Assembly: GCA_013377075.1 (NCBI GenBank)
Contig: JACABD010000003.1
Coordinates: 31,200 to 75,192, forward strand
Direction of reading: 5' to 3'
DNA length: 43,993 nt
Source: Geobacteraceae bacterium
GTDB taxonomy: Bacteria; Desulfobacterota; Desulfuromonadia; Geobacterales; DSM-12255
This document shows, in pieces, positions 1 through 43,993 of this stretch (its first letter is position 1; every line of letters begins with the position of its first letter). The notes beneath the pieces were generated by a model. That model worked only from the letters and a program-made list of their open reading frames with translations, did not search any database and had not been told where the DNA came from. The position numbers and the translations under genes are program-made.

Positions 1-2627
1 GACTCTATCTGAGTCGGATTAAACGACTTGGCAATATTGATATCTTTTACAATATTCTGGGTTACCGTTACGGCGTTGTTATTGGTTACACCTTGCGCCG
101 AAGACAGGCTTGACGTTGTGATTGTGTTGTTATGATTACCGTCAGTAGTACCGGTGACATTCACAGTTAATGAGCAGGTCGCCCCTGCTGCAACAGTTGC
201 GCCTGAGAGTGTAACGCTGCTGCCACCGGCTACTGCCGATATTATCGGTGCTCCGCAATTACTTGTACTCGCACCGGGTGTTTGATAAATCTCCATACCG
301 GAAGGGAATGAATCGGTCAATGAGACATTAGACAGCGCTATTGCACCTGTAGTCGTGTTGTAGATATCGATTCTCAGGGTAACCGGAGCGCCGCCGTTTG
401 CGGTAATTGGCGAGAAGGTCTTATTGATGGTCACGTCAGGTGCTGTGGTGGTTATGGTCAGATTAGACACCACTGTGCTCGCATTTGTGATCCCCTGATC
501 GTTGGTGAATGCTCCAACTGCGATGGTATTAATTTTGTTGCCAGCTGTCGCAGTTGACGGCGCGAGTATGTCGAACTGGATCTTGCAGCTTGTTGCCGGT
601 GCTTTCAGCGCACCACCGTGCAAGACAAGTGAACTGTCACCACTTGCTATTGATCCACCTGAGGTATTGGTCAGATAACCGCCGCAGGTATTAGTGATAT
701 TCCCCGGATTGGCTATGGTGAAACTATTAACGCCAGTTCCCATGGTGCTGAGGAGATCGGTAATCCCCATGTTGGTTAAATCCATACCGCCGCTAGCACG
801 GTTTATGGTGATGGTCGCCCGTGTAACCGTATTTGGCCTGACTGTTGTTGGCGAAAAGGATTTACTGAATGTGGCTGCCGCATTCGAGGTCAGACTGCCG
901 GTAGCAGCGGCCTGGTTATTGCCAAGAGTTGTAACAAGGGCATTGGCAGCTATGGTGTTGGTCCGTGTTCCTGTTGCAGCATTTATAGCCACAGCAATCG
1001 GCACGATGATCTGACAGGAGCCGCCAGCAGGGACAGTGCCTCCATTAAGAGTTATGGAGGTGGAACCGGGTGTTGCAGTCAGGCAGCTGTTTGCCAGACA
1101 ACAAGAGGTCATTGGGGTTGCGCTTGAACCAATTGTGTAACCGCTCCCCATTGTTGTCAACAGGTCGGTAAAAGAGGTAATTGTCCCATTGTTGCCGCTG
1201 ACATTGGCAAGATTGATTGTCAGGATGCTGCTGTTTCCCTGCACAACCGACGTAGGCAGGAATGATTTTGATACTGTTATCGGGCTAGTTTGTACCGTCA
1301 GTGTTGCACTGGAACCGTTATACGCAATACCGCCGAAGCTGCCCCCTGCGATAGTATTAGTTCCTGTACCGGTTGCATTAACCTTTACCTGAATCGTGCA
1401 ACTGCCTAAGCTGCTCCCCGTAGCGCTTGCTGCTGCCGGAATGGTAACCCCGGAAATCGCAATCTGTCCGCCCGTCAGATTGACACTGCTTCCGGTACAA
1501 CCATTTGACACAAGAGAATTAGTTGTAATAGTGCCAGGCAGAGTATCAGTTATGCCGACACCGCTAATTGCTGTTGTGTTGTAGTTATTGAACGTAATGG
1601 AAAGTGTTGATGTTGTCCCCAGATAAATCGTTGCCGGAGAAAAACTGTTGGCAACTGTAGATCCTGACTGCACCTGAATTGAACCGGTAATGGCAGATGC
1701 ATTCTGTGCACCTTCGGTTGATGTTATGCCTGCTGCCGGAATCGTATTAGTGTAACCGACATTGACCTGGGAAAGATTGGCTTCAGATGAGTTCAGCTTG
1801 GCATTCACCGTAACGGTGCAGCTGCTGTAGGCCGGTATGGTTATCCCGGTCACCTTGAAGGCAGTATCACCGACTGCAAGCGTTCCACCTGTCTTGTTGG
1901 TAATGACCTTGCCTGAGCAGGTTCCTCCGGTAACAGGAGCAGTTGTATCAACGTATGTTGTACCGGCAACAATCAGGTGAGCAGCGGTTGGTGTAGTAAA
2001 GTCATCGGTAAAAGATACATTGTTCACCGGCGATGAGTTCGGATTGCTAATGGTGAGGGTTAAGGTTGTAACTCCATTGACATGGAGCGGTGAGCCGGAA
2101 TATGTCTTGCTTGCAGTAAGTGCCTGTACAGCCGGGACAGTTAGGCTGGCAGAGGTTGCCTGTGAGTTTGTCCCCTGGCTGGAAGAGACCGATGATGCCG
2201 CTATGGTGTTGACATAAGTTCCGGCAGCGCTTGGCTTGACAAGCACCTGCATCTGGCATGTTCCGGTGACGACACCGACTGTAGCCGGAATAGTGCCGCC
2301 ACTCAGGACGATACTTGACGGATTGCTGATGGACAATGTTCCACCGCAGCCGTTTGACACTACAGAAGTAGCAGTCACGTTTGTCGGTAGAGTATCAGTC
2401 AGGCCTACAGAAGTTGCTGCCACAGTATTTGAATTATTAAGTACAATCGTCAGGGTGGAGGTCTGGTTGGGGAGAACATGTATCGGATTGAAGTTATTGA
2501 CGACATCAATTACTGCATGGACAGGACGGCTTGTGAAAATAAGAAAAATCAGTAGCACCATAATTATGGGAACAGATCTTCCCCGGTTTTGCAGTGACAT
2601 TGATTTAGTTTTGGCCGATTTTTTCAT
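1..2627 (-). CDS. Giant secreted DUF11-type repeat protein (3' end outside window)
   Basis: The frame is open from an ATG at 2627 to position 1, giving at least 875 residues without a stop. The N-terminus is a basic stretch followed by a hydrophobic segment (IIMVLLIFLIF) and a plausible cleavage site near VHA, so the product is exported. After it come about seven degenerate domains of roughly 130 residues. Each opens with a K/N-S-F-x-P type motif (seen as NNFNP, NSFSP, KSFLP, KSFSP, KTFSP, KSFNP) and contains a T-D-x-L/F motif, an NGC/NCG cysteine and an NTI motif. This is the pattern of DUF11 / 'conserved repeat domain' proteins, which are surface or matrix Ig-like repeats. Ribosome site GAGGG lies four bases before the ATG. 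The C-terminus, where a PEP-CTERM or other anchor would be, is not visible. Family assignment is strong; function is inferred as adhesin or matrix protein. Confidence 0.85.
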   Translation of the reverse strand, partial: MKKSAKTKSMSLQNRGRSVPIIMVLLIFLIFTSRPVHAVIDVVNNFNPIHVLPNQTSTLTIVLNNSNTVAATSVGLTDTLPTNVTATSVVSNGCGGTLSISNPSSIVLSGGTIPATVGVVTGTCQMQVLVKPSAAGTYVNTIAASSVSSSQGTNSQATSASLTVPAVQALTASKTYSGSPLHVNGVTTLTLTISNPNSSPVNNVSFTDDFTTPTAAHLIVAGTTYVDTTAPVTGGTCSGKVITNKTGGTLAVGDTAFKVTGITIPAYSSCTVTVNAKLNSSEANLSQVNVGYTNTIPAAGITSTEGAQNASAITGSIQVQSGSTVANSFSPATIYLGTTSTLSITFNNYNTTAISGVGITDTLPGTITTNSLVSNGCTGSSVNLTGGQIAISGVTIPAAASATGSSLGSCTIQVKVNATGTGTNTIAGGSFGGIAYNGSSATLTVQTSPITVSKSFLPTSVVQGNSSILTINLANVSGNNGTITSFTDLLTTMGSGYTIGSSATPMTSCCLANSCLTATPGSTSITLNGGTVPAGGSCQIIVPIAVAINAATGTRTNTIAANALVTTLGNNQAAATGSLTSNAAATFSKSFSPTTVRPNTVTRATITINRASGGMDLTNMGITDLLSTMGTGVNSFTIANPGNITNTCGGYLTNTSGGSIASGDSSLVLHGGALKAPATSCKIQFDILAPSTATAGNKINTIAVGAFTNDQGITNASTVVSNLTITTTAPDVTINKTFSPITANGGAPVTLRIDIYNTTTGAIALSNVSLTDSFPSGMEIYQTPGASTSNCGAPIISAVAGGSSVTLSGATVAAGATCSLTVNVTGTTDGNHNNTITTSSLSSAQGVTNNNAVTVTQNIVKDINIAKSFNPTQIE

Positions 2628-2653
2628 ATCGCCCTCACTTATGTAAATAATTT

Positions 2654-2678
2654 CGACAAATGACAATTTTTCCGACAA
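2654..2678 (-). repeat. Three TTGTC repeats upstream of the DUF11 gene
   Basis: In the 72-base gap between the CAP-domain gene and the repeat-protein gene, the minus strand carries TTGTC three times (2678-2674, 2666-2662, 2659-2655), the first as TTGTCGGAAAAATTGTC. The gap is otherwise AT-rich. Spacing of 12 and 7 bases between repeat starts is seen directly. A regulator-binding role is inference. Confidence 0.35.
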
Positions 2679-2699
2679 CTCAATCGAACCATTTATGAT

Positions 2700-3389
2700 T
2701 TATAACTGTTTCTGCTTCGTCTGACTGCACGGCAACAGTGAACCAAGCGGGTCTTTAAGGGTACCAATCCAGATTACCGCATAGTTATTTGAAAACCCTA
2801 CTCCTACTGACACAAAATTAATACCCTCCCATTTATTTGTTTCAAATAATAATGCCCGGTGGTCGGAACTTCGTAGCCAACTCTCGATTACTGTTTGTGG
2901 ATCAATGGGTGTATTGGAGTTCCAGTATGCAGCTTCATACCCAACGTCATCATAAGCATTAGCAGTTAATTCTCTGGGCTTTTGTCTCATCAGATCGGCA
3001 TACAGGTGGTCACCGGTATAACAACCACCCTTCCAGAATCCTTTGGATGACCAGCTATGCATATTGCACTTCATACCGCGAGCATCCTTCCCCTGATCTG
3101 GCCTGTTATTCTGCAGATCATCTGCGTGAATCCTTGCTACCTTAGTAAGAGAAAGTGATGCCGTAACTTTCGAAAGCCCTCTTCTGGCACGATAGTCATT
3201 AAGCAGCTTTACAAGTTCAATCTCCTGTGTTGCGAGACAGTTTGCACCACCCGCATCCTGAACTGGCATACCCCCGGAAGACAAAAAGCTTGCAAAAGCT
3301 TCGCTGGGAAAATGGAACATAATTACAATCAGAATAAACTCAACGCTAAAGCAGCGGATTACATGGGTGGAGAGTCTTAAATTCATCAT
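2700..3389 (-). CDS. Secreted CAP-domain (SCP/PR1-like) protein
   Basis: An exported protein of about 229 residues. It starts at tandem ATGs (3389 or 3386) two bases after the stop of the upstream gene; a longer in-frame start at 3431 would overlap that gene by 40 bases and would put a charged stretch before the signal peptide. A hydrophobic signal segment (FILIVIMF) is followed by a CAP domain: it opens with a helix carrying LVKLLNDYRARRGL, then ARIHADDLQ, a long insert with four cysteines and a GD motif, ESWLRSSDHRALLF, and ends with AVIWIGTLKDP. The two histidines in IHADD and DHRALL match the paired histidines of the CAP cavity. Bacterial CAP proteins are extracytoplasmic with mostly unknown activity. 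No PEP-CTERM tail is present. It is probably co-translated with the preceding PEP-CTERM gene, so the two may act together at the surface. Confidence 0.8.
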   Translation of the reverse strand: MMNLRLSTHVIRCFSVEFILIVIMFHFPSEAFASFLSSGGMPVQDAGGANCLATQEIELVKLLNDYRARRGLSKVTASLSLTKVARIHADDLQNNRPDQGKDARGMKCNMHSWSSKGFWKGGCYTGDHLYADLMRQKPRELTANAYDDVGYEAAYWNSNTPIDPQTVIESWLRSSDHRALLFETNKWEGINFVSVGVGFSNNYAVIWIGTLKDPLGSLLPCSQTKQKQL

Positions 3390-3391
3390 CA

Positions 3392-4189
3392 CTAAATCCT
3401 GTCTGTATTCTTTGATTTTCCGCGTCGCCATGCCTCAAGCACTACAATGGTGATGCCAAAGCCGGTCATAATAAGGGTTGACGGTTCTGGAACAACAGCT
3501 AAATCATGTTCTCCGGGCTTTTTTCCGCCACCATCCTTAGATGTATTTTCGGTGACTACAGCAGTCGCTGAAGGATCTTTAAGTATTTTGTCCAGTTCTT
3601 TCTCAGGATTATCGGTTGTTGGCGGGAAGTACCGTTCTGGTGAGGCAGACAAGTCTCTTGGGGGAGAAGCGATTATGTAGTCATTACAGCAAAATGTTCG
3701 TAGCCAGCGCTTTCCGTCGGTTATGTAGCCGTCACCTACGGGTAAGCGAATAACTCTTCTTGTTGTGGAAATTTTGTCATTTTTCCTGTAGGCAAGATGG
3801 GTCCAGATCGGACTTTCGAGCCGTCCCATACTTGCATTCGCCCAGTCAAAGTCGGCAAAGTGATTACCAAGGACTTCATCATTCTCGACAATTTTACGGA
3901 AATCATCGATTGAATGGATACTGTTCTTTTCGCAGAGTCCGTACCACTTACCTTGAACCTCGCTGGCTGCATCCTGAGGCTCCTGTACCGCCTCCAGAAC
4001 CTTGTGCTGAGAAACAACAACTTTTCTGGTTTTCTGCAACTGCTTGAACAGAAACAGGTTTGAAGCCAGCAGGGCCAACAATAAAATAATAAGAACTATT
4101 AATTTAGTTCTTCTCGGTTTTTCATCAGACTCTGCTTCGCCTGAAGCCCCATGGTTCTGACGCCGTTTCCTCTTGATATAAAACACCAT
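3392..4189 (-). CDS. PEP-CTERM protein with an N-terminal membrane anchor
   Basis: A protein of about 265 residues of unknown function. The ATG at 4189 is chosen because GAGGTG lies seven bases upstream; the longer frame begins with TTG at 4204. A basic cytoplasmic start (KRKRRQ) and charged linker precede one strong transmembrane helix (LIVLIILLLALLASNLFLF, about residues 30-48), then a coiled stretch and a globular middle with a few cysteines (WYGLCEKN, RTFCCND). The C-terminus is a classic sorting tail: VVPEPSTLIM, a hydrophobic helix, then RRGK. The N-terminal helix lacks a cleavage site, so before exosortase processing the protein would be anchored at both ends. The middle matches no family I recognise. 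It sits 27 bases after another PEP-CTERM gene and before the CAP gene. Confidence 0.8.
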   Translation of the reverse strand: MVFYIKRKRRQNHGASGEAESDEKPRRTKLIVLIILLLALLASNLFLFKQLQKTRKVVVSQHKVLEAVQEPQDAASEVQGKWYGLCEKNSIHSIDDFRKIVENDEVLGNHFADFDWANASMGRLESPIWTHLAYRKNDKISTTRRVIRLPVGDGYITDGKRWLRTFCCNDYIIASPPRDLSASPERYFPPTTDNPEKELDKILKDPSATAVVTENTSKDGGGKKPGEHDLAVVPEPSTLIMTGFGITIVVLEAWRRGKSKNTDRI

Positions 4190-4216
4190 ATAATGACACC
4201 TCAATAAAATCAGTCA

Positions 4217-4930
4217 TTAGCAACGCCGTCTTAATCTGGCCATAGAACGAGCACCAAAAGCCAGTATACCGCTGCCTAAAAGCAGGATAGTACCAGGTTC
4301 GGGAGCTGCAGGAGGGCCTCCATCAGTGTAGTTATAGGTTATGGTAACATTCTCTTTTGCCCAGGCCTGGGAGCTGTTAATATAATCCGTTCCACCGCTA
4401 ATTCCGGTAGAAACCATCAAATTCGTATATACCAGCAGATCAACCAGACCAGTTCCGGTAAAGAGAGCAAGATCAGTTGAACCCGTAAGAGTTGTTGAAT
4501 CGCTGGCAATCTGGCTGAGTGAATTATTTGTTGTCCAGGTAGCCCCGGAGGCAAGTTTGTTTTTCGTAGTAGAAACCCAACTACCACTGGACAAGGTAAT
4601 CACATCAACACCTTCAAGGCTGAGAAGCAGATCTCCGGAAATATTGGAGTTTATGTTTACTTGCACTGCGCTTGTATTCTTTATCGAAAAATCGGCCCGC
4701 ACCTGTCCATTTACAGAGATATCGACACTGTTAAGAATCCCGACATTGCCATTAGCAAGAATTGTGTTGAACTGCTGAAATGCAAGATTGGCGTTAACTG
4801 GCGGTGAAGCCCCGCTGCCACCGAGATTCGGGCTGCTAAGACTCTGTGTGATCGTGAGCGCCAGGGAACTTTCAACAAGCAAACAGGTAGCTGCCAAAAG
4901 CAGAAGCACTATATGAAAGGTCTTTTTCAC
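4217..4930 (-). CDS. Choice-of-anchor-type PEP-CTERM protein
   Basis: A secreted exosortase substrate of 237 residues. The start is a GTG at 4930 because AAGGGGGG lies seven bases upstream and the signal peptide (VKKTFHIVLLLLAATCLL, cleavage near SLA) begins exactly there; the in-frame ATG at 4975 would add a non-signal leader. The mature part is a Ser/Thr/Asn-rich beta protein with LAFQQFN, ILNSVDISVNGQV and a final TITYNYTDG strand. It resembles the 'choice-of-anchor E' family seen in front of PEP-CTERM tails. The tail APEPGTILLLGSG, hydrophobic helix and RLRRR is complete. A sigma-54 promoter lies upstream (4967-4984) and prsR is the next gene, so it is a likely PrsR target. Confidence 0.85.
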   Translation of the reverse strand: MKKTFHIVLLLLAATCLLVESSLALTITQSLSSPNLGGSGASPPVNANLAFQQFNTILANGNVGILNSVDISVNGQVRADFSIKNTSAVQVNINSNISGDLLLSLEGVDVITLSSGSWVSTTKNKLASGATWTTNNSLSQIASDSTTLTGSTDLALFTGTGLVDLLVYTNLMVSTGISGGTDYINSSQAWAKENVTITYNYTDGGPPAAPEPGTILLLGSGILAFGARSMARLRRRC

Positions 4931-4966
4931 CGTAAAATCCCCCCTTACACCGGACGAATCTATTAA

Positions 4967-4984
4967 AAGCAACAAATATGCCAG
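4967..4984 (-). promoter_or_regulatory. Sigma-54 (-24/-12) promoter of the PEP-CTERM genes
   Basis: On the minus strand the sequence CTGGCATATTTGTTGCTT fits the consensus TGGCAC-N5-TTGC with exactly ten bases between the GG and GC dinucleotides. The only core mismatch is T for C at the end of TGGCA(C). The GC of the -12 element is at 4970-4969, about 40 bases before the GTG start of the PEP-CTERM gene. The neighbouring prsR encodes a sigma-54 activator. Enhancer sites were not resolved in the 95 bases upstream. Confidence 0.75.
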
Positions 4985-5080
4985 TAATATTCAATGTGGC
5001 GAGTTAATAGATCAGGGAAAGATTTTAGCGATGGGCGTCTATAAGAAAGGGATGATGCCTAATTTCAGCTACAGTTGGTT

Positions 5081-6445
5081 CTATTCGAGATGGTGCTTCC
5101 TGACAAGGTCATAAAGTGTTGGACGACTGACGCCAAGTGACTCTGCCGCCTTGGCCATATTGCCACTTGAAGCATTCAGGGCTGCTTTCACCATTTCAGC
5201 CTCAACAATATCTTTAGCCTCGCGCAGCGATTGACCTTCAGTAGTAATCTGCTTATTAATCGGGGTTTTTTCGGTAAATCCCAGCATTTCAGGTTGCAGT
5301 AAAGCTGCATCGGTCATTATTACGGCACGCATGACCCTATTCTCAAGCTCCCTGATATTACCAGGCCACTCGTAGGAACAGATCATACGGAGTGCTTCAG
5401 GTGAAAAGCCTTTAACACCTCTCCCCATTTGCAAATTGAAGCGATTAAGGAAATAATTGGCCAAAAGCGGAATATCATCTCCTCTTTCACGCAAGGGTGG
5501 CAGATGAATCATTATGACAGCGATACGGTAATAAAGATCGTCCCTGATAAGACCATCGCGAAGCGCCGTCTCAATATCCCTGTTAGTAGCAGAAACAAGC
5601 CGAGAATCTACAGGTATATCCTCTCTACCACCGACCCTCTGGATAACTTTTTCCTGCAAGAACCGAAGCATCTTGACTTGAAGGGCCACCGGCAACTCCC
5701 CGAGTTCGTCGAGAAAAAGTGTCCCTTTGTCAGCATATTCAACCTTTCCTTTAACTCTTGAGGCGGCTCCCGTAAAAGCACCTTTCTCATAACCGAAAAG
5801 TTCGGATTCAAGGAGGTTTTCCGGGATTGCGCCACAGTTGATCGGCACAAACCTATCTTTACCTCTCTGGCTGAGATCATGAATAGCTCGGGCAATAAGC
5901 TCTTTCCCTGTTCCGCTTTCACCGGTAATGAAGACAGGTGCATCTGTAGTAGCAACTTTACGGACTGTTTCAAAAATATCGAGCATTCTCGGACACTGGC
6001 CGATAATCCCGTTCAGCTCACCACGATCATGGACGATGGAGGAAAGAAGGCCACGGTTTTCATCTTCGAGAGCACGCAGGCGAAAAGCACGGATTAGAAT
6101 CGTCCGCAGACTGTCAATATCGACCGGCTTCTGGAAATAGTCATAAGCGCCTAACTGCACAGCCTTCAGGGCGGTGTTTCTGTCTGTACTGCCGGTAATG
6201 ACAATGACTTTGGTGTGAGGTGCAAGCTCAAGTATCCTGGCTAGACAGCTTATTCCCTCCCCCACCCCATCCTCATCAGGAGGCAACCCAAGATCAAGCA
6301 TGACCACTTTCGGTTCATACTTCACCAGATGCGCCAGGGCCTCAATGGCGTCTCCGGCAAGAATAACCTCAAAATCCTTGCTTAAGCCCCATTTAAGTTG
6401 TGTCCGAATATCACTGTTATCATCAACAATCAGCACACTTTCCAT
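5081..6445 (-). CDS. prsR: PrsR, PEP-CTERM system sigma-54 response regulator
   Basis: An NtrC/AtoC-type transcription activator of 454 residues. The ATG at 6445 has GGGAG seven bases upstream; the extended frame starts with TTG and is rejected. The receiver domain (about 1-115) has acidic pair D8-D9, phospho-acceptor D51 in VVMLDLG and the K of FQKPVD. The AAA+ domain has Walker A GESGTGKE (175-182), the sigma-54 loop GAFTGA (222-227), Walker B GTLFLDEL and the second-region RDDLYYR. The C-terminal Fis-type helix-turn-helix (about 425-452) contains GNMAKAAESLGVSRPTLYDL. It follows prsK by 47 bases and is followed by a sigma-54-promoted PEP-CTERM gene. Family knowledge: PrsR with RpoN drives PEP-CTERM genes and matrix formation. 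All key residues are intact. Confidence 0.95.
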   Translation of the reverse strand: MESVLIVDDNSDIRTQLKWGLSKDFEVILAGDAIEALAHLVKYEPKVVMLDLGLPPDEDGVGEGISCLARILELAPHTKVIVITGSTDRNTALKAVQLGAYDYFQKPVDIDSLRTILIRAFRLRALEDENRGLLSSIVHDRGELNGIIGQCPRMLDIFETVRKVATTDAPVFITGESGTGKELIARAIHDLSQRGKDRFVPINCGAIPENLLESELFGYEKGAFTGAASRVKGKVEYADKGTLFLDELGELPVALQVKMLRFLQEKVIQRVGGREDIPVDSRLVSATNRDIETALRDGLIRDDLYYRIAVIMIHLPPLRERGDDIPLLANYFLNRFNLQMGRGVKGFSPEALRMICSYEWPGNIRELENRVMRAVIMTDAALLQPEMLGFTEKTPINKQITTEGQSLREAKDIVEAEMVKAALNASSGNMAKAAESLGVSRPTLYDLVRKHHLE

Positions 6446-6492
6446 TGTACAACTCCCACAAAACAATTTTTATCAGTTCACTGTCCTGAAGT

Positions 6493-8550
6493 TTACACAG
6501 TCACAAGAGGCAGTTGCAGAGTAAAAACCGCACCTTCGTCAGGACGACTAACAGCTCGTATAGTGCCATCATGGGCCTCTGCAATCTGCCTGCACTGAAA
6601 GAGACCAATACCGAGACCACTCTTTTTGGTGGTCTTGAATGCTGCAAAAAGATGCTGCCTGAGAAAATCATCAGGAATACCGCAACCATGGTCAGTAACG
6701 CTGACAAAAGCACGATTATGCTCACTGCCCGTCTCCACCTGCACCGGCCCGATGCCATCAGTTGCTTCAATTGCATTAAGGAAAAGATTAACAAGCAGAC
6801 TCTTGATCTGTTCCTGATCAATCATAACATATACAGAGCAACCGGACACCCTGATGTCAGAGCCCGGCATCCCGGTTGCAACCTGTACTGCCAATTGAAG
6901 GAGATCTACCCTCTCCAGCCTGAGATCGCTTTTTACCGGCATATTTTTAAACTTGCCTATTAAAGCGTTCATTCTGCCAGTTGTATTCTCAAGGGAAGCA
7001 AGCATATCTGCCTGAAACTCAGGATCGGAGATATACTCCTTCGCATTGGAGACCAGAAGTGAGAGTGTATGAACCTGATTTTTCAGATCATGGATCATGA
7101 ATGTTGATATTTTACCAAGGACTTCAATCTCCCTCGCCTGAGCGAGCTGTTCTGAAAGCTTCATGGTCAAAAGGGCAGCGGCAGCCTGATGAGCAATGGT
7201 GTTCATCAGGTCATAATCCTCACTTGAATAATTTTCAAGTTTGAATAGTGGCTGACCAGCAACAATAAAGCCGATAACCTGGTCAGAACTGGACAATGGG
7301 ATAGCAAAGGATACTCTGTTTTCTGAAAACATCCCGGCAAGCTCTGATGTTGAATCCAAATGAAGCGACCGGATAGATGATACGGTACGGCTGCTTAAAA
7401 GTATTCTCATAAAAGGATCTGAGCCCTTAATCAGAGCTGTGGGAGAAATCATTTCGTGGTTTTGTAAAAGGCTGAAATTATCAGCAGTCTCAAGCCGTAG
7501 GTAAAGAGCCCCGCAGGCCATGCCGAACGTTTCGCAGAATACTGCCACTATAGCAGACGAGAGTTCTTCAACTGATCGTGGCGACGAGAGCTTATCGGTA
7601 AGGCTTAACCACTCGGAGCGATAGTCATACTTGTTTTGATAAAAATGTTCTCCAAGAAAAACCTGAATCTTCCGTTTCAGCGATTCAGAAAAGATCAGTA
7701 TCATGAGAACTGCGCCAAGAACGACGGAAAGAGAGATGCCGATGGACTTTACAAACGAGTCATTAAAATACTTCATTCCCTCGCCAAGCAGACCCAGTAC
7801 GACAAGATAGACTCCGACACTCAACAGAACTACAGACTTGTAAGCCAGTCCCCGCGAAACGTAAACCCTGACATGCTCCTTGCTTCGAGACTGTGAGTAG
7901 GCAACAAGTGTCACTGCCAAAAGAAGAAGGACTGACCTGACGGAAATGAGGTTCATTGAAATCGTTCGGTAAAGAAAACTATGGCCGTAATAGGCAAATA
8001 GACCGGCAAGAAGAAGTCCTGTGCCGATAATTTCAAATTTTATATTCCAGCGCTTTATTCCGGAGGCATGAACAAAGGTTGCCTCCAGATTAATCAGAGC
8101 TGATATCAGCCCGATGCAGACTGCCGAATAGAAAACAACTCCATAACTGCTGAGAAACAGAACCGGTTCACTTATAAAGTCAGGAGAGTAGAAAAAGATA
8201 TTTACCGGAAAAATGATGGGGATAGGAAGAACGGCAAGTGATGCAATTAACAGTCCCCGCTGAAGTAACGACATCGCCCTGACATCATTGCGGGCAAACA
8301 CCAGGCTAAACAGAAGCCAGACAAAAGGTAACGCCCCTTCAGCGACCAGTGAGTAACGCTTCCAGAAAAGCAGTTGCTCCGGTTTCAGCATCGACAGAAG
8401 ATCAAAAATCTCCAGAAAGGCAACTACAGAAAAAGCCGCCAAAAGGATTGCATTGGCAAGGGACCTCCTCCTGATCAGCAGCGTATATGCCGGATAAAGA
8501 ACGGCCGATGCCGCAGCTAAAAAAGATAAAATTATCTGAATCCTGTTCAT
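6493..8550 (-). CDS. prsK: PrsK, PEP-CTERM system sensor histidine kinase
   Basis: A membrane sensor kinase of 685 residues, partner of PrsR. The N-terminal third (1-290) holds about eight to nine hydrophobic helices and no large periplasmic loop, so the stimulus may be membrane-borne. A GAF-like domain covers about 315-465. The phospho-acceptor is H487 in MIHDLKNQVHTLSLL, the PrsK/HisKA variant. The ATPase domain has the N box LLVNLFLNAIEAT (around 586-597), G1 box DHGCGIPDD (620-628) and G2 box KSGLGIGLFQ. Length and domain order match the PrsK family. It sits between the exosortase and prsR, with 61 bases to the exosortase stop and no obvious promoter there. Confidence 0.95.
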   Translation of the reverse strand: MNRIQIILSFLAAASAVLYPAYTLLIRRRSLANAILLAAFSVVAFLEIFDLLSMLKPEQLLFWKRYSLVAEGALPFVWLLFSLVFARNDVRAMSLLQRGLLIASLAVLPIPIIFPVNIFFYSPDFISEPVLFLSSYGVVFYSAVCIGLISALINLEATFVHASGIKRWNIKFEIIGTGLLLAGLFAYYGHSFLYRTISMNLISVRSVLLLLAVTLVAYSQSRSKEHVRVYVSRGLAYKSVVLLSVGVYLVVLGLLGEGMKYFNDSFVKSIGISLSVVLGAVLMILIFSESLKRKIQVFLGEHFYQNKYDYRSEWLSLTDKLSSPRSVEELSSAIVAVFCETFGMACGALYLRLETADNFSLLQNHEMISPTALIKGSDPFMRILLSSRTVSSIRSLHLDSTSELAGMFSENRVSFAIPLSSSDQVIGFIVAGQPLFKLENYSSEDYDLMNTIAHQAAAALLTMKLSEQLAQAREIEVLGKISTFMIHDLKNQVHTLSLLVSNAKEYISDPEFQADMLASLENTTGRMNALIGKFKNMPVKSDLRLERVDLLQLAVQVATGMPGSDIRVSGCSVYVMIDQEQIKSLLVNLFLNAIEATDGIGPVQVETGSEHNRAFVSVTDHGCGIPDDFLRQHLFAAFKTTKKSGLGIGLFQCRQIAEAHDGTIRAVSRPDEGAVFTLQLPLVTV

Positions 8551-8611
8551 GACGGTATATCCATTAAGAGTCAGTTTGACAGCGGCTAGACATACTGCGA
8601 TAAAAATAAGC

Positions 8612-10129
8612 TTATTGGGGAATAAACCCTCTTATAACAGGATAAAATTCTTTGATAAAACGATCACCAGCCTCAAAGGAGCCAGTTGTGCCATCGGCAG
8701 CAGGAAAAGACACCCTGATAAAGGCGGCATCACGTCTTCGGTGCAACATAGAGCCGGTGAATTCTGCAATTTTAAGGGCGAACTCACTGGACAAGGAACT
8801 ATTGCGTACCTGAAACCAGTAAAAGATATTTTCTATCCGGTCACCCTGCATGTAAGATGCCTTGACCAGATTAATACGCTCTCCGTGGCTATCTAATATT
8901 GTTCTGGTTGAAGAGACTTCCTGCCAACCGCTGCCCGGAAGACAGTGTCTTGGAGAATGAATTTCACCAGTCCCCTCTCCTCCTCCATGGTAACCTATAT
9001 AGAGTTTAACCTTTACGCCTGAAGCATCTCTGTAGGTACGGGAGAGATAATCCGTAGGCTTGAGCAGCTCAAGTGTAGCTGCATTAAATGTCTCCTCAGC
9101 AGTCATTATCCACTCAGCATGAGCCCTTGGAAACGCAGAAAATGGCTGATTCAACGGGATCATCACATCTGCATGCACCCCTTTGTATCCGGCCGTCAAT
9201 AATAGCAGAGCAGCAACTATGACAAAACAGCGTAAAGACAGATGATCAACACGATAGCTGCTGGTGACAGCAGACGGTTCCATGGGAACTGAAACATTAT
9301 CTTCAGATTCGAGCAGACTGCCGATCCAGACAAGAATAGCCATGGCTACGACAAAAACCAGCAGCCCTGAAAGCTCATGAACAAGGCCCTCGGCTACCTG
9401 CGCCCCGAAGTTGTGAACAAGCACTCCAGTTATCACAACCCTGAGCATATTAGTGAAAATCGCTACCGGAATCGAAAATGAGATCAGCATCGTTCGCTTC
9501 GTTGGCGTCATTCGGATGAAAAAGGCTATCGCTATACCCATGGCAAGCAGAGACATAATTGAGCGCATACCGCTACAGGCGTCGGCAACCTCAAGGGTAG
9601 TCGCCGGAAACATGATGATGTTACCCTCACGCAGCACAACGATTCCAAACAGTTGCAGAAGAGCAACCGAACATCGAGTAATGAACAGTTTAAGAGGAAA
9701 AGCCACCATATTGTAGAGAATATAGGGAAGCGGCACCATCATAATCAGATAGCCAAGTGGTAGCAGTAGCTGACGGAAAAGCTCCCTGCCAAAAAGATAG
9801 AGAACCAGCCCGGCTAATAGGACAATAAATGACAACCTCATTGTGAAGTTCTCGGTTGCCAGATAACCGAGAATAAACTGGAGCAGGCCGAATATAATGA
9901 CAGCAAGGCCAGGACGCCAAGGGGAAACCACCGTATTTTTATAAGCAGCGCGACGATCATACAGAAAATAGCCGGAGATGATAGGGACAAGAAAACCGTG
10001 GGAGTAATTATCATCACTATACCACTGTAGCACCATTCCTTTAAGCACTGAAAAGTAGACACAGAGCAGCAAAAGGATGATGCCGAGCAGGTGAAGCCGG
10101 TAGCGTTGTATTGTCTCTGAAAAGGTCAC
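8612..10129 (-). CDS. xrtA: Exosortase (XrtA-type) fused to EpsI domain
   Basis: A polytopic membrane transpeptidase of 505 residues that recognises PEP-CTERM tails and is expected to cleave and transfer the substrate. The start is GTG with GGCGG six bases upstream; the next ATG is too far inside. The exosortase part (about 1-275) has eight or so membrane helices and the full catalytic set: C185 in DACSGMRS, R230 in NMLRVVITG and H251 in LVHELSG. The C-terminal part (about 295-505) is an EpsI/DUF3485 domain with GYHGG and HSPRHCLPGSGW. In many genomes EpsI is a separate gene. Neighbours prsK/prsR favour XrtA; fused architecture also occurs in other exosortase classes such as XrtD, so the subclass is less certain than the function. 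Confidence 0.93.
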   Translation of the reverse strand: MTFSETIQRYRLHLLGIILLLLCVYFSVLKGMVLQWYSDDNYSHGFLVPIISGYFLYDRRAAYKNTVVSPWRPGLAVIIFGLLQFILGYLATENFTMRLSFIVLLAGLVLYLFGRELFRQLLLPLGYLIMMVPLPYILYNMVAFPLKLFITRCSVALLQLFGIVVLREGNIIMFPATTLEVADACSGMRSIMSLLAMGIAIAFFIRMTPTKRTMLISFSIPVAIFTNMLRVVITGVLVHNFGAQVAEGLVHELSGLLVFVVAMAILVWIGSLLESEDNVSVPMEPSAVTSSYRVDHLSLRCFVIVAALLLLTAGYKGVHADVMIPLNQPFSAFPRAHAEWIMTAEETFNAATLELLKPTDYLSRTYRDASGVKVKLYIGYHGGGEGTGEIHSPRHCLPGSGWQEVSSTRTILDSHGERINLVKASYMQGDRIENIFYWFQVRNSSLSSEFALKIAEFTGSMLHRRRDAAFIRVSFPAADGTTGSFEAGDRFIKEFYPVIRGFIPQ

Positions 10130-10154
10130 GAATTACCGCCGTAATTGCTGCTGG

Positions 10155-10766
10155 TCATGACAGCCCTGTTTTCGGAATCAGCCCGAAAAAGCCGTACTTT
10201 ATCTGATAGAAGAGAAGTTTGCAGAGCTCGACAGCATTGGCCCTGAAACCATTATAATGCGACAATGCCGGATAAACCATAACTTCAGTTGAAAAACCTT
10301 TCATAATTAACCTGAATGCCCACAAGGCCCTTCTTGCATGGTAATCTGAGGTAACAATAATTACACTGCCAAGGCGTTCTTTGCGTATGAATTCTGATGC
10401 CACAACAGCCTCGGCCATGGTTGAGGTGACTTTAAAAGGCAGTTTGACAATCTTCTCTCGCGGCACACCGAGTGAGACCAGTTCCTCTTCGGCCCACTCG
10501 TTCTGATAGAGGTTACGGTGATATTTTTGTGACCAGCCACTGAATAGATCGTCATTGGTAATTAGCACCTTATCCGCATAACCATTACGCATCAGAAGTG
10601 CCGCAGCAGGAGCACGCTCCTTGTAGCTGCCGGAGAGGATAATTATGGCACCGGCTTTTTTTAGAGCTGGCAGAGGGTTGCGATCCTCGGTGAGAAAGAC
10701 TACTCCCTGATAGAGAAAAATTAGAATAAGCATAGCAAAAGCTACGGTGATGAAAACAGTTTTCAT
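10155..10766 (-). CDS. YdcF/SanA-type DUF218 membrane protein
   Basis: A protein of 203 residues. An N-terminal membrane helix ([20 protein letters not shown]) is followed by a DUF218 domain: [30 protein letters not shown], a [14 protein letters not shown] segment and [16 protein letters not shown]. The TSDYHARRA motif is the conserved signature of the family. Members such as SanA and ElyC affect envelope integrity, and their biochemical role is not settled. The ATG overlaps the wbpP stop (ATGA), so it is translated with the sugar genes. DUF218 proteins recur in exosortase loci, which suggests envelope or polymer assembly, but that is inference. Confidence 0.85.
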
Positions 10767-11806
10767 AATCGCAGCAATTCAGACTTTATGTACCACGGCA
10801 GCGCCTCATGCAGTCCCTGCAAGATTGTGTGGCTGGGAGCATAGCCGAGCAATTTTGCCGCCTTGCTGATATCCGCAAGAGAGTGGAGAACATCACCTGC
10901 CCTGAACCCCTTATAGAGAGGCTCTGCATCTTTTATCGCCGGGATTTCTGCTGCCAGCGCATCACGCAACAGGACAAAGAGCTGATTGAGATCGGTGCTG
11001 GCATTAACGGCAATGTTATAGACCTGGTTGACTGCCGCAGGTTCTGTTGTCGTTGCTGCCAGCAGATTTGCCTGTACGGCGTTACCGACGTAACAGAAGT
11101 CGCGGCTTGTCTCGCCGGTTCCGTTGATTTCAACCTGCTCCCTGCGAATCAGCGCCCCTACCCACTTTGGAATGACGGCGGCATAGGCTCCATCCGGGTC
11201 TTGCCGCTTACCGAAAACATTGAAGTAGCGCAAACCAATGGTCTCAACACCGTAGCAACGGCCGAAGACATCGGCGTAGAGCTCGTTGACATATTTTGTG
11301 ACTGCATAGGGAGAGAGTGGTCTGCCGATCTGATCTTCAACCTTTGGCAGAACCGGATGATCGCCATAAGTAGAGCTGCTGGCAGCATAGACAAATCGTT
11401 TTACCCCAGCGTCCCTTGCACTGACCAACATATTGAGAAAGCCGGTAACGTTGCTGGCGTTGGTGGCAATGGGGTCGTCGATAGAACGCGGCACAGAACC
11501 GAGGGCTGCCTGATGGAGAACAAAATCTACACGGGCGCACACCTTGCGGCAGCTGTCAAGATCGCGAATATCCCCTTCAATGAAGCTGAAGTTCTCCCAA
11601 CGGGAATTGCCGACAACTGCTCCGACTTCATCGAGGTTACTCTTCTTTCCGGTGGAGAAGTTATCCAGTCCGACAACGGTCTGATCAAGCCTCAACAGCT
11701 GCTCAACAAGATTTGAGCCGATGAATCCGGCTGCGCCGGTGACCAGCCAGCGCCGATTCTCCCTTGGCATTCTCTTCAGCAGCAGCTCGTAGGCGGAATT
11801 TCCCAT
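10763..11806 (-). CDS. wbpP: UDP-GlcNAc / UDP-GlcNAcA C4-epimerase (WbpP/TviC)
   Basis: An extended short-chain dehydrogenase of 347 residues that interconverts UDP-GlcNAc(A) and UDP-GalNAc(A) by C4 epimerisation with bound NAD. The Rossmann motif GAAGFIG is at 24-30. The catalytic set is [10 protein letters not shown] (serines 143-145) and Y167-x3-K171 in [10 protein letters not shown]. The conserved [12 protein letters not shown] and [11 protein letters not shown] segments are characteristic of WbpP rather than GalE. Length is normal. It overlaps the tviB stop by one base and the DUF218 start by four. With TviB/WbpO it makes UDP-GalNAcA for the polysaccharide. Confidence 0.93.
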
Positions 11807-13092
11807 CAGAGCCTCCAGAAGCGAAGTCCGGCCTTTTGCACCTCATCAGGCAGGTAGATGCACTTAACATCAATCAAAGACGAGTGCTCGTCGAAAAGCG
11901 GCAGCATATCCTCAAACTTCATCTCTCGGTACTCTCTGTGGGCAACGGCAATTATCACCGCTGCTGCCGGTTTCAATAATGCAAAGGGGACAAGCTTTAT
12001 ACCGTATTCATGATCTGCCTGGAAAGGGTCGGCAAGCGGGTCGCAAATCTGAAGATTAATGCCGTAACTCTGCAGTTCATGGATGATGTCAATTACTTTC
12101 GAGTTGCGCAGATCAGGACAGTTCTCCTTGAAAGTGAGGCCGAGAACAGTTACAGTCGCCCCGGCCACCAGATGTCCGGCAAGTATCATCTCCTTCACAG
12201 TACGTTGAGCTATGAAAGCCCCCATGCCGTCGTTGATCCGCCGCCCGGCAAGAATCACCTGTGGTATGTAACCGATCTTTTCCGCCTTGTGGGTCAGGTA
12301 GTAGGGGTCAACGCCGATACAGTGTCCACCTACAAGCCCCGGCCTGAACTTCAGAAAATTCCACTTTGTACCGGCCGCCTCAAGGACATCGCTGGTATCG
12401 ATTCCCATCCGGTCAAAGATCAGGGCAAGCTCGTTCATCAGGGCAATGTTCAGATCACGCTGGGTATTTTCGATAATCTTGGCCGCTTCGGCAACCTTGA
12501 TTGACGGTGCTCTGTGGACACCGGCAGTCACAACCGATTCGTACACCCTGGCAACAATATCCAGTGTGGCGTCATCCTGCCCCGATACCACCTTGGTGAT
12601 TCTGGTAAAGGAGTGCTCCCGATCACCGGGATTAATCCGCTCCGGCGAGTAGCCAACGGTGAAATCCCTGCCACAGACAAGCCCCGATGACTTCTCAAGC
12701 ACCGGCACACAAATCTCTTCAGTGAGCCCCGGATAAACCGTTGATTCATAGACGACTACATCCCCCGGTTTCAACGCCTGCCCGACACTGTTCGACGCCC
12801 CGAGAAGCGCTGTCAGATCAGGCTGGTTGGCGGCATCTATTGGCGTTGGCACGGCAACAATATAAAAATCGGCCTGACGCAGTGTCTCGATAGAATCAGT
12901 AAAGATGATGTCGCTCTTCTGCAACTCTTCCGTTGTCACCTCGCCAGTATGGTCAACGCCGTTGGATAGTTCGGCAATCCTTGACTGATTGATGTCAAAT
13001 CCGTAGGTACGCTGCTTCATACCAAATGCAACTGCTACCGGCAGGCCGACATAGCCGAGGCCGATAACCGAGATTGTGCGGCTGTGATCCAT
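11806..13092 (-). CDS. tviB: UDP-HexNAc 6-dehydrogenase (TviB/WbpO)
   Basis: A UDP-GlcNAc/GalNAc 6-dehydrogenase of 428 residues, converting the sugar to the uronic acid with two NAD+. The N-terminal Rossmann domain has GLGYVGLP (11-18). The central helix and catalytic region contain [29 protein letters not shown] and the nucleophile C258 in [11 protein letters not shown]; the C-terminal UDP-binding domain has [15 protein letters not shown]. These segments match WbpO/TviB/VipA rather than Ugd or WecC. It is followed directly by wbpP. A second, different dehydrogenase (WecC-type) lies near the other end of the locus. Confidence 0.93.
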
Positions 13093-13121
13093 TAAGGCTC
13101 CTTTTGGCGCTGCATTTTTAA

Positions 13122-14129
13122 TTATAACGACTCTCTTTGTTTATTATATTCAGAAGCAATTACGTTAAGTATATATGCATAATATTTTTTCTCGTCACCG
13201 AGACTCAGCGCATACTTTTGCCCCTCTTCAGCAATACTCTTTCGATAAACATCATCAGAGTAAATTTTCTTAATTGCACTCCTTAGCGACACCGGATCCT
13301 CCGGAGGGACAATGACCGCCTGTTTATCAGACAGAATAAGGTCTGAAGATGGTCCGGAGGTAATGACTACACACTTCCCCAAGGCCATTGACAGCAAATA
13401 TACGCCGATACCTGTAGCTGCAAAATCAAGTTTATAGGTTGGAAGCACGACAAATTTTGAATTTGCCACGAAGTTGGCAAACGATTCGAAGCTACCATCA
13501 TCATTAATAACTTCAACATTCGCAGGTAAATTATTGCGGTCGATGAATGTTCTATGAACCTCATTGCCGTATTTAGCAGGGGTCAGAATTTTCAGACTGT
13601 ATGGCAATTCGCGGCATGCTTGAATCAAAGAGTCATAATCCCTGCGTGAATAACCTCCAGAAAATATATAGCTACCTTCGGAGGTAGGACATTTAACGAC
13701 ATAATCGTAACCATTAATTTTGAACGGAATATATGTAATTTTTGATTGACTGATGCCATATGCATTACAAAAAGCATCGTTATTCCTGGAGTGCAACAAA
13801 ATCCGATCCACCCCTTTAAGACCAAAACTTTTAATTTTTATTAGTAACTTCGCCATAGCACCTTTACAGAGTTCAGGTGGAGAAAGCCACGAATCCAGCA
13901 TCCAGACTTGACATTTGAATCCGGGGAGCACCAGTTTTATTGCGCCGAGAATAAATACAGTTGCAGTATCATTTATTATGACAAAATCGTATTCCTTTAA
14001 TATTCTGAAGAAGCGCAAAACGTTATACATATTTAATCTCAAATTATCTTCAGATATCACATAAACTTCTACTCCAGTACAATTTATATTGGACAATCTA
14101 TTCAAGTTAGTGAGTACACGAATATTCAC
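13122..14129 (-). CDS. Glycosyltransferase, GT4-like, AT-rich gene
   Basis: A GT-B-fold glycosyltransferase-like protein of 335 residues, cytoplasmic. The N-terminal half is short and lacks a clear glycine loop. The C-terminal half has SYIFSGGYSRRDYDSLIQAC, a nucleotide-binding type strand, VVLPTYKLDFAATGIGVYLLSMALGKCVVIT and AVIVPPEDPVSLRSAI, which match the GT4 donor-binding domain; the usual E-x7-E is degenerate. Codon usage and base composition are clearly more AT-rich than the flanking genes, and the gene is bordered by AT-rich gaps rather than overlaps. This suggests recent acquisition or exchange. Acceptor and donor are unknown. Confidence 0.7.
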   Translation of the reverse strand: MNIRVLTNLNRLSNINCTGVEVYVISEDNLRLNMYNVLRFFRILKEYDFVIINDTATVFILGAIKLVLPGFKCQVWMLDSWLSPPELCKGAMAKLLIKIKSFGLKGVDRILLHSRNNDAFCNAYGISQSKITYIPFKINGYDYVVKCPTSEGSYIFSGGYSRRDYDSLIQACRELPYSLKILTPAKYGNEVHRTFIDRNNLPANVEVINDDGSFESFANFVANSKFVVLPTYKLDFAATGIGVYLLSMALGKCVVITSGPSSDLILSDKQAVIVPPEDPVSLRSAIKKIYSDDVYRKSIAEEGQKYALSLGDEKKYYAYILNVIASEYNKQRESL

Positions 14130-14185
14130 CTAAGAATCTCCAATGGCTGCGTTTTATTTAGATATACTAACAGCTGTTTTTGCAA

Positions 14186-15361
14186 TTACCGAACTACTCC
14201 CTCATAAAGATCAACATACTCAACAACCTTATCCCTCAGATTGAAAAGGCGGTGACACTTGTGCAGGGCATTTTCTGCAAGCTGACGGGAATAGTCAGGC
14301 TCTGCCAGCAGCTTTGCAATGCCGTCTGCAAGTGCCCGGCTATCCCCTGGTGCAACCAGAAGACCGCTTTCTCCATCTGACACAAGTTCGGGGATGCCGC
14401 CGATCCTAGAGGCGATAACAACCCTCCCGCCTGCCATTGCTTCAGCAACAATGTAGCCAAACGCTTCTGGCCAGATTGAAGGGACAGCCACCAGATCAGC
14501 AGCAGCTACAAATTCATCCACATTGCTGCGCAGCCCCAAAAAAGTGACATGCGCACCTAACCCGTAATGGGCAACAAGACTCTCCAGCTCCCGCTGGTAG
14601 CCCCCCTCACCTGCCACCATGAGCAGCGCGTCACCCATTCCGTACTCAGTCACAACAGTAGCCACTGCTTCGATCAAAAACTGAAGCCCCTTTTCCGGGA
14701 TCAGATTGGCAACCGTCAAAACAATTTTCTTTTCAGGTGCTATTCCAAGCCGTTTCCTGGCGTCATCCCTGTCTTGAGGAACAAATCTTGCCAGATTTAC
14801 AGCATTGTAAATCGTCAGAGACTGTGGAGCAAAGACATGGTGACTTATCTCCATCCGCGTTCTTACAAACTCCGAAATGGCCACATATTTCGTTATTCTC
14901 CCCGTAAGAAAGCCATGGATCAGACGTGAGACGACCTGTTTCAGCACTCCACGCCGGGGCACTCCGACGGATGTCTGCTCGTTAAAGACAATTTTCGCTC
15001 CGGAGAGATAGACACCGGTAAGCAGTGGATTAGTGAGGCTGTAGAAGATGATCTGCACCAGATCAATGCGGTTTTCAGCAATAAAGCGGCGAAGCTGCAA
15101 TGCCCCCTTCAGCTTATCCGTCATCCCCCTGCCAACGACGCTGCACAGTGAAATGAGGTCATCGGCAACCCTGCCGCCAGCCCCTTCGAGCATTGCCCTG
15201 ACCTGTGGAACAGGTTCTGCGGTAAAGGAGAAGTAACCCACATGACCGCGCCGGCACAACTCTCCGGCAAGGAAGATGGCAAACTCCTCCATTGAGCCAA
15301 GCTTGGCCGGGTTAAGTTCGGAAAGAATGAGCACTCTCATGGGTGATTCAGCGCAGGCCAC
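14186..15361 (-). CDS. Glycosyltransferase family 4
   Basis: A GT-B retaining glycosyltransferase of 391 residues. The GTG at 15361 is chosen because GGAGG lies seven bases before it; it overlaps the radical SAM gene by 14 bases. An internal ATG at 15340 is the alternative and has no good ribosome site. The N-terminal domain has LNPAKLGSMEEFAIFLA. The C-terminal domain has VLTVANLIPEKGLQFLIEA, a GEGG loop, and the E-x7-E pair E299/E307 in PEAFGYIVAEAMAGG followed by GGIPELVSDGESGLLV. Donor is likely a nucleotide sugar; linkage cannot be told. Confidence 0.85.
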   Translation of the reverse strand: MACAESPMRVLILSELNPAKLGSMEEFAIFLAGELCRRGHVGYFSFTAEPVPQVRAMLEGAGGRVADDLISLCSVVGRGMTDKLKGALQLRRFIAENRIDLVQIIFYSLTNPLLTGVYLSGAKIVFNEQTSVGVPRRGVLKQVVSRLIHGFLTGRITKYVAISEFVRTRMEISHHVFAPQSLTIYNAVNLARFVPQDRDDARKRLGIAPEKKIVLTVANLIPEKGLQFLIEAVATVVTEYGMGDALLMVAGEGGYQRELESLVAHYGLGAHVTFLGLRSNVDEFVAAADLVAVPSIWPEAFGYIVAEAMAGGRVVIASRIGGIPELVSDGESGLLVAPGDSRALADGIAKLLAEPDYSRQLAENALHKCHRLFNLRDKVVEYVDLYEGVVR

Positions 15362-16379
15362 AATCCCCCCTCCAGCAACGCTTTCGCTCTTTCCAGATCT
15401 TTTCTGGTTTTGTTACCGCTACATTGCCTATGGACTCCATCCGGAAGCACATCCTGACATCTCCGCTGCTCTCGATGACAAAATTGCCAAAAGCACTGGG
15501 GCAGAATCCCTTTCGCACCCTGTTGTCGTGTGCCTGGACTGTCTCCATCAATGACTCCGGCTTTTTGAAGTAGTTAAGAAAAAAATCAAACTCTTCGGTC
15601 TGGTTCTCAATAATGCCCGTACCACCGTCCTTCATCAGTTTCAAGGTCTGTAGCTCCTGTCGAAGGAGAGGAAGATCATCCACCCAGAGGTGACTCTGAC
15701 GGTACCAGTGTTGGTCAAAAGCTTCGCCATAGTTCTGCTCAATGGGCTGGTAGCGGACTTGTACCCCAAGTTCCCTTGCAAATTCGGCAATATTTGACAG
15801 TTGCGGGAGGTTATTGGCGCTTATAACGGTTTTCAAAAGGATTTTTAATGATTTCTGCTGAGCCTGACGTTCCAGGACAAGAGCCCTGATTGCAGCCGTT
15901 GTGGCTGCATGGTATCCCGGTGCACCACGAAAGCGGTCATGAACTTCAGCCGTGATCCCGTCATAGGAGACAGTTATCTGCTCCAGCCCCATGGCAACCA
16001 GTCTGGCCGCCAATTGACTGTCAATGATGATGCCGTTACTAAGCAGCTCTACGTCAATTCCAAGCCGTACCGCATGGCTGAGGATTTCCGGCAGATCCTT
16101 GCGCAAAAGGGCTTCACCCCCGGTGAACACCATCCTGAACCTGCCGAGCCAGCTGCGCAGTTCACCAAGGATCCTGAACCACTCAACGGTTGATAGCTCC
16201 ACCTCCCCGTAAGTCGTCTGCCAGATGTCGCAGTGGACACAGCGGGAGTTGCACTCCATGGTCATCTTGGCGCAGATGAACGAAGGTTTGGCAATATTCA
16301 GACCGGTTCTCACGGCAGTCTCAGTGAAAAGTCGCTTGCGTAAAGAACCTGTTTTTCTTATAAGCCGCTCAATGTTCAC
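15348..16379 (-). CDS. Radical SAM protein with C-terminal SPASM/Twitch-like cysteines
   Basis: A protein of 343 residues. The start is GTG with AAGGGGG four to five bases upstream. The radical SAM cluster motif is C43-x3-C47-x2-C50 (CNSRCVHC), followed by FTGGEALLRKDL, which is the GGE motif, and VSYDGITAEVHDRFRG. The C-terminus has further cysteines (GFCPS, VRMCFR, KRCWRGDCGL) typical of an auxiliary Fe-S cluster domain. Such enzymes do radical chemistry on peptides, sugars or nucleotides. Embedded between glycosyltransferases, it may modify a sugar or a protein of the system. The substrate is unknown. Oxygen-sensitive chemistry fits an anaerobic host. Confidence 0.85.
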   Translation of the reverse strand: MNIERLIRKTGSLRKRLFTETAVRTGLNIAKPSFICAKMTMECNSRCVHCDIWQTTYGEVELSTVEWFRILGELRSWLGRFRMVFTGGEALLRKDLPEILSHAVRLGIDVELLSNGIIIDSQLAARLVAMGLEQITVSYDGITAEVHDRFRGAPGYHAATTAAIRALVLERQAQQKSLKILLKTVISANNLPQLSNIAEFARELGVQVRYQPIEQNYGEAFDQHWYRQSHLWVDDLPLLRQELQTLKLMKDGGTGIIENQTEEFDFFLNYFKKPESLMETVQAHDNRVRKGFCPSAFGNFVIESSGDVRMCFRMESIGNVAVTKPEKIWKERKRCWRGDCGLR

Positions 16380-16394
16380 GGAGCCCCCTTACGT

Positions 16395-17513
16395 TTAGTA
16401 AAGCCCCTCATACTGGCGCGCCATGGAACACTTACCAAACTTTTCTTCAACTTTTATCCGGTTCTTTTCACCCATCGTCAGACGGAGCGCCTTATCTGAA
16501 ACAAGCCGGTTAATGGCAGTTGCCAAAGCCTGCGGGTCGTCAGAGGGGACAAGGAAGCCATTTTCATCTTCCGTAATCAAAGCAGGGTTCCCACCAACAT
16601 TAGTGGCCACAACAGGCTTTGCCGCTGCCATTGCCTCCAGAATTGAGACTGAAGTCCCTTCGCTTAAGGAGCAGAGAACAAAAATATCGAGCGCAACAAG
16701 GCGCTGCGGTATATCGCGCACTGCTCCGGAGAATATCACCCTGTCGCTTATACCGAGACTCTGCGTAAGCGTTTCAAGCTGTAGTCGCCGTGAGCCGTCG
16801 CCGATGATCTCCAACAGGATGTCAGCACCGGCATCAACAAGCTGTCTAACGGCATGCAGCAGGGTCTCATGGGATTTCACCGGTTCAAGACGGGCAACAA
16901 TGCCGAGTCGTATGGGCGCAGACTCCCCCCTTTGCAAAGGTGTGGCAGGGGGGACTTGCTTTTCAGGCTTAATTAAAAATCTCTCCGTATCAATACCGTT
17001 AATAATGACCGACACCTTGTCCATAGGGACATGTCCGGCATTACCAAGCTGTGTGGCAAGATCACCTGAAACCGTAACAATATAGTCTGTGAGCCATGCA
17101 GCTATCTGCTCAAGCAGCTTCAGCACTCCGGCTTTGGCATAGGTTGCACCGTGCAGCGTGTAGACAACGCTTTTCACCCCGGCATAGCGTGCTGCCACTG
17201 CCCCCTTGAACCAGCAGCCGCTGTGAACATGGACTACATCTGCCTTTGCACAGCGGATCGCCGTCACCAGCCCACCTGGGTAAATAAAGGAGAATAGCGG
17301 CATCATCGACGGCAAAAGGATGACTTCAATACCGGCTCTGCGCAGCTCTTCCCCCAAAGGGCCAAGACTCTGCAGACAGAGAACCTTCGGCACAAATCTG
17401 CTCCGGTCAATGGCCTTGACCAGATCAACAACCACCTGCTCCATGCCGCCGATCTCAAGGGAGAGGATCAGATGGAGGACAACCCTCCTGTTTCCTGCCA
17501 GACTGTCAGTCAT
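16395..17513 (-). CDS. Glycosyltransferase family 4
   Basis: A GT4 enzyme of 372 residues. The ATG at 17513 overlaps the previous gene by eight bases; the longer frame to 17573 would overlap by 68 bases with an implausible leader. The N-terminal domain opens VVLHLILSLEIGGMEQVVVDLV, like sugar transferases associated with PEP-CTERM loci. The C-terminal domain has LGIVARLEPVKSHETLLHAV and the E-x7-E pair E285/E293 in EGTSVSILEAMAA. Between the domains is an odd linker, VPPATPLQRGES, encoded by a small palindromic repeat (16924-16954). The linker position suggests the repeat is tolerated without loss of function. Confidence 0.86.
   Translation of the reverse strand: MTDSLAGNRRVVLHLILSLEIGGMEQVVVDLVKAIDRSRFVPKVLCLQSLGPLGEELRRAGIEVILLPSMMPLFSFIYPGGLVTAIRCAKADVVHVHSGCWFKGAVAARYAGVKSVVYTLHGATYAKAGVLKLLEQIAAWLTDYIVTVSGDLATQLGNAGHVPMDKVSVIINGIDTERFLIKPEKQVPPATPLQRGESAPIRLGIVARLEPVKSHETLLHAVRQLVDAGADILLEIIGDGSRRLQLETLTQSLGISDRVIFSGAVRDIPQRLVALDIFVLCSLSEGTSVSILEAMAAAKPVVATNVGGNPALITEDENGFLVPSDDPQALATAINRLVSDKALRLTMGEKNRIKVEEKFGKCSMARQYEGLY
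16924..16954 (-). repeat. Small palindromic repeat inside a glycosyltransferase gene
   Basis: On the plus strand a run of C (16925-16930), the self-complementary core CCTTTGCAAAGG-like stretch, then TGTGGCA and a run of G (16948-16953) form an imperfect hairpin. Translated in the gene it reads PPATPLQRG. Peptides of the form PPxTPLQRG are known to come from a widespread small interspersed palindromic element in bacterial genomes. The reading frame is kept. Confidence 0.6.
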
Positions 17514-18627
17514 GGTTATCCAGTAGTCTGTTGAACATGTCGATAACCCTCTGCACCCTGTGGTGAGGATCAAATTCAGACTCGACCCTTAGCTTGCCGG
17601 CATTCCCCATGCTTTTGCGTTTCTTCCCATCCATGATCAGCTCCATCATTGCCTTTGCCAGGGGCTCAGGCGATTTCGACGGCACTAGAAGTCCGGTCTC
17701 ACCGTCAAGGACCACCTCCGGGATTCCTCCAGCAGTGGTGGCAATCACCGGTTTGGCAAACATCATCGCCTCAAGGGCAGCATTGGGCATCCCTTCGCTC
17801 AATGAAGGGAGCACCAGTATATCCAGAGCGTTATGAAACGGTGACACATCCTTCTGGTAGCCGGTCAGCAGGATACGCCCCTCCAAACCGTACTGGCTGA
17901 TGGCTCTGGTGATTGCCTCCCGCTCCTGACCCTCGCCGACAATGAGCGCCTTCACCTTCGGAGCAGCTGCGGCAATGCTCCTGAACGCCTCAATGAAATA
18001 GCAGTGCCCCTTTTCCGGACTGAGGCGTCCCACCAGACCCAGCAGGATTTCATCGTCCTTTACGCCATACTCTTTTCGCACATCTGGAAAATTCCGTGTG
18101 GTGTCAACAAAGTCTGCGGCATTGGCAATCACTTCGGTCTTTCTGCGCAGCCTTTTGCCAAGGTGCAGACGGGAGGCCAGACTCATCGAGACGGGGATAA
18201 TTCTGTCGGCACATCTGACCATCGTTTTGTCTATCAGGTTATAGGCTTCAACTTTGAGGTTCTCGCTTGTCCAGCCGTGTGAATAGGCTCCCCACGGAAG
18301 TCCGGTCAGTTTTTTCAGGACATAGCAGACAATATGTGCCTTGTATCCATGGGAGATGAGGATATTTATCCCCTGTTCACGCACCAGTTTTCTGGCAGCG
18401 GCTATGACCAGCGGGTCAAAGGCACATTCTTGATTGAGAACATGAAAAGGGACATTCTGGGCAATAACCGCGTCGCGGAACTGCCAGGGACGTTCCGGGC
18501 CACGCCAGAATGCGGCAACATGGGGCTCACACAGCTCAAGGCCGCCGGATTTGAAGAACTGCAGCATCACCTTTCCAGGGCCGCCAATGTCGTAGGTGTC
18601 GATCATCATGAGCGGGCGTAGCTTCAT
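17506..18627 (-). CDS. Glycosyltransferase family 4
   Basis: A GT4 enzyme of 373 residues with the N-terminal glycine loop DTYDIGGPGKVMLQFF and an acceptor-domain ISHGYKAHIVCYVL. The C-terminal domain has LLGLVGRLSPEKGHCYFIEAF, IVGEGQEREAI, SLSEGMPNAALEAMMFAKPVIATT with the E-x7-E pair, and GGIPEVVLDGETGLLVPS. It starts in an ATGA overlap with the previous gene and ends eight bases inside the next, so it is translationally coupled on both sides. Substrates are unknown. Confidence 0.88.
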   Translation of the reverse strand: MKLRPLMMIDTYDIGGPGKVMLQFFKSGGLELCEPHVAAFWRGPERPWQFRDAVIAQNVPFHVLNQECAFDPLVIAAARKLVREQGINILISHGYKAHIVCYVLKKLTGLPWGAYSHGWTSENLKVEAYNLIDKTMVRCADRIIPVSMSLASRLHLGKRLRRKTEVIANAADFVDTTRNFPDVRKEYGVKDDEILLGLVGRLSPEKGHCYFIEAFRSIAAAAPKVKALIVGEGQEREAITRAISQYGLEGRILLTGYQKDVSPFHNALDILVLPSLSEGMPNAALEAMMFAKPVIATTAGGIPEVVLDGETGLLVPSKSPEPLAKAMMELIMDGKKRKSMGNAGKLRVESEFDPHHRVQRVIDMFNRLLDNHD

Positions 18628-19766
18628 CTGTTCTCCAGTGCTTCTTCAATAACGGCGCTAAACCGTTCGGCAACGGCTCGCCATGAATTTTCAGCAGCAA
18701 TCTGCCCCAGTCTGACTCTCTTTTCCGATGTACATTCAAGGGCCTCTTCAATGCACCTGATAAACGACTCCGCATCAACGGCAATGTAGGCATCACCGTC
18801 AAACTTGCAGACCTCGGGCAACGGAGTGGAGACAACCGGCAACCCGCAGGCAAAGTATTCAAGAAGCTTGAGGGGGTTTACGCTAATGGTCAGATCGTTG
18901 ATGAGAAAGGGAATAATGCCGACATCAAACTGATGGGCATACTGAGGCAGCTCTGTGTAATTCACCTTACCGACAAAGTGGATGTTGCCTAGCTGCCTTA
19001 GCCGGGTCACATCTGCATCCACAGGGCCTATAAAAACAAAATTCCAATCCTTTTTGCGGGATGCCATGGTCTCAATCAGTTCAAAATCGAGCCATGGGCT
19101 GATTGCCCCGAAAAAGCCGATAAGAGGTTTTTTAATCCATGCCAGCTCAACGGGAATCGGCCCAGTGCCACACGATGTAAAATGTTTGTCATCTACCCCG
19201 TGGGGGATTAATACCGGCCTGGCAGCCCCTTGCTTCAGCTGGCAAAGTGCCTCAGCGCTTGCGATGAGCAGGTCGGCACGCTGAAGGAGCTTTTTTTCCA
19301 GGGCGTCGATGTAATCATGATTTATTCCGGGGAACTTCATATAGTCATCAACGATGTAGTAGACGATCAGGTCGGCATCAAAGGCATCCACATATTCGGC
19401 AATAAATGGGAGAGTTGTTATGACAAGCCGTTTTGCGCCACTTCGTAACCTTTGTTTGAGTTGTGATTTGACGATGGCATTGTTGATGGCCCTGATTATT
19501 GCATTATCGTTGCCAGGCAGTGCGGGGGGGGTAATCTGCTCACAGCGGCATCTTCCAGGCTTCACAGGTTTTGGAGAGAACCACGTGCCAAGCTTTTCCA
19601 GTGCCCTTCGCAGATCATAGAGGGAGAGTTTCGGGTTACGCATCCCGGTTGGAGTCACCCATAATACCCGGTTCGTCGCAAAAAAATGCTCCATGATATG
19701 CTGGCAGCTGAACGGGTGACGATCCAGCTCATCGGAAAAAACGATTATTTCAAAGTTTGAGAGCAT
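18624..19766 (-). CDS. Glycosyltransferase, GT-B fold
   Basis: A glycosyltransferase-like protein of 380 residues. The N-terminus (IIVFSDELDRHPFSCQHIMEHFF, RVLWVTPTGMRNP) matches a family of GT-B proteins common in exopolysaccharide clusters. The C-terminal half has KKPLIGFFGAISPWLDFELI, WNFVFIGPVDADV, FDVGIIPFLINDLTISVNPLKLLEYFACGLPVVSTPLPE and a trailing helix. The NPLKLLEYFACG segment with its conserved K-x2-E replaces the usual E-x7-E. It lies two bases after the FemAB gene. Donor and acceptor are unknown. Confidence 0.8.
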   Translation of the reverse strand: MLSNFEIIVFSDELDRHPFSCQHIMEHFFATNRVLWVTPTGMRNPKLSLYDLRRALEKLGTWFSPKPVKPGRCRCEQITPPALPGNDNAIIRAINNAIVKSQLKQRLRSGAKRLVITTLPFIAEYVDAFDADLIVYYIVDDYMKFPGINHDYIDALEKKLLQRADLLIASAEALCQLKQGAARPVLIPHGVDDKHFTSCGTGPIPVELAWIKKPLIGFFGAISPWLDFELIETMASRKKDWNFVFIGPVDADVTRLRQLGNIHFVGKVNYTELPQYAHQFDVGIIPFLINDLTISVNPLKLLEYFACGLPVVSTPLPEVCKFDGDAYIAVDAESFIRCIEEALECTSEKRVRLGQIAAENSWRAVAERFSAVIEEALENR

Positions 19767-19768
19767 AT

Positions 19769-20779
19769 TCAGTGTCCAAGCCCTTTAATCCGGACTTTTA
19801 CAGACTCCGGAAGTTTTGACAAGATTTTGCGAACACTGGTCTTCAGCTGCTCTTTACGCTCGTGTCGCTGCAAAAATGTCCTGTCCAGCTGGTAACTGTA
19901 TGTCGGCTTGATCGTACCGCCGAATTTCTGGTGGAAGAACTGCGTCCCCCCCATGCTGTAACAGCAGAATCCGTGATTCTTCCCCCACTCGATAATACGC
20001 CACTGAAGGAGGTCATTGGCGCGCAGATGCTGAAGATCCTCCCGTGAGCTGTTGGCGGCATATTCAAGCATCCCGCCATGTTGAAAGCGAACCACTGAAC
20101 CGGCGATGATCTCCCCATGATAGCGGGCAACAAAGAGACGCCGGTTATCGGTGAGGGCGAAAAGCTCCATAAACTCAACTGGGGGTGTCACATGAAACCC
20201 CTTGCGCTTCGACCACTCTGCATAAAGCTGGTAGTACCCGACAAAATCATCCGTAGTCCCTTCAGCCACCTCAACGCCACTCTTGATAGCCTTGTTTATA
20301 TTGTAGCGCTGGGACAGACCACTGTAGAGCTTTGCCAGATCAGGTGCCAGATCGATCATCACCACACCGGACTCATCCCGGCGGCTATAGCCACAACAAG
20401 TGAACGAGCTCTCTTCCTCCCATGAACATATCTTTGTCAATGCTGCCCGTGGGAACTCTGCTCCAACCCCTTCAATGAGACTCTTCAGGATCTTGTCCCT
20501 GTTTGCCCCCCGTGCAATGGCGATCTGGGGGCTTGAACCCTGCCCGCTACAGACTCTGTCCCCTTCTGCCGTGCCGGTAATAACCCCGACAACTGTGTCA
20601 CCGTCAAGAGCAAGGATGGCAAACGGGTTACGTCCACGGAACCTCGGCTCACAAAAAAATGCTGGTGAGCTATAGTGGGTTGGGAGATCGGCAGTGGACA
20701 TAAACTGCTGCCAGGCAGAGACAACCCCTTTATCCTCTAACCCCTTTGTCAGGATTGTTTTTATTGGCGTAACTATCAT
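19769..20779 (-). CDS. FemAB/GNAT protein of the XrtA/PEP-CTERM system
   Basis: An acyl-/aminoacyltransferase-like protein of 336 residues with two GNAT-type halves. Seen are FAILALDGDTVVGVITG, SQRYNINKAIKSGVEV, FHVTPPVEFMELFALTDNRRLFVARYHGEIIAGSVV and the C-terminal LLQWRIIEWGKNHGFCCYSMGGTQ followed by FHQKFGGTIKPTYSYQL. This is the FemAB-like family regularly found in PEP-CTERM exopolysaccharide loci. In such loci it is thought to acylate the glycan or a protein, but the substrate is not established. It overlaps the upstream glycosyltransferase by four bases (ATGA). Confidence 0.85.
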   Translation of the reverse strand: MIVTPIKTILTKGLEDKGVVSAWQQFMSTADLPTHYSSPAFFCEPRFRGRNPFAILALDGDTVVGVITGTAEGDRVCSGQGSSPQIAIARGANRDKILKSLIEGVGAEFPRAALTKICSWEEESSFTCCGYSRRDESGVVMIDLAPDLAKLYSGLSQRYNINKAIKSGVEVAEGTTDDFVGYYQLYAEWSKRKGFHVTPPVEFMELFALTDNRRLFVARYHGEIIAGSVVRFQHGGMLEYAANSSREDLQHLRANDLLQWRIIEWGKNHGFCCYSMGGTQFFHQKFGGTIKPTYSYQLDRTFLQRHERKEQLKTSVRKILSKLPESVKVRIKGLGH

Positions 20780-22017
20780 CTGTGTAACATCCCCTCAATC
20801 CGCTCCCAGAGTGGAGCAAAAACCTTTTCGTAGTCCAGTGAAGAGAGATCTCTTGTGAAGCCAGTCTCAGTGGGGGCTGACAGATCTTGCACTATTTTCT
20901 CCACGCCGCGCCGAATTGCATCCGGATCCGGTGAAGTTACCAGCTCAACCCCTGGAAATTTGCCAAGAAGCCGGAAGGTTTCGCTCCCCTCTTCACACAG
21001 CGCCAGAATCGGCTTGCCGGAGAGGAGGTATTCATAGCACTTTGCCGGAATCTGCAGCGGCTGGTTAAAGGCAAAAATAATCAGGGCATCAATCTCTTTC
21101 ACAATCCCAAGAGCTCTGTTGTGATCTACAGTGGCATGGGCAAAGGCGGCGCTCTCCAGGCCATGGTCCTGGATCAGCCCGGCAAGGTCTCTCCCCTGCC
21201 AATAGCCACTCTCCCCCCAGAAGTGGACCTCAATCCCGAAAAATATCCGTGGGGATTCCTCCTTGATGCGGCTGACCGCCTGAAGCAGCGGCACTGGATT
21301 GCGATGTTCATAATCCAGATCTCCCAGATGGCCGAAAATCACCCTGTTTTTTGCGGCAAAGAGTCGTGAGGAGACATTATCAAAAAGGTGCAGATCAACG
21401 GCATTGGGGATGAGCAGAGATTTCTCTCTGACACCTGTGACACCGCTCCTACTGAGCTGATCCAGGGTTGCCTGTGCAGTGGCAGTAATAAGATCTGCCC
21501 CGGATAAAACCTTACCCAGCAGATAACGGCTGATGACAGCGCGCAGGGTGCTCTTTCCTGCTTCACTGCCGCGAAGCCACGGATCCCTGAAATCAGCCAC
21601 AAAAATAGTGTTTTTGTCAGCAAGTTTTAGTAGCAGCGCCGCAACAACAACACGCCTTGGCGGGGCTGATGCCATAACCACCGGAATTGCCCCGACAGCC
21701 TTAATGCGCCGGGCAGCCAGGAAAAACCGGACAACATCCATGAAGGCAAGCAGATCGGCAAACAGAGCGCGCACTCTTTTTTTGACAATTGAACCGCCAC
21801 GTGCGCCACTTCTGTCCAGCAGCGTTAAAGCAACATCACCGACAGATGCTGCAAGGGAGGTGTCAACCGCCAGGTCACCACTGGTGGAGACAACAGATGC
21901 CTGCCACCCCCTTTTCAGAGCCACTGCACAGAGCTTGTCCACCCTTTTCCCGCCGATTTCAGGCCGTGGCGGGAAGTAGTAGCTGAGAAAGAGAAATTTT
22001 CGGGTAGAAATCTGCAT
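20776..22017 (-). CDS. Glycosyltransferase, GT4-like
   Basis: A GT-B glycosyltransferase of 413 residues. The N-terminal motif KFLFLSYYFPPRPEIGGKRVDKLC is the typical start of the GT4 subfamily that handles PP-G-G loops. The acceptor domain has FVADFRDPWLRG and ADLITATAQATLDQL. The donor domain has VIFGHLGDLDYEHRNPVPLL, ALGIVKEIDALIIFAFNQPLQIPAKCYEYLLSGKPILALCEEGSE. In place of E-x7-E it has the K-x2-E of AKCYEYL. It lies nine bases from its upstream neighbour. Specificity is unknown. Confidence 0.83.
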   Translation of the reverse strand: MQISTRKFLFLSYYFPPRPEIGGKRVDKLCAVALKRGWQASVVSTSGDLAVDTSLAASVGDVALTLLDRSGARGGSIVKKRVRALFADLLAFMDVVRFFLAARRIKAVGAIPVVMASAPPRRVVVAALLLKLADKNTIFVADFRDPWLRGSEAGKSTLRAVISRYLLGKVLSGADLITATAQATLDQLSRSGVTGVREKSLLIPNAVDLHLFDNVSSRLFAAKNRVIFGHLGDLDYEHRNPVPLLQAVSRIKEESPRIFFGIEVHFWGESGYWQGRDLAGLIQDHGLESAAFAHATVDHNRALGIVKEIDALIIFAFNQPLQIPAKCYEYLLSGKPILALCEEGSETFRLLGKFPGVELVTSPDPDAIRRGVEKIVQDLSAPTETGFTRDLSSLDYEKVFAPLWERIEGMLHR

Positions 22018-22025
22018 ATTAACTC

Positions 22026-23114
22026 TTATGAAAAGGTTGTCGTGTAGCGGAAATCACGCAGGTCATCCTCTGCCGAGCCACCATTTTCAATGCCATGGAT
22101 GACATTTACCATCTGCCGCGCCGTTACGAAATGAAGTTTCATCGCTTCCTCCCCGCAGGCATCCTTTACCAGCTTAAGCAGGGTAGCCAGGCCGCCGCGC
22201 TCCAGAAACTGTGAAGACATCTCTTCAAAAGCGCCGTGGTTGTAGAGCTTGACGAAGATCAGATCCCCACACCCTTCGACACTGATTCTTTCCTTGAGCC
22301 AGCAAGCAACCCGATCCCTTGTTACCGGCGTACCGGGATAGATACCGCCATTCTCGATCCGCGGGAGAATGCCGTATTTTCTCCGCTGCCAGTTGAGCCC
22401 CAAAGGCCCCTGCACCATGAGAAGACCCTCCCTTTTTCTGCCGACCTGAGCATTTATCCCGCTATCATGGGATCTGGACTGATCAGGATGATCAGTTGCA
22501 TAGTAAATGCTGTTTATCTTACTGGTCTGGGTCTCGCTGGGGGCTGATGGCAGGGTAAAGTCGGCGTAGCATCCGGTCTCCTGAAGAATTGTCAGCTCGT
22601 TATTAACCCCGCACCAGCGGCCATCGCGGCGGGAGTTGCAGAGCGCCCAGTTACCATGGATAAAGCCGTAGCTGACAGCCCCGCTCTCCTTGTCGCGGCA
22701 GAGCAGGCCATGTTTTTCATGGAGCCTTTTTTTGAAGTCAAGCAGGGTACGGCGCAAATTTTCAGATGTATCATTGTCATGGTGGAGATGGATCTCGACT
22801 TCACCAAAACCTCCGTGGCAGAGACTCGCCAGCATCTTCATTTCAGTTTCACCATACTCCTCGACCGGGTAGAAGAAGCTGTAAGGGAGGAGATTCCCGC
22901 AGGAGTCAAGTGTCCCGGCGACTATTTCAGGGTAAAAATCCAGCCACTTTTTTATCCGCTTGCAAGCTGTGGCAGAGTCAGCACGGTTGTTGTAAGGTTC
23001 GAAATGATCGCATATGGCGAAATAGAGGTGCTTTGGACTTCCCTCACCTCTACCTGAGGACTGTTTTAGATATGCAGGAAGCCATATGAGGACGTTGCGC
23101 AGTTTATCCAGCAT
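22026..23114 (-). CDS. Deacetylase-like protein of an uncharacterised glycan-locus family
   Basis: A soluble protein of 362 residues without a signal peptide. It lacks the canonical NodB TFDDG motif but keeps features of a divergent carbohydrate deacetylase fold: FAICDHFEP (D36, H37), EIHLHHDND (H109, H111, H112, D113), YGFIHGNWAL (H152), GCYADFTLPSAPS and VKLYNHGA. These D/H clusters could bind a metal. From memory, close relatives with the same motifs occur in other exopolysaccharide clusters as hypothetical proteins. It overlaps the ligase-like gene by 11 bases. A role in removing N- or O-acetyl groups from the glycan is plausible but inferred. Confidence 0.65.
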   Translation of the reverse strand: MLDKLRNVLIWLPAYLKQSSGRGEGSPKHLYFAICDHFEPYNNRADSATACKRIKKWLDFYPEIVAGTLDSCGNLLPYSFFYPVEEYGETEMKMLASLCHGGFGEVEIHLHHDNDTSENLRRTLLDFKKRLHEKHGLLCRDKESGAVSYGFIHGNWALCNSRRDGRWCGVNNELTILQETGCYADFTLPSAPSETQTSKINSIYYATDHPDQSRSHDSGINAQVGRKREGLLMVQGPLGLNWQRRKYGILPRIENGGIYPGTPVTRDRVACWLKERISVEGCGDLIFVKLYNHGAFEEMSSQFLERGGLATLLKLVKDACGEEAMKLHFVTARQMVNVIHGIENGGSAEDDLRDFRYTTTFS

Positions 23115-24318
23115 AGGCTCTCCGGTTTTGCAGCGACAGTTTGTGAATGATGATCGTCATGGCGATGATGAAGTACGCTCCCGTCTGGTACGCCCAGGAG
23201 AGAAAAACCGAGCCGACACAGAGCCCAAAAAGGCTTGCCATAACCCCGTCTGCCAGCCACGGTCTGATAAAGTTGAAACGTTCGCTGTGCAGACTTTTGA
23301 AGGAGTTGACAAGCATTGCGATAAAAGCTGCCAGTCCGGCAACACCAAGCTCAGCACCTATCTGCAGGTAGGCATTGTGGGCTGTGTGCCAGTTCCCCCC
23401 GGCAGCCCGACCGTTGGCAGAGGTAAGCTGCCCAAGACCACAACCGAACACCGGGCTCTCCATCATAACACCCCAGGAGAGTTTCCAGAGTTCAGTGCGT
23501 GACTCAGGGGGGGTATTTTTCGGATCACTGCTCTCAACACCAAAAACAGTCATCATCCGCTCCAGCTGCTCCGGGGGAGAGTTGACAACGATTATTGCTG
23601 CAAATACCAGAAAAAACGGCAGGCACTTCAGGGCATATCTTGCACCCTTTTGGTAAAGCAGCATGGCAGTCACTGCAATAAGAGTCACAAAGCCGCCGCG
23701 AGAGCCGGTCTTTAGCACGACAACGGCAATTATCCCCATTGTCGCAATCAACAATAAACGCATCCCCCCCTTGCTGTCCTCTTGCAGATAAAAGAGCAGC
23801 GGCAGGGAGATAGTCAGAATCAGGGCCAGGTCGTTCGGATCATAGGTGCTGCTGACGTAAATACGCCCCAAAGTATCATATGGAGAAATCAGGGCTACCG
23901 TTGCCAGTGCCAAAGCACTCAGACAGTACGCGCGGATAACCATCAGCAGCTTCTCTTCAGTATTGACGCACTTTACCAGTAGATAGATGAATAAAAGCAT
24001 CTTCAGAAACCCTTCGAAAACATCTATAGAGCCACCCGGCCAGTCACTGAAGGGGATGCCGATCAGAGCGAGAACCATAATTACCGTAATGTACCGGCTC
24101 TGGGGGATCTGTTTAAAATCATTGAAACTGTCAATATATTTGGACTTGTTTTGCAAATAGGCAAACAGACTGATAACCATAGCAATTTTGGCTATGGAAA
24201 AACGTTCGAGGCTGGGGATAAGCTCCTGAATCCTGCCGACATAGATAGGTACAAGCAAAAGAACCATATTAAAGAGAAAGCTGCTCTTTTCAGGAGTTTC
24301 ATAGGTTACTCTTGTCAT
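23104..24318 (-). CDS. O-antigen ligase / polymerase-like membrane protein
   Basis: A polytopic membrane protein of 404 residues with ten or more helices. The ATG at 24318 forms an ATGA overlap with the upstream gene; the longer frame from 24336 is less likely. The Wzy_C domain is seen as LKTGSRGGFVTL (about 202-213), a periplasmic loop with ESRTELWKLSWGVMMESPVFGCGLG, and NWHTAHNAYLQIGAELG with histidines near 311 and 314, the ligase signature. Family members are WaaL ligases, Wzy polymerases or the 'O-glycosylation ligase' of exosortase loci. As export here looks ABC-type, a ligase that attaches glycan to lipid A or to sorted proteins is favoured over a Wzy polymerase. Confidence 0.82.
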   Translation of the reverse strand: MTRVTYETPEKSSFLFNMVLLLVPIYVGRIQELIPSLERFSIAKIAMVISLFAYLQNKSKYIDSFNDFKQIPQSRYITVIMVLALIGIPFSDWPGGSIDVFEGFLKMLLFIYLLVKCVNTEEKLLMVIRAYCLSALALATVALISPYDTLGRIYVSSTYDPNDLALILTISLPLLFYLQEDSKGGMRLLLIATMGIIAVVVLKTGSRGGFVTLIAVTAMLLYQKGARYALKCLPFFLVFAAIIVVNSPPEQLERMMTVFGVESSDPKNTPPESRTELWKLSWGVMMESPVFGCGLGQLTSANGRAAGGNWHTAHNAYLQIGAELGVAGLAAFIAMLVNSFKSLHSERFNFIRPWLADGVMASLFGLCVGSVFLSWAYQTGAYFIIAMTIIIHKLSLQNRRAYAG

Positions 24319-25889
24319 CGTAAAACCTTTACCCATGCATCCCTGTTTCTAAGCAGCATCTCTGCGTATCTCCCCTGCCCGTACAACAATCTTACCAGCT
24401 CATTGGAAAGTAGCGAGCCCTGCGCCCCATCAATTGTGAATTTTTGATAATATTCCACATTTTTTGCTTCGCTGATCAACTGATCCATGATCGCCTTGGT
24501 CACCTTGTCGTATGGGAAAAAGCCCCCTTCACCCGGGGGGATGCCAAAAATCAAACCGTTGATAACTATTTTGCGCTTGCCGTTTGCCGGTTGAGCCGTT
24601 GCCGGAAGCGCTGCATACTCCTTGAAAGTGATGAGGCGCAAAGAGTCGCTAAAACCCAGATAGAAGGAGAGCGCCTGAAGAGTCCGCTCGTCAGAGACTA
24701 CTGACTCTGGTCTGTCCGATTTGATAAAGCCAGCCACAGCCTCGGCACTGCGCCCGATCTTTGCGGTAAAGCCACTATTTCTGTTCAGATAGACCAAAAC
24801 GGTCGAGATGGTTACTACAGCGGCAACCAGAGTGGCTAAGGCTGCTTTTGTCTTGATACCCCCACCTGCTGCTGACATAACCCGAATCAGCTCAGCAGTC
24901 AGAATAATCATGGGGATGCAGGCAGGATAGATGAGGCGCAGGGCTGGAGGAAGAACGATGTAGTGGTGAATACTCACGGACATGAAGTTATAGAAGGCCA
25001 GGAAAGAGAAGGCCCAGACAAACAGAAATACGTTTTTTCGGAATAAAAGCAGTGAACCGGCCACACCAAGCAGAAGCAGGTAGCCGTAGAGGCCAAGACC
25101 ATTTTGCGGATAGATAAAAAAGGAGAGGTAAGACTTGAGCAACCGGTAAGCCAGCTCGGCGTTTGCCCCCACCAGCATGGGGTCGGAGGTGTAGGTGCCG
25201 CCAAGGTGGGTAAAACGGTAGAAGAAATGACCATACACCCCCTTGTGATAAAGGAGTTCACCGCAGACAACAGTGATGAATCCGACCGGGAAAAGCAGGT
25301 CGCTCAAGGAGAGTCTGCGGCGCAAAAGTTTGTAAATAAAGAGCACCACCAGCATTACGGCGCTGGCTTCGGTTGTCAGGTAGCCAAGGCCGACCAGAGT
25401 TCCGGTTGCATACTTTTGCAGGTTACAATAGCGCGCCCCACCCCTTTCGGATTTGAGGAAAAGGAGCGCCGCGCCGCTTGTAAATGCGCAGAGCATCGGC
25501 TCAGGCACAAAAAAGCTGCCAAGAAAGAGAGTCAGCGGGAAAAAGGCGAAGAGCAGAGCCGAGAGCCGGGCAGTGGCAGCACCATAGAGCTTCCTGGCAA
25601 TAAAATAGATGAAAATCGTTGTCAGCGTGGAGCAGAGCACCGGGATTAGGGCAAGGGAAAACTGACTGATGCCAAAGAGCTTGAACGACAATGCCAGAGG
25701 GATGTAAGTGCCGATACGGCCAATCTGGTGTGATGTGCCGGGGAGGGCAAAGCCGTTTTTTAGAATTGCGGAAGCCTTCAGAGCATAGCCAAGATCATCG
25801 GTTGCCTGCATGCCGGGGTAAAGCATGGTGACAAGGATAATGGTCAGCAGTGCCAGAGCGGAGCAGTCCCGGATGGTTTCCTTATTCAC
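24315..25889 (-). CDS. Membrane glycosyltransferase family 39 (PMT/ArnT-like)
   Basis: A polytopic GT-C glycosyltransferase of 524 residues. The GTG start has GGAGG four bases upstream and overlaps the GT2 stop. The first loop carries the acidic pair in MQATDDLGYALKASAIL, the catalytic hallmark of GT39/83, followed by DLGY in place of ENY. Helices include LALIPVLCSTLTTIFIYFIA and LSALLFAFFPLTLFLGSFF, then a loop with VPEPMLCAF. About eleven helices precede a periplasmic C-terminal domain. These enzymes use polyprenyl-phosphate sugars on the outer face of the inner membrane. Target could be the glycan, lipid A or exported protein. Confidence 0.82.
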   Translation of the reverse strand: MNKETIRDCSALALLTIILVTMLYPGMQATDDLGYALKASAILKNGFALPGTSHQIGRIGTYIPLALSFKLFGISQFSLALIPVLCSTLTTIFIYFIARKLYGAATARLSALLFAFFPLTLFLGSFFVPEPMLCAFTSGAALLFLKSERGGARYCNLQKYATGTLVGLGYLTTEASAVMLVVLFIYKLLRRRLSLSDLLFPVGFITVVCGELLYHKGVYGHFFYRFTHLGGTYTSDPMLVGANAELAYRLLKSYLSFFIYPQNGLGLYGYLLLLGVAGSLLLFRKNVFLFVWAFSFLAFYNFMSVSIHHYIVLPPALRLIYPACIPMIILTAELIRVMSAAGGGIKTKAALATLVAAVVTISTVLVYLNRNSGFTAKIGRSAEAVAGFIKSDRPESVVSDERTLQALSFYLGFSDSLRLITFKEYAALPATAQPANGKRKIVINGLIFGIPPGEGGFFPYDKVTKAIMDQLISEAKNVEYYQKFTIDGAQGSLLSNELVRLLYGQGRYAEMLLRNRDAWVKVLR

Positions 25890-26824
25890 TCATCCTCCCG
25901 GTGTAACCCCAGATTCCACATGATCATGCCGAGAGCCAGCCAGTAACGGGTTCTGTAGTACACCGCTGCGTCACCTCTGCCGCGCATGTGCCAGCAGACA
26001 GCCCGTAGCAGGCAGCCAAGCGTATGTTTGTAAAGGTAACGGGGGACTCCGAAGATTCGTGTGCAATTGTCAATATGGTCGCGGGCCAGACCCAGGCCGC
26101 TGCCGATATACATTTTTTTCAGGTGGGACAGATTGTAGCGGAGAAGATCCGGGTAGTGATTCACCACCGTATTTGCCAGATAATAAATGGCAGTCCCCCC
26201 TGTCCTTAGCCTGTCCATCAGGTCAGTATCTTCCCCCCGGCTCGGATACTTTACCCCCTCCTTTACCCCAAGGTTCGTATCAAAGCAGCCGACCTCCCCA
26301 ATCAGCCCTTTCTCGATCAGTATGCCCGAGCCGAGCGGGTGAGGATCAGCACTGGTCAGAATCCGGTCACTTTCCCCCAGGTCGTATATACCGAGAATCC
26401 CGGTCAATGCGAAGGGTCCGTCAATGGCAAACCAGTCCGGCTTTTGCGGAAAGTGGGAGATTACCTTCACCCCGAAGCAGCGGGCATCAACGTAACTCTG
26501 AAGGGCTCTCTCTATGCTACAGAGAAAGTCACCATCCGGTGCAGCGTCATCATCCATGAAAAAGAGAAAACGACCGGCGGCCTCCATGATCCCCCTGTTC
26601 CGAGAATGGGAAAGCCCCTGAAGAGGTTCATCGGCACTGCGCAAATGCCTGCTGGACTCCACAAGTTCAGATAGATAGCCATCCGTTCCATCCGTTGAAT
26701 TGTTGTTGATTATCAGCAGCTCCCAGGTTATTCTCCCCGGCTGTTTGCAGGCGTCAAACCCTGCAACAAGCCGTTTCAGGGACTCAAGCCGGTTATAGGT
26801 GCAGACAATTACGGTAAGATCCAT
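25886..26824 (-). CDS. Glycosyltransferase family 2
   Basis: A GT-A inverting glycosyltransferase of 312 residues. The ATG at 26824 is chosen: the domain begins there with MDLTVIVCTYNRLESLKRLV, AAAGGG lies upstream, and it overlaps the previous gene by 16 bases. The frame continuing to 26944 would overlap far more. Motifs are NNNSTDGTDGYL, GLSHSRNRGIMEAAGRFLFFMDDDAAPD (DDD metal site) and GRGEDTDLMDRL, the acceptor-side ED. The C-terminal HYPDLLRYNLSHLKKMYIGSGLG is typical of rhamnosyl-type GT2. Specificity is unknown. Confidence 0.87.
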   Translation of the reverse strand: MDLTVIVCTYNRLESLKRLVAGFDACKQPGRITWELLIINNNSTDGTDGYLSELVESSRHLRSADEPLQGLSHSRNRGIMEAAGRFLFFMDDDAAPDGDFLCSIERALQSYVDARCFGVKVISHFPQKPDWFAIDGPFALTGILGIYDLGESDRILTSADPHPLGSGILIEKGLIGEVGCFDTNLGVKEGVKYPSRGEDTDLMDRLRTGGTAIYYLANTVVNHYPDLLRYNLSHLKKMYIGSGLGLARDHIDNCTRIFGVPRYLYKHTLGCLLRAVCWHMRGRGDAAVYYRTRYWLALGMIMWNLGLHREDE

Positions 26825-27786
26825 GTCTTTAGATACCCTTTGACAGCGGCAACAGACGGGCTCCAGCTGAAGGAGTCCATAAACGCCTGCCTGGCGTCGG
26901 TGCTGCGGTGATTTATCGAGTAGTGATAGCCGAGATGAAAACACTCACTGGCCAGGCGACGTTTGCAGAGCAGCCTCTCTTCAGAAGTGAAGAGCTTCCC
27001 TCCTCGCAGATAGTTCCTCTTGTGGGCAGCAATAAATCCTTTGGATGTCTTTTCGTCGTCCCGTGTAATGCTCTCTCCGTGCTGCCGGTAAAAGCTGAGG
27101 ACTTCATCGACAAAAACATTCTTCCCACCCTTCACCAGCCGAAACCAGAGATCAATATCCTCGCCGATAAGGAGCTCTTCAGGAAACCATACAGCCTCCA
27201 TATCAAGCCTGCTCTTGCGAATTAACACCGAGGATGTATGCAGCGACGTCAGATACACTGACATGTAGTTATAGAACCCTGTCGTGCATCGGTAGTCCCC
27301 GGATGACAGGAGCTGCAAGGTGCTGGATGCGCTTATATGGAATCCGGCTGCCTGAAGGTACGTTTCTTCATTGGGCTTGCCATCTTCATTGATGCAACGA
27401 AAATCGTGGAAGACCAGATCAACCTCAGGACTCTCCGCCATGACATTCAACAGCGTGGCAATCTTCTCCGGATGATAAAGGTCATCGCCGTCCAGAAAGG
27501 CGATAAACTCACCTCCTGCCGCACTGATCCCGGCATTGCGGGGGATAGCAGGTCTTCCTGAATTCGGCTGATTTATCACCTTGATGCGACTGTCAGCTGT
27601 GGCAAGAGCATCAAGGATCAGCACTGTTGAATCGGTTGAGCCATCATTTACAGCAATGATTTCGAAGTTATTTTCTGTCTGGGCAAGAACAGATTTCACC
27701 GCAGCTTCAATATATTTTTCGCAGTTGTAGACGGCCATAATAACCGACACGAGCGGCTTTGTACTTTTGTCAGTGGTGGTGTTCAC
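26809..27786 (-). CDS. Glycosyltransferase family 2
   Basis: A GT2 enzyme of 325 residues starting at GTG in a GTGA overlap with the fucosyltransferase. The GT-A domain has PLVSVIMAVYNCEKYIEAAVKSVL, NDGSTDSTVLILDAL, NSGRPAIPRNAGISAAGGEFIAFLDGDDLYHPEK (DGDD metal site) and GEDIDLWFRLVKGGK. The C-terminal part has SFYRQHGESITRDDEKT and a helical tail. Family length is normal. Donor and linkage cannot be predicted. Confidence 0.88.
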   Translation of the reverse strand: MNTTTDKSTKPLVSVIMAVYNCEKYIEAAVKSVLAQTENNFEIIAVNDGSTDSTVLILDALATADSRIKVINQPNSGRPAIPRNAGISAAGGEFIAFLDGDDLYHPEKIATLLNVMAESPEVDLVFHDFRCINEDGKPNEETYLQAAGFHISASSTLQLLSSGDYRCTTGFYNYMSVYLTSLHTSSVLIRKSRLDMEAVWFPEELLIGEDIDLWFRLVKGGKNVFVDEVLSFYRQHGESITRDDEKTSKGFIAAHKRNYLRGGKLFTSEERLLCKRRLASECFHLGYHYSINHRSTDARQAFMDSFSWSPSVAAVKGYLKTWILP

Positions 27787-28679
27787 GGATCACCTACCCT
27801 TGTCCATGACAACGGCAGCAGGTCTTCGGTATTGGCATCCAGCTTGTCAAACCACTTTGCCGGTGCAAAAACAGTTTTATCCGGATTTGTGCCGAGCCAG
27901 GCTCCCCACCAGCTGAAGGAGCTGTTGGCAATGATATGGTGCTTGCAACGGCTCATCAGCAAGAGCTCTTCCTGGGGGGTTGCACCAGTGTCAACAAGTG
28001 TCATCTGACTTGGCAGACGGAAACTCTCGTGCACCCAGGCCATGTCGTCGCTAAAAACATAAAAGCTTGGATTCCCAAGCTTTTTCACCATCAAGGCTGC
28101 ACATTTGAGGTAATAGTCCATGGAGCAGAGACCGTGGGCATCACTGGCAACTTTGCTATGGACATAATCGCCGCGCCTGATATGAATCGACACGGCATTT
28201 TCCCCGGTTATCCGCTCTGCCAGCCTTGATGCCGGTGACGATTGGGGGGCTTTCAATGTGAACTCACGACGAAGTGTATCGCCAATATCGCAAAAATACT
28301 TTTCCGACTGCCAGTAACCATCAAGGTAGGTGTTGTCCGGAGCAGACAAAATCGATGGGTCGAAATGGAAATGCCTCTCCTGAAGATAATGGGGGAGATT
28401 CCTTGCGAAGCCGCACATCTTACGGAAGTTGTGCAGATAACCGGCAAGGGGGTTATAGATGTGACGGGAGAGGCGAGCTATTTCGGGGCGAGTTGCAATT
28501 GTAGCAGAGACATTATACTTCCCAAGCTCATAGACTCTAGGTGTGTAGTTTGTCTGGGGGCCCTCCAGAAAAGTAATGTCGAGCTTCAGCTCAGTTTTGT
28601 GAAAATCGGCCAGGCGTCTGGCCGCAGCATATTGAAACATCTGGTTGCCGAGACCACCTGTTAGCTTAACGACAATCAT
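27783..28679 (-). CDS. Alpha-1,2-fucosyltransferase, family GT11
   Basis: A GT11 enzyme of 298 residues. The N-terminus MIVVKLTGGLGNQMFQYAAARRLA is diagnostic. The GDP-fucose motif HIRRGDYV lies at 166-173, and the C-terminal motifs are FYVFSDDMAWV, EELLLMSRCKHHIIANSSFSWWGAWLG and KTVFAPAKWF. These are all the conserved GT11 blocks, so activity on GDP-L-fucose (or rarely a related GDP-sugar) is expected, adding alpha-1,2-linked fucose to galactose or similar. GDP-fucose synthesis genes are not in the window. It overlaps its upstream neighbour by four bases. Confidence 0.92.
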   Translation of the reverse strand: MIVVKLTGGLGNQMFQYAAARRLADFHKTELKLDITFLEGPQTNYTPRVYELGKYNVSATIATRPEIARLSRHIYNPLAGYLHNFRKMCGFARNLPHYLQERHFHFDPSILSAPDNTYLDGYWQSEKYFCDIGDTLRREFTLKAPQSSPASRLAERITGENAVSIHIRRGDYVHSKVASDAHGLCSMDYYLKCAALMVKKLGNPSFYVFSDDMAWVHESFRLPSQMTLVDTGATPQEELLLMSRCKHHIIANSSFSWWGAWLGTNPDKTVFAPAKWFDKLDANTEDLLPLSWTRVGDP

Positions 28680-29428
28680 GATTGTTCCCAGAATCGGATT
28701 TTACAGGAGTTTACCCAGGAAGAAACTCTTTGCCGAATGCTCGTTACGGTTGAAACTTCAATCAGGACATAGCTGTGCAGTTTCGAATGATGAAACATCG
28801 GCTTTTGCCCCGCCCCGAAAAAAACCGTTGCCGGTTTTTTCAAGGCCGCGGCCAGTGTGGCTGCACCGGATGAGAGACAGTAAAACCGGTTACAGGAGAG
28901 AATCAGATCACAGAAGTCTTCAAGAGTCGGTGTATCCAGCTCCTGATTAACTGGAATATCAATGGCAATATTTCTCTGCCGCATTTTGTAGTCTATTTTC
29001 ACCTTGTTTTTCCTGACATATCTGGAGAGATCATATGAATGGATATTGCCGACGTAGGAGACGTAATTCGGGTCGTAAATATTACGATCTGTCAGTTGGG
29101 GCACAGCTTTGGGAGTGTAATAAATTTCCGGATCATGCCACCTCTGGCCATCATCCAGCCCAAGATCCAGCATGATTCTGTCAAGCAGGTTTTCATCATT
29201 CCCCACTTCGGCAAACTCCGGATAAAGACCATCTGCATCAACAAAGCCATCAAAGTAGGGATTTGTCTCCCAGACAAGGGTTCGGTAGTCGGGATGCCTG
29301 AACTCGGATTTTGTTGAGAGCATCACCCTTTCATACGTGCCCGACTCTTTGGCAATTCTCGGAATATGGCTGTAAAAGAGGTGATCCCCAAGTCCGCCAT
29401 ACTTTATTTGCAGGATAAGGTCAGCCAT
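28676..29428 (-). CDS. GT9-like glycosyltransferase
   Basis: A short protein of 250 residues. It opens with LILQIKYGGLGDHLFYSHIPRIAKE, the GD-motif start of GT9 (heptosyltransferase-like) proteins. A C-terminal block FYCLSSGAATLAAALKKPATVFFGAGQKP corresponds to the donor-binding S/G-x-T-A segment of GT9. It is shorter than typical GT9 enzymes (about 330-350), so the linker between domains is reduced. It overlaps the next gene by four bases and the previous by eight. The glycosyltransferase role is inferred from fold motifs and context. Confidence 0.65.
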   Translation of the reverse strand: MADLILQIKYGGLGDHLFYSHIPRIAKESGTYERVMLSTKSEFRHPDYRTLVWETNPYFDGFVDADGLYPEFAEVGNDENLLDRIMLDLGLDDGQRWHDPEIYYTPKAVPQLTDRNIYDPNYVSYVGNIHSYDLSRYVRKNKVKIDYKMRQRNIAIDIPVNQELDTPTLEDFCDLILSCNRFYCLSSGAATLAAALKKPATVFFGAGQKPMFHHSKLHSYVLIEVSTVTSIRQRVSSWVNSCKIRFWEQS

Positions 29429-30710
29429 TTGATGATGCCCCGATCATGCTGATTACCTTACTGAAATAGTTGATGAAATCATATTTCAGCGAGAACATTT
29501 TTAATGCCCTTTCACGGTATTGGGCAAGGTCACTGTCAATACTGTTTATTGCCACGATCAAAGAATCAACATCATGGATGCACCTGCCGCAACCATACTC
29601 TGTCACAACTGCCACGGTTGCCGGAAAATCATTGACGATAATGGGGAGACCGCACTTCATATACTGGGCAATTTTCCCGGACGAGAAGATTGTCAGAGCG
29701 TTATTGTCATCATCGGGGCTGTCATAGAGGGCAATACCAATATCTGCGGAAGCGGTCAGTATCGTCAGCTCATCAATGCTGACAGGATCTACGGATAGAT
29801 AAACCCGCCCGGGATGGGAGCTCTCCATGATTTTACCCACATAGGCAGCGTCAGAGCAAAAGCCGTGGAAAACAAGCACCCAGTCTTCCGGCCACTTCTC
29901 CGATATGGTCTGCATGGCAATTTCAAGACTGAAGTTACCGTAAAAAATCCCGCCCAGGGCAAGGACGATCTTTTTGCTTTCATCAATGCCAAGCCTTGTA
30001 TGTAGAAATTTTGTCTTTTGGGTGACTGCGGGACCTGGCTCGGAAACCGGGAGCAGGATAACCGGTTGACTGCTGAGACCGTTTGCCTTTATCAGGCATG
30101 CTGCTCTTGCCTCATCCTGAATCAGCGTAAAAGCAGCCCCCCTGTTGGCATCTGCTTCGAGAGATTTGCGCAGCTTGTCCAGACGGGAAGAGCTATCGGT
30201 CAAGAGGAACAGCTCCAGGCTGTGGTAGCAGTAGTTAACCCTCTTCAGCCGTCCCAGAACAGATGCGACAAACAGCCCCTCCGGTTCTGCACCTATGAAA
30301 AATGAAAAATCACGTCCCTTAACGACTTTCCATGCGCCAAGCAAAAACAGCAGCCTCTCATAGAACCATTTGAGATGAAACCTTGTAACAAGCCAATTCC
30401 ATGGCTTTTGCAGTTCCAGGGTATTTGCCAGCCTTGTCAAAAATGAGGTTGGAGATTCTTTCGTACCATTCGTTGAAGATGAATCTTGGGCACTGCCGGC
30501 TCTGTGCACCGGAGGGAGTGAAGTGCAGTAAATGACGCGAATTGAAGGGCGAGTAATTTCGATGTCGTTAAATATGTAGCGGTCAACGATGATGTCAACG
30601 GAGTAACCTTCATCGGCAAGGGCGGTGGCACTGTTGATTATACTCGGCGAAAAGGCCACCGGATACCAGTAGGCAAATATGGCTATGGCTTTCCTCTTTC
30701 CATTTGACAA
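29421..30710 (-). CDS. Glycosyltransferase, GT-B fold
   Basis: A glycosyltransferase-like protein of 429 residues. The start is TTG at 30710, supported by AAGGGG seven bases upstream and by the lack of any nearby ATG or GTG. The N-terminal domain has IAIFAYWYPVAFSPSIINSATALADEGYSVDIIVD. The donor domain has KKIVLALGGIFYGNFSLEIAM, WVLVFHGFCSDAAYV, ADIGIALYDSPDDDNNALTIFSSGKIAQYMKCGLPIIVNDFP and a final helix. The GKIAQYMKCGLP block is the K-x-x-E-like region of this subfamily. Substrate is unknown. Confidence 0.8.
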   Translation of the reverse strand: MSNGKRKAIAIFAYWYPVAFSPSIINSATALADEGYSVDIIVDRYIFNDIEITRPSIRVIYCTSLPPVHRAGSAQDSSSTNGTKESPTSFLTRLANTLELQKPWNWLVTRFHLKWFYERLLFLLGAWKVVKGRDFSFFIGAEPEGLFVASVLGRLKRVNYCYHSLELFLLTDSSSRLDKLRKSLEADANRGAAFTLIQDEARAACLIKANGLSSQPVILLPVSEPGPAVTQKTKFLHTRLGIDESKKIVLALGGIFYGNFSLEIAMQTISEKWPEDWVLVFHGFCSDAAYVGKIMESSHPGRVYLSVDPVSIDELTILTASADIGIALYDSPDDDNNALTIFSSGKIAQYMKCGLPIIVNDFPATVAVVTEYGCGRCIHDVDSLIVAINSIDSDLAQYRERALKMFSLKYDFINYFSKVISMIGASSNG

Positions 30711-30714
30711 GAAA

Positions 30715-31842
30715 CTACCCCTTAACCATTACTTTTCTAACTTCAAAAACCACCCTTTCCATCTGTTCTACGGTCAGTGCAAGCCCACTGGGGATATAAA
30801 ACCCACGTCTGGCAATCGTTTCAGCCACAGGATAAGACTCTCCGCTGAAAAGCCCCATCTTCCGTAAAACCGGTTGTTCGTGCATGGGCCAGAAAAAAGG
30901 TCGTGTCCCGACCCCGGCTGACCCAAGGCGCTTCATTGCCTCCTCGGCATCAAAAGGAACTTCATCCTTAAGAACCATGCCAAAAACCCAGTAGATATTT
31001 TCGGCGTAGTCCATCTTTACTGGCATCAACTGTAGTCCCGAAGCGCCCATCAGCTTCTCAGTATATCGTTGTCCCATTTCACGTTTAATTTTCACGAACT
31101 CATCAAGTCGCTCCAACTGAGCAAGCCCCAGCGCTGCCTGCAGATTTGTCATGCGCAGATTCCACCCCAGCCGCTCGTGAACAAAGCGTTTTTGCGGCTG
31201 GAAGCAGAGATTACGCAGTGAGCGGCAGGTTTCGGCAAGTTCAGGATCGTCGGTAACAATCATCCCCCCCTCGCCGGTAGTGATATGCTTATTAGGATAG
31301 AAGCTGAATGTGCTGATGTCACCGAAACTGCCACATGGCTTACCTCTATACGTCTGCCCATGCATCTCGGCAGCATCCTCAATAATCTTCAGACCGTACT
31401 TCTTTGCCAAAGCCAGCACCGGATCCATATCCACCGGCAGGCCATAGATATGAACCACCATTATTGCTTTTGTCCGGGGGGTGATCTTCTCCTCAATCCG
31501 GCTCACATCCATATTCCAGGTAAGGGGATCGCTATCAACCAGTACCGGGGTAGCTCCGGCGCGGATGATCTGCCCGATGCACGAAATAATGGTGAAGGTT
31601 GGCATGATAACTTCGTCGCCAGCCCCTATGCCGATTGCCTCTACAGCCGCATCAAGTGCCGCAGTACCGTTGCAGACCGCAACGGCATGCTTACGCCCGA
31701 CCCTGGCGGCAAATGCCTCTTCGAACTGCTTGATAAATGGCCCCTCAGAGGAGATCCATCCGGTATCAATGCACTCATTGAGGTACTTCTTCTCATTGCC
31801 ATTTAGTAGTGGATCATTTACCGGAACAAATGAGCTCATCAT
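30715..31842 (-). CDS. DegT/DnrJ/EryC1 sugar aminotransferase (perosamine-synthase-like)
   Basis: A PLP-dependent aminotransferase of 375 residues that turns a 4-keto (or 3-keto) nucleotide sugar into an amino sugar. The PLP lysine is K185 in SFYPNKHITTGEGGM; EDAAEMHGQTY provides the cofactor-stacking region. The N-terminal FVPVNDPLLNGNEKKYLNECIDTGWISS resembles GDP-perosamine synthases. Two ATGs in tandem (31842, 31839) follow GGAGG; the second has the better spacing of five bases. The GDP-mannose dehydratase needed for perosamine is not in the window. It is coupled to the methyltransferase upstream. Confidence 0.87.
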   Translation of the reverse strand: MMSSFVPVNDPLLNGNEKKYLNECIDTGWISSEGPFIKQFEEAFAARVGRKHAVAVCNGTAALDAAVEAIGIGAGDEVIMPTFTIISCIGQIIRAGATPVLVDSDPLTWNMDVSRIEEKITPRTKAIMVVHIYGLPVDMDPVLALAKKYGLKIIEDAAEMHGQTYRGKPCGSFGDISTFSFYPNKHITTGEGGMIVTDDPELAETCRSLRNLCFQPQKRFVHERLGWNLRMTNLQAALGLAQLERLDEFVKIKREMGQRYTEKLMGASGLQLMPVKMDYAENIYWVFGMVLKDEVPFDAEEAMKRLGSAGVGTRPFFWPMHEQPVLRKMGLFSGESYPVAETIARRGFYIPSGLALTVEQMERVVFEVRKVMVKG

Positions 31843-32588
31843 ATCCTCCGTAGCACGAAGCAGACCCCCCAGGTCTGCTCACCCGGCTCTGCTCCACTAA
31901 GGAACTCTTCGGCGCGGAGCCGTTCAAAACCGGCTGCTTCTGCCAATAAATCCAGCTCAGGGATGGAGAAGTGGCGCATCGGGTGGGATTCGCTCAACGT
32001 TGAAAACTGACCATTGCTTTTTTGCAGCGCGTGAATGGTGTAATTGACATCTATACGATTCTCATTGGGCCAGGAAACTGGCTCGGCAATCCGGGTAACC
32101 TCAAGGTCGTCATCTAACAAGCGCTTGACACGCACTTCCGGCTTCTGGGCATACACCGCCGGTGAATACCAGACATCAAAAAGAAAGAGTCCTCCAGGCA
32201 GAAGGTGCTCCGCAGCCCTGGAAAAAACGCCCTGCACATCGCTGTTACCGGTCTGGTAGCTGATGACATGGAACAGGGAGATGACGGCATTAAATGTCCT
32301 CCCCAGACTGACAGCACGAATATCCCCCTGCTGGCAGACAAAACCATCAGCTGGAGCTGCCTTGGCGACCATTTCGGCGCTCCGCTCAATGCCGATAACC
32401 TTATAACCACGCTCTGCCAGCAGTCGACCATGCTTGCCGGTTCCGGAACCGAACTCAAGCAGATCAGAGCCGGCAATGCCGTAGCGCTTCAGCAGAGCAT
32501 CGATATACCCGGCTTCTGCAGCATAATCCTTATCCTGATACAAAAGATCATAATAGCGACCATAGACATCAAAAAGTTTTTCACTCAT
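31839..32588 (-). CDS. Class I SAM-dependent methyltransferase
   Basis: A Rossmann-fold methyltransferase of 249 residues. Motif I is DLLEFGSGTGKHGRLLAERG, followed by KVIGIERSAEMV (acidic E at the end of beta-2), then FNAVISLFHVISYQTGN (post-II region) and LLPGGLFLFDVWYSP. It starts in an ATGA overlap with the cupin gene and ends over the aminotransferase start. This tight trio suggests that it methylates the aminosugar made by the aminotransferase, on N or O. That is an inference from order. Confidence 0.83.
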   Translation of the reverse strand: MSEKLFDVYGRYYDLLYQDKDYAAEAGYIDALLKRYGIAGSDLLEFGSGTGKHGRLLAERGYKVIGIERSAEMVAKAAPADGFVCQQGDIRAVSLGRTFNAVISLFHVISYQTGNSDVQGVFSRAAEHLLPGGLFLFDVWYSPAVYAQKPEVRVKRLLDDDLEVTRIAEPVSWPNENRIDVNYTIHALQKSNGQFSTLSESHPMRHFSIPELDLLAEAAGFERLRAEEFLSGAEPGEQTWGVCFVLRRI

Positions 32589-33022
32589 CCCTCTCCCCTC
32601 ATCTCAAGGCGATTCTTATCAACTCCCTCAAATCGAGTCTTGTCCTTGTCCCCGGCATATGGCCCCTGCTTCACCTCGATCATCTCTATCTCTTCCAGCG
32701 CCTCGAAACCATGACCACCGGAGGCAAGAAGAATTGTATCACCGGCAGCAATGACTGTGCTCTCCAGATAGTTGCGCTCTTCATCGTAGAAATCTACCCG
32801 CAAACGCCCTTTTTTCAGAAATAGCACCTCCAGAGTCAGGAACACATCTCGATGCACCGGATTATGAACGTGGGGGTCGATAACCTTGCCAACCGGATGG
32901 TTCATGTAGGCAACCTGCTGGGAGAATTCATTCGGGGTGAAAAAGTGAACGCCCGGTTTGCTGAATTCATTGCGGATAATTATTGCCAAGAGGGCTTCGT
33001 TATGGGATATGCGGTCTATCAT
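32585..33022 (-). CDS. Cupin-fold protein
   Basis: A small single-domain cupin of 145 residues. Motif 1 has H51, H53 and H57 (PHVHNPVHRDV) with E65 (TLEVLFLKKGRLRVDFYD); motif 2 has GDTILLASGGHGFEALEE (H104). This gives a metal-type site. The family is like WbuC/sugar-cupin proteins in O-antigen clusters, whose function is largely unproven. Some related cupins are sugar isomerases or epimerases. It precedes a methyltransferase and an aminotransferase with ATGA couplings. Confidence 0.75.
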   Translation of the reverse strand: MIDRISHNEALLAIIIRNEFSKPGVHFFTPNEFSQQVAYMNHPVGKVIDPHVHNPVHRDVFLTLEVLFLKKGRLRVDFYDEERNYLESTVIAAGDTILLASGGHGFEALEEIEMIEVKQGPYAGDKDKTRFEGVDKNRLEMRGEG

Positions 33023-33028
33023 AATTAT

Positions 33029-34003
33029 TTACCACCAGTCCGATTGGGATATGAGTCTTCTGAACCTGCTATTTAAAAGTAGTTTAAAGGTATATGGAAA
33101 TTGACAGCCGTAATATGCAACATTGAATAGTGCCAGATACTGGTCATCTCTGTTCTCAGATCTACAAGCTGAAATATAGTCTCTTACAGAGCGTTTTATA
33201 CTGCCTGCCGCATGATACAGATTTTTCAACAATGGGAGCATCCCAAGTTTCTTCACTGCAAAAATATCGTATGGTACGCTTCTGCCGTTATTAATATAGC
33301 GCCGCTTTATATCCTTGAAAGTAGCGTTCTTTCTGACTATCTGAAAATGCTCCATCAAGGCGGCTGGCGCCCATCCGATGAGATAACCATGGGTATGAAG
33401 TTTTCGGCAAAGCCCGGTTTCTCCGTCCCCAATCAGCCAAGCACCAATCTGATCGGGGTTAAATCCGCCAACTTCCTTCAAAACAGTTTTTTTAATACTG
33501 AAGTTTCCGCCATTGATAAATAACCCTTTTTCAACCCTCACCTGATCGCCATAATCCAGACGCCCCAATAAATGCTCATAGGGGAGAACCCATCCGGGTG
33601 GAGGCTCATCCCAGCGGATAAGGATCTTGCCGGCAACAGCAGCAATGTCATTATTCAGCTGAAAAACATCATTTATTTCGCTAAGCCAGCTTTCTGTAAG
33701 GATTGCATCATCATCGGTAAAAACCAGGATCTCGAAGGATGCGCTCTTTGCTCCGGCATGTCTGGCATAAACAAGCCCCTTGCGCGGTTCAAAAATATAG
33801 CGGACAGAAATATCAGGGTGTTCATCCCTAAACCTGCAAACAGCCCCTTCTGTCCGGTCACTGGAATTATTATCAACAACCAGAATCTCGAATCTGGACT
33901 TGTCATAATCCTGCCTTGCAAGTGAATCCAGAGCCACCATCAGCTGCTCTGCACGATTAAAGGTCGGGATTATTACGCTTATGTCGTATTTGAATTGTAC
34001 CAT
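33029..34003 (-). CDS. Glycosyltransferase family 2
   Basis: A GT2 enzyme of 324 residues. Motifs are ISVIIPTFNRAEQLMVALDSL, VVDNNSSDRTEGAV, VYARHAGAKSASFEILVFTDDDAILTESWL (DDD metal site) and IGDGETGLCRKL on the acceptor side. The C-terminus has a helical tail of the type seen in rhamnosyl- and other deoxysugar transferases. It is more AT-rich than the genes downstream and has a weak ribosome site in an AT-rich gap, like the glycosyltransferase at 13122-14129. Substrate unknown. Confidence 0.87.
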   Translation of the reverse strand: MVQFKYDISVIIPTFNRAEQLMVALDSLARQDYDKSRFEILVVDNNSSDRTEGAVCRFRDEHPDISVRYIFEPRKGLVYARHAGAKSASFEILVFTDDDAILTESWLSEINDVFQLNNDIAAVAGKILIRWDEPPPGWVLPYEHLLGRLDYGDQVRVEKGLFINGGNFSIKKTVLKEVGGFNPDQIGAWLIGDGETGLCRKLHTHGYLIGWAPAALMEHFQIVRKNATFKDIKRRYINNGRSVPYDIFAVKKLGMLPLLKNLYHAAGSIKRSVRDYISACRSENRDDQYLALFNVAYYGCQFPYTFKLLLNSRFRRLISQSDWW

Positions 34004-34045
34004 ATTAATTTATCATTAATAATTTGCCGCCACAAAATTTTGGGC

Positions 34046-35290
34046 TCAATTGGAAATTCCGATGACTTTTAAAATATTGTCTGCGGCTGACTTGGCTGCG
34101 GTTCCATTGTTGTAACGAATTTTTTCAACAAAAAGCTCCCGTTCATGCATCTTGTAACCAGGTGTATTAATGGCAAATCTTACGGTAGAAGCCAGATCGG
34201 TTATCTTTTCAACCAGAAAACCGACATGACGTCCGGCATTGGATTTTGGGTCGTTTTTTATGTATTCAGCCGTAGTAGGCCCATAGTTTTTGTACAGTCC
34301 TGGCAGAGTTGTTTCAAAGAAATCCGGGCAGTCAATATAAATGACCGGTTTTTTCATCAGCAAAAACTCCAGTGCAGCACCGCTTATGTCGGTAATCATT
34401 ATGTCACTGGCCGCCAGCAGTGGGTCAATATCATCACTAATTATGTTTCTGATATTTTTGCGGGATAAATATCTATCAACCACCATCTGCCAGTTAGTGC
34501 CACCGGTGTAAAAATCATATGAAGGGTGGCTCTCGGGCACGCAGCTCCCCGGATGGAGCTTTACAAGAACATTGAATTCAGTCAGTAGAGCCAGCTGGTC
34601 AAAGAGCTGCAGACCAAAAGCCCTCAATGACAACCCCTCTTCCCACGAAGGAGCATAAAGAACAGTGGGTTTATCTGAACACAGACCAAACTCTTCAAGG
34701 ATTGCCTGTCGCCTGTAATGTCCACTCAGGAGTTTATCCGACTTGGGGAGTCCAACATCCAACAGTGAAATATCCTTCTTTATACCGTAGTAGGCAATTG
34801 TGAACTCAGTCTGCTGCCGATGCAAAAGCCCGGTCAAAAAATGTACGTCGTATTTCTCAAATGGCTCTTTGGGAAGGCAGGCAAATTTTACCGGGTGGCC
34901 ATGGGGCATATGCACCTTTACAACCCGCTCTGGAGCTTCCCCCCAGATGTGGGGAGAAAGAAACATATTGGCTGCATACATACATTTTGACAGCTTGTAG
35001 TTGAAGGTGTGATAGTAATCTGAATTAACTCCGTCAATGGCCGGACAGACAGTTTTGTACCCTGTGTAATATGACAGTTTATTCGTAGAAATTTGAAGCT
35101 GCCTGATAACAGGGCTGATAAAAGGGAGCAGTGTCACCTCTTCGAGGTCAAGAATGATGACCCGCCTCCCCTTCAGTCTGTCAATCAGCATCAATACATT
35201 GACAACAAGCACCTTAAGGAAGGCTGTTATTGCGGCAAATGAAACATATCGCCTGAATGTCACTATGAATCTTGGCAAATTAAAGCTCAT
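34046..35290 (-). CDS. CDP-glycerol:glycerophosphotransferase-like (TagB/TagF family)
   Basis: A protein of 414 residues with an N-terminal hydrophobic/amphipathic stretch. The TagF-like domain has KVHMPHGHPVKFACLP, VLYAPSWEEGLSLRAFG, FNVLVKLHPGSCVPESHP and IISDDIDPLLAASDIMITDISGAALEFLLMKKPVIYID. HGH, KLHP and DISGAALEF are the conserved blocks of CDP-glycerol glycerophosphotransferases. A TagD-like cytidylyltransferase directly upstream, overlapping by 11 bases, could supply CDP-glycerol. The product would be a glycerol-phosphate branch or polymer on the glycan, unusual but known in Gram-negatives. Transfer of another CDP-polyol is possible. Confidence 0.82.
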   Translation of the reverse strand: MSFNLPRFIVTFRRYVSFAAITAFLKVLVVNVLMLIDRLKGRRVIILDLEEVTLLPFISPVIRQLQISTNKLSYYTGYKTVCPAIDGVNSDYYHTFNYKLSKCMYAANMFLSPHIWGEAPERVVKVHMPHGHPVKFACLPKEPFEKYDVHFLTGLLHRQQTEFTIAYYGIKKDISLLDVGLPKSDKLLSGHYRRQAILEEFGLCSDKPTVLYAPSWEEGLSLRAFGLQLFDQLALLTEFNVLVKLHPGSCVPESHPSYDFYTGGTNWQMVVDRYLSRKNIRNIISDDIDPLLAASDIMITDISGAALEFLLMKKPVIYIDCPDFFETTLPGLYKNYGPTTAEYIKNDPKSNAGRHVGFLVEKITDLASTVRFAINTPGYKMHERELFVEKIRYNNGTAAKSAADNILKVIGISN

Positions 35291-35699
35291 TGCGTAGTTT
35301 CTTCAATGTTTCATTGAGGATGGTTGATGATGTCCCCTTTGTGTAAGGGAAGTAGACGATTTTGACACCGACCTCATTGAACTGCGCTTCCAGCTGATGC
35401 CATTTCTCGCTCTTGTACCAGTCATCCCCGACAAACATGACATCAAAGCGGATTTTACTCCACATCTCCATCTTATCCATTGTCTCCTGAGGTATTACGG
35501 CATCTACATATTTTATGGCGCGGACGATCTCCATCCTCTCAGTAAAGGGGATTACAGCCTTTTTGAATTTGTAGCTGACCAGCTCATCTGTTGTTACCCC
35601 GACGATCAATTTGTCGCACATCCCTTTTGCGTTGCGCAGCAGATTCAAATGTCCGATATGAAAAAGATCGTACACGCCTGTTGTATAGCCGACTATCAT
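35280..35699 (-). CDS. tagD: Glycerol-3-phosphate cytidylyltransferase-like (TagD)
   Basis: A nucleotidyltransferase of 139 residues, the normal TagD length. The signature TTGVYDLFHIGHLNLL holds H14 and H17 of the HxGH site, followed by LIVGVTTDELVSYKFKK and a final GTSSTIL motif, the equivalent of R-T-x-G-I-S-T/ISST in the family. It likely makes CDP-glycerol from CTP and glycerol-3-phosphate. Variants use other phospho-alcohols. ATGA overlap with the DUF362 gene upstream, and coupling to the CDP-glycerol-type transferase downstream, support the assignment. Confidence 0.85.
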   Translation of the reverse strand: MIVGYTTGVYDLFHIGHLNLLRNAKGMCDKLIVGVTTDELVSYKFKKAVIPFTERMEIVRAIKYVDAVIPQETMDKMEMWSKIRFDVMFVGDDWYKSEKWHQLEAQFNEVGVKIVYFPYTKGTSSTILNETLKKLRNEL

Positions 35700-37150
35700 G
35701 ACTCACCTCCGGAATTTATCGACTTGTTACTTGCATTGATTGACAGATTTGGCCAGTTGGATGGGGGGGCAAAATCAAGGTAGGAACGTTTACTGGCAAA
35801 GAAATCCATGGTTTCGTAATCGCCAGACTCGACGTTCACTTTTGCAAGATCAAGGTCCAACCTTTTCAGCAGCTCGGCAATATAGCGGATCTCCATGACA
35901 TTGAAATCCATCATCCGGGCAGAAACTGAATCAACCAGCACCAGATGCTCGCCAGTAATAATAGTTTTGGCCTCTTTCCTGCCGGTGCAGAACGGGCCGT
36001 TGCCGTCCCCACCGATGACACCGTCCACCACGGACAGGCATTTACGTTCCCGGCTCATAAGCGCAAGATACAGATCTGCCGCCATACGCCAGCAGGTGTC
36101 GTTACCCTCCCATGAACCGCAGTAATGCCCAACAGTAAACATCCTGTCTATTGCCCCCCCCTTTAATCTCTTTGCAATGGAAGCACGTAAAAACTCCGGG
36201 GTTAGATCTGAAGCAATATGCTTGAGAGCCAGAAGCAGATGGTCACGCTTATTTTCCGGCTCCGGATACTCATCCCCGCCCCAGGAAGGGAAGCCAATGC
36301 GCCAGTGGATCAGGTAATTCTTTTTGGTACACATGCCAACCAGCCCCTTCACATTAAGGGTTGCACCTACCTTGTGATGGGTTTTCAGCTTCGGGATCGA
36401 AATATAAACATCTGCCGTATAAATACTGTTGGCAACAGCATACTCCTGGGTTTTCCCATGGTGATGGCGGATCGTCTCCCATCGATTGGTAAAAACCCCC
36501 CTGAACAGCAGTGCGTTCAGATTGTAAAAAAATGATTTTTCACCAAGGTTAACCACTGTATCCCCCAGCGGGTCACCGGGCAGTTTTTTCATCAAAGATT
36601 TATTGCCATAAAACTTGATGTTGTCGCACCAGACTTCGCGCAGGTCGTTAACAGTGCAATCGATACCATGAGTCTGCCTGTAAAAGGCCGCAAACCGGTC
36701 ATAGCCTGTCGCTGCCATCTGCACAGCAAAGTTCGTATCAATTGTAGGATTGTCACCTATTACTATTTGCCCCTTACCTTTCAATGCAATGACAACATAA
36801 TCAGCAACAGCCCGTACCACCGAAGGGTGTGTGATAATGGAGAAGAGATCGCCGGTCAGTTTCTCTTTTTTACGGCCATACTCGTGGGAACAGAGATTTG
36901 GCTTTATAAACACTCTATCGCCTGGCTTGACAAGATGCCCGAGCGGATTCCATGAAGCAGTACCTATGTTTTCTCTGTCATATCCAAGCAGCTCAAAGTT
37001 TTTGCGGACAGCTCGATAAACGTCATTCCGGGAATCTTTGGCAATGCTGCCAGAATACTCCGGGAATGCCTCATCGGGATCGAAGGGAAAGTTTTCTGGA
37101 TAGCCGCTTGCAGCCGTTGACAAGGCTATGGAGTAATCAGTTTCTCCCAT
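35696..37150 (-). CDS. DUF362 domain protein
   Basis: A protein of 484 residues with no signal peptide. The DUF362 core is recognised by VKPGDRVFIKPNLCSHE, HPSVVRAVADYVVIALKGKGQIVIGDNP, SIYTADVYISIPKLKTHHKVGATLNVKGLVGM and the C-terminal LSVVDGVIGGDGNGPFCTGRKEAKTIITGEHLVLVDSVSARMMDF. No ferredoxin-like CxxCxxC cluster is visible, unlike many DUF362 proteins. Biochemical function is unknown. It lies between the asparagine-synthase-like gene and tagD with overlaps of one and four bases, so it is part of the same decoration module. Confidence 0.82.
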   Translation of the reverse strand: MGETDYSIALSTAASGYPENFPFDPDEAFPEYSGSIAKDSRNDVYRAVRKNFELLGYDRENIGTASWNPLGHLVKPGDRVFIKPNLCSHEYGRKKEKLTGDLFSIITHPSVVRAVADYVVIALKGKGQIVIGDNPTIDTNFAVQMAATGYDRFAAFYRQTHGIDCTVNDLREVWCDNIKFYGNKSLMKKLPGDPLGDTVVNLGEKSFFYNLNALLFRGVFTNRWETIRHHHGKTQEYAVANSIYTADVYISIPKLKTHHKVGATLNVKGLVGMCTKKNYLIHWRIGFPSWGGDEYPEPENKRDHLLLALKHIASDLTPEFLRASIAKRLKGGAIDRMFTVGHYCGSWEGNDTCWRMAADLYLALMSRERKCLSVVDGVIGGDGNGPFCTGRKEAKTIITGEHLVLVDSVSARMMDFNVMEIRYIAELLKRLDLDLAKVNVESGDYETMDFFASKRSYLDFAPPSNWPNLSINASNKSINSGGES

Positions 37151-38202
37151 TATAAAATCTCACCTTTATCAAGTAGATTGAGAAAACGTTCCAGACAGTA
37201 AAGCTGCCACTTCTGCTCACCACTGAAATGACTAATATCTAACCCCTTCACAAACTCCGGCCTTGTCGGGCCGCTCCAGCTGGACAACCACTGTGTAACC
37301 GGCCTTGCAAATGGTATTTTTGCAGGGATTTCAACGTCGGGACATACAGTTCGAAAGACCTCGGAAAGGATATACTTGGGCTCTCCAGCACGGATCCGCT
37401 GTATATCAAGTGGCGCATCAAGTGCCAGCTCCTCGAAGGGGGCGATCAGGGAGCAGCCCCCAGCGTGTATGGCATTCTCAAACATCTGGATAATGCCGAG
37501 GCCATGCACAACCTTGAGAAACCCCATAACATTAAAACCGGTATCCGTTCGATAACGCTCATAAATGTCAAGCATCGATACCGGTCTCCCAAGGGCAAGC
37601 ACTGGGTCAAGAAAGGTATACCGCTTAACAAATTCGTCAAAAGTCCAGTCCCTTGACAACAGTTTATCCATCCCGCCAAAAGTTGAATCAGCACCATTGC
37701 CAACAGCCAAAAACTTGATCCCGTCTCTTCTGGCACAGGACGATGCGATGTAGAGACCTGCTTCCGCGGGGTGAAGCGGTGCTTTTTTATGCTTCATCAA
37801 CATATCCATGCAGTCAAGATAGTCACCCCAGCAGACATCAACTACATGGTGCTCAAGTCCGAGTTTTTCAGCCACTGCTCTGGCAGCAGGCGCTTCATCC
37901 ACTGCATCGACGGCGGTGAACCTGATCGTATAGGCTTTTGTTCCTCTTGGCATAAGGGCGGCAATGATTGCCGAATCCATACCAGCGCTAAGTAAAACCC
38001 CAGTGGTGGATACATCGGCGTGTTCAGCAACGATGCTGCGCAGCTGTTGTAGAACCTCTGCCGCGGTTTTAACCTTGATCTTCCCCTGAGCAGCGGCATC
38101 GGGAAAGGGAGGAATAATGCCATGTTTCCAGGCAGTATCCGGTTTCGCCACATAGCGGAATGTGAGGTATGAGCTAAGGCAGAAATCAAGGTCTACTCGC
38201 AT
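37150..38202 (-). CDS. Asparagine-synthase-like ATP-PPase lacking glutaminase
   Basis: An AsnB C-terminal-type ligase of 350 residues. The PP-loop is VLLSAGMDSA (71-77 region, SAGMDS in place of SGGLDS), followed by YTIRFTAVDAVDEAPAARAVAEKLGLEHHVVDV and a GNGADSTFGG motif where classic AsnB has GEGADE-FGG. A normal AsnB has a 200-residue N-terminal glutaminase starting with Cys2; here only about 50 unrelated residues precede the synthetase domain. It should adenylate a carboxylate and join it to an amine or ammonia from elsewhere. Amidation of a uronic acid (as WbpS does in Pseudomonas O-antigen) is a reasonable guess. GGAG lies six bases before the ATG. Confidence 0.82.
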   Translation of the reverse strand: MRVDLDFCLSSYLTFRYVAKPDTAWKHGIIPPFPDAAAQGKIKVKTAAEVLQQLRSIVAEHADVSTTGVLLSAGMDSAIIAALMPRGTKAYTIRFTAVDAVDEAPAARAVAEKLGLEHHVVDVCWGDYLDCMDMLMKHKKAPLHPAEAGLYIASSCARRDGIKFLAVGNGADSTFGGMDKLLSRDWTFDEFVKRYTFLDPVLALGRPVSMLDIYERYRTDTGFNVMGFLKVVHGLGIIQMFENAIHAGGCSLIAPFEELALDAPLDIQRIRAGEPKYILSEVFRTVCPDVEIPAKIPFARPVTQWLSSWSGPTRPEFVKGLDISHFSGEQKWQLYCLERFLNLLDKGEIL

Positions 38203-38225
38203 ATTTTTCTCCGATGGTAGAAATA

Positions 38226-39500
38226 TTATAAGTTAAGCTGCTTTGTTTCCCATTTTAACGGTAGGGCAAGCAGGACATCCTTTCGTGCGCCGCTCCAGGA
38301 GGCTGCATATGAATCAACATCGGTTATTTCAAACGCCGGTCCCTGCTGCTCGTCAAGAAGATGGACATTGGGGACTCCACACGCAAAGGAAAGGTAGTAT
38401 TCGCCCGGAGCCAGGGTGTTTTCCGGTATGTTGAACCTGACACGATAGTGACCGGCTTCTCGTATCTCCAGATGCTCCGGCGTCATATCCACATCAGCAG
38501 TCGTCATTATATGCACATCACGAGAGCTCCAGAGGTGGCAGACTATCTGCACCTGCTTTGCGGCAGATGGGACTACATAATCCAGTACAATTGCAACTGG
38601 TGAGGCCAGACCAATTATTGACTGGGGGCAGACACCATCCACACCAACAAATGACCTCACAAAATGGAGGTTATCAAGCTCTCTCCCATATTGACATTCA
38701 GCACTGCGTGAACTCCCTTTGGACAAATAATAATTAACTACTGATGCAGCATCATCGATAATATCGACCTTCCCATAATCAAGTAACAGGGCGCGCTGAC
38801 AAAGAGACTCAACAGCTGCCATGTTATGACTGACAAACAGCACTGTCCGCCCATCCTTGCCGACCTCCCCCATCTTGCCGAGGCACTTTTTCTGAAACTG
38901 GGCATCCCCAACGGCCAGCACCTCATCGACAATCAGTATTTCAGGCTCAAGATGGGCAGCTACACCGAAGGCAAGGCGCACATACATCCCAGATGAATAG
39001 CGTTTTACAGGTGTATCAATGAACTTTTCCACTTCGGCAAAATCAACAATCTCGTCAAACTTGCGGCGAATTTCATCTTTGCCCATGCCGAGGATTGCGC
39101 CATTAAGAAAGATATTTTCCCTACCGGTCAGCTCCGGGTGGAACCCGGTACCGACTTCCAGGAGGCTGGCAATCCGCCCCTTGTAGGTTACTTGCCCCCT
39201 GGTGGGTGTAGTCACCTTGGAAAGGATCTTCAACAGGGTGGATTTACCAGCACCATTGCGACCAATAATGCCGATGAGATCACCACGCTTGACCTCAAAG
39301 GAGACATCCTGAAGTGCCCAGAATCGATCAACTTCAGAGGAGGGATGAGAGTTGAGGGATGAGATTTGGGAGTTGGGATCTTCCTTGCCACGCATCCTTG
39401 CCCACCAACTTTGCAGATCCATAACCATGCTGTGATGGCTGATGGTTCCGAGTCGATACTCTTTCCAGAGGTTTTCAACTTTTATAACCACGTCTGACAT
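38226..39500 (-). CDS. wzt: ABC transporter ATP-binding protein Wzt with C-terminal glycan domain
   Basis: The ATPase of an ABC-2 polysaccharide exporter, 424 residues. The ATG at 39500 has AGGGA six bases upstream; a longer frame to 39563 would overlap wzm. Walker A is GRNGAGKST (80-88), signature RYSSGMYVRLAFG, Walker B ILIVDEVLAVGD. Before Walker A is a variable linker, EDPNSQISSLNSHPSSE, coded by a low-complexity repeat (39339-39380). The C-terminal third (about 270-424) is a beta-rich Wzt_C-like domain (VQIVCHLWSSRDVHI, YRVRFNIPENTLAPGEYYLSFACG), which in O9a-type systems reads the polymer end cap. It is paired with wzm. Confidence 0.92.
   Translation of the reverse strand: MSDVVIKVENLWKEYRLGTISHHSMVMDLQSWWARMRGKEDPNSQISSLNSHPSSEVDRFWALQDVSFEVKRGDLIGIIGRNGAGKSTLLKILSKVTTPTRGQVTYKGRIASLLEVGTGFHPELTGRENIFLNGAILGMGKDEIRRKFDEIVDFAEVEKFIDTPVKRYSSGMYVRLAFGVAAHLEPEILIVDEVLAVGDAQFQKKCLGKMGEVGKDGRTVLFVSHNMAAVESLCQRALLLDYGKVDIIDDAASVVNYYLSKGSSRSAECQYGRELDNLHFVRSFVGVDGVCPQSIIGLASPVAIVLDYVVPSAAKQVQIVCHLWSSRDVHIMTTADVDMTPEHLEIREAGHYRVRFNIPENTLAPGEYYLSFACGVPNVHLLDEQQGPAFEITDVDSYAASWSGARKDVLLALPLKWETKQLNL
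39339..39380. repeat. Degenerate GATGAG/AGTTG repeat inside wzt
   Basis: The plus strand reads GGGATGAGAGTTGAGGGATGAG followed by ATTTGGGAGTTGGGA (split here for length): GGGATGAG occurs twice (39342, 39356) and AGTTG twice (39350, 39371). It codes for the non-conserved NSQISSLNSHPSS linker of Wzt. A related tract lies in wecC (41148-41180). Confidence 0.5.
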
Positions 39501-39510
39501 GCTCTGTCCC

Positions 39511-40368
39511 TTAAACCGTATCCATAAAGTTCTTCTCAACCCTGCTGAAGAGAATGATGCCAATAAAAAGGATTATCACTGTTGCCATAAGACTTTGACC
39601 AATCTGCCAGAGGTTAATAGTGCCAACGCCGAGAAAGGTAAAGCGAAACATCTCAACAACAGGCGTCATCGGATTGAGAGCAATTACCCACTGCCATCTA
39701 TCTGGAACCTGGGACGAAGGATAGGCAATTGGGGTTGCGTACATCCAGAGTTGGACACCAAAACCGACTAATTGAACCAAATCCCTGTATTTAGTGGTAA
39801 GGGAGGAAACTATTATGCCAAAGCCAAGCCCAAGAGCAGCAATCTGAAGGATCAACAGTGGTAGTGCCAATATGTAGAGCGGGTTGAATCCTATTACTGC
39901 CCCTTGAAAATTATAGAAAATAAGAATTGCAATAAAGAGAGTCATTTGGATAAAAAACCCTATCAGCCCACTGATAACAACTGATAGTGGCACTGACAAC
40001 CTGGGGAAATAGACCTTGCCAAAAATACCGGCGTTATTGACAAAAGTATTGGATGTCCTGTTGAGACAGCCGGAGAAGTAGCTCCAAACCGTCAGCCCGG
40101 CAAAATAAAAGAGAGTCGGCGGAACGCCGTCAGTCGGAATTTTAGCAATATTACCAAATACAAAGGTAAAGACGATTGTGGTCATGATTGGTTGCAGCAG
40201 ATACCAAAGTGGGCCGAGTATCGTCTGTTTGTAGACGGCAACAAAGTCTCTGCGAACAAATAACATTATCAGGTCGCGGTAGCGCCAGAGATCAGTCAGA
40301 TGCAGATCGAACCATCCTGATACCGGACGGATAATTTGTAATACTTCTGTTTGGCTGTTTTCTGTCAT
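39511..40368 (-). CDS. wzm: ABC-2 polysaccharide export permease Wzm
   Basis: The membrane subunit of the exporter, 285 residues with six helices. The ATG at 40368 follows the wecC stop by four bases; the longer frame to 40434 lies inside wecC. Family signatures are LHLTDLWRYRDLIMLFVRRDFVAVYKQTILGPLWYLLQPIMTTIVFTFVFG near the N-terminus and WMYATPIAYPSSQVPDRWQWVIALNPMTPVVEMFRFTFLG near the C-terminus. With Wzt it moves undecaprenyl-linked glycan across the inner membrane. Length is normal. Confidence 0.93.
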   Translation of the reverse strand: MTENSQTEVLQIIRPVSGWFDLHLTDLWRYRDLIMLFVRRDFVAVYKQTILGPLWYLLQPIMTTIVFTFVFGNIAKIPTDGVPPTLFYFAGLTVWSYFSGCLNRTSNTFVNNAGIFGKVYFPRLSVPLSVVISGLIGFFIQMTLFIAILIFYNFQGAVIGFNPLYILALPLLILQIAALGLGFGIIVSSLTTKYRDLVQLVGFGVQLWMYATPIAYPSSQVPDRWQWVIALNPMTPVVEMFRFTFLGVGTINLWQIGQSLMATVIILFIGIILFSRVEKNFMDTV

Positions 40369-40372
40369 AGTA

Positions 40373-41617
40373 TTACCGCCAGATACCCCGTGTATCGATA
40401 ACAACTTTTTCCTTGAGAAGATCCCGGTCAACATCGCTAAAGTCGGAGTGATCCACCAGGACCACCAGTATGTCGGCTTCGCATACTACCTTTTCCAGAT
40501 CGTGGAGCTCAAATCCCGCCCTGGCGCTGCTCACATATGGGTCGCAGACCATTACCTCTCCTAGCCCAAGCTTCATGATATTCCGGGTTATCTCCATGGC
40601 AGGGGACTCGCGAATATCATCTACATCGGCTTTGTAAGAGAGGCCAAGACAGCCGATTACCGGCTTTACAAATCGCTCTGCCCGCTTGCGCACCCGCTCT
40701 ACCACCCAGTGGGGCTTGGATTCATTTACTTCACGGGCAGCCCTGATGAGTTTAGCCTGCATTGGTGCTGCGGCAACTATGAACCATGGGTCAACGGCAA
40801 TACAGTGGCCGCCAACTCCGGGGCCGGGTTTGAGAATACTGACCCTTGGGTGCTTGTTAGCCAGCTCGATCAGCTCCCAGACATTGACCCCGAGCAGGTC
40901 GCAGATCATGGAGAGTTCGTTGGCAAGGGCAATATTGACATCGCGGAAGGTGTTTTCCGTCAGCTTCACCATCTCGGCAGTACGGGCATCGGTCAGAAAG
41001 ATATTGCCGCTACAAAAGCTCTTGTAAAGATCCCTGGCTTTTGTCGCCGAGGCCTTGTCAATGCCGCCAATAACCCGATCATTGTCCACCAGCTCCCGGA
41101 TGATCCGCCCTGGCAGCACCCGCTCAGGGCAATGAGCAATAAAAACAGCTGATGAGAGATGATGGTTGAGAGTTGACTCAAACAGATCGGGACGGAGTTC
41201 ACGAATTATGTCGCGAACCCGCTCGGTAGTCCCGACCGGTGATGTGGATTCGAGGATGACCAGATTACCCTGACTCAGAAAAGGTGCGATACTTCTGGCT
41301 GCAGCCTCAACATAGGAGATATCAGGGGCAAAGGGGTTGTCTTCGGTGGCAGCAAAGGGGGTTGGTACGGCAATAATGAAGGTGTCAGCCTCTTCCGGCG
41401 CAAGGGATGCCTTGAGGTTTCCACTGTTCACCGCCGACTTGACGAGAATATCCAGATCGGGCTCGACGATATGAATTTTGCCGCCATTGATGGTGTTGAC
41501 AATTTCGGCAGAGAGATCAACACCAACAACCCGATATCCCTTGGTCGCCATTATTGAGGCGGTTGGAAGACCTATGTAACCGAGCCCCATGACAACTATT
41601 TCAGTTTTATGATCCAT
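40373..41617 (-). CDS. wecC: UDP-N-acetyl-D-mannosamine dehydrogenase (WecC)
   Basis: An NAD-dependent dehydrogenase of 414 residues that oxidises UDP-ManNAc to UDP-ManNAcA. Rossmann motif GLGYIGLPTA (11-20); IIAVPTPF; ILESTSPVGTTERV; AHCPERVLPGRI; KLTENTFRDVNIALANELSMICD; nucleophile C272 in GVGGHCIAVDPWFI; and LGLSYKADVDDIRESPA. The STSPVGTTE and ERVLPG segments separate WecC from TviB. A short low-complexity insert (STLNHHLSSA, about 148-157) lies between the Rossmann core and AHCPERV, coded by a repeat tract. GGAG lies six bases upstream of the ATG. The partner 2-epimerase WecB is absent from the window. Confidence 0.93.
   Translation of the reverse strand: MDHKTEIVVMGLGYIGLPTASIMATKGYRVVGVDLSAEIVNTINGGKIHIVEPDLDILVKSAVNSGNLKASLAPEEADTFIIAVPTPFAATEDNPFAPDISYVEAAARSIAPFLSQGNLVILESTSPVGTTERVRDIIRELRPDLFESTLNHHLSSAVFIAHCPERVLPGRIIRELVDNDRVIGGIDKASATKARDLYKSFCSGNIFLTDARTAEMVKLTENTFRDVNIALANELSMICDLLGVNVWELIELANKHPRVSILKPGPGVGGHCIAVDPWFIVAAAPMQAKLIRAAREVNESKPHWVVERVRKRAERFVKPVIGCLGLSYKADVDDIRESPAMEITRNIMKLGLGEVMVCDPYVSSARAGFELHDLEKVVCEADILVVLVDHSDFSDVDRDLLKEKVVIDTRGIWR
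41148..41180. repeat. Degenerate GATGAG/AGTTG repeat inside wecC
   Basis: The plus strand carries GATGAGAGATGATGGTTGAG then AGTTGACTC. It shares GATGAGAG and TTGAGAGTTGA-like units with the tract in wzt 1.8 kb away. It falls at a non-conserved loop of WecC and keeps the frame. Confidence 0.45.
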
Positions 41618-41683
41618 GTATCACTCCGTAAGAATCGGTTTACAGCCATGAAGGCAGTTACCAGCAGCCACCACCAATCCCGC

Positions 41684-42838
41684 CTATAACCTGCGTAGAT
41701 CCGCATCACTACTCACCCAGACACCCTCCGTCCGCCCTCTCATCCAGTGCCAGAAGCCACTCACAGTAGCTGCGTTCATCAGAAGGAAAAACTTGCACAA
41801 ATTCATAAAGCGGTTGCAGAAGCTATTCGGCAGGAGAAGTCCGACTATAGCTGCTCCGTAGAGCGTCACCTGAACAGCAGCCGCTACCCTGTAGGTAAGT
41901 CCCTGAAGCATCAGGCTGGTTATAAGGGCAATCAACAGAACTGCAGGCATGACGAGTCGCAGAAGTTTGTGAGAGACAAACCTGAAAAAAAGCGGATTCT
42001 TCCATGGCAGTAGCAGATCCGGCTTCAGAGAGAGGAGCTGCCAGTTACCGGAAAGCGTTCTCACTTTTCTGCACCATTCGGATTTTGCATCTTTTGAAAA
42101 ACTGTCATAGGCAACTGCGCTACTGTCAAAGACGCTGCGATACCCTTGCCTGACCACATTTAACGGGGTAAGAAGATCGTCGAGAATGGTTCCATTTGGC
42201 AGCGGTTGAAAGAGATGGCGACGTATGGCAAATATTGCGCCGGTTGCACCGACCGTAGAGCCACTATCACTCTCGTTTTTCCGGAGCCACTTCTCATAGC
42301 GCCAGTATGCACCCATCTCCGCCTCGATGGAGCTACTACCGTCAGCAACAAGGAGGAGCTCGCCGCTGACGCAACCAACCTTTTCGTCATTAAAGTTAGC
42401 GACCAGGCGCATGAGGACATCTTCTGCAAATCGCTGTCTTGCATCAGCAAAGACGATGATCTCGCCGTGAGCCGCCGCAACACCGACATTAACAGCTGCC
42501 GCCTTGCCGACTTCCATACCGGTTTCGATCAGGGTAACACCTTTGTCAGCATAAGCTGTGACAACCGCATTTGTCTGATCCGTTGATCCGTCGGAGACAA
42601 CTATGATTTCCACCCTGTCTCCCGGATACGCCTGATTGACGAGGTTCTCAAGCCGCTGACCGATGCGTGAGGCTTCATTACGGGCAGCAATGACCACCGA
42701 TATGATAGGGGTTATATTGCATCTGGCAACACTCACTCTCCGCCTTGCCAGAATGGCAATTACCAGTGGATACCCGGCGTATGTGTAGAAGAGGGCCAGC
42801 ATTGCGCTCCAGAATATCAGCATAAGTAGTGGCTCCAC
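41684..42838 (-). CDS. Membrane-anchored glycosyltransferase family 2
   Basis: A processive-type or undecaprenyl-linked GT2 of 384 residues. GTG start with AGGGG five bases upstream. An N-terminal helix (LLMLIFWSAMLALFYTYAGYPLVIAIL) precedes the GT-A domain: ISVVIAARNEASRIGQRLENLV, VSDGSTDQTNAVV, GEIIVFADARQRF (DAR metal site), TGAIFAIRRHLF, LDDLLTPLNVVRQGYRSVF and KVRTLSGNWQLL, a QxxRW-like segment. Two to three helices follow at the C-terminus. This topology is that of cellulose/hyaluronan-synthase-like GT2. It could build a backbone or add a first sugar. It is 66 bases ahead of wecC. Confidence 0.87.
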   Translation of the reverse strand: MEPLLMLIFWSAMLALFYTYAGYPLVIAILARRRVSVARCNITPIISVVIAARNEASRIGQRLENLVNQAYPGDRVEIIVVSDGSTDQTNAVVTAYADKGVTLIETGMEVGKAAAVNVGVAAAHGEIIVFADARQRFAEDVLMRLVANFNDEKVGCVSGELLLVADGSSSIEAEMGAYWRYEKWLRKNESDSGSTVGATGAIFAIRRHLFQPLPNGTILDDLLTPLNVVRQGYRSVFDSSAVAYDSFSKDAKSEWCRKVRTLSGNWQLLSLKPDLLLPWKNPLFFRFVSHKLLRLVMPAVLLIALITSLMLQGLTYRVAAAVQVTLYGAAIVGLLLPNSFCNRFMNLCKFFLLMNAATVSGFWHWMRGRTEGVWVSSDADLRRL

Positions 42839-42853
42839 GGTTTCCCCTCGCGA

Positions 42854-43993
42854 TCAATTCTGTTTATAATTGAGCCCCTGGAAGGTTTTAGTTACAAAAA
42901 CCATTATCCTGTTAGCTTCTATAGGCCCTATTGGGCTAAAAAAGCTGTCAGAGTAGGCTATCCTGTTATAGTCAATGCCGCAGTATAAATCCTTGTAGAC
43001 TTCGTACTTCACCCCTGCAGTAAATAAATTCCGATACAGATCCCTGCTGTTGTTCAGATATTTGTCGGTGCTTAATGAAAAATGCGATGTAACTCTTAGT
43101 GTAACTAGATGGGAAACATCAATACCTGTCGTGAACCATTGGCTGTTAGCATTATCTGTACTGTTGATCGTATCATTATATCTGCCGTAAATACCAATCA
43201 CCCCCCGCGAGTAGTCACGCTCAATACGACCACTTACACTTCTGCGTTCCGAACTTGATAGCCCAGGATCATTATCAAAGGTAACGCCGCTATCGAGGGA
43301 AAATCTGTATTGGTCAACCGCTTGAAGGATACCAACATTCCAGAATGGCGATGTTGTGGTTGAGCCGCCACTGGCAGGAAAGAAGATCGAATAGCCCGCC
43401 TCTGCATGGATATTTGAATCTTTTGCATGTCTGTATTCTGCACCGACAACATGGGTCAATCGGTCGTGAGATTGCCCGGTTTCAGGGATTATCCGGCTGT
43501 AGTCAGCTTTTGTGTAGACATTGCTTCTTGGACCAGTATCCCTTGTCAGCTTGAGAAAGCCGCCATGCTCTTCATTGTTGATGCTCTGACTACCCGAGTA
43601 GCTCCTGTTTACGTAGCGATAACCGGCGCTTGCTGACCATCTTGGGTTTATACGGTAATCAATGTAGGGTGAAACGGAGAAAATATTCTGATTGTAAAGA
43701 TTTGCATACTGGGTCTGCCGGTTGCCATCAAAGGAATTCTTCTTGTACTCGTCAGAAATATTCAGGTAGAGAAAGTTGTCGATAAGCCTTATATTGCCGG
43801 CCGCAAGCAGGTTATGTCGCAGTTCGTTACCTTGTTTTCCGCTATGGAACATTATGTATTCAGGTTCGTAGTTTAAATTCCATGTCCATAGTCTGGAGTT
43901 GTAATCGCCCTTTAGGGAAGGGCTTATATGGGTTATAAAGCCGGAGAGGCGGTTACTCCTTGTTTCGTAAATATTGTCGTTGTACTCTTCCAG
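42854..43993 (-). CDS. PEP-CTERM system-associated outer-membrane beta-barrel (5' end outside window)
   Basis: The frame is open from the stop at 42854 to the right edge, giving the last 379 residues. An internal Met at 43852 is not the start, since the extension (LEEYNDNIYETRSNRLSGF, then ITHISPSLKGDYNSRLW) matches the conserved N-terminal barrel strands with DDN-like and P-x-L motifs. The remainder is alternating amphipathic strands rich in Tyr/Arg/Ser (YIDYRINPRWSASAGYRYVNRSYSG; HVVGAEYRHAKDSNIHAEAGY) and ends with an aromatic terminal strand. This fits the TIGR03016-type outer-membrane protein found in XrtA exopolysaccharide loci. It may be the outer-membrane outlet or an accessory of the exporter. 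Confidence 0.82.
   Translation of the reverse strand: MEEYNDNIYETRSNRLSGFITHISPSLKGDYNSRLWTWNLNYEPEYIMFHSGKQGNELRHNLLAAGNIRLIDNFLYLNISDEYKKNSFDGNRQTQYANLYNQNIFSVSPYIDYRINPRWSASAGYRYVNRSYSGSQSINNEEHGGFLKLTRDTGPRSNVYTKADYSRIIPETGQSHDRLTHVVGAEYRHAKDSNIHAEAGYSIFFPASGGSTTTSPFWNVGILQAVDQYRFSLDSGVTFDNDPGLSSSERRSVSGRIERDYSRGVIGIYGRYNDTINSTDNANSQWFTTGIDVSHLVTLRVTSHFSLSTDKYLNNSRDLYRNLFTAGVKYEVYKDLYCGIDYNRIAYSDSFFSPIGPIEANRIMVFVTKTFQGLNYKQN

Follow-up and report, generated by a model that had tools for sequence, protein, structure and literature searches.

A mobile, probable CDP-X cassette combining AsnB-like, DUF362 and TagD-like proteins in a Geobacteraceae glycan locus

The window, a 43,993-nucleotide stretch of a Geobacteraceae genome, carries a four-gene module that is probably a mobile CDP-X cassette rather than a plain CDP-glycerol path, because its core recurs elsewhere while only the last enzyme changes. 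It is about an even chance that its product is a CDP-activated hydroxy-acid phosphate of three carbons (or a similar one) that bears an amide and is transferred to the glycan, a proposal built on gene linkage, folds, residue conservation and co-occurrence. With three types of transferase that can replace one another, the cassette appears to be a recurrent, mobile route to the decoration of surface glycans of bacteria, possibly also of glycans modified by phages. A LarA-like fold and key residues in its DUF362 member also suggest what this very widespread family may do.

Gene layout and recurrence of the cassette

The module and its upstream context comprise the following genes.

34046 to 35290, minus strand: TagB/TagF-like CDP-X:glycan phosphotransferase, 414 aa (PF04464, E 6e-15)
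35280 to 35699, minus strand: TagD-like cytidylyltransferase of a distinct subfamily, 139 aa (PF01467, E 1e-20; tree)
35696 to 37150, minus strand: DUF362 protein with LarA N-domain fold, 484 aa (PF04015, E 2e-23; structural model)
37150 to 38202, minus strand: AsnB-like synthetase half, a PP-loop ATP-pyrophosphatase, 350 aa (PF00733, E 4e-24)
38226 to 39563, minus strand: Wzt-like ABC exporter ATPase, upstream context (ABC_tran, E 1e-21; Wzt_C, E 2e-5)
39511 to 40434, minus strand: ABC-2 (Wzm-like) permease, context (PF01061, E 7e-20)

Gene coordinates and family scans bear out the four genes and the overlaps of 1, 4 and 11 bases described in the first-pass annotation. The AsnB-like and DUF362 genes share one base at 37150, DUF362 and TagD-like share positions 35696-35699, and TagD-like and TagB/F-like share 35280-35290. 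Because the ATPase and permease genes lie upstream in the same orientation, spaced or overlapping by less than 60 bases, the operon probably extends beyond the quartet. A UDP-ManNAc dehydrogenase is encoded at 40373-41617 (585 bits, cut-off 459). The module was not found in the genus and family of the source genome, and the vertical context is therefore uninformative.

The trio of AsnB-like, DUF362 and TagD-like genes recurs in two viral contigs, L030 and L031, and in G025, a bacterium belonging to a different class. Its grouping in these three unrelated places, at about 39-70% protein identity, exceeds chance and upholds the earlier view that the genes are functionally coupled. The expected recurrence of all four genes together held for the trio only, since the exact four-gene set was found in the window alone. 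The final enzyme, which may be TagF-like, a LicD or a CDP-alcohol transferase, is the only part exchanged between cassettes; in G025 the CDP-alcohol transferase gene is convergent and lies outside the operon. On Lactiplantibacillus EPS plasmids, AsnB-like and TagD-like genes stand beside a TagF-like gene without DUF362, and the pair is also found without DUF362 in viral contigs L033-L036 and L115. Phages, Bacillota plasmids (the source of all Bacillota instances) and genomes from the window's own phylum all keep the AsnB-like and TagD-like genes adjacent, with differing transferases and neighbours. No relatives of DUF362 or of the window's TagF-like protein were found in the plasmid collection, and none of the AsnB-like protein among annotated phages. 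The literature search returned no relevant description of AsnB with a cytidylyltransferase in EPS.

Properties of the cassette proteins

Motifs and residues discussed below were located as follows.

35649 to 35660, minus strand: HIGH nucleotidyltransferase motif (HxGH) of TagD-like, residues 14-17, invariant within the subfamily
37972 to 37989, minus strand: PP-loop SAGMDS of AsnB-like, residues 72-77 (L71, S72, G74, D76 and S77 invariant in 7/7 relatives)
37696 to 37698, minus strand: Asn169 of AsnB-like, where E. coli AsnB has its catalytic Glu348 (phmmer alignment to 1ct9)
36377 to 36379, minus strand: His258 of DUF362, corresponding to the catalytic His174 of LarA (profile alignments, invariant 45/45)
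36347 to 36349, minus strand: Lys268 of DUF362, equivalent of LarA Lys184 (profile alignments, invariant 45/45)
36305 to 36307, minus strand: His282 of DUF362, equivalent of LarA His200 (profile alignments, invariant 45/45)

The clear CDP-glycerol path read earlier from TagD and the transferase is, in that wording, not supported by closer analysis of TagD. Against the glycerol-3-phosphate cytidylyltransferase model TIGR01518 the protein scores 94.1 bits, under the equivalog cut-off of 165.4, its RTEGISTT signature reads YTKGTSST when aligned to 1coz, and its closest kin on the tree are TagDs that accompany an AsnB-like gene. The TagDs near AsnB need one label change on this tree, compared with 8.4 in shuffles; identity is 71% to the G025 protein and 62% to the Lactiplantibacillus homologue. 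In nearly all contexts examined, TagD lies near a CDP-X transferase from one of three unrelated families. A PEP-phosphomutase cytidylyltransferase domain was also among the TagD-like matches and prompted the thought of phosphonate chemistry, although the window showed no noticeable PEP mutase. The TagB/F-like protein scores 55.5 bits against PF04464, above the gathering cut-off of 22.1, and 28.7 bits against the TarF equivalog, below its threshold of 550; its sequence matches the TagF structures 3l7i-m and 8qoy.

The AsnB-like model matches the synthetase half of TsnB9, ASNS and the carbapenam and beta-lactam synthetases (Z 16-21). The N-terminal class II glutaminase domain is missing, with the TIGR01536 match starting at model position 232 of 517, and the SGGxDS PP-loop of asparagine synthase B is present as SAGMDS. 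The Glu348 site is Asn in four DUF362-linked AsnB-like proteins (the window and three others) and Glu in the aligned proteins without DUF362. Because Asn replaces Glu348, the nucleophile may be other than ammonia.

The DUF362 protein scores 84.1 bits against PF04015 (gathering cut-off 24). Its structural model (pLDDT 79, pTM 0.86) matches the N-domain of the nickel-pincer lactate racemase LarA with Z 16.9 over 220 residues at an rmsd of 3.0, and the next unrelated fold reaches Z 6.6. The match covers the LarA N-domain only: aligned LarA residues stop at 298-299, and the C-domain with Lys298 lies outside. Top Foldseek matches are LarA-like enzymes of the nickel-pincer nucleotide (NPN) with a single catalytic His, a type already known (PMC12611868). 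The residue equivalences were obtained from profile alignments routed through canonical DUF362, and the three residues are invariant in all of the 45 diverse DUF362s aligned. In LarA, His174 is catalytic, Lys184 binds NPN, and His200 interacts with the cofactor as nickel ligand (PMC7583248). No conserved His was found in DUF362 at the place of LarA His108, so that the His108/His174 pair is incomplete; the Arg75 region gave no reliable alignment, and K83 and D133 are invariant in DUF362. Direct hhalign of DUF362 with LarA was weak and non-significant (probability 2%, E 0.023). In the Pfam scan the window protein matched only PF04015, with no Lar_N (PF09861) score, while canonical DUF362s pass Lar_N; the link to LarA is made through the fold and this canonical bridge. 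A PDB sequence search gave nothing usable, a BFVD fold search no match, and the literature search no relevant account of DUF362 in polysaccharides. No cysteine occurs among the invariant columns of 18 relatives, in line with the first-pass annotation of a DUF362 protein without an Fe-S motif. Its further suggestion of a missing enzyme is supported, DUF362 having the look of a genuine enzymatic step. Assignments as a kinase or ferredoxin were dropped, given the LarA-type fold and the lack of conserved cysteine in glycan members.

The source genome carries larB, larC and larE; LarA was not detected in this assembly, which is 95.5% complete, so its absence could reflect incompleteness. NPN is made without LarA in about 15% of surveyed genomes, in which the authors of that survey left the protein that uses it unidentified (PMC11796402). 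In the 27 relatives without LarA, larC and DUF362 occur together in 20 and are jointly missing from seven. The pairing is imperfect across a set of 14 reference genomes, with LarC but no DUF362 in C. glutamicum and M. jannaschii and the reverse in B. ihuae. At all 19 glycan-type loci an ATP-dependent carboxylate-activating enzyme lies within two genes of DUF362 (about 7.2 expected; two of the 19 assignments are weak).

It is tentatively proposed, at a little under an even chance, that the proteins sought as NPN users other than LarA are those of the DUF362 family, which would hold the cofactor on the conserved Lys (K268 in the cassette member) with a His (H282) as nickel ligand, and that the cassette member performs hydride chemistry on a hydroxy acid on the way to an amide-bearing CDP donor. 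If this is true, an NPN-using DUF362 would explain NPN production in many LarA-less genomes. The fold, the cofactor Lys and His, and the larC-matched presence and absence make DUF362 directly testable as the NPN user.

Proposed pathway and alternative explanations

In the proposed pathway DUF362, probably loaded with NPN, would invert C2 of an alpha-hydroxy acid, e.g. 3-phosphoglycerate, or carry out another hydride transfer on it. The AsnB-like protein, judged by fold and motifs, would then adenylate the carboxylate and couple ammonia or another small amine to give an amide. From their families, TagD-like would couple the phosphate to CMP, and TagF-like (elsewhere LicD or a CDP-alcohol transferase) would transfer phospho-X to the glycan to form a phosphodiester. 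The best guess is that X may be glyceramide, one reason being that D-3-phosphoglycerate has a C2 geometry opposite to that of sn-glycerol-3-phosphate, the normal TagD substrate, which makes a racemase-like step ahead of TagD sensible. LarA homologues racemise glycerate (PMC11770544), and phosphorylated D-glyceramide (D-glyceramide 2-phosphate) occurs in the Providencia alcalifaciens O22 O-antigen (cited in PMC6222762). The earlier statement that DUF362 and the ligase have no place in known teichoic-type chemistry therefore understates AsnB. An amide- or phosphoglycerol-bearing side group had also been suggested, and the recurrent combination points to a group that probably bears both amide and phosphate. 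Counting against the proposal, Lactiplantibacillus and several phages have AsnB and TagD without DUF362.

TagD and a PF04464 transferase are the classic CDP-glycerol pair, and there are close relatives of this TagD that have a LicD or TagF-like gene as neighbour but no AsnB. On an ordinary CDP-glycerol path the two would attach glycerol phosphate, with AsnB-like and DUF362 as passengers modifying another sugar. This is unlikely, given the TagD score below the cut-off and an AsnB-TagD adjacency that persists despite changing transferases and neighbours. It is also quite unlikely that the AsnB-like protein amidates a uronic acid of the glycan (e.g. ManNAcA) with the aid of DUF362, leaving TagD and the transferase to attach glycerol phosphate. 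AsnB-family enzymes are established to amidate uronic acids, the window has its UDP-ManNAc dehydrogenase, and in phage relatives DUF362 is flanked by a CapK-like ligase on one side and a UDP-sugar dehydrogenase on the other. AsnB nevertheless goes with TagD and not with the dehydrogenase. The annotation around the Lactiplantibacillus pair lists no uronate dehydrogenase, and next to the cassettes of G025 and L030 no match to one was obtained.

A further alternative touches the DUF362 step only and fits the rest of the proposed pathway. It is possible, though well below even, that DUF362 has a LarA fold without NPN binding, its invariant Lys and His binding phosphate or catalysing amine- or acyl-transfer from an adenylated acid. 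The ever-present carboxylate-activating neighbour, the one DUF362-positive control genome without LarC and the missing His108 equivalent favour this, as does the published judgement that NPN use is unlikely in LarA superfamily groups 12, 13 and 16 (PMC7583248). The positions kept across the 45 diverse sequences, however, are the cofactor and catalytic ones of LarA, LarC and DUF362 are jointly present or absent in the 27 LarA-less genomes, and the single-His NPN enzymes are the top structural matches.

Comparison with known systems

Compared with the LarA lactate, malate and glycerate racemases, DUF362 has the N-domain fold and equivalents of His174, Lys184 and His200, but lacks a C-domain match and His108, has other gene partners and belongs to another Pfam family. 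The AsnB-like protein shares the synthetase-half fold and PP-loop of AsnB, TsnB9 and the carbapenam and beta-lactam synthetases, but is without the N-terminal glutaminase and has Asn for Glu348.

With the wall teichoic acid pathway that runs through CDP-glycerol by TagD and TagF (TarF), the cassette shares a cytidylyltransferase, a PF04464 transferase and an expected phosphodiester product. It differs in the sub-equivalog TagD with altered signature, and in its coupling to a glutaminase-less AsnB and DUF362 in an exosortase/ABC-exporter glycan locus. In LicC/LicD phosphocholine and FKTN/FKRP-type phosphotransfer, a CDP-X made by a cytidylyltransferase is likewise moved to sugar; LicD also serves as the transferase in phage forms of the cassette, whereas the window has a TagF-like enzyme, and in the cassette AsnB and DUF362 are proposed to take part in making X. 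A dedicated cytidylyltransferase also makes the unusual nitrogen-bearing CDP donor for the O-methyl phosphoramidate of the Campylobacter capsule, but that pathway uses a glutamine kinase, has no AsnB or DUF362, and forms a P-N bond where the cassette would form a carboxamide. For the Providencia alcalifaciens O22 gene cluster no description of the biosynthesis was found in the literature searched; its D-glyceramide 2-phosphate is a precedent for an amidated glyceric acid phosphate as a glycan component.

Gene module and its glycan locus

The first-pass annotation had described four genes overlapping by 1, 4 and 11 bases. These coordinates match exactly, all four genes lie on the minus strand, and Pfam agrees with each name.

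Genes of the module (window coordinates)
37150-38202, minus strand, AsnB-like
35696-37150, minus strand, DUF362
35280-35699, minus strand, TagD-like
34046-35290, minus strand, TagB/F-like

In an NCBIfam scan the module proteins missed all equivalog cut-offs, the TagD-like protein scoring 94 bits against the 165-bit cut-off for glycerol-3-phosphate cytidylyltransferase and the TagB/F-like protein 29 bits against the 550-bit cut-off for TarF. The module belongs to a long glycan locus whose genes share one strand, and a Wzm/Wzt-type exporter is encoded immediately upstream. XrtA/PEP-CTERM components are found in this locus: an exosortase-EpsI fusion, as well as PrsR and PrsK, which both score above their cut-offs.

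XrtA/PEP-CTERM exosortase locus (window coordinates)
4217-10129
23104-24336
42854-43852

The same system also includes a weak putative O-glycosylation ligase, a choice-of-anchor E protein and a PEP-CTERM outer-membrane-like protein. Two glycan-locus proteins, at 28676-29428 (250 aa) and 32585-33022 (145 aa), matched no Pfam family.

DUF362, LarA and the nickel-pincer cofactor

The strongest lead of the analysis is a link between DUF362 and the lactate racemase LarA. A model of DUF362 predicted from a ten-sequence alignment (pLDDT 79.3, pTM 0.86) gave strong structural matches to LarA-type enzymes only (Z 15-17 over 216-244 residues; next fold 6.6), and Pfam groups DUF362 in one clan with the LarA family (PMC11770544). 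Direct comparison of the two profiles is weak, and pairs DUF362 His258, Lys268 and His282 with LarA His174, Lys184 and His200. The link between the two runs through canonical Fe-S DUF362 proteins, which both profiles match over the same stretch and in the same register. Among the positions checked, K83, D133, K256, H258, K268 and H282 are invariant in 45 of 45 DUF362 proteins (the wrong-frame L214 sequence was excluded), and therefore all three LarA equivalents are included. LarA uses Lys184 and His200 to bind the nickel-pincer nucleotide (NPN), and His174 for catalysis (PMC7583248). LarA His108 has no DUF362 counterpart in the alignment.

Genes for LarB, LarC and LarE are present in the window's genome (contigs C2, C68, C74 and C44); LarA was not found there, the sole Lar_N match being a DUF362 protein. 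True LarA is missing from 27 others among the 117 genomes of the class, and several LarA-less genomes of the class retain larC. LarC and DUF362 are both present in the same 20 of these 27 and both absent from the other seven (Fisher P 1e-6), the independent evidence being smaller because the genomes are related: five of the seven double-negatives belong to one family, and two to a genus that otherwise has both. The match was imperfect among 14 reference genomes, where S. elongatus and H. volcanii conform, each having LarC and DUF362 and no Lar_N, and C. glutamicum, M. jannaschii and B. ihuae break the pattern. The larBCE genes occur without larA in ~15% of genomes, whose NPN protein is stated to be unknown (PMC11796402), and our literature search found no paper tying DUF362 to NPN. 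We tentatively suggest, at a little under an even chance, that DUF362 uses NPN.

Recurrence of the cassette and its transferases

A neighbourhood survey of 395 genomes of the phylum, the check named by the first-pass annotation, found glycan-type DUF362 relatives in 10 and the AsnB-like protein in two. The second of these is G025, from another family and a class other than the window's; it carries AsnB, DUF362 and TagD (the trio) in the same gene order, at 56%, 50% and 71% identity respectively. The trio appears twice more in viral contigs (L030, L031), in both with a LicD-type gene. Beside the G025 trio there is no TagF-like gene, a convergent CDP-alcohol transferase gene being found there. 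All four genes together were seen in this window only. Other viral contigs carry TagD and AsnB (L033) or AsnB, TagD and a LicD-like gene (L034-L036, L115). An EPS cluster present in six plasmids of Lactiplantibacillus plantarum has TagF-like, TagD (62%) and full-length AsnB-like (35%) proteins and lacks DUF362. Loci L035, L115 and L038 are phages, with major head and portal genes nearby; the examined flanks of L031 gave no clear phage hallmark.

A phage cassette of epimerase-like, split transketolase, AsnB, TagD, LicD-like, methyltransferase and glycosyltransferase-like genes is kept in three loci.

Phage cassette
L034:3125-9074
L035:2902-9113, major head gene near
L115:3765-10557, major head gene near

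In the TagD tree, AsnB-linked members fell together (one label change against 8.4 in shuffles) on a poorly supported branch (21/69). A group with 84/85 support holds six members, from the window, G025, L030, L031, L033 and Lactiplantibacillus. Almost every context surveyed for the TagD-like genes of the cassette group had a transferase for CDP-X (X being the group carried) close by, drawn from any of three families that are unrelated to one another. The constant core is the AsnB and TagD pair, with DUF362 usually added in the closest relatives. Since this pair is constant while the transferase family varies, the linkage indicates that AsnB, plus DUF362 where present, most likely helps to make X or to finish CDP-X, instead of decorating another sugar.

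Carboxylate activation and proposed chemistry

In 19 of 19 glycan-type loci surveyed, an ATP-dependent carboxylate-activating enzyme lies within two genes of DUF362, against ~7.2 of 19 expected from other genes in the same loci, for a class that was defined after inspection of the loci. The activators are AsnB-type (4), PaaK/CapK-type AMP ligases (10) and ATP-grasp (5, two of which, at L021 and L161, are weak assignments). This is in keeping with an enzyme that uses a hydroxy acid and passes it on for activation of its carboxylate. LarA homologues racemise glycerate (PMC11770544).

A second DUF362 module was seen in viral contigs, with an extra ORF between ligase and DUF362 in L160.

CapK-like AMP ligase, DUF362 and UDP-sugar dehydrogenase module
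L156:3653-7714
L157:3734-7654
L158:3641-7612
L160:2172-7590

Consecutive DUF362, GNAT acyltransferase and CapK-like ligase genes (L005:1182-4911, L018:6400-10235) resemble a set for attaching a hydroxy acid to the nitrogen of an amino sugar (N-acylation).

The AsnB-like protein is a synthetase half only, and its predicted model (pLDDT 77.5) resembles the synthetase halves of TsnB9 hydroxyamidotransferase (Z 21.3), human ASNS (19.4), carbapenam synthetase (18.3) and beta-lactam synthetase (17.8). In an alignment of relatives it retains the PP-loop, and its Asn169 occupies the position of E. coli AsnB Glu348. In this small sample, Asn is found in 4 of 4 DUF362-linked members (window, L017, L030, L031) and Glu in the DUF362-less ones (L028, L034, L035). 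Because of the kept PP-loop and this substitution, the protein probably adenylates a carboxylate, and the DUF362-linked and DUF362-less forms may use different nucleophiles.

In the scheme we propose, DUF362 would act on an alpha-hydroxy acid, AsnB would form an amide and TagD a CDP derivative, in either order, and the TagF-like enzyme would make the phosphodiester. For this general scheme we judge the chances evenly balanced. The C2 geometry of D-3-phosphoglycerate is wrong for a TagD-type site, one of two reasons why glyceramide, unlikely in itself, is our best guess for X. The other is that an O-antigen is known to contain phosphorylated D-glyceramide (PMC6222762).

The proposal of an undescribed glycan decoration with DUF362 as a missing enzyme is upheld in part. 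The cassette is probably a variant of known CDP-X glycan decoration that may contain a new class of enzyme.
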